Positions 1 through 64,000 of a stretch of 64,000 nt of DNA are shown here, piece after piece (the stretch's first letter is position 1; the number at the start of each line of letters is the position of its first letter). Below the pieces are notes generated by a model. That model saw only the letters and a program-made list of their open reading frames with translations, had not been told where the DNA came from and searched no databases. Origin of the DNA: Rhexocercosporidium sp. MPI-PUGE-AT-0058 (taxonomy: Eukaryota; Ascomycota; Leotiomycetes; Helotiales); the NCBI GenBank assembly GCA_020746875.1, contig JAGTJL010000034.1:186001-250000 (forward strand). Reading direction: 5' to 3'. Position numbers and translations under genes: made by a program.

Positions 1-3000
1 AACCAGATGCAATCATCGGCCATTCCGTTGGCGAGATCGCTGCAGCGGTTGTCGCTGATGCTCTAACTCCTGATGAAGGCGCAATCATTGTTTGCAGACG
101 AGCTATCCTTTACCGCGAAGTAATGGGTAAAGGAGCAATGTGCCTAGTTAACCTTCCGATCTGTCAAGTCTCGCAACTGCTCGAAGGCAGACTAGATATT
201 TACCCTGCGGTCGACTCTTCTCCAAGTTCATGCGTTGTAGCCGGATCAGTCGCAGCAGTGAGAGACTTCTCAGAAATCTGTGAGAAAGGAAAGATCAAGA
301 TATTCCAAGTCAACTCGGACGTTGCATTTCACACGCCGCTCTTGAACCCAATAGCCGAGCCTCTCCTGGAGGCGCTGAGAACTGTTTCTTCCAAGGCGCC
401 AAACATTCCTCTATACTCAACAGCTACCAAGAATCCCCGAGAACAAGCTCGGAGAGATGGTTGCTACTGGCTCCAGAATACTTTATCGCCTGTCCTTCTC
501 CAGTCTGCAGTCAGAGCTGCTGTCGACGATGGCTACCGAATCTTCATGGAAGTTTCAAGCCACCCTGTCATTTCCCACTCCGTCAATGAGATAGTAATGG
601 ATATGGACGTCGAAGAATATCTCGTAGCTCCAACTCTCCTTCGCAACAAATCATCTAGGCTCTGCGTGTTGAAGACTCTCGCAACTCTCTGGAGCAAAGG
701 CGCATCCATCGACTGGAAAAGCTACTTCGACGGATTGGAATGGGCAAAAGGTGTCCCAAAGACCCAGTGGCAACACACACCGTTCTGGAAGAGAGTAGAA
801 AGTGGGACCGGAACTTCAAGTCAGGTTCATGATGTCGACACCCATACACTTGTAGGCCAGCGCATTCCTGTCGCAGGTGAAACGAAGACAATATTTACCA
901 CCAAACTGGAAGAGTCGACCAAGCCGTTCCCTGGAAACCATCCTATTCATGGAACAGAGATCATCCCCGCTGCTGTGCTTTTCAATACCTTTCTTGCCGC
1001 CACTGGTACTCGAACGCTGAGTAACATACATCTGCGCGTGCCTGTTGCAATCAGTGCCCCAAGAGATATTGAGATCATCGCTGATGGAGATTCTGTTCGC
1101 ATCATGTCTCGGCTCATTCTAACAGGGAACAGTAAAGCAGAGGTTGATCTCAACTCTTCGTGGCTCACGCACACTACTGCCAACACGAAGATTGGGGTCA
1201 ATGTAGAGGGTGGCAGCTTGAACATCGTAGACCTCGAATCCCGCATCAAGACAGAACTAAAGTCCTCATTCTCCATCGATTACCTCCTTGACGTAGGAGT
1301 CCCGGAAATGGGCTTCCCCTGGGCGGTCACTCGGCACATCGGGAATACAGAAGAGATGCTCGCTTGTGTCGATGTCTGCCCAGAGGTCAGAGACGGAGAT
1401 GACTTTCTTTGGAACTCCTCCTCCTGGGCTCCAGTTTTCGACGCAGCAACATCTATCGGCTCTTCCATCTTCTACGAGACTCCCCGTCTTCGTATGCCTG
1501 CCCAAGTGGATGAAGTTACCGTGTACCAAGATGCGGCACCTCCTAAGATCGCGTATATATATGTCCAGCGTTCCAAAGTCGCACTTGCCACCGATGTCAC
1601 TGTTGCAGCCGAAGATGGCCATATCCTTGCCAAATTCACCACGATGAGATTCGCGGAGATTGAAGGGGCCCTTGCGAATAGCGGAAGACTGGATGAGCTC
1701 GTCCATAGTGTCTCATGGATTCCTGCTCGTCTTGCAGAAACTTCGGCGGCACTTGAAGGAGCGGTGATTGTGGGCTCCAAAGACCAAAACATCGTCATCA
1801 AGTACTTACGACAACTGTCCAAACGCAGAATCTCAGCGGCTTGTGTTTCACTTGAGGAACTTAACCAGCACTTGAAGCTGAATGGGAACGAGTCAAAAGG
1901 TACCGTGATTGTCTACGTACCCGGATCGACTGACGGAATCAAAAACATTCAAAAGTCAGCAGAGAAGTCATGCTTCGAACTTCTCGAGATTGCCAAGCTC
2001 ATTGCAAAGAATCGCCTACCTATCAAGATATTCGCTGTCACAGAAGGAGCCCTCGAAGGCCATACGACAACAGCACTCGCACAATCCCCTCTCGTTGGCC
2101 TTAGCCGAATCATCGCATCCGAACAAGCAGACAACTGGGGCGCTTTGGTCGATGTTGATTCAATGTCTTTCCCATTCCAGGCAGTGAAATATATCACGGG
2201 AGTGGACATCATCAAAATCGAGGACTCGGTCGCGAAAGTAGCTCGCCTCCGTCCTCTTGCAAAGACGAGAGAATCTTCTCCTCGAGGATTCGCTCCTCGT
2301 CCGGAAGGCACCTATGTCATCTCCGGTGGTCTGGGATCTCTTGGACTGGAAGTAGCTGCACATTTGGTTGAAAAGGGTGCTCGGAGGCTGGTTCTACTGT
2401 CCAGACGATCTTTGCCACCTCGTAAGGACTGGGATGTATTGACCGGGACGATGGTAGATGCTATTTCGAAAATCAAGGCTTTGGAGGAGCTGGGAGCGAG
2501 TATCCATGTTTTGTCTGTCGATTTGAGCGCTCCCAACTCTAGCTCGGGGCTCGGAGCAAAACTTGATGGACTAAATCTCCCACCCATCCGCGGCGTGGTG
2601 CACGCGGCCGGTGTTCTCGAAGATCAGCTTGTTATCGCCACAACCGCCTCTTCGTTTTCTCGAGTCCTTGCACCAAAAATTGACGGGGCACTCGCACTTC
2701 ACGTCCTCTTCCCACCAAAAGTCTTGGACTTCTTCATCCTCTTCTCCTCCTGCGGTCAGCTCTTCGGATTCCCAGGCCAAGCATCATATGCCTCTGGCAA
2801 TGCATTCCTAGATTCCCTTGCGGAACATCGTCGCCAGCAAGGGGATAATACAGTAGCTTTTCAGTGGAGCAGTTGGAAAGGAGTAGGTGGCATGGGTGAC
2901 AATGAATTCGTGGAGGCGGAGGTTGAAAGTCGAGGATTCACGAGTATAACTAGATCTGAGGCGTTCGCGGCATGGGAAGAGGTTGCGAAGAGAGACGTGA

Positions 3001-3416
3001 GCCAAGCTGCGGTGTTGAGGAGCAGAGTCTTGGAAGCGAATGAGCCTCTTCCATTAGCGATCTTGGAGGACATCGCAGTCAGGAAAGAGTCCACCTCTGG
3101 CTCAGCCGGTGCCAACTCGACAATAGAAAGCGAAAATCCCAGCTCAGGAGGATCTTCCATTCCGAAAGGACCAGAACGAATTCCTGTTATTACCAAGAAG
3201 ATCGCCGGATGTGTTGCTTTAGTTCTGCAGCTTACAGGTCCTGAAGATGTAGACCCCAAGGCTGCTCTAGCGGATTTGGGGATGGATTCTGTGATGACAG
3301 TCGCTTTCAGGAAGATGCTCCAGCAGGAGTTGAAGGTTAAGGTTCCTCCAACTATCATTTGGGGACATCCAACTGTCAGTCATTTGGCAAAATGGTTCAA
3401 CGGACAGATTGAATAG
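1..3416 (+). CDS. 6-methylsalicylic acid synthase-type partially reducing polyketide synthase, C-terminal 1,137 residues (5' end outside window)
   Basis: Open from the first complete codon (base 3) to TAG 3414-3416, so the gene is cut by the window edge. Domains seen: end of the acyltransferase (active site GHSVGE at bases 18-35, later VAFH, as in malonyl-specific ATs); dehydratase/thioester-hydrolase with GNHPIHGTE (His near residue 313) and the SSSWAPVFDAAT segment; ketoreductase with the GGLGSLG nucleotide motif (about residue 773) and the SYASGN active-site stretch; C-terminal acyl carrier protein with LGMDSVM (phosphopantetheine Ser 1096). No enoylreductase, methyltransferase or thioesterase follows. 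The AT-DH-KR-ACP order and DH wording match fungal 6-MSA synthases, which build 6-methylsalicylate from one acetyl and three malonyl units. The ketosynthase and AT start must lie to the left. No intron is needed in this part. Product identity (6-MSA or a close relative) is inferred from family resemblance. Confidence 0.94.
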   Translation, partial: PDAIIGHSVGEIAAAVVADALTPDEGAIIVCRRAILYREVMGKGAMCLVNLPICQVSQLLEGRLDIYPAVDSSPSSCVVAGSVAAVRDFSEICEKGKIKIFQVNSDVAFHTPLLNPIAEPLLEALRTVSSKAPNIPLYSTATKNPREQARRDGCYWLQNTLSPVLLQSAVRAAVDDGYRIFMEVSSHPVISHSVNEIVMDMDVEEYLVAPTLLRNKSSRLCVLKTLATLWSKGASIDWKSYFDGLEWAKGVPKTQWQHTPFWKRVESGTGTSSQVHDVDTHTLVGQRIPVAGETKTIFTTKLEESTKPFPGNHPIHGTEIIPAAVLFNTFLAATGTRTLSNIHLRVPVAISAPRDIEIIADGDSVRIMSRLILTGNSKAEVDLNSSWLTHTTANTKIGVNVEGGSLNIVDLESRIKTELKSSFSIDYLLDVGVPEMGFPWAVTRHIGNTEEMLACVDVCPEVRDGDDFLWNSSSWAPVFDAATSIGSSIFYETPRLRMPAQVDEVTVYQDAAPPKIAYIYVQRSKVALATDVTVAAEDGHILAKFTTMRFAEIEGALANSGRLDELVHSVSWIPARLAETSAALEGAVIVGSKDQNIVIKYLRQLSKRRISAACVSLEELNQHLKLNGNESKGTVIVYVPGSTDGIKNIQKSAEKSCFELLEIAKLIAKNRLPIKIFAVTEGALEGHTTTALAQSPLVGLSRIIASEQADNWGALVDVDSMSFPFQAVKYITGVDIIKIEDSVAKVARLRPLAKTRESSPRGFAPRPEGTYVISGGLGSLGLEVAAHLVEKGARRLVLLSRRSLPPRKDWDVLTGTMVDAISKIKALEELGASIHVLSVDLSAPNSSSGLGAKLDGLNLPPIRGVVHAAGVLEDQLVIATTASSFSRVLAPKIDGALALHVLFPPKVLDFFILFSSCGQLFGFPGQASYASGNAFLDSLAEHRRQQGDNTVAFQWSSWKGVGGMGDNEFVEAEVESRGFTSITRSEAFAAWEEVAKRDVSQAAVLRSRVLEANEPLPLAILEDIAVRKESTSGSAGANSTIESENPSSGGSSIPKGPERIPVITKKIAGCVALVLQLTGPEDVDPKAALADLGMDSVMTVAFRKMLQQELKVKVPPTIIWGHPTVSHLAKWFNGQIE

Positions 3417-3630
3417 ACAGGATGTCTGTTGGGCGGTTAGACAGCATTTTTGGGGTTGGACTTGGTGACTTATCTGCTGTGCCTTCCTATGCATTTTTGA
3501 TAAGCCCCTTCCTGTTTACTTTTATAGATTTCCTGAGTTAGAAAAAGAAGGGTTCATCGGTCTAGCCTGGAAATTCATGCATTTGTGAAGCACTCGAAAC
3601 ATGAATTCTATAATCCATAATCGTGCCCGC
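3417..3630. other. convergent intergenic spacer
   Basis: Short AT-richer spacer between the 3' ends of the PKS and the UTP13 gene. It presumably holds both polyadenylation regions. No ORF or repeat is recognisable. Confidence 0.6.
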
Positions 3631-6399
3631 CTAAACCATAATAGTGTCCTGCTCAAACCCCCCGAGCTCATTGCTCACCTCCGGCTCCAACAGCATCAAT
3701 CCATCCATTTCTCTCTGGGTATATTCCATCAAGTAAGCCTCATCCCACATATCCTCACTTCGTTTCCGGTTCTTTTCAGTGTAGACTTTCAGCGCATTGT
3801 AAACCTCCTTCATGCTCTGCTGGCCCCTCTCCCCTCGAACTTGTAAATTCGCCAATCTTGCAACAGGATAACTTCTGACTACCGTGAACAAAATTCTTTG
3901 CGCAACAGCAGTTGTTTTTGCATTGGTATTCCAGTCTCGGATTCGCAAGAGTAGTGTGATAATTTGCTCATCGGAAAGAGAAGCGAGAACTTCGTCCACG
4001 CCTTTCACGCCACAAAGACTTCCCTCCTCGTGAATTCCAGTCACGACAGACGTGAAGAGCGAGAGCAGCCGAGCAGGATGATTGAGTTGCAGAGCGAGCG
4101 TGATGGCTTTGCGGTATGACTTCGCATGGATGTAATTCTGCAGCTCTTGTTCCTGTTCCACAAACTCCGTGGCAGCAGCATTCGAAGCCGCCTGAGTAGA
4201 AGAAGTGGTATCCTTCCAAAAAGTCACAGTTGAATCTCCACTTCCAGAAACAATCATGTTCGAAACAGGATGTACGGTCAGGGCCCAGACTCGATCCTCG
4301 TGATTGTCCAAGGTGCACGACGTCTCGCCAGTACTTGCATCCCAGACCATCACCAGCCCATCGCCGCCTGCACTTGCGATCTGGACATGCTTCTTCCCTC
4401 TGTCTTCTGGGTTAGGAAGACCCAGCCAGGCGACTTTCAGCACACTGTTGGTATGACCTTCAAAGGTTCGCACGCAGCTGTAGTCTGCCAAACTCCAGAT
4501 TTTGATGGTTTTGTCACCGCTTCCAGTGAGCACCAGTCCTTTTCCGGCGGCTGGGCCACTTTCACCCATGACAGACGGGGTATTTTTGGGCGCAAATTTC
4601 ACAGACCAAACACCACGCTTGTGACCACGCAAAATGCCTTGAACTTCGCCTTCCTCCACGGACCAGATCTTGACGTTCTTGTCTTGGGACGCCGATGCAA
4701 AAAGTTGAGAAGCGTGGTTGATATCGAGGGCGTTGATATCCTTGTCGTGTGCAAGACGGGTGTACGCAGCTCTTGGAGCTTTGCGTGTGGATGTTTGAAT
4801 GTCCCAGCGTTTCACTGTGCGATCTTGGGAGCCTGTCAGGAGGAAGGATGGCGGATGATCGAGTGGCGATTTAAATGCTGGAGAGGACTCCGCTGGTGCT
4901 TGCTTTGGGAGGGCGATAGCTCCTAAGGATTCTGCGTGGCCAGTGAAGGTAGTGTGGCAAGTGAAGGAGGAATTTTCGGGATCAATTCTCCACAATCGAG
5001 CAGTGTTGTCCTTTGCACCCGTAGCGATCCAATGCCCAGACCAATCGATATCCAAACAAATGATTATGTCTTCATGACCATGAAGTTGGGCAATGTCAGC
5101 ACCAAAATAGTCTGCATCTGTATCCATTGCCAACGAAACAATTCGTATTTCCTCCGAATTTGTTGCCAGGGCGAGCAGGGATCTGTCGGGAAGGAGATAT
5201 CCTAAATCAATAATCTCGTCGTGTGTGCCAGAGATACGCTTGACTTGTTCAAGTGGAGGAATGGTATGTGCCGCTTCCTTGAGTGACGTCGTAGAATGTA
5301 GGATCAACGTGTGATCGGACTGCACTGAGAGAATGCGATCTTTGAAACGTGTCGCAGCAACAATTGCACCTGCTTCGCCTTGTGGTGACTGTGCTGCAGT
5401 GATTTCTCGGCCAGTACTTGATTCCCAGACTCGAATGTTCCCGCTGACTCCCCCAGTGTATGCCATACTCCCAGACTCGAGAAATCCTGCTGCCTCGACC
5501 TCCTCTAGTACTGGGACGACTTTCCGAACCTTCCACGTCTTTGCATCCCACCACATGATAGTCTTGTCTCTGCTGGCAGAAAGTATGGCGTTCTGTTCTG
5601 GGGAGTAATCGAGGGAGGTAACATCGGATACGTGCGAATCGAGAACAGAGGAAGAGGTTCGTTTATAGAGATCCCAAATTCGAATCTTTCCATCTTGACT
5701 TCCAGATGCCAGACGATAACCTCTTGCTACATTGGTTTCTGGCTCTTCACTCTTCCTTCGCTTTCGGTTTCTGCCGGAAATTCCAGTTTCCTCATCTTGC
5801 CTATTTGCAACCAACTGGAAGAAATGGAGAGCAGAAATCAAAACGTTTGGTCCGCGGAAAGTATGTGTAACATATCCTCCCAGTATGTCCCAGACTTTCA
5901 CAACTCCATCTGCAGCTCCAGTAGCGAGGTATAATCCGGATTGATCGACCGCAAGAATGACGACGGGCGTTGTGTGAGGCTTGAGGATTCGCAGAACGTC
6001 GAAATTTAAGGTACCATCGTCGGAAGGTGTGAGGGAGTATATTCGCATGGACAGCGATCGAGAGCATATAATCAGGTGGGAAGCGGAAGGTGTTACTGCT
6101 AGGAGTTAGTTGTGGCTGGTGTTTGGAGGGGTAATTGAAGCAGTACAAGTCAACGTCGAGATGAGTTCGCCGTCCTAGTACTCATCAGCATAGTGGCAGA
6201 TCATGCGATTGAGTTCACATACCCCTTCAATCTTCGCCAGTTGCTTTCCCGTCTTCAGATCTGTCAACAAAGCATCTTCTCCAAGCGTTGTCGCCAGAAT
6301 GCGCCCATGCTGATCAAGGGCGACGCTGCCACCAGTATAGATTGGCTGGATGGTACGCTCTGGCTCGAAGGTCGTCTGGTATGGGGCTTTGTTGGCCAT
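3631..6399 (-). CDS. UTP13: U3 snoRNP / SSU processome WD40 protein Utp13 (TBL3 family)
   Basis: Three exons: 6399-6223, 6174-6147 and 6098-3631, joined by two 48-bp introns (donors GTATGT and GTACTG; the second has a CTAAC branch site). They give 890 residues, close to the usual size. The N-terminus has TTFEPERTIQPIYTGG, typical of fungal Utp13. Many WD40 blades follow (for example LASGSQDGKIRIWDL and LTGSGDKTIKIWSLADY), then the helical Utp13 C-terminal domain (about the last 170 residues, starting near FVEQEQELQNYIHAKSYRKA). Family knowledge: Utp13 sits in the UTP-B subcomplex with Pwp2, Utp6, Utp12, Utp18 and Utp21 and is needed for 18S rRNA processing in the nucleolus. Without the first two exons the ORF would start at Met 6048 and lose the conserved N-terminus. 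Confidence 0.95.
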
Positions 6400-6825
6400 T
6401 ATCTAGAAGGGTCTGTAAGACAGGATAACGCAGATTGCAGCTTCGAGATACAGCTTGGTGATGTCTCTTGGTGTTTGGGCAGAAATATTTTTTGATTACA
6501 AGGACAGGGGTGTCGAGATAAGCTTAATCTTAGCGCCATCTGAAGCGGTGTCCTCTTTCTGTCCTTCAGCTGGAAGTCCAGGTCTCGAATCAAACTCAAC
6601 TGACGTTCATCCTTCCAGCATATCATCATCCCATCACACCCTTCCATCGATTCGAATCCTCCAAACACCCCAAAGCCTACATCTGAGTTCTGCAAGGGTA
6701 GACGAATAACTCCGATACCGACCGTCTTATAGGCTTACGATCTCTCTCCACTGCACTGTGGACGAAGCGAGGATGTTTAGGCCAGAACCAACCTCTGCAA
6801 CAATCTAAGTCAACAAACAGCCGCA
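6400..6825. promoter_or_regulatory. divergent promoter region between UTP13 and the membrane protein gene
   Basis: 426 bp between two head-to-head start codons. There is no TATA-like box close to either start and no convincing ORF. Several short pyrimidine-rich stretches are present. It is assigned as the shared upstream region by position only. Confidence 0.5.
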
Positions 6826-8574
6826 ATGGGCCGACAAGAATATTTGACGGCCATGGCTCTTGTAAGTGTATCGCTTGCATTCCAACTCGAGACTTCTATT
6901 TGCTTGGTTTCTTTTGTCTGCGTATAAAAAAATGGAGCTGTTTCCCTCCATCTCCGCGCAACCATGTGAGTTAGAATCTGACGCTTCTCAGGGCCGTGGC
7001 CATTACGAAGACGAGATCATCGAGACAGTAGCTGCTGAAGGAAGTCAACGTACACAGGAGTACAACGAGCGTGGCCATCCCCGGAATCCAGAGACTAAGC
7101 GGCGCGAGCGAGAGCACGTGCGAGCAGCAAATGAAGTGATGCAGGTCACAGGAGTGGTTGAGGATGCACTGGCAGCGAGGGAGAAAGTGACCCAGACGAT
7201 TGTTGATAAGCACCAAGAGCTTCTCGTTGGTTTGAGATTCATGGAGTTTGGACGAGGTGTTCTGGTGGGTGGAGTCTGGGGAGTTATGGGTCTGCGACGG
7301 CGAATCTTGGTAACATCGACCTTCAATTTTGGGGAGAAACATCGCTGATAATCAATAGCTGTACAAGCCGTACACAGGCATGGAATTTGTAGACATCCTT
7401 CGACAGGAAAGAGCAGCCTCTGGAATTCCACAAATGTTTCTCTCCGGAGTTCCCACAGTCATTGCCTATCACATATCTGATTGGGCAGCCTTCTTCGTCG
7501 AGTCCGTGATCGACGCATATTTCGACGATGGGGAGTTACCTGCGACGGACAAAGAGGATCAAGTCAGGAACCTCCTCCATAACTTGTGAGTCTCCTGTAA
7601 TCATATGGCCGAACGCTGCTAATGTTCTCAGTCGTGATGCTGCATTCTGCTACCTTACTTTGCACTTTCGTTTGTTCGCCATCCTCCAACAGCTTAACCT
7701 CATTCCAGCCTCCCCTTGGTTCCCCAGCCTGAGGTCATTTATTCCATTTTCATCTTCTTCGCCACTCAAGATGCCACCTTTACCTCCGATGGCCACAGCT
7801 TCGATCCTCAGATGGGTAGGTGCAATAGCCAGCACAATGGCGCCAATGCTTGTAATCCTAGCACATGGCAAAATCAAGTATGCGGTGTCGCGCATCATCT
7901 ATAGCCCAATATATAAAATGCTACCCCGACCCACCGGCGAGAGTATCTTTTCAGGGCTGGCCATTTCAGCACCGACCATGGAATACGATAGCCCAGATCG
8001 AATACAAGACAGGGCATTTCAGCTTTCGGACGAGCAAACACTTCGAGCTCTCGAAGGACTACCAACCCCGGATCGACAACATCGTGACGAGTCAAGCGAC
8101 GAGGATGAAATGGCTCAGGCGACGTTGATAAGCTTCGACGTTGAAGCGACAGAACCCGTTGAAAATGCCACAGGGACGTGGTCTGCCGAATTGAGGAGTG
8201 CGAACGAGCCGAAACCTTCGGAAGATGTCAAGTACCGAGTGACAGGCTTGACCATGCTTCCAACATTTATGGCGACGGAGGGACTACGGGAGATTGTTGC
8301 AGGTATTTTCGTGATGCCGCTAGAGGCAGTGATGGTCCGGATCATCGGTAGATCATTTAGAGCAAGCGCAGGACTACCCATGGACGACCTTTATCATCCC
8401 ACCGAAATCGTAGTTCGTGGGCTACAAAACATCATGTCGGTCACGGCAATGCAACTGGTTGTTACGGGGATTACTTGGGCAGGCTTCACGATTGGAACGC
8501 AGTACTGGGCTGCACGGAAAAGAGCGATGTTAGCTGACAGGGCTGCTGATGCCGCTGACACTACGTCCAATTGA
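6826..8574 (+). CDS. conserved fungal multi-pass membrane protein of unknown function
   Basis: Four exons: 6826-6861, 6992-7309, 7359-7585 and 7632-8574, giving 507 residues. Introns of 130, 49 and 46 bp have GT-AG ends and CTGAC/GCTGAT/GCTAAT branch sites, and all phases close. It starts MGRQEYLTAMAL. The N-terminal third is charged and hydrophilic. Hydrophobic segments then appear around FGRGVLVGGVWGVMGLR, LSGVPTVIAYHISDWAAFF, LRWVGAIASTMAPMLVILA, IVAGIFVMPLEAVMV and QLVVTGITWAGFTIG, so four to five membrane passes are likely. An acidic linker (DESSDEDE) precedes the last two. I recognise no catalytic motif. The layout resembles conserved hypothetical membrane proteins of filamentous fungi. 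The first exon is short and is the least certain part of the model. Confidence 0.72.
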
Positions 8575-9683
8575 CTCTGATTGTCTAACTCATTGCTAGA
8601 AAGAACTGTGTGGGATGTGCCGGGGCAGGCTTTCTACTGATATATTTGACTTCTCTCACAAAGCTTGAAGTGAGTGACACGTCTTGTACATCGCTAGTGG
8701 CATGTTCTTGTGTGGTGCCTGCAGAACTTCTTGTGTGAATCTAGCTTGCCTGGGTGGTGGTCTGACTGAGGCCGGAACATCGGAATCTGGAGTCCGGAGA
8801 AGAGCATGGAGAGTTTGTACACTCCTGACATTTGCATGAAGATGGAGACAGAGTGTTTTCCAGCTCGTGGCCTGTCACAGAAACGATGCTGCCAAAACAA
8901 CAGCTGCTACTTATAAAGCCATGCATGACTCGTGCCAGCCAGTGACCAGCGCCAGCGCCAGAAGAGTCGTAGAAGCTTTTTCGCCACGTCGGACCGAAGC
9001 CAAACCCGCTCTTAGTTGATGCTTGGCTATTTCCAGAGCCTCATTCGCAGCCATCATTCCACAAAACTGGGTCGAAGTTCCCCATGTCGTGGAAGCAGGA
9101 CTTTTATGATTGGTTGTGTACATGTTGTCTCCCCTCTTCGGTCTCTTTGCGGGTTTTTCTTTTGATGCGGCTCGATTTTTCAGTGGATCTGTCAACGGTA
9201 ATCATACGAATATTTCAGCGCCACCGAATCATCGACGACGACGCTTTGATAGCCCGACAGTCGCCGAAGTAGATTTCCAGTTGGTTGGAAGCAGCAATCC
9301 GTTCACCTGACGTCAAGGAGGACATGTCTCTCCACTACTCATCGCCGATGTCTTTCCAGCCTCCAGCTCCCGACTTGTCCCTCTATTGCTCTCCATCACT
9401 CCAGTCTTCAAGTCTCCAGTTTCAAATCACCCACTTCCGTATCTGGAGTTGTGGACGTTGGAGATGAAGGGGACCCCTCGGAACCACTCATTCTAGTTGC
9501 AAGACCAGTCACGAGCTGGCGTAACTTTTTCTGCTGCCGGATCGCCCCACTTGAATGCCCTCATTGTCCGATTTTTGAAGAGTGAGTGTCGATCATGGTA
9601 TCTTTCCTAGTCGAGAAATCTGATGGGAGGGCCATGGGCATGGGGTCAAAAGTTCTCCATCCGGATATTGTTTCTTACAAACA
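8575..9683. other. intergenic region upstream of the sugar transporter
   Basis: About 1.1 kb of ordinary-composition DNA with no ORF showing coding character. Pyrimidine-rich patches near 9120-9150 and 9350-9420 are typical of fungal 5' flanks. No repeat or RNA gene was recognised. Confidence 0.5.
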
Positions 9684-9690
9684 TATAAAG
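9684..9690 (+). promoter_or_regulatory. TATA box of the MFS sugar transporter gene
   Basis: TATAAAG lies 66 bp upstream of ATG 9756. This is a plausible core-promoter distance for a fungal gene with a short leader. Confidence 0.5.
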
Positions 9691-9755
9691 AGAGCCAGTC
9701 CCCAGTTCCTCCGCGCAGTCTTCCGCATCCCAAACTTCCTTCTTTCAAAGTCATC

Positions 9756-11681
9756 ATGGCCGACCCCAAGCTCTCAGAATCGGATGCTATCAGCTCTACG
9801 GACCACAGTGACACCGGTGCCCACATGAAAGATGTCAACGAGAAGAGTATCTCAGCTCCAGCACGTCCACCAAACAGACGCAAGGTTTCGGAATGGGAAG
9901 CTATCCAGATGGCCGCTGCCGGCGATGTCGAGTCGATTGATCGTGAGATTGATGAGATTGATGCCGAGCTCCAGAATATGAACATCAGGTCGACATGGCA
10001 CAAGCCTCAACTTAGACTCAAGGACCCGAGACATTTTACTTGGCTTCTTGTTGGTGAGCTCTCCGTCGTTTTGAATTTAGAATGTTGTTGACTCTTCAGG
10101 TTTCGCATCGATGGGTGGTCTTCTGTCTGGTGTTGATCAGTCTCTGATCAGTGGTGCTAATCTGTACATGCCAAAATGTAAGATGGATTCAAAGACAAAC
10201 TGAGGGTTACTGAACTGACTCTGACAGCCCTCCACCTTAACACCCACCAGGTTTCATTGGTCAGTTCCGGCGTTCCACTAGGTGCAGTCGGCGGTGCATT
10301 GATGCTTGGTCCATTGAACGAAGCTGTCGGCCGTCGAATGGCAATCATTGTCTCCCTAGTCCTCTACACAGTCGGAGCTGCTCTCTGTGCTGGTAGTATT
10401 GACTATGCAATGATGCTTTCTGGCCGCATTATCCTGGGTCTTGGCGTCGGTCTCGAGGGCGGAACTGTCCCCGTCTATGTCGCCGAATCTGTCTCGAGAG
10501 AGTATCGCGGAAACCTGGTTTCGCTTTATCAATTCATGATTGCTCTCGGAGAAGTCCTGGGATATGTCATCGCCGCGATTTTCGTAAACGTTCCGTCTGG
10601 TAGCTGGAGATACATGCTTGGTTCTTCTCTTGTGTTCTCGACTATCATGTTCGTCGGCATCCTCTTCATGCCAGAGTCTCCTCGATTCTTGATGCACAAG
10701 GGAAAGACAGTCGAAGCGTGGCATGTGTGGAAGCAAATCCGAGGAACCGATGCCGATGCAAGAAAGGAATTCTTCGTCATGAAGCATTCTGTCGCCGAGG
10801 AATTTACCTTCCGAGAGCAGGGCGTCCACAAGAGATTCGTCTGGATGGATTTCTTCACAGTTCCCAGGGCCAGAAGATCGATCATCTACGCCAACATCAT
10901 GGTGTTCCTTGGTCAGTTCACCGGTATTAATGCCATCCAATACTACATGGCGACATTGATGCAACAAGTGGGATTCGGAGACAAGGAGGCTGTGTTCATG
11001 TCCCTCGTTGGTGGTGGTTCGCTGCTCATCGGAACCATCCCAGCCATCTTCTACATGGAGAAGTTCGGACGTCGGTTCTGGGCATGTGCTATGCTTCCTG
11101 GATTCTTCATCGGTCTCCTGATCATTGGTTGCAGTTACCTGATCCCGATCTCGAACGTCGCTGGTGCTCAAGGCGCTTACATCACTGGGCTCATCATCTA
11201 TGAAGGCTTCTTCGGAAGTTATTCTTGCTTGACTTGGGTCATTCCATCGGAGGTGTACCCAACCTACCTCAGATCATACGGGATGGAGACCTCGGATGTC
11301 ACTCTATTCTTGTGCTCCTTCCTCGTCACCTACTTCTTTGCCCAAATGCAAGAAGCCATGTCTCGCATCGGATTGACCCTTGGATTCTATGGGGGCATTG
11401 CCGTTGTTGGATGGTTTTACCAGCTCCTATTCATGCCCGAGACGAAGAACAAGACTCTTGAGGAGATCGATATTCTCTTCAGTCAGCCCACTAGCCAATT
11501 GGTCCGTGAAAACTTCAGAAGTGTGGTGGTCACAGGGAAAGACTTCCTGTCTGGACGATGGGGCAAGGTCTTCTCTCCTGTCTCTGAGAGCGATATCTTC
11601 AGAAAGGAGAATGGACACAAAAGCCAGATGGGACCTCAAGCTCAACACGAGGAGCTCATGAAGCCGGAGAAGCCGGAGTAG
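9756..11681 (+). CDS. MFS sugar/polyol transporter (sugar porter family)
   Basis: Three exons: 9756-10053, 10100-10177 and 10228-11681, giving 609 residues. Introns are 46 and 50 bp with GTGAGC/GTAAGA donors. A hydrophilic N-terminal region of about 100 residues (two acidic coils, EIDEIDAEL) precedes the first helix (FTWLLVGFASMGGLLSG). Sugar-porter signatures are GVDQSLISG in helix 1, the loop 2-3 arginine block VGRR, PESPRFLMHKGK after helix 6, QFTGINAIQYY in helix 7 and PETKNKTLEEID after helix 12. The family couples sugar or polyol uptake to protons at the plasma membrane; substrate cannot be read from sequence. The long N-terminal tail is normal for a subgroup of fungal sugar-porter relatives. 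The same strand carries a cell-wall GH72 gene next. Confidence 0.94.
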
Positions 11682-12674
11682 ATGGAAGGAGAGGTGCGAA
11701 TTGGAGTTGAGATTGTGATACCCGAGTTTCTATACGAGAGTTTTTGGGCGGGGAGTGGTGTCTTATTTGTGGTATAGTGTATCTGCTGTTAGTATAATTG
11801 GATGTGATCTGTGTAGTATCACGTTTTTCTCCGGAGAATTGGTCGAATGTGAAAGAATAACGAAAATACTTCTCGCATTTAGGGTTCGCTGATCACATTC
11901 CAGTTAATTTGACGCCAAATTGTTCGACAACCTTGGCACATGGATGGAAATATCGCCACACGTTTGCCACGAAGTCCCAAGATGTCAAATCAATACGAGT
12001 GATTGGCGGCTCTACCATTCAATATCGTCCTTGGAGTTTTACCTCACGTCTTTCTGTCGGATGCCGACTATTTCAAGTAACGCTGCCTCTCCCTTCACCC
12101 TCCTCCTCCAGCTGGCGTCCAGCCCCTGAAAATCCCACATGCGTCAGAGACCAAGAAGCCAAGCAGAGTGGGTAAAAAGGTGCTGTAACCCCCAAGCAAT
12201 ACATCTCGTTAGCAGACGTTGGCGGTAATTAGTAGGTGAAACCTACGCCCAGTGGTTGGATGGTGCCCGCAGCCAAGTGTCTTGGTGTCTAGGCGAGCAG
12301 CCGCCAACAGTGGCGGAGTACTCAACCTCACAAGGACCAAGAACTCCAAGGAAACGATAAAATTATTGCGACACGGGGGCTCTTGGATATGGACTCTTGG
12401 AGGTCTTGGGTTCTTGGGCGAAATTGGCTGGACTGGCCATATCAGCCCTCGTCGTCCCAGCTAGGTTTCCTTCCATCTTCTCTTACTTCTCGTGTGTTTG
12501 ATCTTTCAGTTGACATCTTCGTCTCTTCATCGAACGAGCACTATTCAACCCGTAACCGGATCGAACTTCTCTTCACTCGTTCAGAGAGTAGTTCCGGCAT
12601 TTTTCTTACCTACCCTTATCATATCATCTTCCACCTTCTAATCACTTTCCCATTGCATTTTCGGCCCTTTCAAA
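11682..12674. other. intergenic region upstream of the GH72 gene
   Basis: Nearly 1 kb with no credible ORF. The last 200 bp (about 12450-12670) are strongly pyrimidine-rich on the plus strand, as is common just upstream of highly expressed fungal genes. The first part holds the 3' flank of the transporter. Confidence 0.5.
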
Positions 12675-14170
12675 ATGAAGATCACAGCAGTTGTTGCATC
12701 GCTCGCTGCGATTGCACTGGCAACCCCAACAGTTAACCTTGCGCCGAGACAGGCATCATCCGGTGCTCTCCCAACTGTCACAGTAAAGGGAAATGCATTC
12801 TTCGCAGGGGACAAGAGATTCTATGTGCGAGGTGTTGCCTACCAGTTGGTTTCCCCAGAATTCCTCCCCCACACTTCCAGACTGACGATTCTTCCAGGCC
12901 TGGTGGAGCAGCCGACGCAGCAGACCCTCTCATCAACATCCCCAATCTCAAGCGCGACGTGGCCAACTTCAAGAAGCTCGGTATCAACACCATTCGGGTG
13001 TACACAGTCGACAACTCAGCATCCCACGACGAAGGCATGAAGCTATTGGCAGACGCAGGCATCTACCTGGCTTTGGACGCAAACACCCCCGAGTTCTCTC
13101 TCAACCGTCAGAACAACCAGACTCTGTTCCAATCATACAATGAGAACTACCTCCAGAGTATCTTCGCCACGATCGATGCCTTCGCCAAGTACTCGAACTT
13201 GCTCCTCATCATCAACGGTAATGAAGTCATCAATGAGCGCAACAACACCATTGCAGCCCCATACATCAAGGCCCTTCAGAGAGACATGAAGGCATACATC
13301 TCAGCCAGAAAATACCGAAATATCCCTGTTGGTTATGCCGCTGCAGATGTTGCAGAGAACGTGGACCAGCAGCTTGCATACTTTGACTGCGGACCTGCCG
13401 GAGTTCGGGGAGACTTCTTTGCTCTCAACGACTACTCGTGGTGTGACCCAAACACCTTCACTGGAGCCGGCTGGGACAAGAAGGTTGCGCGTTATACTGG
13501 TTACGGAGTTCCTATCTTGTGAGTATCTTGCTTCAAAGTGCAGCGTATATTTTGCTAACTTTCTACTAGCATGGCCGAGTTTGGTTGCATCACAAACAGA
13601 CGAGACTGGAATGAAGTTGCCGCCTTGTACAGCTCGAACATGACAGCCGTCTACTCCGGTGGTTTGGCATACGAGTACACCACCGAAGCGAATGGCTACG
13701 GTCTGGTGTCCACCACCAACGGAAACGTCGCCCCCAATGCAGACTTCACCCGTCTCGAGGCCGCTTACAAGAAGACCCCCAACCCAACTGGTGATGGAGG
13801 ATTCTCGGCTACGACCACAGCTTCTGAATGCCCACCTGCAAGCGATGACTGGGAAGTCACCAACGATTTGATCCCAGCTATGCCTGCTCTTGCTCAGAAG
13901 TTCATGGAGAATGGTGCTGGTAAGGGGCCTGGACTCGGAGACAATGTCACCCCCAGCCAGTATGGAGGAAAGTCATACTCCGCAGGCATGGTCGAGATGG
14001 ATGGGTCAGCAGCCAAAAACAGCGGATCTGGAACCACTAGTGGCTCAGCCACATCTTCATCTGCTGGATCCACTGGCAATGTTGTTATCCCTCCATTCAT
14101 GGCGATGCTTACTATCCCCGTTTTCGTCACTGTGGGAGGAGTCCTGGCTGGCATGGGATTGGTTTTGTAG
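12675..14170 (+). CDS. GPI-anchored beta-1,3-glucanosyltransferase, GH72 (Gas/Gel family)
   Basis: Three exons: 12675-12844, 12898-13518 and 13570-14170, giving 463 residues. The first donor is the weaker GTTGGT, chosen because it alone restores the conserved YQPGGAADAADPL. Features in order: signal peptide (MKITAVVASLAAIALA); GH72 domain with RFYVRGVAYQ, NTIRVYTVDNS, the acid/base Glu in INGNEVI and the nucleophile Glu in MAEFGC; a Ser/Gly/Thr-rich stretch (SGSATSSSAGSTG); and a hydrophobic C-terminal tail ending LAGMGLVL, typical of GPI attachment. There is no C-terminal Cys-box (CBM43), so it belongs with the shorter Gel types. The enzyme elongates and branches beta-1,3-glucan at the outer face of the plasma membrane. 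Confidence 0.95.
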
Positions 14171-14812
14171 TGGATTGAGTTGTACACCTATTGGTTCCTT
14201 TGCTTTTGAGGTACTTGCATGCGTTTAGCACTTGTACATAGACTTCATTCTTTATGTCTCCAATACACCTTCGACGATGGTTCGTAATGTTGGGTGTTTC
14301 CTTGCATTTCTGGTGTTAGTCGCGGAATTCTAGTGGGGTGGGACGAGTCAATGCCACGTCTCCATTTCAAATTCAAACGCCCTTTATTCTCTAATGCAGC
14401 AGATGAGTTCACATTCAGTAGGTTCCTCCGTTCTGAGGATTTGATGCTACGATGCTACGCTCGGGGCCTTTGGAGCTGTTCTTCACAATTGCAAGATAGG
14501 CCTTGCGCCCTAGACTTTGCAGAACTTAACGACCATGGCTGTTTGGCTGACCATATTGGCTCAGCATCTCTAATCCGTCAAGATGGCTCACTATAAAATG
14601 TCTTGAATGGCACAGGATCGAAGAAACGAGAGACGGGTGTGAAAATAGATTGCATGTCACTGGATGTAATGCTTTGCTTCATTGTATTAGATTGAGATGG
14701 CTGATATTATGAGTTGTGCCCTAGGCATTCAACATGTTTCGAGTCCCAGGAGCCTTCTCTGACTGGCACCGATACTCTTCATTGACATCTAGCCCCCATT
14801 TGGCGTTGTCAC
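14171..14812. other. intergenic region between convergent GH72 and transporter genes
   Basis: About 640 bp of 3' flanking sequence for both neighbours. A 100-codon open stretch near 14294-14596 has no recognisable domain and no coding signature, so I treat it as non-coding. Confidence 0.5.
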
Positions 14813-16656
14813 TCAGGCATGCTTTTCTGGGATCTCAACAACTTGGCTGACTTCCGTCATCGGCTCTTCCTCATCCACCGGCTCCTTAGTATCGGGGGCA
14901 TTGGTGAATTCGAACACTGTGATACTAGAGTTAGCGATATGGCCTGCATATAAATGGAGGATATTACGGGTATAGGATGGAAAAGTACTTACAGTCAATA
15001 GGTGTCGTGGGGAACTTGCGAGCGTTGACTCTCTTCTGGAAAAGGTAGTCGAGATCGGCAAAGCTACGGTTTTTGGTCTCAGGTAGACAAAACCAAACGT
15101 ATGTCGACCAAACAAAGCACAAGCCAAAGTAGACGATGCCCGTCTTGGCACCAAGGCCCCATGCGTCGCTACTGTTGTTAAGCATTCGTGGATTAATCTG
15201 TTGGACGACAATACCGCAACAGACGTAAACGGCGCGGCCGAGCACAATAGTTTGGGCTCGAATGCGACTGGAAGACATCTCTCCTACGATAACGTAGGTA
15301 GTAGGGCCGAGAGAAAGTTTGAAGACGCATTGGACGATGATTAGGAAGGCGGCCGTGACGTAGGCAACTGTATGACGGTCTTTCGCAGCGAAGCCGACAA
15401 CGCCAACGACAAACATACAGACGCCGATACCAGCGGTGCCAAAGAAGTAGAATACACGGCGTCCGATCTTGCCCATAAGTGTGATTGCAATACCTGTGGC
15501 GAAGATATTGACGGACTGAATAGCCATATTGTAATTGAAAGCGTTCGTAGGGCTCATACCAACGGTTGTTAGCATAATGGCGGCATATTGTGTAATAGAC
15601 TGTCCGTTGAGCATTTGAATGACCCAGGCCATCATTACAATACCAGTACGACGTCTGTTGGTGCCAGTAAAGCAGTCTTTATAGCTGACGTTCTCAGACT
15701 CGATCTTCTCCATCTCATTCGTGTGGTTCATAAGAGCCAATGTTTCGGCCATCGTTTGTTCGGTGTAATAACCCTTGCGAGCAAGACGATATAGGGATTT
15801 CTCTGCATCAGCTTGACGACCGCGGCGGATGAGATACCAGGGACTTTCCGGTGCGAAGTACCCAATGAGAAACAAGGGAGGGATCCAGACCCATTGGATA
15901 CCGTACGGGACACGCCAACCAGCATCGCCTTTAAGGCTCAGGGAGCCTCGAAGAACACCTGTGGCGAGGAAACTTCCAGCTCCCCAACACATGGACACCC
16001 AGGCCGTGAGGTAACCTCGCATGGCGGGAGGGCAGATCTCTGCAGCGTAGGCGGTGCTGAGGGTCTGGAAAACACCCCACGGGATACCGCAGAGAATATT
16101 GCCAACCAAGATCATCTGGATGTTAACGGCGAAGAACAGCACACAGATCGTACAGGCCATGAATACCATGGCTCCCTAGGAGGTAAAGTTAAGCGGCGTT
16201 CTGAAATTATTAAAATCGACTCGAGTAGAGACGTACCATATACACTTTGCGGGATCCGAAGCGGGATTGCAAGTAACCATTAATCAAGAGACCGATGATT
16301 GAACCGCAGTTATTTGCAGCTCCAATACCTCCCTGCCACGCGGTAGAGATATGCAACTTGCCGTTTGCATCAGGCCATCCGAATTTCCTTTTATATGCCG
16401 GGTGCGCGAAGAAGTTGTTGATCAGCCCAACATCCATGCCTTCCATAACCAGTGCGAGACTAAGCCCCATACTGAACAGGACGGCGGGCAAGTACCGCGA
16501 AAAGAGTTCCTTGCGAGGGATGCTGGCCTCTTCATCGTTGGCAGCTACAGCGGCCTCGATGAGCGCCATATTAGGCGTGTACGTAGCATTTTCGACATGT
16601 TGGGGCTTTGGCTTGCCTACATCCGCTTCAGCTGTCGCAAGGTCTTTGAGAGCCAT
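14813..16656 (-). CDS. MFS maltose permease-like transporter (alpha-glucoside:H+ symporter type)
   Basis: Three exons: 16656-16237, 16175-14993 and 14916-14813, giving 568 residues. Introns are 61 and 76 bp; the last acceptor is chosen for its GCTAAC branch site, and an in-frame acceptor 28 bp or so nearer the donor is possible. Hallmarks are NNFFAHPAYKRKFG, LLINGYLQSRFGSRKVYM, APESPWYLIRRGR after helix 6, GQSITQYAAIML in helix 7 and LPETKNRSFADLDYLFQ after helix 12, matching the fungal alpha-glucoside transporter subgroup (Mal11/Mph type). It is expected at the plasma membrane importing disaccharides with protons. It shares a 1.3-kb promoter with the alpha-mannosidase. An upstream in-frame Met at 16767 exists but its sequence is unlike a transporter N-terminus. 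Confidence 0.92.
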
Positions 16657-17997
16657 TATTGTTGCAACTCTGACGAGTGGTGGCCAGCCGGGTGGGTGAT
16701 TCCAAAGACAGGTGGTGTGTCTCGTTGCAAGCGATAGAGAAAGAAGAGCACAGGAGACAAGGCACAATCTCCCTAGTTATGAGGAGAGGTTCGGGTATAA
16801 ATATAAACAAGGGCTCGGCCATCCTAGGTGCCAAGGTCGAGTGAGTCTATCCCCCAGACTTCAATGCCAGAAAACGGGGAACCCCCCCAGACTGAACTTT
16901 AGCATCGAGACATGGGAGGCACATGGGAGGCAAAGTCGGTTGTGCATTTTTGGCGAGGAGTTGGATACTATCGGCCTGTCCGCCGAGTCAGCTCGCCCAA
17001 ACAGCGTTCAGTAGCACCATATCCAAGGAAAGATTATGGAGTTCTTTCCACCAATGGCCACCCTGATGACCGCTCAATGTGCCAATTCTGGCACATTGGT
17101 AAATTCTCGGTCAATTGACTCGAGTCAACGACGAGCGAGCAAGGGACGTCTGCCCCAGAAACTCCGAATTCCCCGACCACCCCGCATCCCATCCCATCCC
17201 TAAATTCGTAAATTCTTCCCCACGGGGCCTAATGCCAAGGCAATATGCATGAAACATAACCACGCTGGCCAATAGACTGGAGGCTGTCAAAGACCTTGCC
17301 TTGGTGAACGGACATTGTGGCCCAAAAAGAGAAAGCTTTGTTAGGTGTTGCCGGTGAACTTCGGATAGATGCCCGGGTTCAGCGAGATTCCCGTGCCGGC
17401 GCTGGAGCCCTTACATCGTATACTTGATGTAGGGTAGAGTTGATTTTCCTCGTGCCGTGCGTGCTGTCTCGCTCTATCCCAGCTGTTTCCCCTCACCGGC
17501 ACTCCTCAAGACTTCAGTGGACGCTACTTACCCGCTGGCCGAAGTAATCCCATCTCATACATGGTGGTTCTTGAGGCAAGGGTACCTGATACTACATGCT
17601 CCATGGGACTGAGCCGAGTTGGGTAGAAGTACAGGGCTATCGCTGAGTAGAGCCCTCTCTGAACCCCACTCCCACTGTTGGCCGATATAAGAATCTGAGT
17701 GCGGAGGTAGTTTGTTTTCCAGTTGACTGCCCAGCATGACTCAAGCCGGTCATATGGTGTCGACCTCGGGATGATTTTCTTGCAGAGTGATACGAGCTTT
17801 CGGGTCCTAAATTGCGTTCACGATCTAGTTGTACAGCTGAAATCCCGAATTATTTTTCTATCCCCTCGCTGTGCTGTCTTTGGGCTGGTAGGACATTGAT
17901 CAACTCAATACCCGAGAAGTGAGCGAACAAGTGGTTGGAGCCACCACTGCAATAGAAGCAGCGAACCTGGAATATTTACTATTTTGAACCCAACCCA
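16657..17997. promoter_or_regulatory. shared promoter of transporter and alpha-mannosidase genes
   Basis: 1.34 kb between divergent starts. It contains a TATA-like stretch near 16797-16807 (TATAAATATAA on the plus strand, about 140 bp upstream of the transporter ATG) and C-runs near 16873-16890 that could bind carbon-catabolite repressors. The palindromes at 17075-17128 are listed separately. No ORF with coding character is seen. Confidence 0.5.
17075..17128. promoter_or_regulatory. cluster of palindromes in the shared promoter (possible operator)
   Basis: A 10-bp-arm inverted repeat (CAATGTGCCA, spacer ATTC, TGGCACATTG, 17075-17098) is followed by GTCAATTGAC (17110-17119) and overlapping TTGACTCGAGTCAA (17115-17128), which contains TGACTC half-sites like those bound by bZIP factors. 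They look like dimeric transcription-factor sites. Function is inferred from symmetry and position only. Confidence 0.35.
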
Positions 17998-20900
17998 ATG
18001 TGTTCACATGGAACTCATCAGACCCCAAGGGGGTCGCACTCGGCTACCGACACTGCCGCAAAGCCATATCCTTTCAAGGCCGTGACACCGGTGGGCAAGA
18101 AAATAACTTCCTTATACAAGAAGCGACTGCCGAACTTTCTTACATCAGGGCAATGGGAGAAAGTAAATCTGCTGTCGTAAGTGCGTTTCTGGGTGGCGTA
18201 GATGGTTTATGGCGACGTTGGGGATACATGTGCAGTGCTGATAAGTCCGTCCATTGGATTCAGTATGCTAGATTATGGCAAATATGCTGGCTCGCCACAC
18301 GTCGAGTTATCTGTATGGGATGCTCCGGGTACGACGCGCCCATCCTTCCAAGAAGCCACATCCGAGTCAAACACGTATCGGGATACGGATGTCGGCGAAT
18401 CGTTTGGTCCCTCTTGGACAACTCATTGGTTCAAGTGCTCTCTTACGATCCCCAAAGAGCTTTGCAATCAAGACCAGCACATTGAATTACATTGGGACTG
18501 CAATAATGAGGCCACTGTCTGGACAGCCCAAGGCGAACCTCTCCAAGGATTAACTGGGCGCGGTGAACGCATTGAGTGGATTGTCCCTGAGTCTTTCAAA
18601 GACGGGCAATGTCATGTCCTCTATCTCGAGATGGCATGTAATGGCATGTTTGGAAATGGGCCTGGACGTCCCATCTTCAAGAATAATGCTGGTGGAGATT
18701 CGATCCAACCACCTGATCAAAATAAGTACTTTAAGCTGACCCAAGCCCAAATTGTCAACGTCAATTACCAGGCGAGGATGTTGCATGTCGACTTTACCGT
18801 TATCCACGATGCAGCTACAGAGCTGCCGGAAGATACTTGGGAGCAGCATGAAGCGCTTAATGTGGCTAGCAGGATTATTGACACATTCAAGGCGGGAGAC
18901 GATGCATCAATTCTGGCGTGCCGGAAAATCGCTGCAGAGTATCTTGGTGACAACATCAACTCAGCGAAAGTCTATGAAAGTATTCTTGACCGCAGACCAA
19001 CGATCTATGCCATCGGTCACTGTCATATCGACACATGCTGGTTATGGCCCTGGGACGAGACAAAGCGCAAGGTGGTGCGTTCCTGGTCTAACCAGTGTGA
19101 TTTGATGGACCGGTATCCAGAGCTGAATTTCGCATGCTCACAGGCTCAACAGGTTAGTGACGTTGGAGCTAAAGCTCCCCACGCCGCATATCTTAAAAAG
19201 GGAGCATACAACTAATAGGACTTTTAGTTTAAATGGCTCAAAGAGATTTACCCCTATGGGTGGGAGCGAGTCAAGGCCAAGGTCAAGTCAGGACAGTTCC
19301 ACCCCATCGGTGGCTCCTGGGTTGAGCACGACACCAATCTTCCCTGCGGCGAGTCTTTGGTTCGCCAGTTCTTGTACGGTCAACGGTTCTTCGAGGCCGA
19401 GTTCGGATTCCGATCCACGACATCCTGGTTGCCAGATACCTTTGGATTTTCCTGCCAGATCCCCCAGATTTGTCGGCTAGCTGGCATGACGAGGTTTCTG
19501 ACGCAGAAACCATGCTTCAATAGTGTCAATGACTTTCCTCATACAACATTTAACTGGTACGTCCTTTTTTTATGAGAATACTATACCTAGTGAAATTTAG
19601 TACATGCTGATTTCTATACAGGGTCGCACTGGATGGCAGCCAAGTGGTTTGCCATATGCCTCCGGCCAAGACTTATTGTGCTGAGGGCAACTATGAGAAC
19701 ATTACCAAGAGCATATCCAATCACAGATCTCTAGACCAAGATAATACAGCACTTCTTGCAGTAAGTGAATGTCGCAAATAGTGGATCTGTTATGCACACC
19801 TCTCCAAAGAATATATCGCTGACAGAGCTTTCGTATGACACAGTTCGGAAAAGGAGACGGTGGTGGTGGGCCTACCTGGCAGCACATGGAAAGACTCCGA
19901 CGGCTACGTGGCATGGCAGATACAATGGGCGTCATCCCACGCGTTCACTCTGGCGCAACGGTAGACCAGTTCTTCGACCGACTAGAGAAAAAGGCTTCTA
20001 GTCTCGTGACGTGGTATGGCGAGCTGTATTTTGAGCTTCATCGCGGAGTGTATACCACGCAAGCTCGTACTAAGTCCCACAACCGCAAGTCGGAAATCCT
20101 CTTGCATGATCTCGAGCTCCTAGCAACTATCGCCTCGGTCCAGGACAAGGAATACAAGTATCCTAAAAGGGAGCTGGATGAAATGTGGCAGGGCGTCATG
20201 CTTTGTCAATTCCACGACTGTCTTCCTGGTACTGCAATTGAAATGTGCTACGAGGATTCGGAAACGGTAAGCTAGCTTCTGGAGAACATCGGCTCAAAAG
20301 TATGAAATACGATGCTAACGTAGTACTAGATTTATGCTAGTGTAGCCAAAACGGGACAGGTGCTGCTACAACAGATTTTTGCCATTCTCCGCATTGAACA
20401 GATTGAAGCAGCGAGGGGGTTGAAACTCGATACGGCCGTTGCCTTGAACACTTTACCCTGGCCACGTAGAGAACTGGTCGACGTTTCCGAAACTCAGGCT
20501 GTCATTGCTTCAGGTGAAGGCCATGCACTCAGCGTTAAATCGTTCCAGGCCTCCTCAAACATCTCAAAGGTAGTCACTATAAAAGAAAAATCGGCAGGGG
20601 TCTTTCAACTTGAAAACGACCACTTGACTGTAAAAGTTGAGAAGGGATGCATCACATCCGTCTACGACCGCCGAGCAAAGCGAGAGACTCTTTCTGGAAA
20701 AGCCAACCAGTTCGTCCTCTTTGACGACAAGCCGATCTACTGGCAGGCATGGGACGTGGAAGTGTACCATCTCGAAACTCGGGAGGAGTTGTCTAGCTCA
20801 ATTGCCACTATTCATGAGGATAAGGGATATCGAGCAAGCGTTGTGACCGAAACGCGAATCAGCGAGAACAGCTCCATTAAGACGACGATCTCACTCAGTG

Positions 20901-21814
20901 CCGCGCTCGATGACCAACCATCAATTGTCGAATGCGTAGCTGATGTTGAATGGCATGAGACGATGAAGTTTCTCAAGGTGGAGTTTCCAGTCCAAGTCAG
21001 TAATACCGAGGCCTCGTACGAAACTCAGTACGGTGTTATTAAGCGCCCAACTCACTATAATACCTCGTAAGTGTTGCATTTCATATCCCCACTTTTTCAA
21101 GTCTACTCGATTATCTGTGCAAGATAGCGTTTGTGGCCGTGATTTTAACTTCGATGTGTGCATAGATGGGACATGGCCAAGTTCGAAGTTTGCTGCCACA
21201 AATTCGCTGATCTATCAGAATACAACTATGGCGTATCCATTATCAACGACAGCAAATACGGCTTCGCAACAGTAGGCAACGTGATGCGACTCTCGCTCCT
21301 CCGCTCCCCCAAAGCGCCAGATGGAAACGCCGACATAGGTCACCACCGTATCCGCTGGGCCATGATGCCTCACCGCGGCAGTCTCGGAAGCCAAACGGTG
21401 CGCGCAGCGTTCAACTTCAATAATCCTCTGAAGCTCATGAGTTTAGCTGCGCCAAAGAAGCAACTCCTGGACGAGGTATCTAACCAGTCATCAATCCTGT
21501 CCAAGGCCCCAATCGCGCTCACGGGCGACGATAACCTCGTACTCGACTGGGTCAAGCGTGGCGAAGACGACACTGACGTCTCGCTTGATGCACTGCCCAA
21601 GCGGAAGGGGAAGAGTATCGTGGTGAGGATATATGATGCAGTGGGTGGAATGGGACGGGGGACGATCAAAACGGAATATGGCCTTGAGAAGGTGTTCAAG
21701 ACTAACATTCTGGAGGACGAGCTGGAGGAGATTCTTGTGTTGGAAGGAGGAAACTTTGAGGTTGTTCTGACCGCGTTTGAGATCGCGACTTATAGACTCG
21801 TTTTGAAGGAGTAA
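17998..21814 (+). CDS. alpha-mannosidase, GH38 (vacuolar/cytosolic Ams1/MAN2C1 type)
   Basis: Seven exons: 17998-18176, 18264-19152, 19228-19556, 19622-19760, 19844-20266, 20330-21066 and 21166-21814; all phases close, giving 1,114 residues. An N-terminal beta-rich ancillary region ([27 protein letters not shown]) precedes the catalytic domain: zinc ligands in [13 protein letters not shown], the nucleophile Asp in [29 protein letters not shown], and [12 protein letters not shown]. The C-terminal beta domains contain [23 protein letters not shown]. No signal peptide is seen, as for yeast Ams1, which reaches the vacuole by the Cvt route and trims free oligosaccharides. The start Met 17998 has an unremarkable leader, so an extra upstream exon cannot be excluded. 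It is divergent from the maltose-permease-like gene. Confidence 0.95.
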
Positions 21815-22560
21815 ACAGTGGCGACCTTTTACTCCTCTTACAATTCCTTGTTTGGGCGGGGTGGGGGAGTAGTTTATGGTGGAGCTTCGAACTTTAAATA
21901 GAATGGAAAAGAAAATACAAAAATGAGTTTACCGCCCCAAGATTAAACTCTTAAATAAATTAAATTTATAAAGTAAACATAGAATTCATAAGCCTTTTCT
22001 TTAGCTAGCGGTTAGTCACGGTCTTGAGATTAACTTCATAATACCGCTTTTAAAGGTTTAGACTAGTTTCGCCTAACGGTATACTAAGTGGAGCCGGCAA
22101 TTAAACCTATTAAAATCCTTATTATACACGGCCTACGGCTTAATGATATGTAAGAAATAAGTCATATATTATAAATATAATGTTATAAATGTCCTGGCCT
22201 TTCGAAAGGCCTTAGCCATAGTGTTAGACAGCTTACAATATTCGCCTTTATGAATTAACTCTTTAATCGTGATTTTATATAGCTTCGTTAACTGAACGAG
22301 TCGACAGCAAGTTGTAATAGTCTGTATGTATGTTAATATCTCGGCCGTGTTAATATTTTCGTATACTCGTTTAAATTTCAGGAAATATAATAAGATATTT
22401 ATAATAGCCTTGTCCCCTTGTGACGTCAACTGTAAGGTAAGTTTACTTTTCTTTTTTTATAATTTAATTATTTTCTTGTATTTTAAAATATAGTTTAACC
22501 TTTTAATTGCTTCGACATTCTTTTTTATATTCTGTTATAACTTAATAGAAAGCATACAAT
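21815..22560. other. AT-rich degraded block (left boundary of the repeat-rich region)
   Basis: Composition drops abruptly about 80 bp after the mannosidase stop and rises again at about 22560. Reading frames are saturated with TAA/TAG. No domain can be recognised, although an 86-codon minus-strand frame (22169-22429) survives. It is probably a RIP-mutated repeat fragment. Confidence 0.6.
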
Positions 22561-23059
22561 TACTGGGCTCTCCTGGCGCTCGATATCGTTGGCGCACTAG
22601 GCGTAATCTTCTGGTTGAGTTCCATGGCAGCTATTGCAAGCACGAGATCGATGTTCAAGTATCCTACTACGATTAATGCGTGTTATAATGATGGGAGTGG
22701 GGGTGTTTGCGTCAGAGATGAGGGGATGCAGAAGAGAGATGTGTATGTCGCGACGAGAGGATATCTGGCTGGTGCAGCGGTGTTGTCCGCGTTGGAAATC
22801 TATGCTCCCCTCCTTCCTCACCTCAATCAAAACAATTTCTAATAATACTACCAACAGGTACCTCTTCATCGCCAGGCTCTTCATCTTCATCATCCTCAAG
22901 AAACAACCCTCATCCGCCTCCTCCCCAGATGCCGTCGCCAACGAGAGCAAGCTGGAAGCGCACATGCAGCCTATGAGCCCACTGACATATTGGCAGATCG
23001 CCAAGCCTACCGTATCCAACTTTACCAACACTTTTCTACTTGTCCAATTCCCAGAATAG
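22561..23059 (+). pseudogene. truncated membrane protein gene (MARVEL-like), 3' fragment
   Basis: The open frame begins exactly where the AT-rich block ends, without a Met, and encodes a membrane helix (YWALLALDIVGALGVIFWL), a loop with two Cys (INACYNDGSGGVCV) and the start of a further helix (AGAAVLSALE). After a probable intron ending CCAACAG at 22857, a second frame continues with YLFIARLFIFIILKK and a polar tail to TAG 23057-23059. No GT donor exists at the expected splice position near 22800, so the intron could not be removed in the usual way. The helix-loop-helix arrangement resembles the C-terminal half of fungal MARVEL-domain proteins. The 5' half is missing. Confidence 0.5.
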
Positions 23060-23449
23060 TAATTCGCCGGGGCCTCATTCATAGTAATGTACAAGCTCCC
23101 TCTTTTTTGATCCTCTATACTCGTCCCAAAGGGTTAAGTTCTCGAAGAAGGAGGGTTGGAACGAGAATAATAATGAGAAAGAGCAAGAGGATAAGGAGAA
23201 AGAAGATATGAAAAAGGATAATGATAAGTGAATGTATGCGTAAACAATACCTTGTGTTAGATACAAAGAAAAGCAGAGAATAATACGATTCCGAAATTAA
23301 TATATACAAATAGACATCAACCTCGTTTCAGAATGATTTGACTGACTCAAATACCCGACACAATGCTCAGCCTGTTTAGCTTTTGGTATTTGAAGCCCAT
23401 CCTGTAAATTCACCCCCAGTCCCATGACATGCTTCTATCCTCTATCATC
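23060..23449. other. intergenic spacer
   Basis: Purine-rich stretch (23130-23225, AGAA/AGGA-rich) and mildly AT-rich sequence between the MARVEL-like relic and the small secreted protein gene. No gene is recognised. Confidence 0.5.
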
Positions 23450-23924
23450 TTATCCTTCTCAGAAGTCAGTAAGTGCAGTTGGTAGAAGAACAGGATAAAC
23501 ATACTCTGACACTTTGCTCCCAGCCCCTCAAACCCGTTCTCGACACAGCGCAGATTCGACCAGCGGCAATCGGCGATAAAGACGTTGCCGTCTCTGTACA
23601 TCTGGGAGTTGGTTGTTAGATATTATAGATATTATAATGTCTGTTTGTGAGACGACGGTTATTTAAGAAGGGGATGCGAGAGGTGATGGGGAGGTGCTTA
23701 GGGTGGCAATTAAAGGAGAATGAGAAAGGAGAGGTATATCGTACAATAGCTGTATTGTCACATTTCAGCGGTACGGCGAGACATTGACGTGCGATTAATC
23801 CGTGACTGGGATTTGTATTTAAGGTTGTGGTTGAGCTTGGGTTCGAGGTCGGGACGGCGAGGAGTGGGGTGGCGAGGAGGAGCAGAAGGGTTGTGAGTGA
23901 GTTTATTGAGGCTGGAAAGAGCAT
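23450..23924 (-). CDS. small secreted cysteine-containing protein (effector-like)
   Basis: Probable exons are 23924-23745, 23601-23505 and 23457-23450, giving 94 residues. Intron 1 is 143 bp with a CTAAC branch site. Intron 2 is 47 bp (GTATGT donor, TTACTGAC branch). If intron 2 were retained the protein would end at 23410 with 123 residues. A signal peptide is visible (SLTTLLLLLATPLLAVP), then a Ser/Thr/Asn-rich propeptide-like stretch ending in LIAR, followed by five Cys in the mature part (QCLAVPLKC, ADCRWSNLRC, GAKC). No family is recognised. Size, signal peptide, Cys content and location beside AT-rich repeats fit a candidate secreted effector, but that role is inference. The last exon codes only two residues and is uncertain. 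Confidence 0.6.
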
Positions 23925-24327
23925 TCTGATAGATGAGTGTTAGGTTGTTGGAGTATAAGTGGTAGGTATTTGAAGGATAAGCAATTAAAGCGAGTGGACG
24001 AAAAGGTAAAAGAAGAGAAGGGGAACGTTGTATTTTTATACTTCCCTCGTTCTCTTCACCGCAGCACTTGAACTTACATCACGTAAAATAGGACAAATGA
24101 AGCACGTTACAATTTGATTTAGCCGGAACAATACACGGACTGACGAATCGCAAGCGGGGGTGGCGTCGTGTCAGCTTACGGTACCATCGCCGGTTAGCTT
24201 TTGTATATATAGTATGCATGCAGTATATAATAGAGATACATGTGATCTGAAGTATGGATTGTATACGAGATGGCAAATCATAATTGCGCGGCTGAGCTAT
24301 ACTGAGAGTGCACTTGTGGTAATGCGG
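23925..24327. other. upstream region of the small secreted protein gene
   Basis: About 400 bp falling in GC content towards the next transposon. A TATATATAG stretch lies near 24204-24212. No ORF with coding features is seen. Confidence 0.45.
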
Positions 24328-24329
24328 TA

Positions 24330-25345
24330 ACGTCCCACCCCACCTTCCGCCCGCCTTTTACACCAAAAATCGCGATTTTGAGGTATTAATATTTGTACAG
24401 CTAATTAATAAAAAAGTTTTTTTTTTGTATTCGAACTTATTAGCTCTTATTAACTGACATTACAAATGCAAATGTAATTTGGATTATAAATTATTACGTA
24501 ATATTAGATTTAAGTTTTTAAATACGAAAAACACTAAAATTCACTTATTAATAACTTTCTTAATAATTAATATAAATTTATAAAACTTGACATTCGTAAA
24601 AATTATATATAAACCTTAAAGTTCTAATAATTTTACAGGGAATTGTACTACTAGTTGTATTTTAACTAAGTAATTAATTTGTGACGGTTTGACTTGAAAG
24701 AATTAATTAAAGAGCTAATTATTAGGTGCGGGAGAGCCCTTTTATATGTATAAGTCATGCGACGTAGCGCGGATGCAGTGAAGTCGCCACATAATTTCTC
24801 TTATACAAATTATTTGTATAATTGTCATGTGTTTATCATGTGAGGCTGTTCTCTTAATTGGTATATGTACCAAGTAGAGCGTATTCTGCCTTAAGGCCGA
24901 ATACTGTAGTCTTTTGACTCCGATGGTGTACTGGTGTGAGCTCTACTCTCAGCCACGTTACAATAATGCTTTATATTTTACTTAATTATAAAATTATTAT
25001 TAATAGAATTAACTTAAAACTTAGCAATCTCAAGATATTATATAAAATACACTTTATATACAAGTGTTAGGGTTTTACATTAATAGTTATAGAAGTTAAT
25101 TAGAAAATAAGAAAAAATCAAACTTATATTAAATTTGTATAAAAGAAGTTTCTTAGACCTTTAAATACTTATTTTGTAATATTACGTAATATAAATAAAC
25201 ATCCTTATATAATATAAATTTTTTAATAACAAATATTACAAATCTTTAGTTTGAGCTTATTTTATTAATAAATAATAAAGATATTAATTATTAAAAGTAA
25301 AGAGTTTTAGTGTAAAAGAGGTAAGGAAATAGTAAGGTAAGACGT
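24330..25345. mobile_element. non-autonomous element with Fot1/pogo-like inverted termini
   Basis: Left end ACGTCCCACCCCACC and right end (reverse complement) ACGTCTTACCTTACT are each flanked by TA (24328-24329 and 25346-25347). The inner part of the termini also matches (CTTTTACACC against CTTTTACACT). The ends match those of the element at 27166-28959, so the two belong together. The interior is about 1 kb of AT-rich, stop-saturated sequence without recognisable transposase, and a possible LTR lies inside it (24680-24962). TA duplication and terminus type fit the Tc1/mariner-pogo superfamily. Confidence 0.6.
24680..24962 (+). repeat. possible solo LTR
   Basis: The segment begins TGTGACGG and ends CCACGTTACA, resembling the TGTGAC...CGTTACA ends of the Gypsy LTRs further right, and holds a TATA-like TTATATGTATAAG. 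It is GC-richer than its surroundings. Flanking 5-mers (TAATT and ATAAT) do not match, so a clean target duplication is absent. Confidence 0.3.
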
Positions 25346-25347
25346 TA

Positions 25348-27163
25348 CGGTATAATAGCCGATTCATTTCCTGTATACTCGAGGACTCGTTTATAATCGA
25401 GGAAAGCAAGTGTCCCACGAAAGCGAGTGTCCCGCGCTACGTCAGAATTTATTAAGGTTATTAAATTTATTAATAGCTAGTACTTAAATTAAATAAACTT
25501 AATAATTAATTTCGTTAAGAAAACTAAATAATACGAAATCAGCCTAATAAGTAATTAAATTAATTGATTTATTATTAAACTTAGCATCTAACGACTCTTT
25601 AAAAGCACTTTAATCGTTGGCGTCAGGCTCAGAATCGACGTAATCTTTAATTATTTCAGAATAAGTATTTCTAAATTTAAACTTTACTTCTTAGCTTAGT
25701 TTTATTATCTTTGCTTATATTTTATCTTTATGAACCTGTATTAAAAGCTGTGGAAAAGCTTCTTTATTACATAAAGATTCTTCAAAGATTATAAGTTGCT
25801 TTTCGGAGTCGGCGAGATAATCGCTGTACCTTCGTAAGCTGCAGGAACTCGAAGGGGATCGCCGAGCTACACCGGTCCCTACGAGGTCATTGGAGCTGGC
25901 TAGCGTGGGAAATACTACTTCGTCGCAGGGGTAATAGATGTCAAAGCAAGCGGTGCTAATATAAACTTAAGTAAGGAAAAATGCTCAGAATTTGAAAACC
26001 CTATTGGACAGTTTCCCTTGTTATCAACGAACTCTCTAGAATTCTTGGCTATAACTATTGCCCCGATTACTAAAGTATATCTGCAGCTTAATGCTGTGGC
26101 AAGCCCAGAAGTAGAAGCGTAGCTTATCTTTCCAGACGGTTACCTAGCCGTCGCTACTTTAACTTCGGGCCTAGTCAGCCTTAGAGCAATCAACGAAATG
26201 AATGATCGTCCGATCATAGTCCTATCCAGATACCCTAGTAGCTGCATGAAGCACTAAGCATTCGCTAACCTCCCCTGTACGGAGGTACGGAAGTACAGCG
26301 GTAAAGTGTTGTACTTCGTTAAAGGGGCCGCAGGTCCCTGCTCTTGCTCCACAAACACTTGCCTTTAAGGAGTAATAACTTAATTTCGTAAGTCTAATAT
26401 AAGTACGTATTATTAAAGGCAAGTGTACGCTAATAAGAGTATCCCCTTGTTGCCCCTCTTATAATACTTAACCACTATACCTCTGTAGATAAAAATATTC
26501 ACAGACGGAGGTACATAGAAAAGGTAACAAGGACGTTAAGCGGTTGTCCGATCCGATGGGATCGAAGCTGCCAGATATGAGATAGTGGAATAATTTCGAA
26601 ACTGTGCAGAGTAGAGCGGGAGCACTTTCACTTGATTAATGAATATTGTCGTGTTAGTTACGTGGATCTCGTTGTTAGCAATTGCGAGAGCCTACCGCCG
26701 CGATGCGGTAAAGAATTGATTATTCGAAACATAACATGTTGTTGATACCGAAGCTGAGCTGCAATTAGGCAACCGTCCACTAGTCGATATGTCACCGTCC
26801 CAAGTGCCAGCCCTTAAGCGATGACGGCCTCTAGGATATCCCCTAAAGAATCCTTTTATCGTTCGTTCCTTCGCCGTATTTATTTTGCTTAAAGGAAATC
26901 CTTTAAACCGGCACAGAACGACTAGTTTATACCTTCGTTATTCCTATATCCCACTTGATAGCACTTACGTTTACTCTACTTTATCCTCCGTATTAAAGTC
27001 CGCTCGAATTACTACTATCAAAACAAGGCGATAAGACAGTACTTATTATATCCGCCTTTTATTAATCGTCACGAACTTAATTCAAATTATAAATCCTTTA
27101 ATTATCTTAGATCAAGCTATCCTTATTACACTTGCTTTCTACTTCTCTTTAGCTACCGTAATC
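25348..27163. other. degraded region between two DNA elements
   Basis: AT-rich DNA with a GC-normal island at about 25800-26850. The island includes a plus-strand frame (about 25878-26258) that reads through with only two stops and encodes SLEFLAITIAPITKVYLQLN and PDGYLAVATLTSGLVSLRA. I recognise no family. It is most likely a relic of an unknown gene or element that escaped heavy mutation. Confidence 0.4.
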
Positions 27164-27165
27164 TA

Positions 27166-28959
27166 ACGTCCCGCCCTACTATTCCGCCCACCCCCTTATT
27201 CCGCCTACCCTCGCTTAACTCACCGCCACTCTTACTTATTATCTTAAATAATGAGTTTCTCTTTTATTTTTTAATTAATTCTTTTTAAATTTGAAATACG
27301 TATTCTTTTTATTATAAAGCCTTAATATACCGAGTACGACGTTATATATACGTATATAAAGATTGTAAACGGCAAGTTATTACAGAAGGCATTACTTAAA
27401 TAAGATATTCCGGGGTTTATCTTATAAAGAAGCCGCTAGTTATTTATAAAAGTTACTTATTTTAGTAAAGAGTGGATTAATTAATTAAGTTTTAATTTAA
27501 GAATCTTTTAATTATAAAGTTACGTATATATAAATCCGGGTTTTTACGGAGCGTTTTCTAGCTTTTTAAAGAGATAATTTACTAATTCGAAAGCATTAGA
27601 ATTCCAGATTTTTAATACGGAATCGTATTTTAAAGACGAAGAAGTAGATATACGTTGATTTTATAAGTATTAATAGCGCTTATTCCGATATTATTAAGCG
27701 TTAATTTAAAAAAAATTAAAGATTCCGGCTATTAAAGCTATTCTAGCGAGTTATATAGACGAGATTAGTATTATAAAAGATTATAATTTAAATAGCTTTA
27801 TTATAAAGCAGGCTAAAAGCGTAAAATTCATAGAAAATAGTTTGACTCACGTATTTAAACGTTAATTATTAAGTATATTTTTATTACGGGGTTTTTTATA
27901 TAACTTTTTATAATTTACAAAAAGAAATTAATATAATAATAGTGATTTCCGTCTTAATTAAACGTATTTAAAGACTGGCACTTTATTACAACCGATAATA
28001 AGTAGACGACTAATAATATAGCTCTTGAATAGCTAGTAAAAGTGTTAATTTCTTAAACGGATTTACGTAATTATGTAATAAGATTCTTTATTTTAGACGA
28101 CTACAAATGCTATAAGATTACGGAATTCCTTTAGAAGTGCCTTAAAAATAATATATTTTAATTATATTTATTTATATATACGTTATACGTCTTATAATCC
28201 TTAGATTTAACGGTTTTCTTTACGCTAAAGCGTGCTTACCGAGAGGAATTATATAAGTTAAGTTCTTTAATCGATTACACGCTAATTAGCAAGCGTAATT
28301 TCTTTGCTATTAAAAAATACGCCGAGATATTATTATTTCTTTTAATATTAAATTTAAGTAAAGAGTTAATAGATTATAGCCAGTATCTCTGCGAAACCCT
28401 TAATAAGCTTATTATTACTAGAAAATAATAATATATCTACAGCCCCGATTCTTTAAGACTCTTAAAGAGAATAATAATATTACCTCCCGAGCTTTTTAGT
28501 ACTTTTATTTAATTATAAACTCTTAAAGCTGCGAAGGATTTTTATTTATAAATACGCATTTTAGTAAGCGAATTATATGATTAGTATTCGACGCAGCGTT
28601 TCCTTTTCAAGAAGATTATAAAAGGTTTTAATAAAAAAGATTACGAATTAAAGAAGGTAAATATAAGAATTAAAGAATTAGAAAAGCGGTTAAAGCAATT
28701 AAAGCTAAGGAAAAAGAAGAAAGTTTAAATTAGCTTAAATTTCAAGTTTGCGATAATACGTATTATTTAAGTAGCTTAAATTACGGCTGGAGATTATTAA
28801 CTTATATTTATAGAATTAGAATTAAAAGAAGATTTTGACTGTATAAAATATTATATAAAAGTTAACGTAAAATAGAATTATTAAGTATTAAATAAAAAGT
28901 GCTGATATTACGCGAGGTAGGCGGAATAAGAGGGTGGGCGGAATGGTAAGGTAGGACGT
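27166..28959 (+). mobile_element. Fot1/pogo-type DNA transposon, RIP-degraded
   Basis: Terminal inverted repeats of about 45 bp: left ACGTCCCGCCCTACTATTCC, right (reverse complement) ACGTCCTACCTTACCATTCC, both continuing CGCCCACC. Each end is flanked by TA (27164-27165 and 28960-28961). Length is 1.79 kb, the usual size for Fot1 relatives. On the plus strand near 28070-28260 a decayed transposase catalytic region is legible in one frame: FILDDYKCYK (the second catalytic Asp region, canonically ILDGH), then SLDLTVFFTLKRAYREE, equivalent to the QPLDV.VF.PLK..Y signature of the DDE_1 domain. In-frame TAG/TAA sit where Trp or Gln is conserved. The copy is dead. Confidence 0.8.
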
Positions 28960-28984
28960 TAGTCACAAATTTCTGCTTTCCTTA

Positions 28985-29868
28985 GAATACAAGGGTGGTC
29001 ACAAGGAACTGGCTCCACTTCTCTTGGAAGCATAGGCGCTCCAAGAACGCATACTATCTCCACGAATTATACATTTCTCTTTTGATGAGATGGTATGGGA
29101 ATGCAACTCTGGTACTGATTGTGAATGTGGCTTTGGACAAAGCTGTTCAGGCAGAGAGCTTTCAACGGGTCCCGTTGGCTTAATCATTTTTAAACACTTG
29201 TTTAGTAAGAGCCAGAATTTCGATTTGCACAACTCCGATGAAGCCGATAAGGTTAATTACGAAGAGGGATGTGGCCGCGATACTACAACCGAAACGAAGC
29301 TGCACCCTCTTGGTCATGGGCTTCGATTGAGCCCAGTGACAGGACTAGTTGGGACGAAACATTTACAAATTTGCCTGCTGTATACAACGTATTCAGCTTC
29401 GATAACTCCTCTTACGCAGCTCACGAGAAACTCTGAATTATCGGTCACTCTCTCCGCTCTCCTAACGAATCTTTTTCTTACGAAAACCTGGCTCCGGGAA
29501 ATCGAGTGTAAACCATTCTAGAAGCACCATTTATCAATGCGACCATAGTGATAGCACAAACCAGTCCAGAAGCGGCCCAGCCTCCGAACCCGGAAATCGC
29601 AGACTCCAAAGAGGGTATCGACTTTCAAGACGCAAAACGGCCTTAAGTAGACGATAAATCTGAAAAGGCAGCCCAATCTCCGAACCCAGAAATAACCGAC
29701 TCTGAAGAGACTAGTGGATTTAAAGACACAAAGCATCCTGAAGTAGACAATACATCTGAAACATCAAAGAATCCGGAGGTTTACGGCTATCAGTCAAATG
29801 GAAGAACACTCCCATTGATGGATGGTGAAAATTTTCTTGAAGGAACCAGGCAGGTAGTTATTATATAA
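28985..29868 (+). pseudogene. HET-domain (heterokaryon incompatibility) gene relic
   Basis: Frame 2 from 29030 reads EA, stop, ALQERILSPRIIHFSFDE then WECNSGTDCECG, which is the classic end of the HET domain (W-x-LQERLLSPR...FWEC...CECG). The stop TAG at 29033-29035 stands where Trp is conserved. After a frameshift, frame 1 carries YYNRNEAAPSWSWASI (29278-29328), the equally typical post-HET motif. Two further stops follow, then two 32-codon acidic repeats and a terminal stop at 29868. The N-terminal part of the HET domain is absent; the DNA transposon ends 24 bp upstream. HET proteins trigger cell death after fusion of unlike strains. This copy is non-functional. Confidence 0.8.
29569..29760 (+). 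repeat. tandem duplication of a 96-bp coding unit (2 copies)
   Basis: Units are 29569-29664 and 29665-29760, each exactly 32 codons in the same frame, encoding the pattern AAQ-PNPEI-DS-E...DF/GFKD followed by P-VDD/N-SE. A TAA in unit 1 occupies the place of GAA in unit 2. The repeat belongs to the C-terminal tail of the HET-domain relic. Confidence 0.75.
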
Positions 29869-30910
29869 TGTGTCATGTATGGCTAGTGTCTTGTATTCGA
29901 GTAAGACTTTTACCACACGTCTAAATTCTGCTTCATTTCCATCACCGGTCGTTCTCACCTTGAAAAGTCTCTGCTGTCTTTAAAGTCGGGAAGAAACACG
30001 CTGGCTAATCAAGGGCTTAGACAAAGAGATGACCCATGTGGTAGATGTTTTCACTACAGGCGATACGAGAATTAAAGAGTCTACTCGTTGCAAGGACCCA
30101 TGTTGACATAACAGCTGGGGTCTAGCCTTATTTCATGAAAATCTAAATATTCACATTCTTGCCTCTAAACATCAAAGTCTTGGAAGGACATTCTCCACTT
30201 GGACATCGAGCAGAAGAGTCAACGAGTATGAAAAACCTATTTGCAAGAGTGGAGTTGAGTGACAGTAGACATTGTTACTTTCACGATTGGCGCTCTAATT
30301 TAGCTACGCACCCATTATCATGGACAGCCGGCGGCGCCCTCTCTGGCTTTTTTCCATACACAATTTCACTTCATATCCGTTAGTAAGCTATGCTCACCTT
30401 GAGCAATAAACTTCCAACAGCCCGGAGAAATAGTTCCGGGAGAGTCTTGGTCGCAAGGGAGCCAAAATGGGATTATCTTCTTTATATCAAATAAATACTG
30501 ATGGTCACCCTAAAAGAGCGGTGTAATTTTTCAAAATGAGCTAAACAGATACTGTGACCCGAACGACGAAGCCCACCAGCTGCTTACGGATAAGTGATGC
30601 CAAGACAGTGCATCAACATATTATGTATGGGAAAGCATCTCCATCTGCTGCTGATGGGCGGATACTATGGTTAGGAATAGCCGTAGCAGATTTCATCTTA
30701 TCGTTTCGTGACACTTATCGGCCATAGACACGCTTTCCCTTAAGTCCTATTGAAGGAGGTTTCTATCTACGAGGAATACCAGCATATTATAAAAGAAGGT
30801 AGATAGGTTATATCCACATCATCATAGAAATATTGCTAGTAGGTTATGCCCTTGCATGTACAGTTATATGTGTGTATAGATGAGAGAGGGGAAAAAAGGG
30901 AAGAGACTGG
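29869..30910. other. intergenic region between HET relic and P450
   Basis: About 1 kb of moderate GC content. A 74-codon plus-strand open stretch (30159-30383) has no recognisable feature. It contains the 3' flank of the minus-strand P450. Confidence 0.5.
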
Positions 30911-32569
30911 TTACAGATCAGCGAGATCAGCTCCAATTTGGTTGAGAATAGCTGTGTGATCCTTGCTATAAGTATCACCATCTCTGGCAATCACTTTCCG
31001 CACCCAAGGACCACGAGGGTTAAATGAAGCTTTGAAAGGCAGCGCCCGCATAACCAGACCATAGGTGCATGCAATGGGGTCAACGGCGATAGGCTCGCCC
31101 GTCTCTTCAAATAGGCCAGCCTTGATGTCGAATGACCATAGCAGCTGGGCGACGACGATCCAGATGACATTACGGGCGAAATAACGCCCAGGGCAGGTCC
31201 GCCTTCCGTAGCCGAAGACAGCAGAGGGGAGGGTTTTAAGTGTCTTGCCATCTTCCTCAAGCCAGCGATCCGGTAAGAAATCGTCTGGGTATGGGCCGAA
31301 CAAGGCCTCTTCCCGGGAGATTGTCCATACATTAGGCACAATAACAGATCCCTTGGGAATAGTGTATCCATTATAGGTAGTCTCCTCCTTATTTAAATGA
31401 GGAACGCCCTCGGGGCCGACCGGCCGCCAACGGAACACCTCTTCGACAATGGCGGTGACGTAGGGCAGGTTGGGCTTATCATCTAGGATTGGGAGTCGGT
31501 CCTGTCCGACAAAGGCATCTAACTCCTCGCGTGCCTTGTCGACGAATACTTTGTCTTGTACGATGCAAGCCACCACAAACCAGATCAAGCTGTCTGTAGT
31601 GCCATCCAACGCGGCGTCGATCATGGTACCAAGCTCAAACGCTAGCTCGTCCATGGGCATGTCAAGGCCATCCCTTTCGACAGTCTTCTTGAGATGTTTT
31701 GAAATATTCCAGGCATCCGACTCTAGGCCCCGCCGAAAGTTTTCGTGGCGCAGATCGTACTTGGTCGTGTAGTGATTCTCAGCCTTTGCCTGCCAGGGGG
31801 CCAAGAAGCCGGGCAGATTATTAAGCACAGGGAACTGGTCCACAATGTGCGTGCCAACCTGGATAAACTGGGAGAACTCATCATTGAGTTTAACAACGGT
31901 GCGAAGCACCTGATCGTTATAGTCTTTGACACGGAAGCCATATAGCAACGTATGGATGATGCTAGCAACTGCGCGCTGAAAAGGCCCTTGAACATCAGCA
32001 CCAGCACCGCCCGCATTTTCTAGCAGGTCGTGCATCAATTGTTGTGATTCTAGAGTCTGGAAGGGGAGGTATGCGGTTGCCGGCGTCAAGTTCAACACTG
32101 AGACCTGTAACCTCTGATGTTGTCGGAATTGCTCGGTGTAATTCATCATGAGGATGTTGAGTCCTTTTAAGGCCAATTCCGTCGCCAACTGCAGTTGCCA
32201 GCCCGTATTAGCTCATCTTTGCACTGACAAGGTGGATTGGCAACGGGAAGCGTAGAGTCTTACAAAAAGACGAGGTCTGTCTGAAAATATAGCTCCACGC
32301 TTCGCCAGGAGGTCGTGGGCTACTTCAAACGTAGACAAAATTATGACGGGCTGTCCAAGCATATTGACGTGAACAATGGACCCATACTGCTTGCTCCATT
32401 CATGATACGTCCTCCAGCTGTAGGACTTAGGAGCTTGGTGGACATTGCCAATTATTGGCAATGGCTTGGGGCCAGGCGGCAGGGGCAAAGACGAAGTTGA
32501 TTTGCGCCGAGTGATAATATACATGCAAGTTAGCAGCCCGGCAATAGCTGCGCATGTTGCTAAATACAT
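30911..32569 (-). CDS. cytochrome P450 monooxygenase (microsomal, fungal secondary-metabolism type)
   Basis: Two exons, 32569-32264 and 32188-30911, separated by a 75-bp intron (GTAAGA donor, GCTAAT branch), give 527 residues. N-terminal anchor (TCAAIAGLLTCMYII) and proline hinge (LPLPPGPKPLPIIGN) indicate an ER-bound enzyme. I-helix stretch DAALDGTTDS, ExxR motif EEVFR, PDRWL, and haem loop FGYGRRTCPGRYF with Cys 434 are all intact, so it should be catalytically competent. Overall style is that of OrdA-like P450s that hydroxylate polyketide or terpenoid intermediates; family number cannot be assigned by eye. It diverges from the P450-terpene cyclase fusion gene 1.3 kb away, with only a small relic between, so it is the natural candidate for a tailoring enzyme of that product. 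Confidence 0.93.
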
Positions 32570-33040
32570 GATGATTAAAATTAGAAGAATATACCACTTC
32601 GTGACACTTCGTGGAACAGATGTAGATTGTCGACGATAGAAGTAGGTAAATTACCCTCAATGGGTTGGAGGGGAAGATTTTGACCTATTGTTTAAGTTAG
32701 GAAGCAGATCGTGGCAGCTGCCTCGTTAAGCCGATTCTGTCAGGAGTGCTTTATAACTCCCAGAACGACTTCTCGGCTGATCAATGGTGCAATATGAATG
32801 CGTCCTTAGCACATATCTAGTTAAAATGCGGCACAGGTTGCTGAACCCTCTCGGTCAGATTATAGCGCGGTCGTCGAACATCCACCTCATGATCCATTAT
32901 CACCTTACCCTCAGCTCAACACCATCGGTCCTTATGTTCTTCCATCCTCTTTCCTTTCTGTTTCATTCCCTTCTTCTTATAAACTCAAAAATCTTTCCAC
33001 CACTAATACTTAGCACAAAATACTTAACAGCCTAAACATA
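32570..33040. promoter_or_regulatory. upstream region of the P450 gene
   Basis: Left part of the divergent interval between the two terpenoid-locus genes. No clear TATA box or known operator is recognised. Open frames here are short and lack coding signature. Confidence 0.4.
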
Positions 33041-33235
33041 GCCCTGTCAAGCGTCCCCCGTCTTCTCTTCACTACCGTCTTGCTCTACCCTTCCTTCTCC
33101 CGCTTCACAACCGGCACCTATACCCCCACTTACCACGCCTATCAAACGGCACGCCTCGGAAGCGGCGACGTGCCTATCGCGTGCGGCGACGCGCTACTCG
33201 CCACGCTACTAACGGTGTGGACGACCCGCGTTTAA
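33041..33235 (+). pseudogene. relic of a small membrane-protein gene
   Basis: A 64-codon frame with strong C/G third-position bias, unlike its AT-richer surroundings. It begins ALSSVPRLLFTTVLLYPSF just after an acceptor-like ...TTAACAG/CATAG and contains GTYTPTYHAYQTARLGSGDV and ACGDALLATLLTVWT before TAA 33233-33235. The same frame stays coding-like past the stop to about 33315. It reads like part of a fungal multi-pass membrane protein interrupted by a stop. No start codon is visible and I cannot name the family. Confidence 0.4.
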
Positions 33236-33885
33236 GCTGCGGGGCTGGCGACGGCGCTTTCAGTCGTGCCTGTTACGCAAGGGCTACACGAGAGGGGGGT
33301 GCAGGGCGTGGTTTAGGAAGCTGGTAGGATTGAAATTGAATGTGGATGGAAGGTCTATGGGGTTTGTTAGCATGGAGATGGACGATGTATAGCAGCATTT
33401 AGGTTCTGTGTGATGGACATGAATTCTGGCGGCTAATTATGGCTTAAGCCACATTCATGTTGGGGCTGCCCTAAGACGCTAAAAGGTTTTCTGAATACGA
33501 CAAAGTGTAAACCATAGGCTACTTCGTATTATGGGTATATAATGTGCATTCGCAGTCTGTGCTCGATTCCAGAGGTTTCTACTTGCCAGGGCTACATACA
33601 GGGTTATTATCCAATGATAAAGGAATGTTAATCCTCCATATAGCCAATTCTCTGGATTTCATGGATTTATACACAGACTAGAATTTTACATATTCACCAC
33701 TGTTACTTTTCTTCCAACCGACCTTTTGTTTCATCGCATCCGCAATATTCTTTCCTGATGACAAGGTTTATCTTTCGTTCTCTTGCATTGAATTGAAGTC
33801 AATTAACGAAGAGCCCCTCTAATCTTTGAACCACTCCTTCTCTAATACAATAACACATTTCCCCCGCATTTGTTTTCAAACGACA
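33236..33885. promoter_or_regulatory. upstream region of the P450-terpene cyclase fusion gene
   Basis: About 650 bp. The last 60 bp upstream of ATG 33886 are pyrimidine/A-rich. An in-frame upstream Met at 33826 would only add 20 unremarkable residues. No specific operator was recognised. Confidence 0.4.
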
Positions 33886-36800
33886 ATGGAAATCATGAAG
33901 CAGATGATCCGGATCCCCTCTGCCGACCTTTGGGTCATAGGAGTAACTATTTTATGCGGACTCATTCTCAATGTTTCTAGTCTGATCATCTACCGCCTTC
34001 TTTTCCATCCTCTGAGACACATTCCCGGCCCTCTCTCGGCCAGGCTGACCTACGGGTATCAAATGTACTACGATGTCTACCTTGGAGGTCTCATGCCGAG
34101 GCAACTATCAAAACTTCATCAGAAATACGGCCCTATCGTTCGCATTGCTCCAGACAGAGTACATGTCGATGACCCCGAATTCTACAAACGGTTTGCTCCT
34201 ACTTCCGAGAATCAAGATTGAACACTGTGCTAAATCCTCAGATTGTTCGGCCCGCGAGAGGACTTTATCAAGGCCAAGTACTACTACGGAAATCTCGGCA
34301 TCAGCGAATCGATTGTCACACTTCAAGATTCCAAAGCCCATCGACGACTCAGAAATTCCCTGAACCCTTTCTTCAATCCCCAAGCAGCTATCGATCAACG
34401 CCCTCTTGTATTCGACGAGATCAGGAAGTTGCTCAACACTCTCGGGGAGAAGCGTAATGGGACATCTTTGACTAACATCCAAAGGACTTTGGGGCAACTC
34501 TTTGTGAGTTCGGGTTTTGCATATCATGTTGTACGTTAAACTGATGAGCAAGGTCAACCTGACGTGCCGAACGGTATTCGGACTGCACGAGATGTCGGGC
34601 GAAGATGCTTTCACTATTTTCGATGGCATTTCGGGATGGTTTTCATCTTTCAATGTGGCCCTTGCATTTCCACTCATTCCGAAGATCGCATTGAAGTTAC
34701 CTAACTGGCTGACGACAAGGATTGTCCCAGGATATCTGTGCATCCTGCAAGTAAGATAACTTCATTCAACATATTTTGCCAGACTATAATAACTCTATTA
34801 GAACGTTCGAGTCTGCATAGCGCAATGCAAGAGCAGAATGAAGGGTTTAGGAACCTTCACTCAATACGACAATGTCTTTGACATGCTGCAAGTCTCAGAA
34901 TTTGGCGGGCACCAATTGAACGAGACGCAACTTCTACACGAAGCTATCGAGCTTCTAGCCGGCGGCGTTCTTCCGACAAATACAACAGCCTGCTATGCCG
35001 TATACTTCATCCTCACTCACCCACGCGTTTTGGAAACTTTAAAAAGGGAATTGGCTGGCCTCCCAAAGACCACACACGGGATTCCAAGCTGCGAGCTCTC
35101 AACAGATGCCCCCTATTTGGTTCATCAACCTCTGTTTCTATTCTCAATTTCGATTGCTAACTCATATTAGACAGCCATCGTCAAAGAAACGCTTCGTCTT
35201 CGCCCGGCTGCGGGGCCTGGGTTCTTACCAAGAGTTGTACCTCCGAAAGGAGCCTTCGTCAATGACACATTTATCCCGGGCGGGGTGAGACTTGAGACTG
35301 TCGCTTTTGTCTTTTAATTTTGGAGGCTAACTCACCTATCAGACCATCGTCTCCACGAGTCTCTATTCCGTCAACACAAACCCGAATATTTTTAGAGATC
35401 CCATGACTTTCAATCCCGACCGTTGGCTGAGTCCTCAATCCGAGGATGGGGAAGATTGGTTCGTCTCCTTCTCAAAGGGACCTAGGATGTGTCTTGGGAA
35501 ACAGTGAGTGCCGCCACAGAAAATTTGGAGAAATATACTTATTCTGTCGAATCTTAGTATTTCAATGCTCTCTATCTCCTCCGTATTGGCGGCAGTGTTC
35601 TCAAACTTCGAGTTGACGCTCGACGAAACTGACGACGAGACAATGGAATGGAGAGACCAAACGCTCCTAGTCAACAAATCCCACATCATGGCCTTTGTCA
35701 CCCCGATAAATCTCTCAGCCTCTCTCCAAGAGCCCGCCACCGTCGTCCTCCCCGATCTCTTCGTCAGCTGGGCCGCCACTCCCGTCAAACTGAATCCTCT
35801 CTACGCCATCGAGGCCCCTAAAGCCGAGCTCTGGTTCAAAGAGTACGTCTCCTTCCTAAAGCAAAGCCGTTCTTCCCCCTGACACATTATCAATTATCAG
35901 AACCTGCAAACACGGCGAGAAAATGCACAAGAAATATCTGAAGGCAGATTTCGGGTATTTTGCCGGGACATGGGCGCCGGATGCCGCGGCATCTGAATAC
36001 ATCACCACGATCGACTACTGCAACTGGGTTTGTTGTTCCCTCCCTCTCTACATCCCATTCGCTGACTACAGGATTCCTTAGGTCTGGGCTTTTGATGATC
36101 GTTAGTTGCATCCATTACTTTTGCTTCGATTCTCTGGTTGATGTGTTTTGGTGGATGTGAATTTTTTTATTTTGCTAATGTTGGGTTTTCATAGCGTTTG
36201 ATGAGGGAAGCATGAAATGTCGACCCGACCTCATCCAACGCGAATTCGACAATTTGATGTCTATCATGTCGGATAATCCGCGAATATTCACCCCAGAGAA
36301 TCACCCAGTGCTGTATACCTTCCAGCTGATCTGGCAGCGCATACTGAAGGTAAGTCCATCCATTGCTCCCCCTCTCCCAACCTCTTCCAAACCAATCAAA
36401 AAAAAAAAAGAAGCTTGGTACTAACTGCCGTTTTAGAGATCTACACCATGTAAGATCTTACTTGTGAAAAAATAAGAAGATTGAGATGGAGTGTATTAAC
36501 CCACACCCAGGCATCCAAAAAAGATTCCGCCAGTACCAGTACGACTACATGTCGCAAATCCTCGAGCAGTCGAATCCAGCCGTCATAGAGACGTACACCG
36601 ATCTCGACATCTTCGTTGCCGCGCACCGGGAATCCGTTGGCTCGAAGCCTCTCCTGCCGCTCATCGAGTAAATAGCCGCCCCATCAATCTCAAGTGTAAA
36701 TCAAGCGTGGCTCACAAATACTAGGTATTGTTACGGTATCGACGTGCCAGAGTTCATCTTCGACGATCCTGCGATCCAACGAATCGTCGATTTGCAGGCT

Positions 36801-37400
36801 GAGCTTATACTGCTGTACGATCCCCCTCCCCTCCTCTCATACACCCCATTAATATCAACATAAACATCAATACTAACAACGCCCTTCTCAGCGCAAACGA
36901 TGTTTACTCTTACGCGCGCGAAGCAAAGGTGCCCTCTCTTCCCTCCCTTTGCTCCTCTCTCCTCCATCCGTCCATTTCAACAATCCCTAACCCCTCCCCA
37001 CAGGTCGGCGAATTCCACAACGTCCTACACATCCTGCGCAAGTCAGGCATGACGCAACAAGAAGCCCTCGACCACGCGGGTGCCGCCACAGTAGCACGCT
37101 ATCACGAGTGGGACGCTGTTGTTCAACAAATCCCGAGTTGGGGCGAGGAGGTTGATGCCATCGTGAGACGGTTTGTGGAGATTAGTCGGATCAGCGTGAT
37201 TTCGAATTTGGATTGGAGGTTAGTCTTTTTCTTCCCTCTCTATTTTTGCGGGGGTGGAGGGGGGGGATGAAGGAGACGGAAGGGAGAGTGAAGAGGGCTA
37301 ATGTGATTGTGGCAGTTTCAAAAGTCAGCGCTATTTCGGCAAGAAGCATGAGGAGGTGAGGCGGACGAGGAGAATCAATGCTATTCCGATGCCTGTGTGA
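33886..37400 (+). CDS. cytochrome P450 - class I terpene cyclase fusion protein
   Basis: Sixteen exons: 33886-34190, 34242-34503, 34553-34750, 34802-35119, 35171-35284, 35343-35503, 35558-35842, 35901-36027, 36082-36100, 36195-36349, 36437-36449, 36511-36667, 36725-36814, 36892-36928, 37004-37218, 37316-37400. All phases close, giving 846 residues. P450 part (1 to about 505): membrane anchor, LFHPLRHIPGP, I-helix LLAGGVLPTNTT (306-317), ExxR E367-R370, NPDRW, haem loop FSKGPRMCLG with Cys 449; wording is like trichodiene-oxygenase-type fungal P450s. After a roughly ten-residue linker in the same exon (SASLQEPATVV), LPDLFVSW opens the cyclase (about 517-846). It has a metal-binding DDPFDE (D595-E600), the NSE triad NDVYSYARE (N737, S741, E745) and WSFKSQRY (R824-Y825). 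All ligands are intact. Predicted role: cyclise a prenyl diphosphate (size suggests FPP) and oxidise the hydrocarbon in one polypeptide. Exons 9 and 11 (19 and 13 nt) are the least certain. Confidence 0.88.
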
Positions 37401-40400
37401 AATGGGGATGAAGGACACGGATTTCTTTGGGTTGGGAGGCGGTATGTGCTTATAATTTTTGGTATGAGTACCCCTGGATTGTGGGTTTCGTGACGAAAGT
37501 CTCAATAGACTTCAAATTATCTATCCTTTTTCTTCTACAGAGCGCAACCTACTTCTTTATATCTACAGCCTTGACTCGGTGATCGGAATGGTCTAGTCTG
37601 AGGATATCTCAAGACCATGGTCTGGACCGGTCTTACTGGTTGGTCTGCTATAAATAGATCGAACTAGACAGGCGGATGGCGGGCGGGTGGCAGAATTTTG
37701 GAATAATATAGTTAGAACAGTTATTATCAAAATTTCTGTCCAATGAAAAGGGGCAATCGTAGTGCGCAACAACCTGCTTATGCAGTTGTCATAGAGTCTC
37801 TAACCCTAAACTTGCGGGCTCCAATAACTGCAATGTCAACGTCAACGCCTTTACACCATCTCCTGCCCCTACCCCGTCATCTGTCATGGTACAAGAGCAT
37901 GAACTACTTCTCAACCCCCTAAGGAGCACGCCGTAGAATCAGGGCGCGGATCTGCGATTGCGCGCGTATTACTTACTAATCCGAATATAATAACAAAAGT
38001 ATCGTTAAAATCGTCAAATTACGGGCTATTAAACGCACTAACTTTTATAAGTTTATAATAATTACAACTCGCGATGCACGCTTTTGAAAAAAAAAATACG
38101 GAAATGCGGGCACGACGTTACTTTAAGGAGCTATAAATTCTGTTGTTTAATTTGTAAGAACGATTAATAAAATACTAAAAGACGTTATACTTTTTATTAT
38201 AATACCGTTCTTAATAGTTGAATACGCAACTGCGCAACGTTTAATTAATCTTATATTCGCTTCTGTAGAGCCTCAAGGTATGTTACACGATAGCTTATAA
38301 TTGTAGTATAAATGTAAATCAAAGCACTGCGAGCAGTTTAAGTTAAATTAAAGTAATCAATTATTATTTTAATTACAAAAAGAATTAATAAAAACAGTTA
38401 TTCTCTTAAAGGCGGTCTATAGCAGCAGAACTTAATTAGGCCACGTGCAGTGCCAAGGGAGCAGCTGCCCGTGCCTATACGACAATTACTTTTTATATTT
38501 AATCGATTTATTAATCTTTATAATTAAGGTATTATTATTTTAGCGTATTTTATAAATCGAGAGCCCGAATTAGCGTCTCATTTACGCTTTAAACGGTTTA
38601 AGAGCATTTAAGACGGCGATTAATCTTTTAGCTTTTAAAAGCCGCTTATAAAATTTCTTATCGTATTCGTCTTTAATTATTAATAGCTAATTATTCTTAT
38701 TAAATCTTATTAAAAAATTGAATAAATCCTAAGAAATATAATAAAAAAGACGGGTAACTACTTTCTTTAATTAATAACGACTTATTACTTGCTGTATTAT
38801 AGCTACCGTATAATACTCGTATTTTAACCGAATTAAGCCTTGAATCTCGACGTTACGCGTATTTTTTATTAGGTTTTCTAAAGCTTTTTTTTAAAAAAAA
38901 ATAACTTGCGCGTAGATATTATAAGTAAACTTCGTCGACTCGTAGTTTTAAATAACGTCTGCTTAATCAAAGGCTTTAGCGGATACTCTTTTCTAACGTT
39001 AGAATATTAAAAAGCTATAATTTAAGCGAATTAAAATACGGCAAGTAATTGAAAAGCTTATATTTAAAGAAAACTAAGTTAAATTATCCTTAATACTATT
39101 ATTTGAATAACTGAGAGAGAAGAGTCTACGGAAATTCAGGTCTATATTAAGCTTTATTATATATTATTATATAATAATAAAGTAATATAGTTAACCAGAA
39201 GTCGAAAATTAGGACATAGACACTTATATCCCACTTGAGATATTCTTAGCGAGCGAGGCTATATTATAAATAAGTAGAATTTTATTAAATTTATATCTTT
39301 TATAACAGAAGGCGCTTGCTTTATTAATATCGACGGTAAAAATACTATAGACCTTTTAGCTTTCCGCTTTTTTGACATATCTTATAAACTGGTCTAAAGT
39401 TGACTAAAGAATTTAATACTTTTAGTCGCATTCTAAAGAACAATTCAGAAGGTCGTAGGAAACTTCTACTTGATTTTATTAACTAATTAAACAAAGATTC
39501 CTTTAACTCGGATAACTCTTAAAATTTCTTTGCAAGTTAAGTTTTAAAATTGTCGGCCGATCGATTTAAGATAATGTTTCCGGCCTTAGAAATCCTATTT
39601 CTAAGTGACATCTCCTTTAAGATTGCGCAAAAAGGAATTGCATATGCTATTAATTTCTATTAGCTATCGTCTTTAACATTACGCTACTATTCTTAGTTAG
39701 AGAAATTTCTGACTGAGATTATTAGCTCTGGTTAAACGATCCGACTCTTATCACTAGAAGTTGTTTAGAGCCTATCGGACTATAATATTAATATATGTAT
39801 TACTTTTGTAAGCTTTTTAAGGAAATTTCAGGGTCTTAAGGATTTATTTGTCGGTCTCCTAGGACTAATCGATACCTTAGAGCTTTAGCGTAGTATAATT
39901 TATCATTAGTCAACTTTTACTAGATTAGTTTGTTAATAAAAGACGGTGAACCTCGATGATAATTCTCTTCATTTCCAAGAAGAGATAGACTTTTTAAATC
40001 TATCACTTTTGCTAGATGACAGAGTTGAGTTAGATCGATTCGAGTCGCGTTATCCCTTTGCGGCGCTGAACTTGAAGTTTATTAGCGTAAGATATATGCC
40101 TTAATATTTAGTATAAAATTTCATATTTTAGTTAAGCTTTAGTTGATTTTCTTTCAGGAATAAGTTGACTAATAATTTTAATACTCTTGAAGAAGTCAAT
40201 TTAAACACCGTTTATTATTAGTCCAACGTTGAAGATCTTGCATATAAGGAAATCCGGTGTTAATATAAAGGGCTATAAGAGGGGATCGAGAGGAACTTTA
40301 TTCTGGGATCTAGATTCTGACGAAGACAGTTTTACCGATGAGGAACTTTTAGGCTTAGCCGGGCGTAATAGACTTCATTCATTTAGCTGGCCGGGCACCG

Positions 40401-40410
40401 GCCCAGCGCC
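37401..40410. other. 3' flank of the fusion gene grading into an AT-rich degraded block
   Basis: The first 550 bp have normal composition and no gene. From about 37960 the sequence becomes AT-rich and stop-saturated. Near 40229-40415 a 63-codon plus-strand frame (DLDSDEDSFTDEELLGLAG) has normal composition and is interrupted at 40415 by the LTR element; the same frame resumes for only a few codons at 55730. The remainder looks like RIP-mutated repeat of unknown type. Confidence 0.5.
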
Positions 40411-40415
40411 GTATC

Positions 40416-40673
40416 TGTGACAATAAGTGCACTTAGGAGCTTCTCAGCGAGTCAGGGAATCCAGGGGTTCAGAGGTAACTAAGTCATGCCGAGTCGGACT
40501 AGTACCGGAGGGGTTTCGGAGGAGCTTATATATATAAACTTATACTCCTTCCACTTCCTCTTTCTTTCTTTATCTTCTTATTTCCTTTGTATTAGACTTA
40601 TTAGCTTTCGATAGCCTCAGCTAAAGTATTATTATATACTTCTTATACCGCTCTTTTAGCTAGTATCGTTATA
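40416..40673 (+). repeat. 5' LTR of the outer Gypsy element
   Basis: 258 bp, TGTGACAATAAGTGC...ATCGTTATA. It contains a TATA-like TATATATATAAA (about 40527-40538) that would drive plus-strand transcription. Differences from the 3' LTR at 55467 are C/T and G/A transitions. Confidence 0.9.
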
Positions 40674-43600
40674 TTAAACAAGAAGATTACTTCCGCTAAA
40701 AACGGCTTTATAATACCTTATTAAAGATTTAATTATTAATATTTTAAAAAGTCAAGATTTTAGAGATTTCTTAATAATTAAAAACTAAAGTTTAATTTAA
40801 TACTTCGTAATTAATAACGCTTAAAGCAGTCTTCGCTGATTACGCTTTAAATAATCCCCTTCGCATAAAGGCCGCTATAAACAGATTTTAAAGAAGTGTT
40901 TTTATTATACTCGGAACTTTATTATTTAAATACGAAACTCTCTCCGAATTTGCCCCGAGTTAAATATTTATTTTTATTATGACTTATTATATCTTAATTA
41001 ATTATTAAAGAACTTATTAAATTAAGTCCTTTAGCTGCTACGACTTCCTTAAAGGCGCTTCTTGATTTAAAAACACCTGCTGCCTCGCCCTTTAAAACTA
41101 GTATTATTATTTAAAAGAATAAAAGCAAAGCTCGAGACGATACGAATTATAATAACTTTAACGTTTTAAAAGGATTATTTTAAGCTATTAATAATCGAAC
41201 TAAAAACTAAGTAAATAAGCAGAAAGAATTCTAATTTAGCTTTACTAGAATTAAAGTTATGCTCGTAACCTTTATTATCTTTCGGCTTAATTTAGTACGA
41301 TCTGACGATAATCTTAAAAAAGACTTTATTCTTTCCGAGCCTTCTGAATTACTTCAGAATCGCTTACGAACCCTTATTCCTCTTTTATTCCGATTAATAG
41401 AATTTAATAGAAATTCGCTAAGAAGTTATACTTCTCTTACTCTTAGAGCTTATTTAAGCTCGTTTCGATTTCTTAAGATTTAATTAATAAAGAAGATTAT
41501 TTTATTAAATAATAATTTAAATCTCTTATTTAAATAATAACATACTTTAATTTAAGACCGCTTAAAAGTTAACGCTAATTTTTATTTAATAAAAAGAGTT
41601 TATTATATTCTCGCTTAAAGATTAATTACCAAAACCGCATAATTTTACTTAGAATTTTAATACTTTTCAGAAACTTATTCTTTTAAAACCGCTAAGGAAA
41701 TAATTATATTCTTAAAATCTTATTTCTTAACCGGCTATAAAGCGAACGAGTTCTAGTCTGTTTTTTACGATTTATATATAAATCTTTATTTTAAAGAGAC
41801 TTTTACTGAGTTTAAAATAAGATTCTAGAGCGTTATTATCTAAAATAACGTCGTTAAATCGGAATAGTTCTTTTATATAATAAAAGCTCTCTTTTAAGTT
41901 ACAAGACGAAATCTCTATTATTAAGCTAATTTAAGAGAATAATTATAATAAAATAGTTTCTTATTTTATCTCGCTAAATTTAAAGAACCGCCGGAATCGT
42001 ATATTTAACTTAAATTTCATTTTAACTCGCACTCCGAATATAACCCGAAAGCCGTCCGATTTAAGTCAAATTATTTCTTTCGCTTAGACGCTTATTTAAA
42101 GAATTACTTTTGCCTATTAATCTTCTTTTACTCTATTTTAACGCTCTTTTACTTCTTAATAATAATTTATTCCTTTTTTATCGCGTTAAAACTTTATATA
42201 TTTAAGGCTTTAAACTTCTATAAGCGATAATTTAGTTAAGTATTATAATTGCGGTAAATTTAATTATTATAAGAGCGATTACTCCGAGACTCTTAAGATT
42301 TAATTCGTAAACGAGAGAATTAAGGAAGAAAGCGTAAAATTAAAAGAAAAGTAAGAAGAGTTATTAAAAGGATAAATAAAGGAAAATAAAAAAGCTTAAA
42401 GAAAGACTTTTTCTTAAATTTATATAAATATAATTTATTAAAGCTTAATTTAAACTTCTTTATAAAAAGAAAATAATTCTTAATCTCTTATATTATTAAT
42501 ATAAATAAATATAACGTTATATTCTCCGCCTTAGTAAGTATTAAAACGAACGATTACTTCTTTATAAATCGGACTTTTTCCGTACGCTTTTCGAAGGCTT
42601 TAAGAATAAAGATTCTATTTTTCTTTTATATTATCTTAATCCGTGGTTTTTAGAATTCCGTATAAAGCTACGCCTCTTATTATATACGTCTTTACTTAAT
42701 AATAAACGGCAAACGCGTATATAATTGCCCTTTTATTATATTTAATTTAAAAAACTAAAATATAATAATTAACGTTAAATAAATAAAACGCTTTCGCGTT
42801 AAACTCGATTCAATTAATAACCGTCTTATATAGCCTTTTATATACTTACGAATTCCTTGCTGGACGAAAGAATTAATTATATCGCTTTTTATTAAAGCTA
42901 AAGCAAAAACTATTAATTATTATTAATTAAATATTAACCGACGTAACTTAATTATAAATTAAATTAATCGGAGACGACGACACTGCTAATTCGCTATTAA
43001 TTATATATAAGTATTGACGTTATTAAAGAATCTCTTTAAGAAATAAAAGCTAGAAATAGCTCTAGAATCTTTATTATTAAAGCCGGTCGGAAAATTAAAA
43101 GCAAAAAAGCTTTATTTACGATTATATTATCGCCTAGAACTTATTATAATTTTGTAAAAAACTTCTTTTTTTATTTATAAAATTAGCGCAAACGTATTCT
43201 ATTTTAATATAAAAAGCAAAAATATTAAATTCTTTATAATTAATATTTATAAAATAAACCGAGTCTTATAAGAAAAATATAAAAAAAAGAATCCGAATAT
43301 CTTCTAAATCGTGGCCGAAAAGCTTCCGAAGTAATATTAACTTCTTAAAGAAGTATTTTCTAAGATAAAATTAAACGTTTTATTATTTTATTAATATTAT
43401 GATTATAAGATTTAATTAAAAGCTTTATTATTTAATTCTTATTCTCTTTTATACTATTAATTAATAAAAGAATTAAAAGTATTAAAAGAATATCTCTTAA
43501 AGAACTTTAATAAAAGGTTTATTAAAATAAGTTAAAGTCTTTTTGCTTTTCTTGTTTTTTTTATAAAGAAAAGTAATAAAAGGTTACGTTTTTATATTAA

Positions 43601-46067
43601 TTACTATCGTTTAAATGCGTTAACGCGAAAGGATTCATATTTTATACCGAGAATCGACGAGCTCTTCTCCCGCGTATTAAAAGCTAAAATATTTATTAAA
43701 CTCGATATTCAGGCCGTATTTAATCGTATTTAAATAGACCCCGAGTCGGAAAAGTATACGACTTTTTGTATTAAGTATAAGACTTATAAATATAAAGTAT
43801 TATCCTTTAGACTTTATAATAGATTAAGCACGTATTAACGTTATATAAATAACGTATTATTAGATTATTTAAACGACTTTTATATAATATATCTTAACGA
43901 TATCTTAATTTATTCGGAATCGATAGAAGAATATAAAGAATACGTTAAAATAGTTTTAAAACGGCTTATAAAAGCTAGCTTATAAGCTAATATTAAGAAG
44001 TATGAATTTTACGTTATTTATACTAAATACTTAAATTATATTATAATTATAAAAGAAATTAAAACCGATTTAAAAAAAATAAAATTATTACGGAATTAGA
44101 AATACTTAAAGATTATTATAATAACGAAGTCTTTTTTAAGTTTCTACGGTTTTTATCGATAATTTATTCATAACTTTAGACTTATCGCGAAGCCTCTTTC
44201 TACGCTTACTTAACTTACGATTCCTTAAAATTAAACGGAAGAATATAAAAAAGCTTTTAAAGAATTACGGAATTAATTATTAATTATATAAAAGATTTAT
44301 TATTTTAATCTTAACTTATTAATACGACTAAAAACCGACGCTTTCGATAAAGTAATTGCAGGCGTAATTTCTTAATAATACGCTAACAGATTATAGTATC
44401 CCTTAAGATTTTACTTTTACGTCTTAAATAATTATAAGCTTAATTAGGAAATCTATAATAAAGAACTTTATATAATTGTAGGATCGTTTTATAAGTAGCG
44501 TCTTAAACTCATATTTATTCGGACTAGATTTAAAATATATTCGGATTACCGATCCTTAAAATATTTTATAATAATAAAAGTCCTTATAAATAAGTAAACT
44601 TAATAAATAGAATTCTTATTTAATTTCAATTTTTAAATTATATATACGTTAAGCAAATAAAATCAAAAAACTAATATTTTCAGTCGAAGAAAATAAGACT
44701 TAAAAGTTTAAAAAAAAGTAAAATTAAATAGCCGATTTAAAGTCTTACTTGCGCTTAATCGCCTTAACTTTAAAATTAATACGGAATTAACGGATAAGTT
44801 TATAATTAATATTATTTCTCTTTACTTTCTTTTTTTAAAAATAAAAGACGCCGTTAACGATTCGATTTTAAAATTATTTAAAACCTTATTTAACTTTATT
44901 AAAAAGCTTTATTAAAATAATTATAAGTCTTTTATAAAAGAACGGAAGTCCTTACTTAAAGATTATATAATAACGAACGAACTCTTATACTTTAAAAGCC
45001 GTTTATATATATAAAAGAATACTCCGCTATATATTAGACTGATCCGAAAAGCTTATAATTAACCGTTTATAACGTATTTAAGTAGAAAAAAAACTTACTA
45101 GCTCCTTATTCTTAAGTATTATTAATTCAAAATAAGTTCGGATTATATTTAATATATAAGAAATTATAGAACTTATTAATACTTTTATTCTAAATAAATC
45201 AAATAATAAAAGTTCTTATACCTTTTACTTATTATATATACCTTATATAGCACTTATATATAAATTATAAAGATTTTCTAAAAAATAAATATAATTTTAA
45301 CCGAATCTTAATATTTATTAACCGCTTTAAAAAAGATTCCGTTATAATTTCTTATTATTAAAATATTAACGCTTATAATATTACTTAATTATTTATTTAA
45401 TAAATTTACCGATTTAAATATACTTCGGAGATAATTATATTTGATCGCGGCGCTTAATTTGTCTTCTTCTTTTAAAAAGAATTTTATTATATTATCGGCG
45501 TTAAGATTAAGCTTTTTATAACTTATTATAAGAAAACAAACAAATAAACGGAGATTATAAATTACTATATCGATTAAAGGCTTAAATTATTTATTACTTA
45601 TTACTAAGATAACTAGAATAAATTAATATTTTTAATCGATAAAGCTTAAATATCCTTACTTTATAAATCTATTAATATAACTCCGTATTAACTTAAATTC
45701 GGTATAAAATTATATAATAATTAAGATTAAAAAACGCTTAAAGCTATTATTTTATTAAAAAAGCTTAATTACGCCGACGTAAAAAAGCTAACTTAATATA
45801 TAAAATAAGCGTGAAAAATTATTAAAAGAAATATATAAGCCGCTTAAGACCGTATAACCCGCGTAATAAACCAGAAACAAAAGCTTATCGACTGGGAAAT
45901 CGGAAAAAAAGTCTTCTTATTAATTAAGAACTTTAAAAGCTACCGTCTTAATCGTAAGCTTATAAATTAATAAGAAAGCTTTTTCAAGATTTTGAAAAAA
46001 ATAAGCTATTCTTATAAACTAGAATTACTTATAAGCTCTTATATATATAACGTATTTATACTAGAAC

Positions 46068-46325
46068 TGTAACGATATTAGCTAAGAGAGCGATATAAGA
46101 AGTATATAATAGTACTTTAGCTGAAGCTATCGAGAGCTAATAAGTCTAATACGAAGGAAATAAGAAGATAAAGAAGGAAAGAAGAAATAAAAAGAGTATA
46201 AGTTTATATATATAAGCTCCTCCGAAATCCTTCCGGTACTAGTCCGATTCGGCATGACTTAATTACCTCTAAACCCCTGGATTCCCTGATTCGCTAAGAA
46301 GCTCTTAAGTGCACTTATCGTTATA
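46068..46325 (-). repeat. 3' LTR of the nested Gypsy element
   Basis: 258 bp, reverse orientation (reads TGTAACGATATTAGC on the plus strand). It is preceded by target copy AGAAC at 46063-46067. Confidence 0.9.
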
Positions 46326-46799
46326 TTACTCTTCTCTTAGAAAAGAAATTATCCTTAATCTTTAATTAGTCGTAGTTTGATATTATTACAGTATTAAAAG
46401 CTCTTATCCGAGGTTAAGCGAGGTTACGCGAGCGTAAGCGAAGTCTTATATAATAGTAAATAATATATTATAAGAAAGCGAGCTTTTATTTGTTTAATTA
46501 ATAAAATAAGCGTCCGAATCTAATCTATTACTTATTGTATTATACTGCTTTAGCGCTATTAATTTATTTGCTCGTATTAGCGTATATATACGTTAAACTT
46601 TCTAAAGAATTAATTCTTTTTCTTTTAATAATATATACTTCTCTATAAGTTATTCTAAATTATCGATCTGCGTTATATAATTACTAATACGTATAATTAA
46701 TTAATTAAAATAAATAAATAATAATAAATAAATAAAATCCCGTAACTTTTATAATAAAATCTGAATTCTAATTATAATAATACCTTTTCTAACCTTATT

Positions 46800-47540
46800 A
46801 GGAGCTTTAGCGGCGGCTTACCGCAACTGCTGCGTGCGCTACGTGCGCCGGATAGCGAAGAAGCCGGGCTACTCTTATTACTTCGACAAGAATAGCTCGA
46901 AGAAATATGCTTATTATATAATTTAAAAAGGATCTTGCCGCCTCGTAAGTTAAGGTCCGGAAAACTTCAGAAACGAGTCCGATACTGATACTTTTGACTT
47001 TTTAGCTTCCGTAATTTATAAGCCCGGAGTACGACGCGTTATTAGTAGCTGCCGATAATGCGGAAGTTTAAGTTGCCGCCTCGTCGATCGACGAGGTATT
47101 ACTTATAACGACCGCGAAGGCGCTTAAGATTATAAAAGAGCTGGGGTTTACGGTATTAAAAGAGACTCGGGCTCTCTGCTATATTATATTTAAGTAATTA
47201 GATAACGTTATTATAAGTCGTTAAGTTTATTATAAATAATATTAGTATTTAATACTTAAAGGCCTTGCTAGAGTTCTCGCGGGTCTTCGCTATTTCGGTA
47301 GTTGGAATGGCTCGCCGTAGTAATAGTATTAGTAATAAGGAGGGAGAAGAAGATAAGGATAAGAATGTAAGTATGACTTATCGCCGCATACGTCGTAGTA
47401 GTATTAAGCGTAAGGCGGCTGCTGCTGCTGCTAAGAAAAGGAAGAAGAAAAAGAAGTTTAGCTTTTCTTATAAAAGGTTAAATAGCGAGCTAACCGAGCT
47501 TTTATCGGAAGAGAAAGAAGATCCTTTTAATAAAGATTAA
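46800..47540 (+). pseudogene. antisense accessory ORF of the Gypsy family, copy in the nested element
   Basis: It lies between pol and the 3' LTR but on the strand opposite to gag-pol. First segment: AAAYRNCCVRYVRRIAKKPG and YYFDKNSSKKYAYYII, then GSCRLVS, with stops; Tyr residues that pair with Cys after reversing transitions suggest an original Cys cluster (CC..C...C..C). Last segment, in a 91-codon open frame (47265-47540): MARRSNSISNKEGEEDKDKN, a basic poly-Ala/Lys run resembling nuclear targeting signals, and KRLNSELTELLSEEKEDPF before TAA. GC content is higher than in gag-pol. A zinc-binding, nucleic-acid-binding protein is a guess. No family is recognised. Confidence 0.55.
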
Positions 47541-50500
47541 GAAGCCTTATTTCGGATTAATTTCGGTAATCTTTTATAGCCGTTATTTTCTTTAAACTCT
47601 TATATAAAAGTAATTATTTATAATAAAATCGGTAGCTAAATCCTTATTAAAATACGGTCGTAAGGCCTTGTTAATACTTTAAATCAGAAAGTAAATAATT
47701 ATTAATTAACGTCGTTATTTTATTATCTCGTAAGGAAGTTATAATTTATTATCTTTTAAGTAATTATAATCGTCTTCTCTTGATTCTTAAGCTTTAAGTT
47801 ATTCGGATAGGTTTCGGGGTGATCCCGGTTTATTAGAATGCGCCGTATAAAAATCTCTTAATTTATAAAGCGATCTTATTAAATCGGAAGTATTATATTA
47901 TTATGGATCGGGGTTATAGCTTAGTTATTTCATTTAATATTTGAGTATATTACGGTATAATCTAATATTAAGGATTTCTTCGATTTCTTATTCTTCTTAA
48001 CTTTTAATAACTTCTGGAGAAGGTTTCGGCGTCTCTTAATTTAATAAAAGGTTTTTCGAGTTTTTAAAAAGGAATTCTAATGTAAATACGTCGTATATTT
48101 AAGAGCTTATAAGTAATTTTAACTTATAAGAATAGCTTATCTTCTCCAGAATTTTAAAAAAGCTTTCTTATTAATTTGCAAGCTTACGATTAAGATAATA
48201 GCTCTTAAAGTTCTTAATTAATAAGAAAACTTTTTTTTTAATTTCCCAGTCGATAAGCTTCTATTTTTAATCCGTTACGCGAATTATACGGTCTTAAGCG
48301 GCTTATATATTTCCTTTAATAATTTTCTACGCTTATTTTATACGTTAAGTTAGCTTTTTTACGTCGACGTAATTAAGCTTTTCTAGTAGAATAATAGCTT
48401 TAAGCGTCTTCTAGTTCTAGTTATTGCGTGGTTTTATGCCGAATTTAAGCTGATACGGAGCTATATTAATGGATTCGTAAGGCAGGGATATTTAAGCTTT
48501 ATTGATTAAAAGTATTAATTTATTTTAATTATCTTAGTAATAAGTAACGAATAGTCTGAGCTTTTAATCGATATAGCGATTTATAATTTCTGTTTATTTA
48601 TTCGTTTTCTTATAATAAGTTATAGAAAGCTTAATCTTAACGCCGATAATACGATAGAATTCTTTCTAAAAGAAGGAGATAAATTAAGCGCCGCGGTTAA
48701 ATATAATTATTTCTAAAGTATGTCCGAATCGGTAAATTTATTAAATAAATAATTGAATAATGCTACGAGCGTCGATATTTTAATAATAAGGAATTATAAC
48801 GGAATCTTTTCCGAGGCGGTTAATAAATATTAAGATTCGGTTAAAACCGTATTTATTCTTTAAGAAATCCTTATAATTTACGTATAAGTATTATATAAAG
48901 TATGCGGGAATAAGTAAAGGGTATAAAAACTTTTATTATTTAATTTATTTAGAATAAAAGTATTAATAAGTTTTATAATTTCTTATATACCGGATGCAGT
49001 CCGAATCTATTCCGAATTAGTAATACTTAAGAGCAAAGAGTTAGTAAGTCTTCTTTTTACTTAAATGCGTTATAAACAGCTGGTTATAAGCTTCTCGGAT
49101 TAATTTAGTATATAGCAGAGTATTTCTTTATATATATAAACGGCTTTTAAAATATAAGAATCCGTTTATTATTATATAATTCTTAAATAAGGACTTCCGT
49201 TCTTTTATAAAAGATTCGCGGTTATTTTAATAAAGTTTTTTAATAAAATTAAAAGAAGTTCTGAATAGCTTTAGAATCGAATCGTTAATAGCGTTTTCCG
49301 TTTCCGGAAAAAGAAAATAAAAAGAAATAACGTTAATTATAAATTTATTCGCTAATTCCGTATTAATTCTAAAATTAAAGCGATTAAGCGTAAGTAAGAC
49401 TTTAAATCGGCTATTTAATTTTACTTTTTCTTAGATTTTTAAATCTTATTTTTTCCGATTAAGAATATTAGCTTTCTGATTTTATTTACTTAACGTATAT
49501 ATAATCTAGAAATTGAAATCAAATAAGAATTCCATTTATCGAGCTTGCTTGCTTATAAGGACTTTTATTATTATAAAATATTTTAAGAATCGGTAATCCG
49601 AATATATTCCGAATCTGATCCGAATAAATATAAATTCAGGACGTTATTTATAAAATAATCTTACGATTGTATAAAGTTTTTTATTATAAATTTCTTAATT
49701 AAGCTTATAATTATTCAAGACATAAAAATAGAATCTTAAGGAGTATTATAATCTGTTAGCGTATTATTAAGAAATTACGCTTGTAATTACTTTATCGGAA
49801 GCGTCGGTTTCTAGTTGCGTTAATAGATCGGAATTGAAATAATAAATCTTTTATATAATTAATAATTAATTCCGTAATTTTTTAAAAGCTTTTTTATATT
49901 CTTTTATTTAATTCCAGGAAATCGTAAATCAGATAAGCGTAAAAAAAAGCTTCGTAATAAGTCTAAAATTACGAATAAATTATTAATAAAAACCGCAGAA
50001 ACTTAAGAAAGATTTTATTATTATAATAATCTTTAAATATTTCCAATTCTGTAATAGCTTTACTTTTTTTAAATCGGTTTTAATTTCTTTTATAATTATA
50101 ATATAATTTAAGTATTTAATGTGAATAACGTAAAATTCATACTTTTTAATATCGGCTTGTAAGCTAGCTTTTATAAGCCGTTTTAGAACTATTTTAACGT
50201 ATTTTTTATGCTTTTCCATCGATTCCGAATAAATTAGAATATTATTAAAGTATATTATATAGAAGTCGTTTAAATAATTTAGTAATACGTCGTTTATATA
50301 ACGTTAGTACGTGCTTAGTTTATTATAAAGCTTAAAAGGTAATACTTTGTATTTATAAGTCTCATATCTAATGCGAAAAGTCGTATACTTTTCCGACTCG
50401 GGGTTTATTCGGATACGATTAAATGCGGCCCGAATATCGAGTTTAATAAATACTTTAGTTTTCGATACGCGGGAGAAGAGCTCGTCGATTCTCGGTATAA

Positions 50501-53454
50501 GATATAAGTCTTTCCGCGTTAGCGTATTCAAACGACGGTAATTAATATAAAAACGCAACTCTTTATCGCTTTTCTTTATAAAAAGAATAAGAGAAGCGAA
50601 GGGATTTTAATTCGTTTCGATAAACTTTTTATTAAAGTTTTCTAAGAAGTATTCTTTTAATACTTTTAATTCTTTTGTTAATTAGCAGTATAAGGGAGAA
50701 TAAGAATCAGGTAATAAAGCTTTTAATTAAATCTTATAATCGTAATATTAATAAAATAATAAAACGTTTAATTTTATCTTAGAAAATATTTTTTTAAAAA
50801 ATTAATATTACTTCGGAAGCCTTTCGGCTACGATCCGGAAAGTATCCGGATTTTCTTTTTTATATTTTTCTTATAAGATTCAGTTTATTTTATAAATATT
50901 AATTATAAAAAACTTAATATTTTTGCTTTTTATATTAAAATAAAATACGTTTGCGTTAATCTTATAAATAAAGAAAAGAGTTCTTTACGGAATTATAGCA
51001 AGTTCCGGAAAATAGCGTAATCGTAAACGAAGCTTTTTTACTTTTGGTTTTCCGACCGGCTTTAATAATAGAAGTTCCGGAGTTGTTTCTGGCTTTTATT
51101 TCTTAAAGGGATTCTCCGGTAACGTCGATACTTATATATAATTAATAGCGAATTAATAATATCGTCGTCTTCGATTAATTTAGTTTATAATTAAATTACG
51201 TCGGTTAATATTTAATTAATAATAATTAATAGTTCTTACTTTAATTTTAGTAGAGAGCGATAAGATTAATTCTTTCGTTTAGCGGGAAGTTCGTAAGTAT
51301 GCGAAAAGCTATATAAGATAATTATTAACCGAATCGAATTTAACGCAGAAGCGTTTTATTTATTTAATACTAATTATTATATCTTAATTTCTTAAATCAA
51401 ATATAATAAAAAGGCAATTATATACGCGTCTACTGTTTATTATTAAGTAAAGACGTATATAATAAAAGGCGTAGCTTTGTACGGAATTCTGGAAATTACG
51501 AATTAAGATAATATAAAAGAAAAGTAGAATCTTCATTTTTAAGGCCTTCGAAAAGCGTACGGAAAAGGTCCGATTTACGAAGAAGTAATCGTTTATTTTA
51601 GTATTTATTAAAGCGGAAAATATAACGCTATATTTATTTATATTAATAATATAAGAAACTAAGAATTGCTTTTCTTTTATAAGAGAATTTAAATTAAGCT
51701 TTAACAGATTATATTTGCGTAAACTTAAGAAAGAGTTTTTCTTTAAGCTTTTTCGTTTTCCTTTATTTGTTTTTTTAATAACTTTTTTTACTTTTCTTTT
51801 AGTTTTACGCTTTCTTCTTCGATTCCCTTGTTTACGAGTTAAATTTTAAGAGTCTCGGGGCAGTCGCTCTTATAATAATTAAATTTACCGTAATTATAAT
51901 ACTTAACTAGATTATTATTTATAGAAGTCTGAGGCTTTAGATATGTAGAACTTTAACGCGGTAAAAAAGAAGTAAATTATCGTTAAGAAGTAGAAGAATA
52001 TTAAAACAGAATAAAAGAAGATTAATAGGCGAAAGTAGTTTTTTAAATAAGCGTTTAAGCGGAAGAAGTAATCTGACTCGAACCGGACGGCTTCCGGGTT
52101 ATATTCGGGGTGCGAGTTAAAATGAAATTTGAATTAAGTATACGATTCCGGCGGTTTTCTGAGTTTAGCGAGATAAGGTAAGAAATTATTTTATTATAAT
52201 TATTCTCTTAAGTTAGCTTAATAATAAAAGTCTTGTCTCGTAGCTTAAGAAAGAGCTTTTACTATATATAAAAGAATTATTCCGATTTAACGACGTTACC
52301 TTAGATAATAGCGCTTTAGAATCTTATTTTAAACTTAATAAAAGTCTTTTTAAAATAAGAATTTATATATAAATCGTAGAAAGTAGACCGGAATTCGTTT
52401 GTTTCGTAGCCGGTTAAGAAGTAAGATTTTAAGAATATAATTATTTTCTTAGTAGTTTTAAAAAAATAAGTTTCCGAAAAGTATTAAAGTTTTAAGTAAA
52501 ATCGTGCCGTTTTAATAATTAATTCCTAAACGAGAGCACGACGAGCTTTTTCCGTTAAATAAAGATCAGCGTTAACTTTTAAGCGATCTTGAATTAAAGC
52601 ACGCTATTATTTAAACGAAGAATTTAAATTATTATTTAATAAAATAATTTTCTTTATTAATTAAATCTTAAGAAGCCGAAACGAGCCTGAATAAGCTCCA
52701 GGAATAAGAGAAGTATAATTTCTTAGCGAACTTTTATTAAATTCTATTAATCGGAATAAAAAAGTAAGAGTTCGTAAGCGACTTTGAAATAATTCGGAAA
52801 GCTCGGAAAAAGTAAGATTGTCTTCAGGTCGTATTAAATTAAGCCGAAGAGTAATAAAGACTACGAGTATAATTTTAATTTTAATAAAGCTGAATTAGAA
52901 TTCTCTTTGCTTATTTACTTAATTCTTAGTTCGATTATTAACGGCTTAAAAAAGTTTTTTTAAAACGTTAAAATTATTATAATTCGTATTATCCCGAGCT
53001 TTACTTTTATTCTTTCGGGTAGCAACGTTAATTTTAAAGGGCGAAGCAGTAAGTATTTCTGAATCAGGAGGCGCTTTTAAGGAGGTCGTAGTAATTAAAA
53101 GACTTAATTTAATAAATTCTTTAGTAATTAATTAAGATATAATAAATCTTAATAAAATAAGTATCTGACTCGAGGCAGATTCGGAGGGAGTTTCGTACTT
53201 AGATAATAAAGTTCCGGATATAATGAAAACACTTTCTTAAAATCTGTTTATAGCGGCCTTTATGCGAAAGGGATTATTTGGAGCGTAATTAGTGAAGACT
53301 GCTTTAGGCGTTATTAATTGCGAAGTACTGAATTAAATTCTAGTTCTTAATTATTAAGAGATCTTTAGAATCTTGATTCTTTGAAATATTAATAATTGAA
53401 TCTCTAATAAAATATTATAAAGCCGTCTCCGGCGAAAGTAATCTTCTTATTTAA

Positions 53455-53712
53455 TATAACGATATTAGCTAAAAGAGCGATGTAAGAAGTATATAATAAT
53501 ACTTTAGCTAAGGCTATCGAAAGCTAATAAGTTTAATACGAAGGAAATAAGAAGATAAAAAAAAAAAAAAGAAATAAAAGAAGTATGAGTTTATATATAT
53601 AAGCTCTTCCGAAACCCTTCCGGTACTAGTCCGACTCGGCATGACTTAGTTATCTTTGAACCTCTGGATTCCCTGACTCGCTGAGAAGCTCCTAAGTGCA
53701 CTTATCGTCACA
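53455..53712 (-). repeat. 5' LTR of the nested Gypsy element
   Basis: 258 bp, reverse orientation, ending ...CACTTATCGTCACA at 53712 and followed by target copy AGAAC (53713-53717). It keeps the most canonical TG...CA terminus of the four LTRs on this side. Confidence 0.9.
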
Positions 53713-54253
53713 AGAACTTCTTTTTAAGGATCCGAAAGATCCTTTATTAAGTTAAGAAACGCCGAAACTTCCTTCGGAGGTTATCGAAAGTCAAGAAGAA
53801 TAAGAAATCGAGGAAATCTTTAATATTAAATTATACCGTAACGTATTTAAATATTAAGTGAAATAATTAAGCTATAACCTCGATTTATAATAATATAATA
53901 CTTCCGATTTAATAAAATCGCCTTATAAATTAAGAGATTTTCATACGGCGTATTTTTAATAAACCGGGATTATCTTAAAACCTATTCGAATAGCTTAAGG
54001 CTTAGGAATTAAAGGAAGATAATTATAATCACTTAAAAGATAATAGATTATAACTTCCTTTTAAAATAATAAAACGACGATTTTAATTAATAATTATTTA
54101 CTTTTTAATTTAAAGTATTAACAAGGCCTTATAATCGCACCTTAATAAGAACTTAACTACCGATTTTATTACAAACAGTTACTTTTATATAAGAGTTTAA
54201 AGAAAGTAACGGCTATAAAGGATTACCGAAATTAATTTAAAATAAAGCTTCTT

Positions 54254-55000
54254 AATCTTTATTAAAAGAGTCCTTTTCTTCTTCTAATAAAAGCTCGGTT
54301 AGCTTATTATTTAACCTTTTATAAGAAAGGCTAAACTTCTTCTTCTTCTTCTTCTTTTTAATAATAATAATAGCCGCCTTACGCTTGATACTATTACGAC
54401 GTATGCGGCGACGAGCTATACTTATATCTTTATCTTTATCCTTTTCTCCCTTCTTATTATTATTATTATTATTACGGCAAGCTATTTTAATTATTAAAAT
54501 AATAAAAACCCGCGAGAATTATAATAAGGCTTTTAAGTATTAAATATTAATATTATTTATAATAAACTTAACGACTTATAATAACGTTATTTAATTACTT
54601 AAATATAATATAGCAGAGAGCTTAAGTCTCTTTTAATACCGTAAACCTTAGCTCTTTTATAATCTTAAGCGCCTTTGCGGTCGCTATAAGTAATACTTCG
54701 TCGATCGACGAAGCGGTAACTTAAACTTCCGTATTATCGATAGCTGCTAATAACGCGTCGTACTCCGGGCTTATAAATTACGGAAGCTAAAAAATCAAAA
54801 GTATTAATATCGGATTTATTTTAAAGGTTTTCCGGACCTTAACTTATAAGGCGGCAAGATCTCTTTTAAGTTATATAATAAGCATATTTCTTCGAGCTAC
54901 TTTTGTTGAAATAATAAGAGTAACCCGGCTCCTTCGCTATCCGGCGCACGTAACGCACGCAGCAATTGCGGTAAGCCGCCGCTAAGGCTCTTAATAAGGT
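54254..55000 (-). pseudogene. antisense accessory ORF of the Gypsy family, copy in the outer element
   Basis: Inverted counterpart of the ORF at 46800-47540, now antisense to the plus-strand outer element. The minus-strand segment near 54866-55000 reads RALAAAYRNCCVRYVRRIAK then EPGYSYYFNKSSSKKYAYYI, the same Cys-cluster segment. The Lys/Ala-rich C-terminal part lies at about 54254-54480. Both copies being in the same antisense position shows it is part of the element family rather than a chance capture in one copy. Confidence 0.55.
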
Positions 55001-55466
55001 TAAAAGAGGTATTATTATAATTAAAATTCGGATTTTATTATAAAAGTCACGGGATTTCACTTACTTATTATTATTTATTTGTTTTAATTAATTAGTTATA
55101 TGTATTAGCAATTATATAATATAAATCGATAATTTAAGATAACTTATAGAAAAGTATATATTATTAAAGGAAGAAGAATTAACTTCTTAAAAAGTTTGAC
55201 GTATATATACGCTAATATAAGCAAACAAATCGATAGCGCTAAGGCAGCATAATATAATAAGTAATAGACCAGATTCGGACGCCTATTCTATTAATTAAAT
55301 AAATAAAAGCTCGCCTTCTTGTAATATATTATTTACTATTATATAAGACTTCGCTTACGCTCGCGTAACCTCGCTTAACCTCGGATAAGAGCCCTTAGCA
55401 CCGCAATAATACTAAACTACGATTAATTAAAAATTAAGGATAATCTCTCTTTTAGAAAGGAAGTAA

Positions 55467-55724
55467 TATAATAATAAGTGCACTTAAGAGCTTCTTAGCG
55501 AGTCAGGGAATCTAAGGGTTCAGAGGTAATTAAGTTATGCCGAGTCGGACTAATACCGGAAGGGTTTCGGAGGAGCTTATATATATGAACTCATACTCCT
55601 TCCACTCTTTCTTTCCTTCTTCATCTTCTTATTTCCTTCGTATTAAACTTATTAGCTCTCGATAGCCTCAGCTAAAGTACTACCATATACCTCTTACACC
55701 GCTCTCTTGGCTAGTGTCGTTACA
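55467..55724 (+). repeat. 3' LTR of the outer Gypsy element
   Basis: 258 bp, starting TATAATAATAAGTGC (decayed TGTGACAATAAG) and ending GTGTCGTTACA, followed by target copy GTATC (55725-55729). Confidence 0.9.
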
Positions 55725-55729
55725 GTATC

Positions 55730-56007
55730 AGAGGCGGGCGCACAATTGAATCTTGCCTACTGGCATTGTAGACTTATGGCAATCGTGTAGGTGACGCGGA
55801 ACACCAGTTAGGTGGACAGCGTACTTACAGCCAGTGAAGATGAAATCAATTAGGTTTGATCAAAAGAAAGAATGTCGATAGGGTAGGCCCGTTAGCAACA
55901 AGAGAAAACGACCAATAAGAGGACATAAAATAGACAGTTTCAAGACTCGTCGCTAGACATCTGACTTTGGCAGGAGCATGCTTAACCGCTCTCTGCAGAG
56001 AAGAAGA
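55730..56007. other. spacer between LTR element and GH71 gene
   Basis: Composition returns to normal immediately after the target duplication. This is 278 bp of 3' flank of the GH71 gene with no recognisable feature. Confidence 0.5.
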
Positions 56008-59000
56008 CTACGAGCACCTCTTCTGTATCTCCGCCCGCTCCTCTGGTGCTAAGCTTGGATCTACTAACTGTCTCTTGCAAGGGGGTCCGGTTGAATCCCC
56101 TCCATGTAGCGTCTCTTCACACATGTATTTGGTCTTTGATATGTCTACGACATCTTCAAAATGCTTCTCATCTTTTCCTCTGTAAATCGTGCACCAGCAC
56201 CACCTGTTTTAATCAGTTATGAGTCCTGTCCCGGAAGCATACTATAGAAGTGTAAGGGTAAATATAGACTTACCCGTAGTTTTGGTAAGGGCCAGTCGGA
56301 GACATCAAATTATTAGCAAACAGATCCGGAGGGTAACTCGCATAATCGCCGTAGAACTTGCAAATTGGGATAGTGAATAAGCCTGCCCAATTGTATTTTC
56401 CGAGGTTCGGGTAGGGCGTATAGTTCGTTAGAGAATCGTATGTGTCTTCCGGATCGTAAGAGTAACCGCCAGCGATAAATGCATCGACCGAGGATTCAAT
56501 CACGTCATGCGTCGAGAATTTAAAGTCATCACTAGCGAGACTCTATAGAAAACCGTCAGCAGGGGTCAGTCGAAATATATATAGCGGTTTGACTAACATC
56601 CCATCCAGGAGGATTAATGGAACTAGACAGCCAGATGCCTAAAACGTTTTGCTGGACGGCCCTAAAATATTTAGTCCTGGTTGCTATAAGATATAGATAT
56701 GTATGCTCACGTTTGGAAGTAGCAGCCCATACCCTGATAGTAATGCTTCAGTCGTCCATCGCTACTCCCTGCTCTAACCACCAGGTTGTCGACTGCCGGT
56801 GTTAGCATTCAGCAACGGTATCCGTAGAGAATACAGGACGCCTACATTCTGTTTGTGTCATGGGATGGCAAGTCAAGTATACGTTCCTCGCCTTCCAACC
56901 GAGATTCGCTGCCGCTGCTAAAGCACTTTGTAACAAGTACTCTTCGTACTTTATCGCAGCTTCGGCCGAGTCTAGAATTGCGATTTGTCTCTGGTCAACC
57001 CATTGGCCATGATCGAATACATCGACAAGACTCATCGTCCTGGTGTTGTTGTCTTTATCCTGGTACTCATATTTGCCACCATGAAGAAGTTTATCGTTCA
57101 TAGTGCGCATAATTGGCGACGTCTTGTTAACAACTTTATCGACAGCTCTGCCACTGTCAGTTCCGTGATATCAGTGCTGTGAATGAAGCGCAACTCACTT
57201 CCCTAACACGGCTAATGATGCCAAGTCTGTATCCTCCCCGTCAAGCGTATTTGCATATGCGTTCAAAGAACCACCAACCAATCCGGAGAGGACAGCACCA
57301 TATGGCCCCAAAAACACAGTGCCGACACCGAAAGCGGTCGCTACACCGTTGAGAATCTGCTTCGCTAGCAACGAGCTCTGCGCCTGATTGGGCCAGAACA
57401 GCTGTTGTACCTGCACTTGAAGTGCCGCGTACCTAATCTCGACCTTCTCGAGAGAGGCAACATAAGCCCTAAGAGACTACAGATTATTAGCACAGAAACA
57501 GTTATAGCGCTAGGACCACTGACTGCGTTTAGATTGGCAGCGGAGAGTAGAACAAAGTATGCAAATCCACTCCCAGGTTGATCAGGTCGTTGAGATTATT
57601 GCAGTTTGGCCGGGGGCAGTTGTCGCTGTCCCCTGTAAATCTGCATGTCAAGCTCTGTCCTAAGCCTAGAGGTTTCGCAAACTCTGATATGTCGAACTCC
57701 TTGTCTTTAGCTTCATCGTTGATCCAAGCTAACACGTCAGTGGCCGCTAGTAAGGCTCTGTAGATGTGATCTTACCTTTGAGCTGTGGAGTCGAGTCCAC
57801 TCCGTCCCAGTATGACTGGTCGATCCATTCACCTTCTCTAGTTAATGCGAATCACGAAGTCGTGGTCACCGCTCACCTTCTATTCCGTGGCAACTGGAGT
57901 CGGCGGCGTTGTGGTATTCGTTGCTTCCGCTTAGGATGGGCAATTGGCTTGCAATATGATCAAAGCCGGGGAAGGGGCATACTTGGGTATCGAGGATCTT
58001 TAGGCATACGTCCGTTGGACAGTAGGCTCGATTGCATGCGAATTGGCAGAGCCCCAGAAACCTACTGTCGGACACACTCACGCATACTTTGTCGCTTGTC
58101 GGGACTGGTCCGTTAGGCGGCATTCCCGTCGCCGTGCAGGTGCAGGACTCGGCGGGACAGAAGCCATAGCCGCAGCTGAATTTGCACAGCCCTTCGAAGC
58201 CGCCCTGGCCCGTACCGGACACGCAGCCACCGCCGTCTCCGTCGCCGTTGCCGGCTTCTGGGTTGCCACACCTCGGAAATGGACCGGCCTCGGAAGGCGC
58301 CGACAGTGCCACCTCTGTTTTCTGGCAAATTCCCTCCGGGCAGAAGCCGTAGTTGCAGCCAAAGGAGCATAAACCCCCGTAGCTCGAGTCTTTACTCGCA
58401 ACTGGGTAGCTTAGGGGCCCTCCCAGATCCGTGCAGGTACATACCCCGGAAGGGCAGTACCCGTAGGAACAGCCGAATGCGCAGAGCTTGGCATAGTCCC
58501 CGACACCTTTGCCTCTCACACAGAAGAGTTCCTCAGTACGATAGGGCGTTCGAACGTTCCCGACTCCGCCGCCTGTGACGGATCCCACCCATGGATTGTA
58601 GTTCTGGATATTGTTCTTGCAGGTCGTCGACACTGGAGGACCGTCACTGACAGATCCCACCCCCGACAGCGAAACGGAGACCGCGCCTGTACGGCCATTG
58701 AATCCAACGCTGCCGTGATAGATGCCCACTCCGCCATACGGCTTGCTGCCATACGTGCCTGCCTGTGTGACGCCCCCAATGGTGACAGATATGGCCTTCT
58801 CCGAAGTGAGGAGGGCGCTGTAGAAAACCCTATCTTGCATCATCTCCGAGGGTGGATGCTCGCACTGGAGCTGTGATAGGGTATTTCCTGTGGTACCACC
58901 TGTGCTACAAGCTGAGGATGGAGCATTGCGATACCAGACTTGCAGGCCGTCATTGGTGACTGTACTGGTGTTGCTTTTATACATGTCGATCAGAAACGGC

Positions 59001-60006
59001 AGAAACGTGCGCCATCCATCGTGAGGCATACCTTCCGAGTAGTCGTATGGGGGATTTCCGATACCAAAGTTATTCTTGACCTGCTGATCGAAACGGGGGC
59101 CAATGTAGTGCGACTCGCCGTAATCGTTCCATGAGATTATCTGCACGAAGTCTGGCTGCACAACCATTACTTCTTGCCAGCGATCTTTAGAATGTTAGCA
59201 TTCTACACATTACCATATCACATGTACCGAGGAATGGAAGGTCTAACCAACTCACCATGCCATAAATCGTCTCCTCGCCATAGCCAGTTTTTCTTGAAGC
59301 CAGGAAGATTGGTATAAAACCATGGCGAGACAGGCATCATATAAGGTGCACCCTTCAAGAAGTATGTGTAGGATGAATCAATGACGGTGTACATCTCGTC
59401 TGGTCCGTATGGCCACGCCGCCCAGTTGAAGAGACCATCCGGGATGCCAGGATACTGCGTCAAGGCGACTTTGGCTCCTTTTGAAGACCAGTCAGGGATG
59501 AAAAAACAATTCGTTTGACCCTTTATTGTCACCCAGTCATTTGCCCGCTCTGGGCCTTCGAAAGTCGACACAAACGGCTTGCCGTTATAGTAGAAATAAG
59601 ATGCTCTCATCTTATATCCATTGATGAGGGAAATGACATTGCTTTGTGGCCATGGCCCGTTTCCAGCATAGTCAAAGGAGAAAAATAGCTTGAACCCCGC
59701 AGCGTCTGCAGCTGAGAATGCATTTGAAAGACAAACTTCATTGCTAGGGCCACCGTAGGCGATATTCAACGCAAATGCATCAATGTGAGCTTGCTGAGCA
59801 AGGGATATTTCTTTCGCCCAGCTAGCGGTGCCGAAGTTCGCATCGCAGTTTCCAACCTGAAGATATTAGCACCCGTAGACTTCGATTGGGCGAGCGGGAA
59901 CATAGGGTGGTTGGAATACCATGTAGTGAGCAAACACTGCCTTGGCATTTGCATGGCTGGCTACGAGAAAAAGAGCTAGCAAGGAGCAGAAATGTATGAT
60001 AGCCAT
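56008..60006 (-). pseudogene. GH71 alpha-1,3-glucanase (mutanase) with Cys-rich repeats and long C-terminal region; one apparent frameshift
   Basis: Eleven exons: 60006-59920, 59856-59256, 59184-57877, 57832-57776, 57728-57524, 57476-57199, 57153-56846, 56792-56711, 56661-56598, 56542-56274, 56203-56008. Signal peptide (FCSLLALFLVASHANA) precedes a GH71 catalytic domain: KAVFAHYM, FSFDYAGNGPWP, NWAAWPYGPDEM and SWNDYGESHYIGPR. A beta-rich linker is followed by four repeats of the pattern C-x3-C-x3-Y-x-CP-x4-C (such as LCAFGCSYGYCPSGVC) and about 430 further residues with two hydrophobic stretches. Exon 5 needs one extra base near 57571 to join NCNNLNDLINL to GFAYFVLLSAANLNA. With that base the eleven exons total 1,151 codons; as written, translation stops at about 57529. 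GH71 enzymes hydrolyse wall alpha-1,3-glucan extracellularly. Either a real 1-nt deletion or an assembly error. A TATATATT-type box lies about 70 bp upstream. Confidence 0.85.
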
Positions 60007-60282
60007 CACAGCTTCGGAAGTGGCAAGCAAACTACACCGAGAATGATACCGATTATCAACGGGACCGCAGCTCAAATATATAATCTCTACATCTTCTACA
60101 TTTCTGTATTTGTAATAGTCTACTTGGCAAATCTCTATGCGTCCGAAAAATTGGGACTTTATAACAGTTCATTTCCCAAATGCGAACTTTCGAAGAATGT
60201 AACCACTATCTAGGATCTTGCTTGGCCTTATGTTACACCCGTGCTTCCGTCTTTTCGCTTTCGCTTGATCTTGCTCTTGTTT

Positions 60283-60310
60283 CCGCTTTCGCTTTCGCTT
60301 TCGCTTTCGC
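60283..60310 (+). repeat. (GCTTTC)n hexanucleotide tandem repeat
   Basis: About four to five perfect GCTTTC units, with degenerate units extending left to about 60253 (TTTCGCTTTCGCTT). This is a simple-sequence repeat in a promoter region. Confidence 0.85.
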
Positions 60311-60389
60311 CTCTACTATGCTCCTAGACTACTAGGGACTAGCTCAATACTTCTGGAGACAAGACCCTCACGCGTGCACGTGCCACTTT

Positions 60390-60414
60390 TGCTGGATTAT
60401 GTCATAATCCAGCA
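60390..60414. promoter_or_regulatory. 25-bp palindrome, candidate transcription-factor site
   Basis: Arms TGCTGGATTATG and CATAATCCAGCA are 12-bp perfect reverse complements around one central T. The palindrome lies 384 bp upstream of GH71 and 532 bp upstream of the hydrolase start. The symmetry fits a dimeric regulator, but no known site is recognised. Confidence 0.35.
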
Positions 60415-60945
60415 GACCCTTATTACACAAGTACTGAGTAGGTGCAGGCAATACAGAATTCCCCACATGAGTTCGCTTGGCACTTCCCAGCAGGGATGCG
60501 ATTCCGTGGTTCGTCGCTTGAATACGCCCCTGGTCAAATTCATTGAAAGGTGGGGGCACTCGAGCCTCGACACTAGAGGCTTGGTCTCACTGTGCTGGCG
60601 CGCCCATAGTCCAGGGGCGTACTCGCTAAGTCAACACTGCCGGAAGAAATCCCTTACCGTACCTGCGTATTTATCAAACAGTGACAAATATCACCTGGCA
60701 CCATGACATCTCCTGCAAAAAATCTTAATTTGCTGCGCTTTATTTCATTACCGGAAAGATCGGTTTTTTCTTTGTGAAATTAACAATGGCGCAGTACTTG
60801 GGGCCTGTTGTAAACATCAGCCCAAGTGCTGCGATGATGGACCCAAGAGATTCAATAGTTTAGTAACTTATTTAATGAATGGCATCGCTCCCTTCAAACA
60901 TAATCGGGTACCTCACACTTCCTCCAACACATCCAACCATCAACA

Positions 60946-62215
60946 ATGGCTTCTATCGTCGCTCTCACGCTGTCCTTGCTAGCACTCTCTTGCTCTTCCA
61001 TTGCAACTCCTCTCCAAGGTCGAACTCAACGACCATGCGTCGACTTTGAGATTCCCGTGGCAGTGGACGCCATCAACGCAGACTATGATGCTCCACGAGT
61101 GAGCAGCACCCCTGAAGCTGTCAATTTCGTCCTCAGCCGTGAGGCCTGGAACAAGGCAAACCTGACAAACAAGGGAGCCATTCATGTGCAAAAGACGTTC
61201 AAGATTAGTGCGCGACTCTGCGTACCCGAGAAAGGGGCTAAGAGCGACATCTTGCAGATTGCAACGCATGGTGGTGGATTCAGCAAAACGTAAGATACGC
61301 TGATGCTGATATATTTGATAAAGAGATCTCTGACCGTGTACATCAGCTACTGGGACCCTGAACTGAAGCCCGAAAAGTACTCCTATGTCGAAGCCGCTCT
61401 TGCTGCTGGATACTCGGCTCTGATATACGATCGTTTGGGAACGGGTGAATCAGACAAACCAGATGCACACGACATCGTTCAGTTCCCTCCTCAGATTGAG
61501 ATCCTCAACCAGCTTGTCGTGGCTGCTCGTGCTGGGAAGCTCACCTCATCCATTAAGCATCTGACTCTTGCCGTGCCAAAGTTTAACAAGGTGGTGGCGG
61601 TCGGACATTCCATTGGGTCGATCCTCACCTCAGGGCTGCTCATAAAGTACCCCACCGCTGTTGATGGCGCCGTCTTGACTGGCTACCTTCTGACCACTCA
61701 AGCCAAGTCTGACCCACCACAAGGGCTTGAGTTCGCTCGAACCAACTCAAACGAACGATTCCGTAACAACCCCATTGGTTATGTTGTCCAGGGCGCTGAA
61801 AGCGACATCCAACACGACTTTTTCCACTATGCAAACTTTGAGCTTGACGCGTTGGCGTACGCAGCTTGCAACAAGGATACGTTCGCAGTTGGAGAGCTTT
61901 TGTCTTTTGCCAAACCAGTGGCAGCGGCTCAGTACACAGGTCCGCTAATCGTAAGTTGTCACATTCTATCATGAATTACTCCGCTGTTGCTGACTTGATA
62001 ATGTGTAGTTTTCAGGTGCCGAGTTCGACCAGCTGTTCTGTTCAGGCTATTGCCCAGGAACAATCGAAGAGAGTTTCATGAGATCTCTCTATCCGCAAGC
62101 AAAGAACTTTCAAATCCACCTTCAACCTGGAAGTGGTCATGGTTTGACGCTGCACACCAATGCCACGGGACATTTCCAGACCATCCTGCGCTATTTGGGT
62201 GCCAACGGGTTGTAG
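60946..62215 (+). CDS. secreted alpha/beta hydrolase
   Basis: Three exons, 60946-61289, 61347-61950 and 62009-62215, with introns of 57 and 58 bp, give 384 residues. Signal peptide (MASIVALTLSLLALSCSSIA) is followed by an N-terminal beta segment and the hydrolase fold: IATHGGGFSKTYWDPEL (oxyanion region), YDRLGTGESD, the nucleophile elbow GHSIGS, a late acid candidate in GAEFDQLFC, and the catalytic His in GSGHGLTLH. Cys pairs (LFCSGYC) suggest an extracytosolic disulfide. The fold covers lipases, esterases and related enzymes; the substrate cannot be told. It is divergent from GH71 and convergent with the lipase gene to the right. Confidence 0.86.
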
Positions 62216-63035
62216 ATGAGGTCGGATTTTGTGGTTGTAATACAGAGGGCATTCATTAATTTCTCATTTGTCCTGTTTGATGGTTTAGAGGTGGAGTAAT
62301 AATTTTCAGAAGTAAATTAGAATCCTTGTATTCAACATATATGTAAATGGCGGCAATTGAAAATTTATCCGTCTATGATCTCGCTTTTTTCAAGAAAGCC
62401 ATCCTAATAGTGAGCCACTCTAGCGTCAACGGGTAAAGGGGCTTTAGAGAAAACACTCAGAGTGTTCTATGCTAGGGTAGTGAGATAGACCATCGTGCCT
62501 ATTGATTACATACTGAAATGTGTTCGAGCCCAGTTCACAGAGTTCATCACGTAAGAGAATACGCGCGAAGACCCCAAGGCTACCTCCCTAAAAAGCTGGC
62601 AGGCTGAAGGAGAGATCTCCGATCTAGTTGATCCTCCGCTGGATCGGTCGAGACCTCTCCGACTACCAACAGAAGCTTTGACAAGCTAAGTGTTGCTCGA
62701 ATACCTTATTTAGATGCATTCTTTCGCATAAAGGGATAAAGTTTAGCATGGAAACCTTGATGCAATTCACGTAACTTCCCTTCCCAACCCTAAAATGGCC
62801 AACCTACTTTCGATTTCAAGGGACTGGCAAGGCCCAAGATGGAAAAGTTAATTATATCGTGCTCGGAGTCTCTATTATGTAGTTCAACCTAGAAGGCCTC
62901 AAAGAATTCAGGGGAAACGCTGCTGAAACGAAAAGCATGCGAAAAGAAAGTTTTGAGGTGTATTAGTATTATATTAATTCTAAATGTCCTTCATGCAAGG
63001 AACAGCCATCCATCATCCCTCACCTCAGAAAATAT
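62216..63035. other. intergenic region between convergent hydrolase genes
   Basis: 820 bp of normal-composition sequence with no open frame showing coding features and no recognised repeat. It contains the 3' flanks of both neighbours. Confidence 0.5.
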
Positions 63036-64000
63036 CTATAGGGCCAGTTTCCATCCTTGGTTGAATGGAACCCAGTCAACCAACCAGTTCGGTACCACAC
63101 CTTGCAAGGTGTGGTTCGTGTTAAAGCCTTCCACAAAGGTGTTCTTTCCACATCCACATGTCTTGTCTCCATCTCCTCCTTCAAACTTCTCCTTTATCCA
63201 ACTTATCCACTTCATGCGACTAGCCTGAATCATGGGGAAGTGATTCATCGCCTGGTAAGTGAACATTTCCAGAATCTCGTTCTCACTCGCTTTGCAACTG
63301 TTACTAACACTCTGCTTAAGATGCTCAATAGGTTGAACGTCGTTTTCACCGCCAATGATGAGGAGGGGACCTTTGAATTTGTTTCCGCTCACAGAAATCC
63401 TCTTCGCCCATTCTTGAACAACGCTGTTATTTGTCCACCCTGGCTTCGCGAGCTGTTCGGAAGTAACATCAAGAGTTGATAAGGTGTCGGTGGGCAGACA
63501 GCCTTGCAAAGGCTTCAAGACATGGTTCCACCGATCGTACATTATTGGTGTCATGCCTGAGAAGTTATAGGATGGATAGGTAACAGTGATGGAAGCGACG
63601 ATCCTAGGCTGAAGGCTGAGGACGACCGGGACCCAAGCTGGCTGCAATGATGGTGGAGTTGAGGCCTGGACCTTGAGAGCGTTGTTAACCAATTCAATAA
63701 CTCTTGTCGCTGGAGAGATAGAGATTGTCCCAAGATATCCAGCCACAGGTGTCTTCGCCTGTCGCTCTGCGAAGGCCCAAGCGACGTTTCCTCCTTGCGA
63801 ATGGCCCATTGAAATGAAGGGACCATCTTTGTCGAATTGGGCGGGAAATGCGCTCTTCGCCGCTTCAATAGAGTATGCGACGTCGTCCGCGCTGGCTGGA
63901 CCAGCCTGCCACTCGTGCGCTGATTCTCCATCTGAGCGAGTCGTTACGCCAAGTCCGGCATAGTCGGTTGCGACAATAGCAAATCCATCCAAGGCGAGAG
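63036..64000 (-). CDS. secretory lipase (LIP family alpha/beta hydrolase), C-terminal part (5' end outside window)
   Basis: The frame is open to the right window edge and ends at 63036, leaving about 320 residues. Motifs: ATDYAGLG (strand before the nucleophile domain), the nucleophile elbow GHSQGGNVAWAFAERQ, which is characteristic of fungal secretory lipases, an Asp in GGENDVQPI and the likely catalytic His in QAMNHFPM. Several potential N-glycosylation sites (NNS, NHT) fit secretion. The signal peptide and lid region must lie to the right of the window. Typical family members are 430-470 residues, so about 120 are missing. It hydrolyses acylglycerols or related esters outside the cell. Confidence 0.9.
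   Translation of the reverse strand, partial: LALDGFAIVATDYAGLGVTTRSDGESAHEWQAGPASADDVAYSIEAAKSAFPAQFDKDGPFISMGHSQGGNVAWAFAERQAKTPVAGYLGTISISPATRVIELVNNALKVQASTPPSLQPAWVPVVLSLQPRIVASITVTYPSYNFSGMTPIMYDRWNHVLKPLQGCLPTDTLSTLDVTSEQLAKPGWTNNSVVQEWAKRISVSGNKFKGPLLIIGGENDVQPIEHLKQSVSNSCKASENEILEMFTYQAMNHFPMIQASRMKWISWIKEKFEGGDGDKTCGCGKNTFVEGFNTNHTLQGVVPNWLVDWVPFNQGWKLAL

Follow-up and report, generated by a model that had tools for sequence, protein, structure and literature searches.

Terpenoid making usually follows a division of labor: a cyclase builds the skeleton and a cytochrome P450 oxidizes it. Genes for the two often lie side by side. Pairs of separate PF19086 and PF00067 genes, often <1 kb apart, are reported from Sclerotiniaceae, Nectriaceae and Aspergillaceae in the available part of PMC13288456. 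Solved structure 8h6q is one cyclase of this family, presilphiperfolan-8-beta-ol synthase, or BcBOT2, of Botrytis cinerea (PMC10563020, in the portion accessible to us). Natural fusions are on record as well. PMC9501842 and PMC10608071 describe HS-HMGS, which unites hirsutene synthase and HMG-CoA synthase in one fusion, and A8411 is also termed there a fusion enzyme that makes hirsutene (PMC9501842 / PMC10608071); the statement in our initial annotation that fungal cyclase fusions join a prenyltransferase was thus too narrow, since HS-HMGS has another partner.

Here we describe a gene of the fungus Rhexocercosporidium sp. MPI-PUGE-AT-0058 in which a P450 and a class I terpene cyclase share one reading frame. 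It lies in the window, the stretch of 64,000 nucleotides that we analyzed. With a probability of about 0.8, we believe, it encodes one bifunctional polypeptide, anchored in the endoplasmic reticulum (ER), that cyclizes farnesyl diphosphate and oxidizes the product with its P450 half, and that was born by deletion between a P450 gene and a cyclase gene.

Gene organization and reading frame

From start codon to stop codon the gene occupies 33886..37400 of the plus strand. The splice model comprises 16 exons, which join in phase to 2541 nt including the stop, that is 846 codons, with no internal stop and a single terminal one; the predicted start codon is the first ATG that follows a stop in the same frame (ORF 33823–34221). 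When the gene was rebuilt, the coordinates first assigned to it, the 16 exons, exon 7 at 35558–35842 and the 846 in-phase codons were all reproduced. The 15 introns, 49–97 nt in length, are GT-AG without exception, and 10 of them contain the pattern NCTRAY. Some donors, among them those of introns 1 (GTTTGC), 4 (GTTCAT) and 14 (GTGCCC), are weak, and single exon edges could differ for this reason. To judge from the sequence, the whole is probably transcribed as one unit. At E <= 0.001 the encoded protein matches two Pfam families only, those of its two halves; neither a prenyltransferase nor a flavin reductase domain is found in it at that threshold.

The cyclase half

The cyclase forms the C-terminal half of the protein, residues 512–846 (35733..37400, plus strand), and is encoded by the latter part of exon 7 and by exons 8–16. 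The Pfam profile Terpene_syn_C_2 (PF19086) matches residues 586–777 with an E-value of 3.5e-33 (115.5 bits against a cut-off of 23.7). The match to 8h6q is longer: residues 512–837 align with its residues 25–353 at E 6.9e-59, with 107 of the 326 query residues identical by a count of the alignment midline. That identity is too low for the product of BcBOT2 to be transferred to the cyclase studied here.

The signatures of class I terpene cyclases, DDxx(D/E), NSE and RY, are all present, and each lines up with its counterpart in BcBOT2. The metal-binding motif, DDPFDE, comprises residues 595–600 (36094..36205) and is split by intron 9; the NSE triad, NDVYSYARE, supplies N737, S741 and E745 (36896..36922); and the RY pair is R824 with Y825 (37329..37334), each on the plus strand.

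The junction

The two halves meet in exon 7 (35558..35842, plus strand), which carries the tail of the P450 and the start of the cyclase, as the splice model, the ends of paralogues and codon usage all indicate. The P450 side can be placed by the closest P450 paralogue, L039 on contig C1. This protein ends KPVTS-stop and aligns with the fusion up to residue 504, where the fusion reads TPINL (501–505); by tblastn alignment its stop falls at about residue 505. The cyclase side can be placed in two ways. Homology to BcBOT2 starts at residue 512, and the stand-alone cyclase paralogue L078, on contig C14, opens with MVLIPDIF after an in-frame stop, the counterpart of which in the fusion is VVLPDLF at 515–521. 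By our reading of the printed sequence, the fusion and L078 also have introns in common downstream: a phase-2 intron, which is intron 7 of the fusion (WFK(E)/TCKHGEK) and the first intron of L078 (WTI(K)/TCGYNEK), and the next one, in phase 0 after NW. Intron positions compared in the same way reveal no partner in L078 for intron 9 of the fusion. Given the L039 stop, the start of BcBOT2 homology, and the L078 start with its shared introns, exon 7 has the appearance of two exons made one, the final exon of a P450 gene and the initial exon of a cyclase gene.

Between the L039 stop position and P512, where BcBOT2 homology starts, lies a linker of approximately residues 506–511, SASLQE (35715..35732, plus strand), with edges that are approximate. 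With about six residues between them, either fold may restrict the other. No in-frame stop codon separates the P450 tail from the cyclase start, and any terminator, promoter or leader would have to fit within coding sequence. Codon usage looks coding across the seam in the reading frame only: residues 490–535 score +0.242 bits/codon in frame versus –0.489 and –0.174 out of frame. Training used 3616 codons from nine of the window's ORFs, hand-picked as stop-to-stop frames and including the neighboring P450 described below, and 46-codon windows in those same nine ORFs average 0.213 with a standard deviation of 0.094. On this evidence the join is more than chance. Gene anatomy, paralogues and coding signal together give the in-frame fusion good support.

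One way to question this is to suppose that the locus yields two functional products, the full-length fusion and a free cyclase of 350 residues, by means of an internal transcript or of initiation at M497. This methionine (35688) is the only one near the seam, the next being M556, inside the cyclase. It is 15 residues before P512, and its start context is favorable (CACATCATGG, with A at –3 and G at +4); moreover, a cyclase of 350 residues would be similar in length to relatives that stand alone (8h6q has 366). However, M497 is inside the C-terminus of the P450, so a cyclase begun there would retain the end of the P450, and the model puts a promoter and 5' leader inside P450 coding exons. We regard two products as unlikely. 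As had been said of exon 7 at the outset, it carries the C-terminus of the P450 and the opening of the cyclase with no stop between. As for alternative splicing that might separate the halves, none of the donor-like patterns scanned for lies wholly inside exon 7; two matches occur at its edges, at 35557, overlapping the acceptor, and at 35843, the true donor. The exon also contains 11 plain GT dinucleotides, at which such splicing may occur.

The P450 half

Exons 1–6, together with the beginning of exon 7, encode the P450 half, residues 1 to ~505 (33886..35714, plus strand), its end being set by the L039 alignment. Pfam p450 (PF00067) matches residues 67–493 at E 3.8e-57, with 194.5 bits against a cut-off of 22.8. 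Near the N-terminus, residues 13–36 (33922..33993, plus strand) form a hydrophobic stretch on the Kyte-Doolittle scale, probably an ER membrane anchor; the six highest 19-residue windows all fall within residues 10–40, and the maximum is 2.43. Both hallmarks of P450s are present on the plus strand: the ExxR motif as ETLR, residues 367–370 (35186..35197), and the FxxGxRxCxG haem-binding loop as FSKGPRMCLG with Cys449 (35469..35498), which aligns with the haem loops of paralogues. A search of solved structures with the P450 half gives 275 distinct matching sequences at E <= 0.001; the top one, heading the best 60 of the 275, scores 89.3 bits, so that none is close.

The initial annotation held that both halves keep every key motif. 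For Cys449, ExxR, DDPFDE, the NSE triad and the RY pair this is so; it does not extend to the acid-Thr pair of the P450 I-helix, which had not been listed and which is absent. The oxygen-activation motif of this helix, (A/G)Gx(D/E)T, is common in the P450 superfamily but not obligatory, and so does not define membership. In tblastn alignments with other P450s of the genome, the I-helix of the fusion, LAGGVLPTNTT (34955..34987, plus strand), has GGVLP in place of the motif: the acid is replaced by L312 and the Thr by P313. In the majority of those other P450s the site is AGxDT or AGxET.

The set behind this comparison was 40 stretches of the genome, 39 picked from matches to the P450 half (not all P450s) plus a stretch of contig C11; with the neighboring P450, 41 sequences were compared. 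The I-helix could be aligned in 35 of the 41, leaving out L038, L066, L074, L076, L077 and the neighboring P450. Of the two P450s in L048 one was kept, and L057 and L059 are gapped at the site with letters misaligned. As raw counts, the acid position holds D or E in 21 of the 35 aligned loci, two gapped rows being among the other 14, and the position equivalent to P313 holds T in 31 of 35. L039 has Val for the acid and keeps the Thr. On contig C14 there is a P450 adjoining a cyclase whose I-helix, by our own splice reading, is AGSEPT across an intron, with Pro at the Thr position. Pro313 is therefore not unique in this genome.

Could the P450 half be catalytically dead, serving only to hold the cyclase at the membrane or as its scaffold? 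Leu312 and Pro313 speak for this, and because the acid-Thr pair is absent while L039 keeps its Thr, the monooxygenase function of the P450 half may be changed or weakened. Against a dead half stand the intact haem loop, Cys449 and ExxR, the fact that absence of the acid is not rare in the count above, and the cyclase-linked P450 of C14 with its own Pro at the Thr position, on account of which we did not take death by I-helix change as the leading reading. We consider a dead half improbable and prefer to regard both halves as active. Loss of the acid-Thr pair, in our view, need not mean that the P450 half has lost its function; its chemistry may differ.

Cyclases and P450s elsewhere in the genome

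The assembly searched for paralogues amounts to 62.7 Mb in 60 contigs, and its introns and gene content suggest a filamentous fungus. The PF19086 profile matches it in at least six places besides the fusion, which is not itself among the matches, being split over short exons. Three of the six loci, on C11, C14 and C41, were read for upstream stops: each cyclase starts after an in-frame stop and is thus a separate gene, and no second P450-cyclase fusion occurs at these three. The remaining loci, on C58, C13 and C60, were compared with the cyclase half by tblastn alone. Outside the window, a search of the genome with the cyclase half at E <= 0.001 finds only C14, at 36% identity over 84 residues. 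The best match there to the P450 half is the C1 gene, 32% over residues 200–504; it is stand-alone, with its own stop.

On C11 (stretch L038) a cyclase at 1653–2744 and a P450 at 3987–5876 lie on the same, minus, strand, with the P450 upstream and ending at its own stop. The cyclase is one open frame of 363 residues from the first Met, and the spacer to the P450 is ~1.24 kb with the start codon that we chose. The pair is an unfused version of the gene order of the fusion. On C14 (L078/L084) the closest cyclase paralogue is divergent from its P450, roughly 0.5 kb apart with the start codons that we chose. Near the C41 cyclase, no credible match to the P450 half of the fusion appears in C41:84000–93900 (9.9 kb; best E 1.6), a search that could miss a P450 of another family. 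Cyclases and P450s, it had been remarked at first, are usually separate neighbors, and the pairs on C11 and C14 agree, as does PMC13288456 in the part available.

That pairs in this very genome are separate genes, with for example the ~1.24 kb spacer on C11, might suggest that two genes were wrongly joined here by an assembly or sequencing error, but such an error must delete the whole spacer along with the stop codon of the P450 and the start of the cyclase and yet keep the frame, both domains and the coding signal across the seam, which makes it very improbable.

The neighborhood

A second, stand-alone P450 lies beside the fusion gene and divergent from it, on the minus strand at 30911..32650 (PF00067, E 1e-61). 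It consists of two ORFs separated by an intron, its only one, and is apparently complete, with the haem loop FGYGRRTCPG. Linked to the fusion by position only, it may act alongside it within one small cluster and is a candidate second tailoring enzyme. Six-frame Pfam scans of 22000–33901, which could miss genes of short exons, match nothing else there except a relic of a DDE_1 transposase.

The fusion gene has a GC content of 0.47–0.50 and AT-rich blocks flank it, 22–29 kb (GC 0.27–0.43) on one side and 38–56 kb (GC 0.21–0.35) on the other, so that the fusion and its neighbor make up a two-gene island of ordinary GC. The DDE_1 relic is at about 27898–28290, inside the first block; relics of reverse transcriptase and RNase H are at about 43563–44582, inside the second. 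Beyond 22000–33901 and the fusion itself, Pfam scans covered the plus strand of 37450–46400 and of 55500–64000. Farther downstream, two long ORFs with repeated Cys-rich modules occupy 57866–59865 (minus strand) and resemble a secreted alpha-1,3-glucanase, and an ORF at ~61300–61800 (plus strand) is like an alpha/beta-hydrolase, with a best Pfam score of 24.0 bits, just below the cut-off of 26.3.

Proposed function and origin

If the protein works as its parts suggest, the N-terminal hydrophobic stretch would anchor it in the ER membrane. In its Mg2+-dependent pocket the cyclase half would ionize a prenyl diphosphate, in all likelihood farnesyl diphosphate, and turn it into a cyclic sesquiterpene or the corresponding alcohol. 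That product would then be oxidized by the P450 half. Electrons for the oxidation would come from a separate P450 reductase, because the fusion has no reductase domain of its own. As to origin, a deletion probably removed what lay between a P450 gene and the cyclase gene downstream of it on the same strand, joining the last exon of the one to the first exon of the other.

A hydrocarbon might pass directly from the cyclase to the P450 half. A bolder version of the idea, which we offer as speculation and think doubtful, is a single-chain sesquiterpenoid synthase-oxidase in which the cyclase, carried on the C-terminus of the P450, hands its product over at the ER surface and in which the hydroxyl of an alcohol, if one is released as by BcBOT2, replaces the I-helix acid-Thr pair in activating oxygen. 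Cyclization and oxidation would then be coupled chemically as well as physically, and the altered I-helix would be tolerated.

If the natural fusion is what it seems, evolution sometimes welds a cyclase and a P450 together. The fusion would offer a direct test of product transfer between the two and a ready-made template for the engineering of others, and its changed I-helix raises a question of mechanism for which a single expressed protein would suffice as a test.

Comparison with known systems

One precedent for P450 and terpene synthase activities in a single protein is the albaflavenone monooxygenase/terpene synthase, which we take to be CYP170A1. CYP170A1 has both activities within one P450 fold; it resembles the fusion in uniting them, and the fusion differs in having two domains. 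The profile for this enzyme, NF051859, scores 58.7 bits on the fusion against a cut-off of 700.

Other P450s fused to a second domain are the P450foxy/BM3 reductase type and the dioxygenase-P450s (PMC5919972, PMC4950769), in some of which, as here, the P450 is N-terminal. A P450-hydrolase in mycophenolic acid is reported as a further natural example. In these known P450 fusions the partner is a reductase, a dioxygenase/peroxidase or a hydrolase; here it is a terpene cyclase. Among the matches listed from the open-licence literature, in the text available, no P450-terpene cyclase fusion was found; subscription journals lie beyond that scope, and an earlier report may exist, as may relatives of the fusion elsewhere.

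Fusions of the cyclase supply parallels of another kind. The bifunctional prenyltransferase-terpene cyclases (PMC11026467 and PMC10563020, as far as available) likewise place two successive terpene steps on one chain, but they couple chain building to cyclization, whereas the fusion has no prenyltransferase domain. HS-HMGS, in the parts of its sources open to us, is like the fusion a natural fungal joining of a PF19086 cyclase to another enzyme; unlike it, the partner is an enzyme of the upstream pathway (PF01154) and no oxidase.

BcBOT2 is the nearest solved relative of the cyclase half and matches nearly the whole of it, although it is a chain of 366 residues without a P450. Closest in composition are the BcStc5 cluster, as described in the available portion of PMC13288456, and the C11 and C14 pairs: each sets PF19086 beside PF00067, as the fusion does, but in two genes rather than in one frame. 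The fusion is best seen, then, as the welded form of a known two-gene unit.
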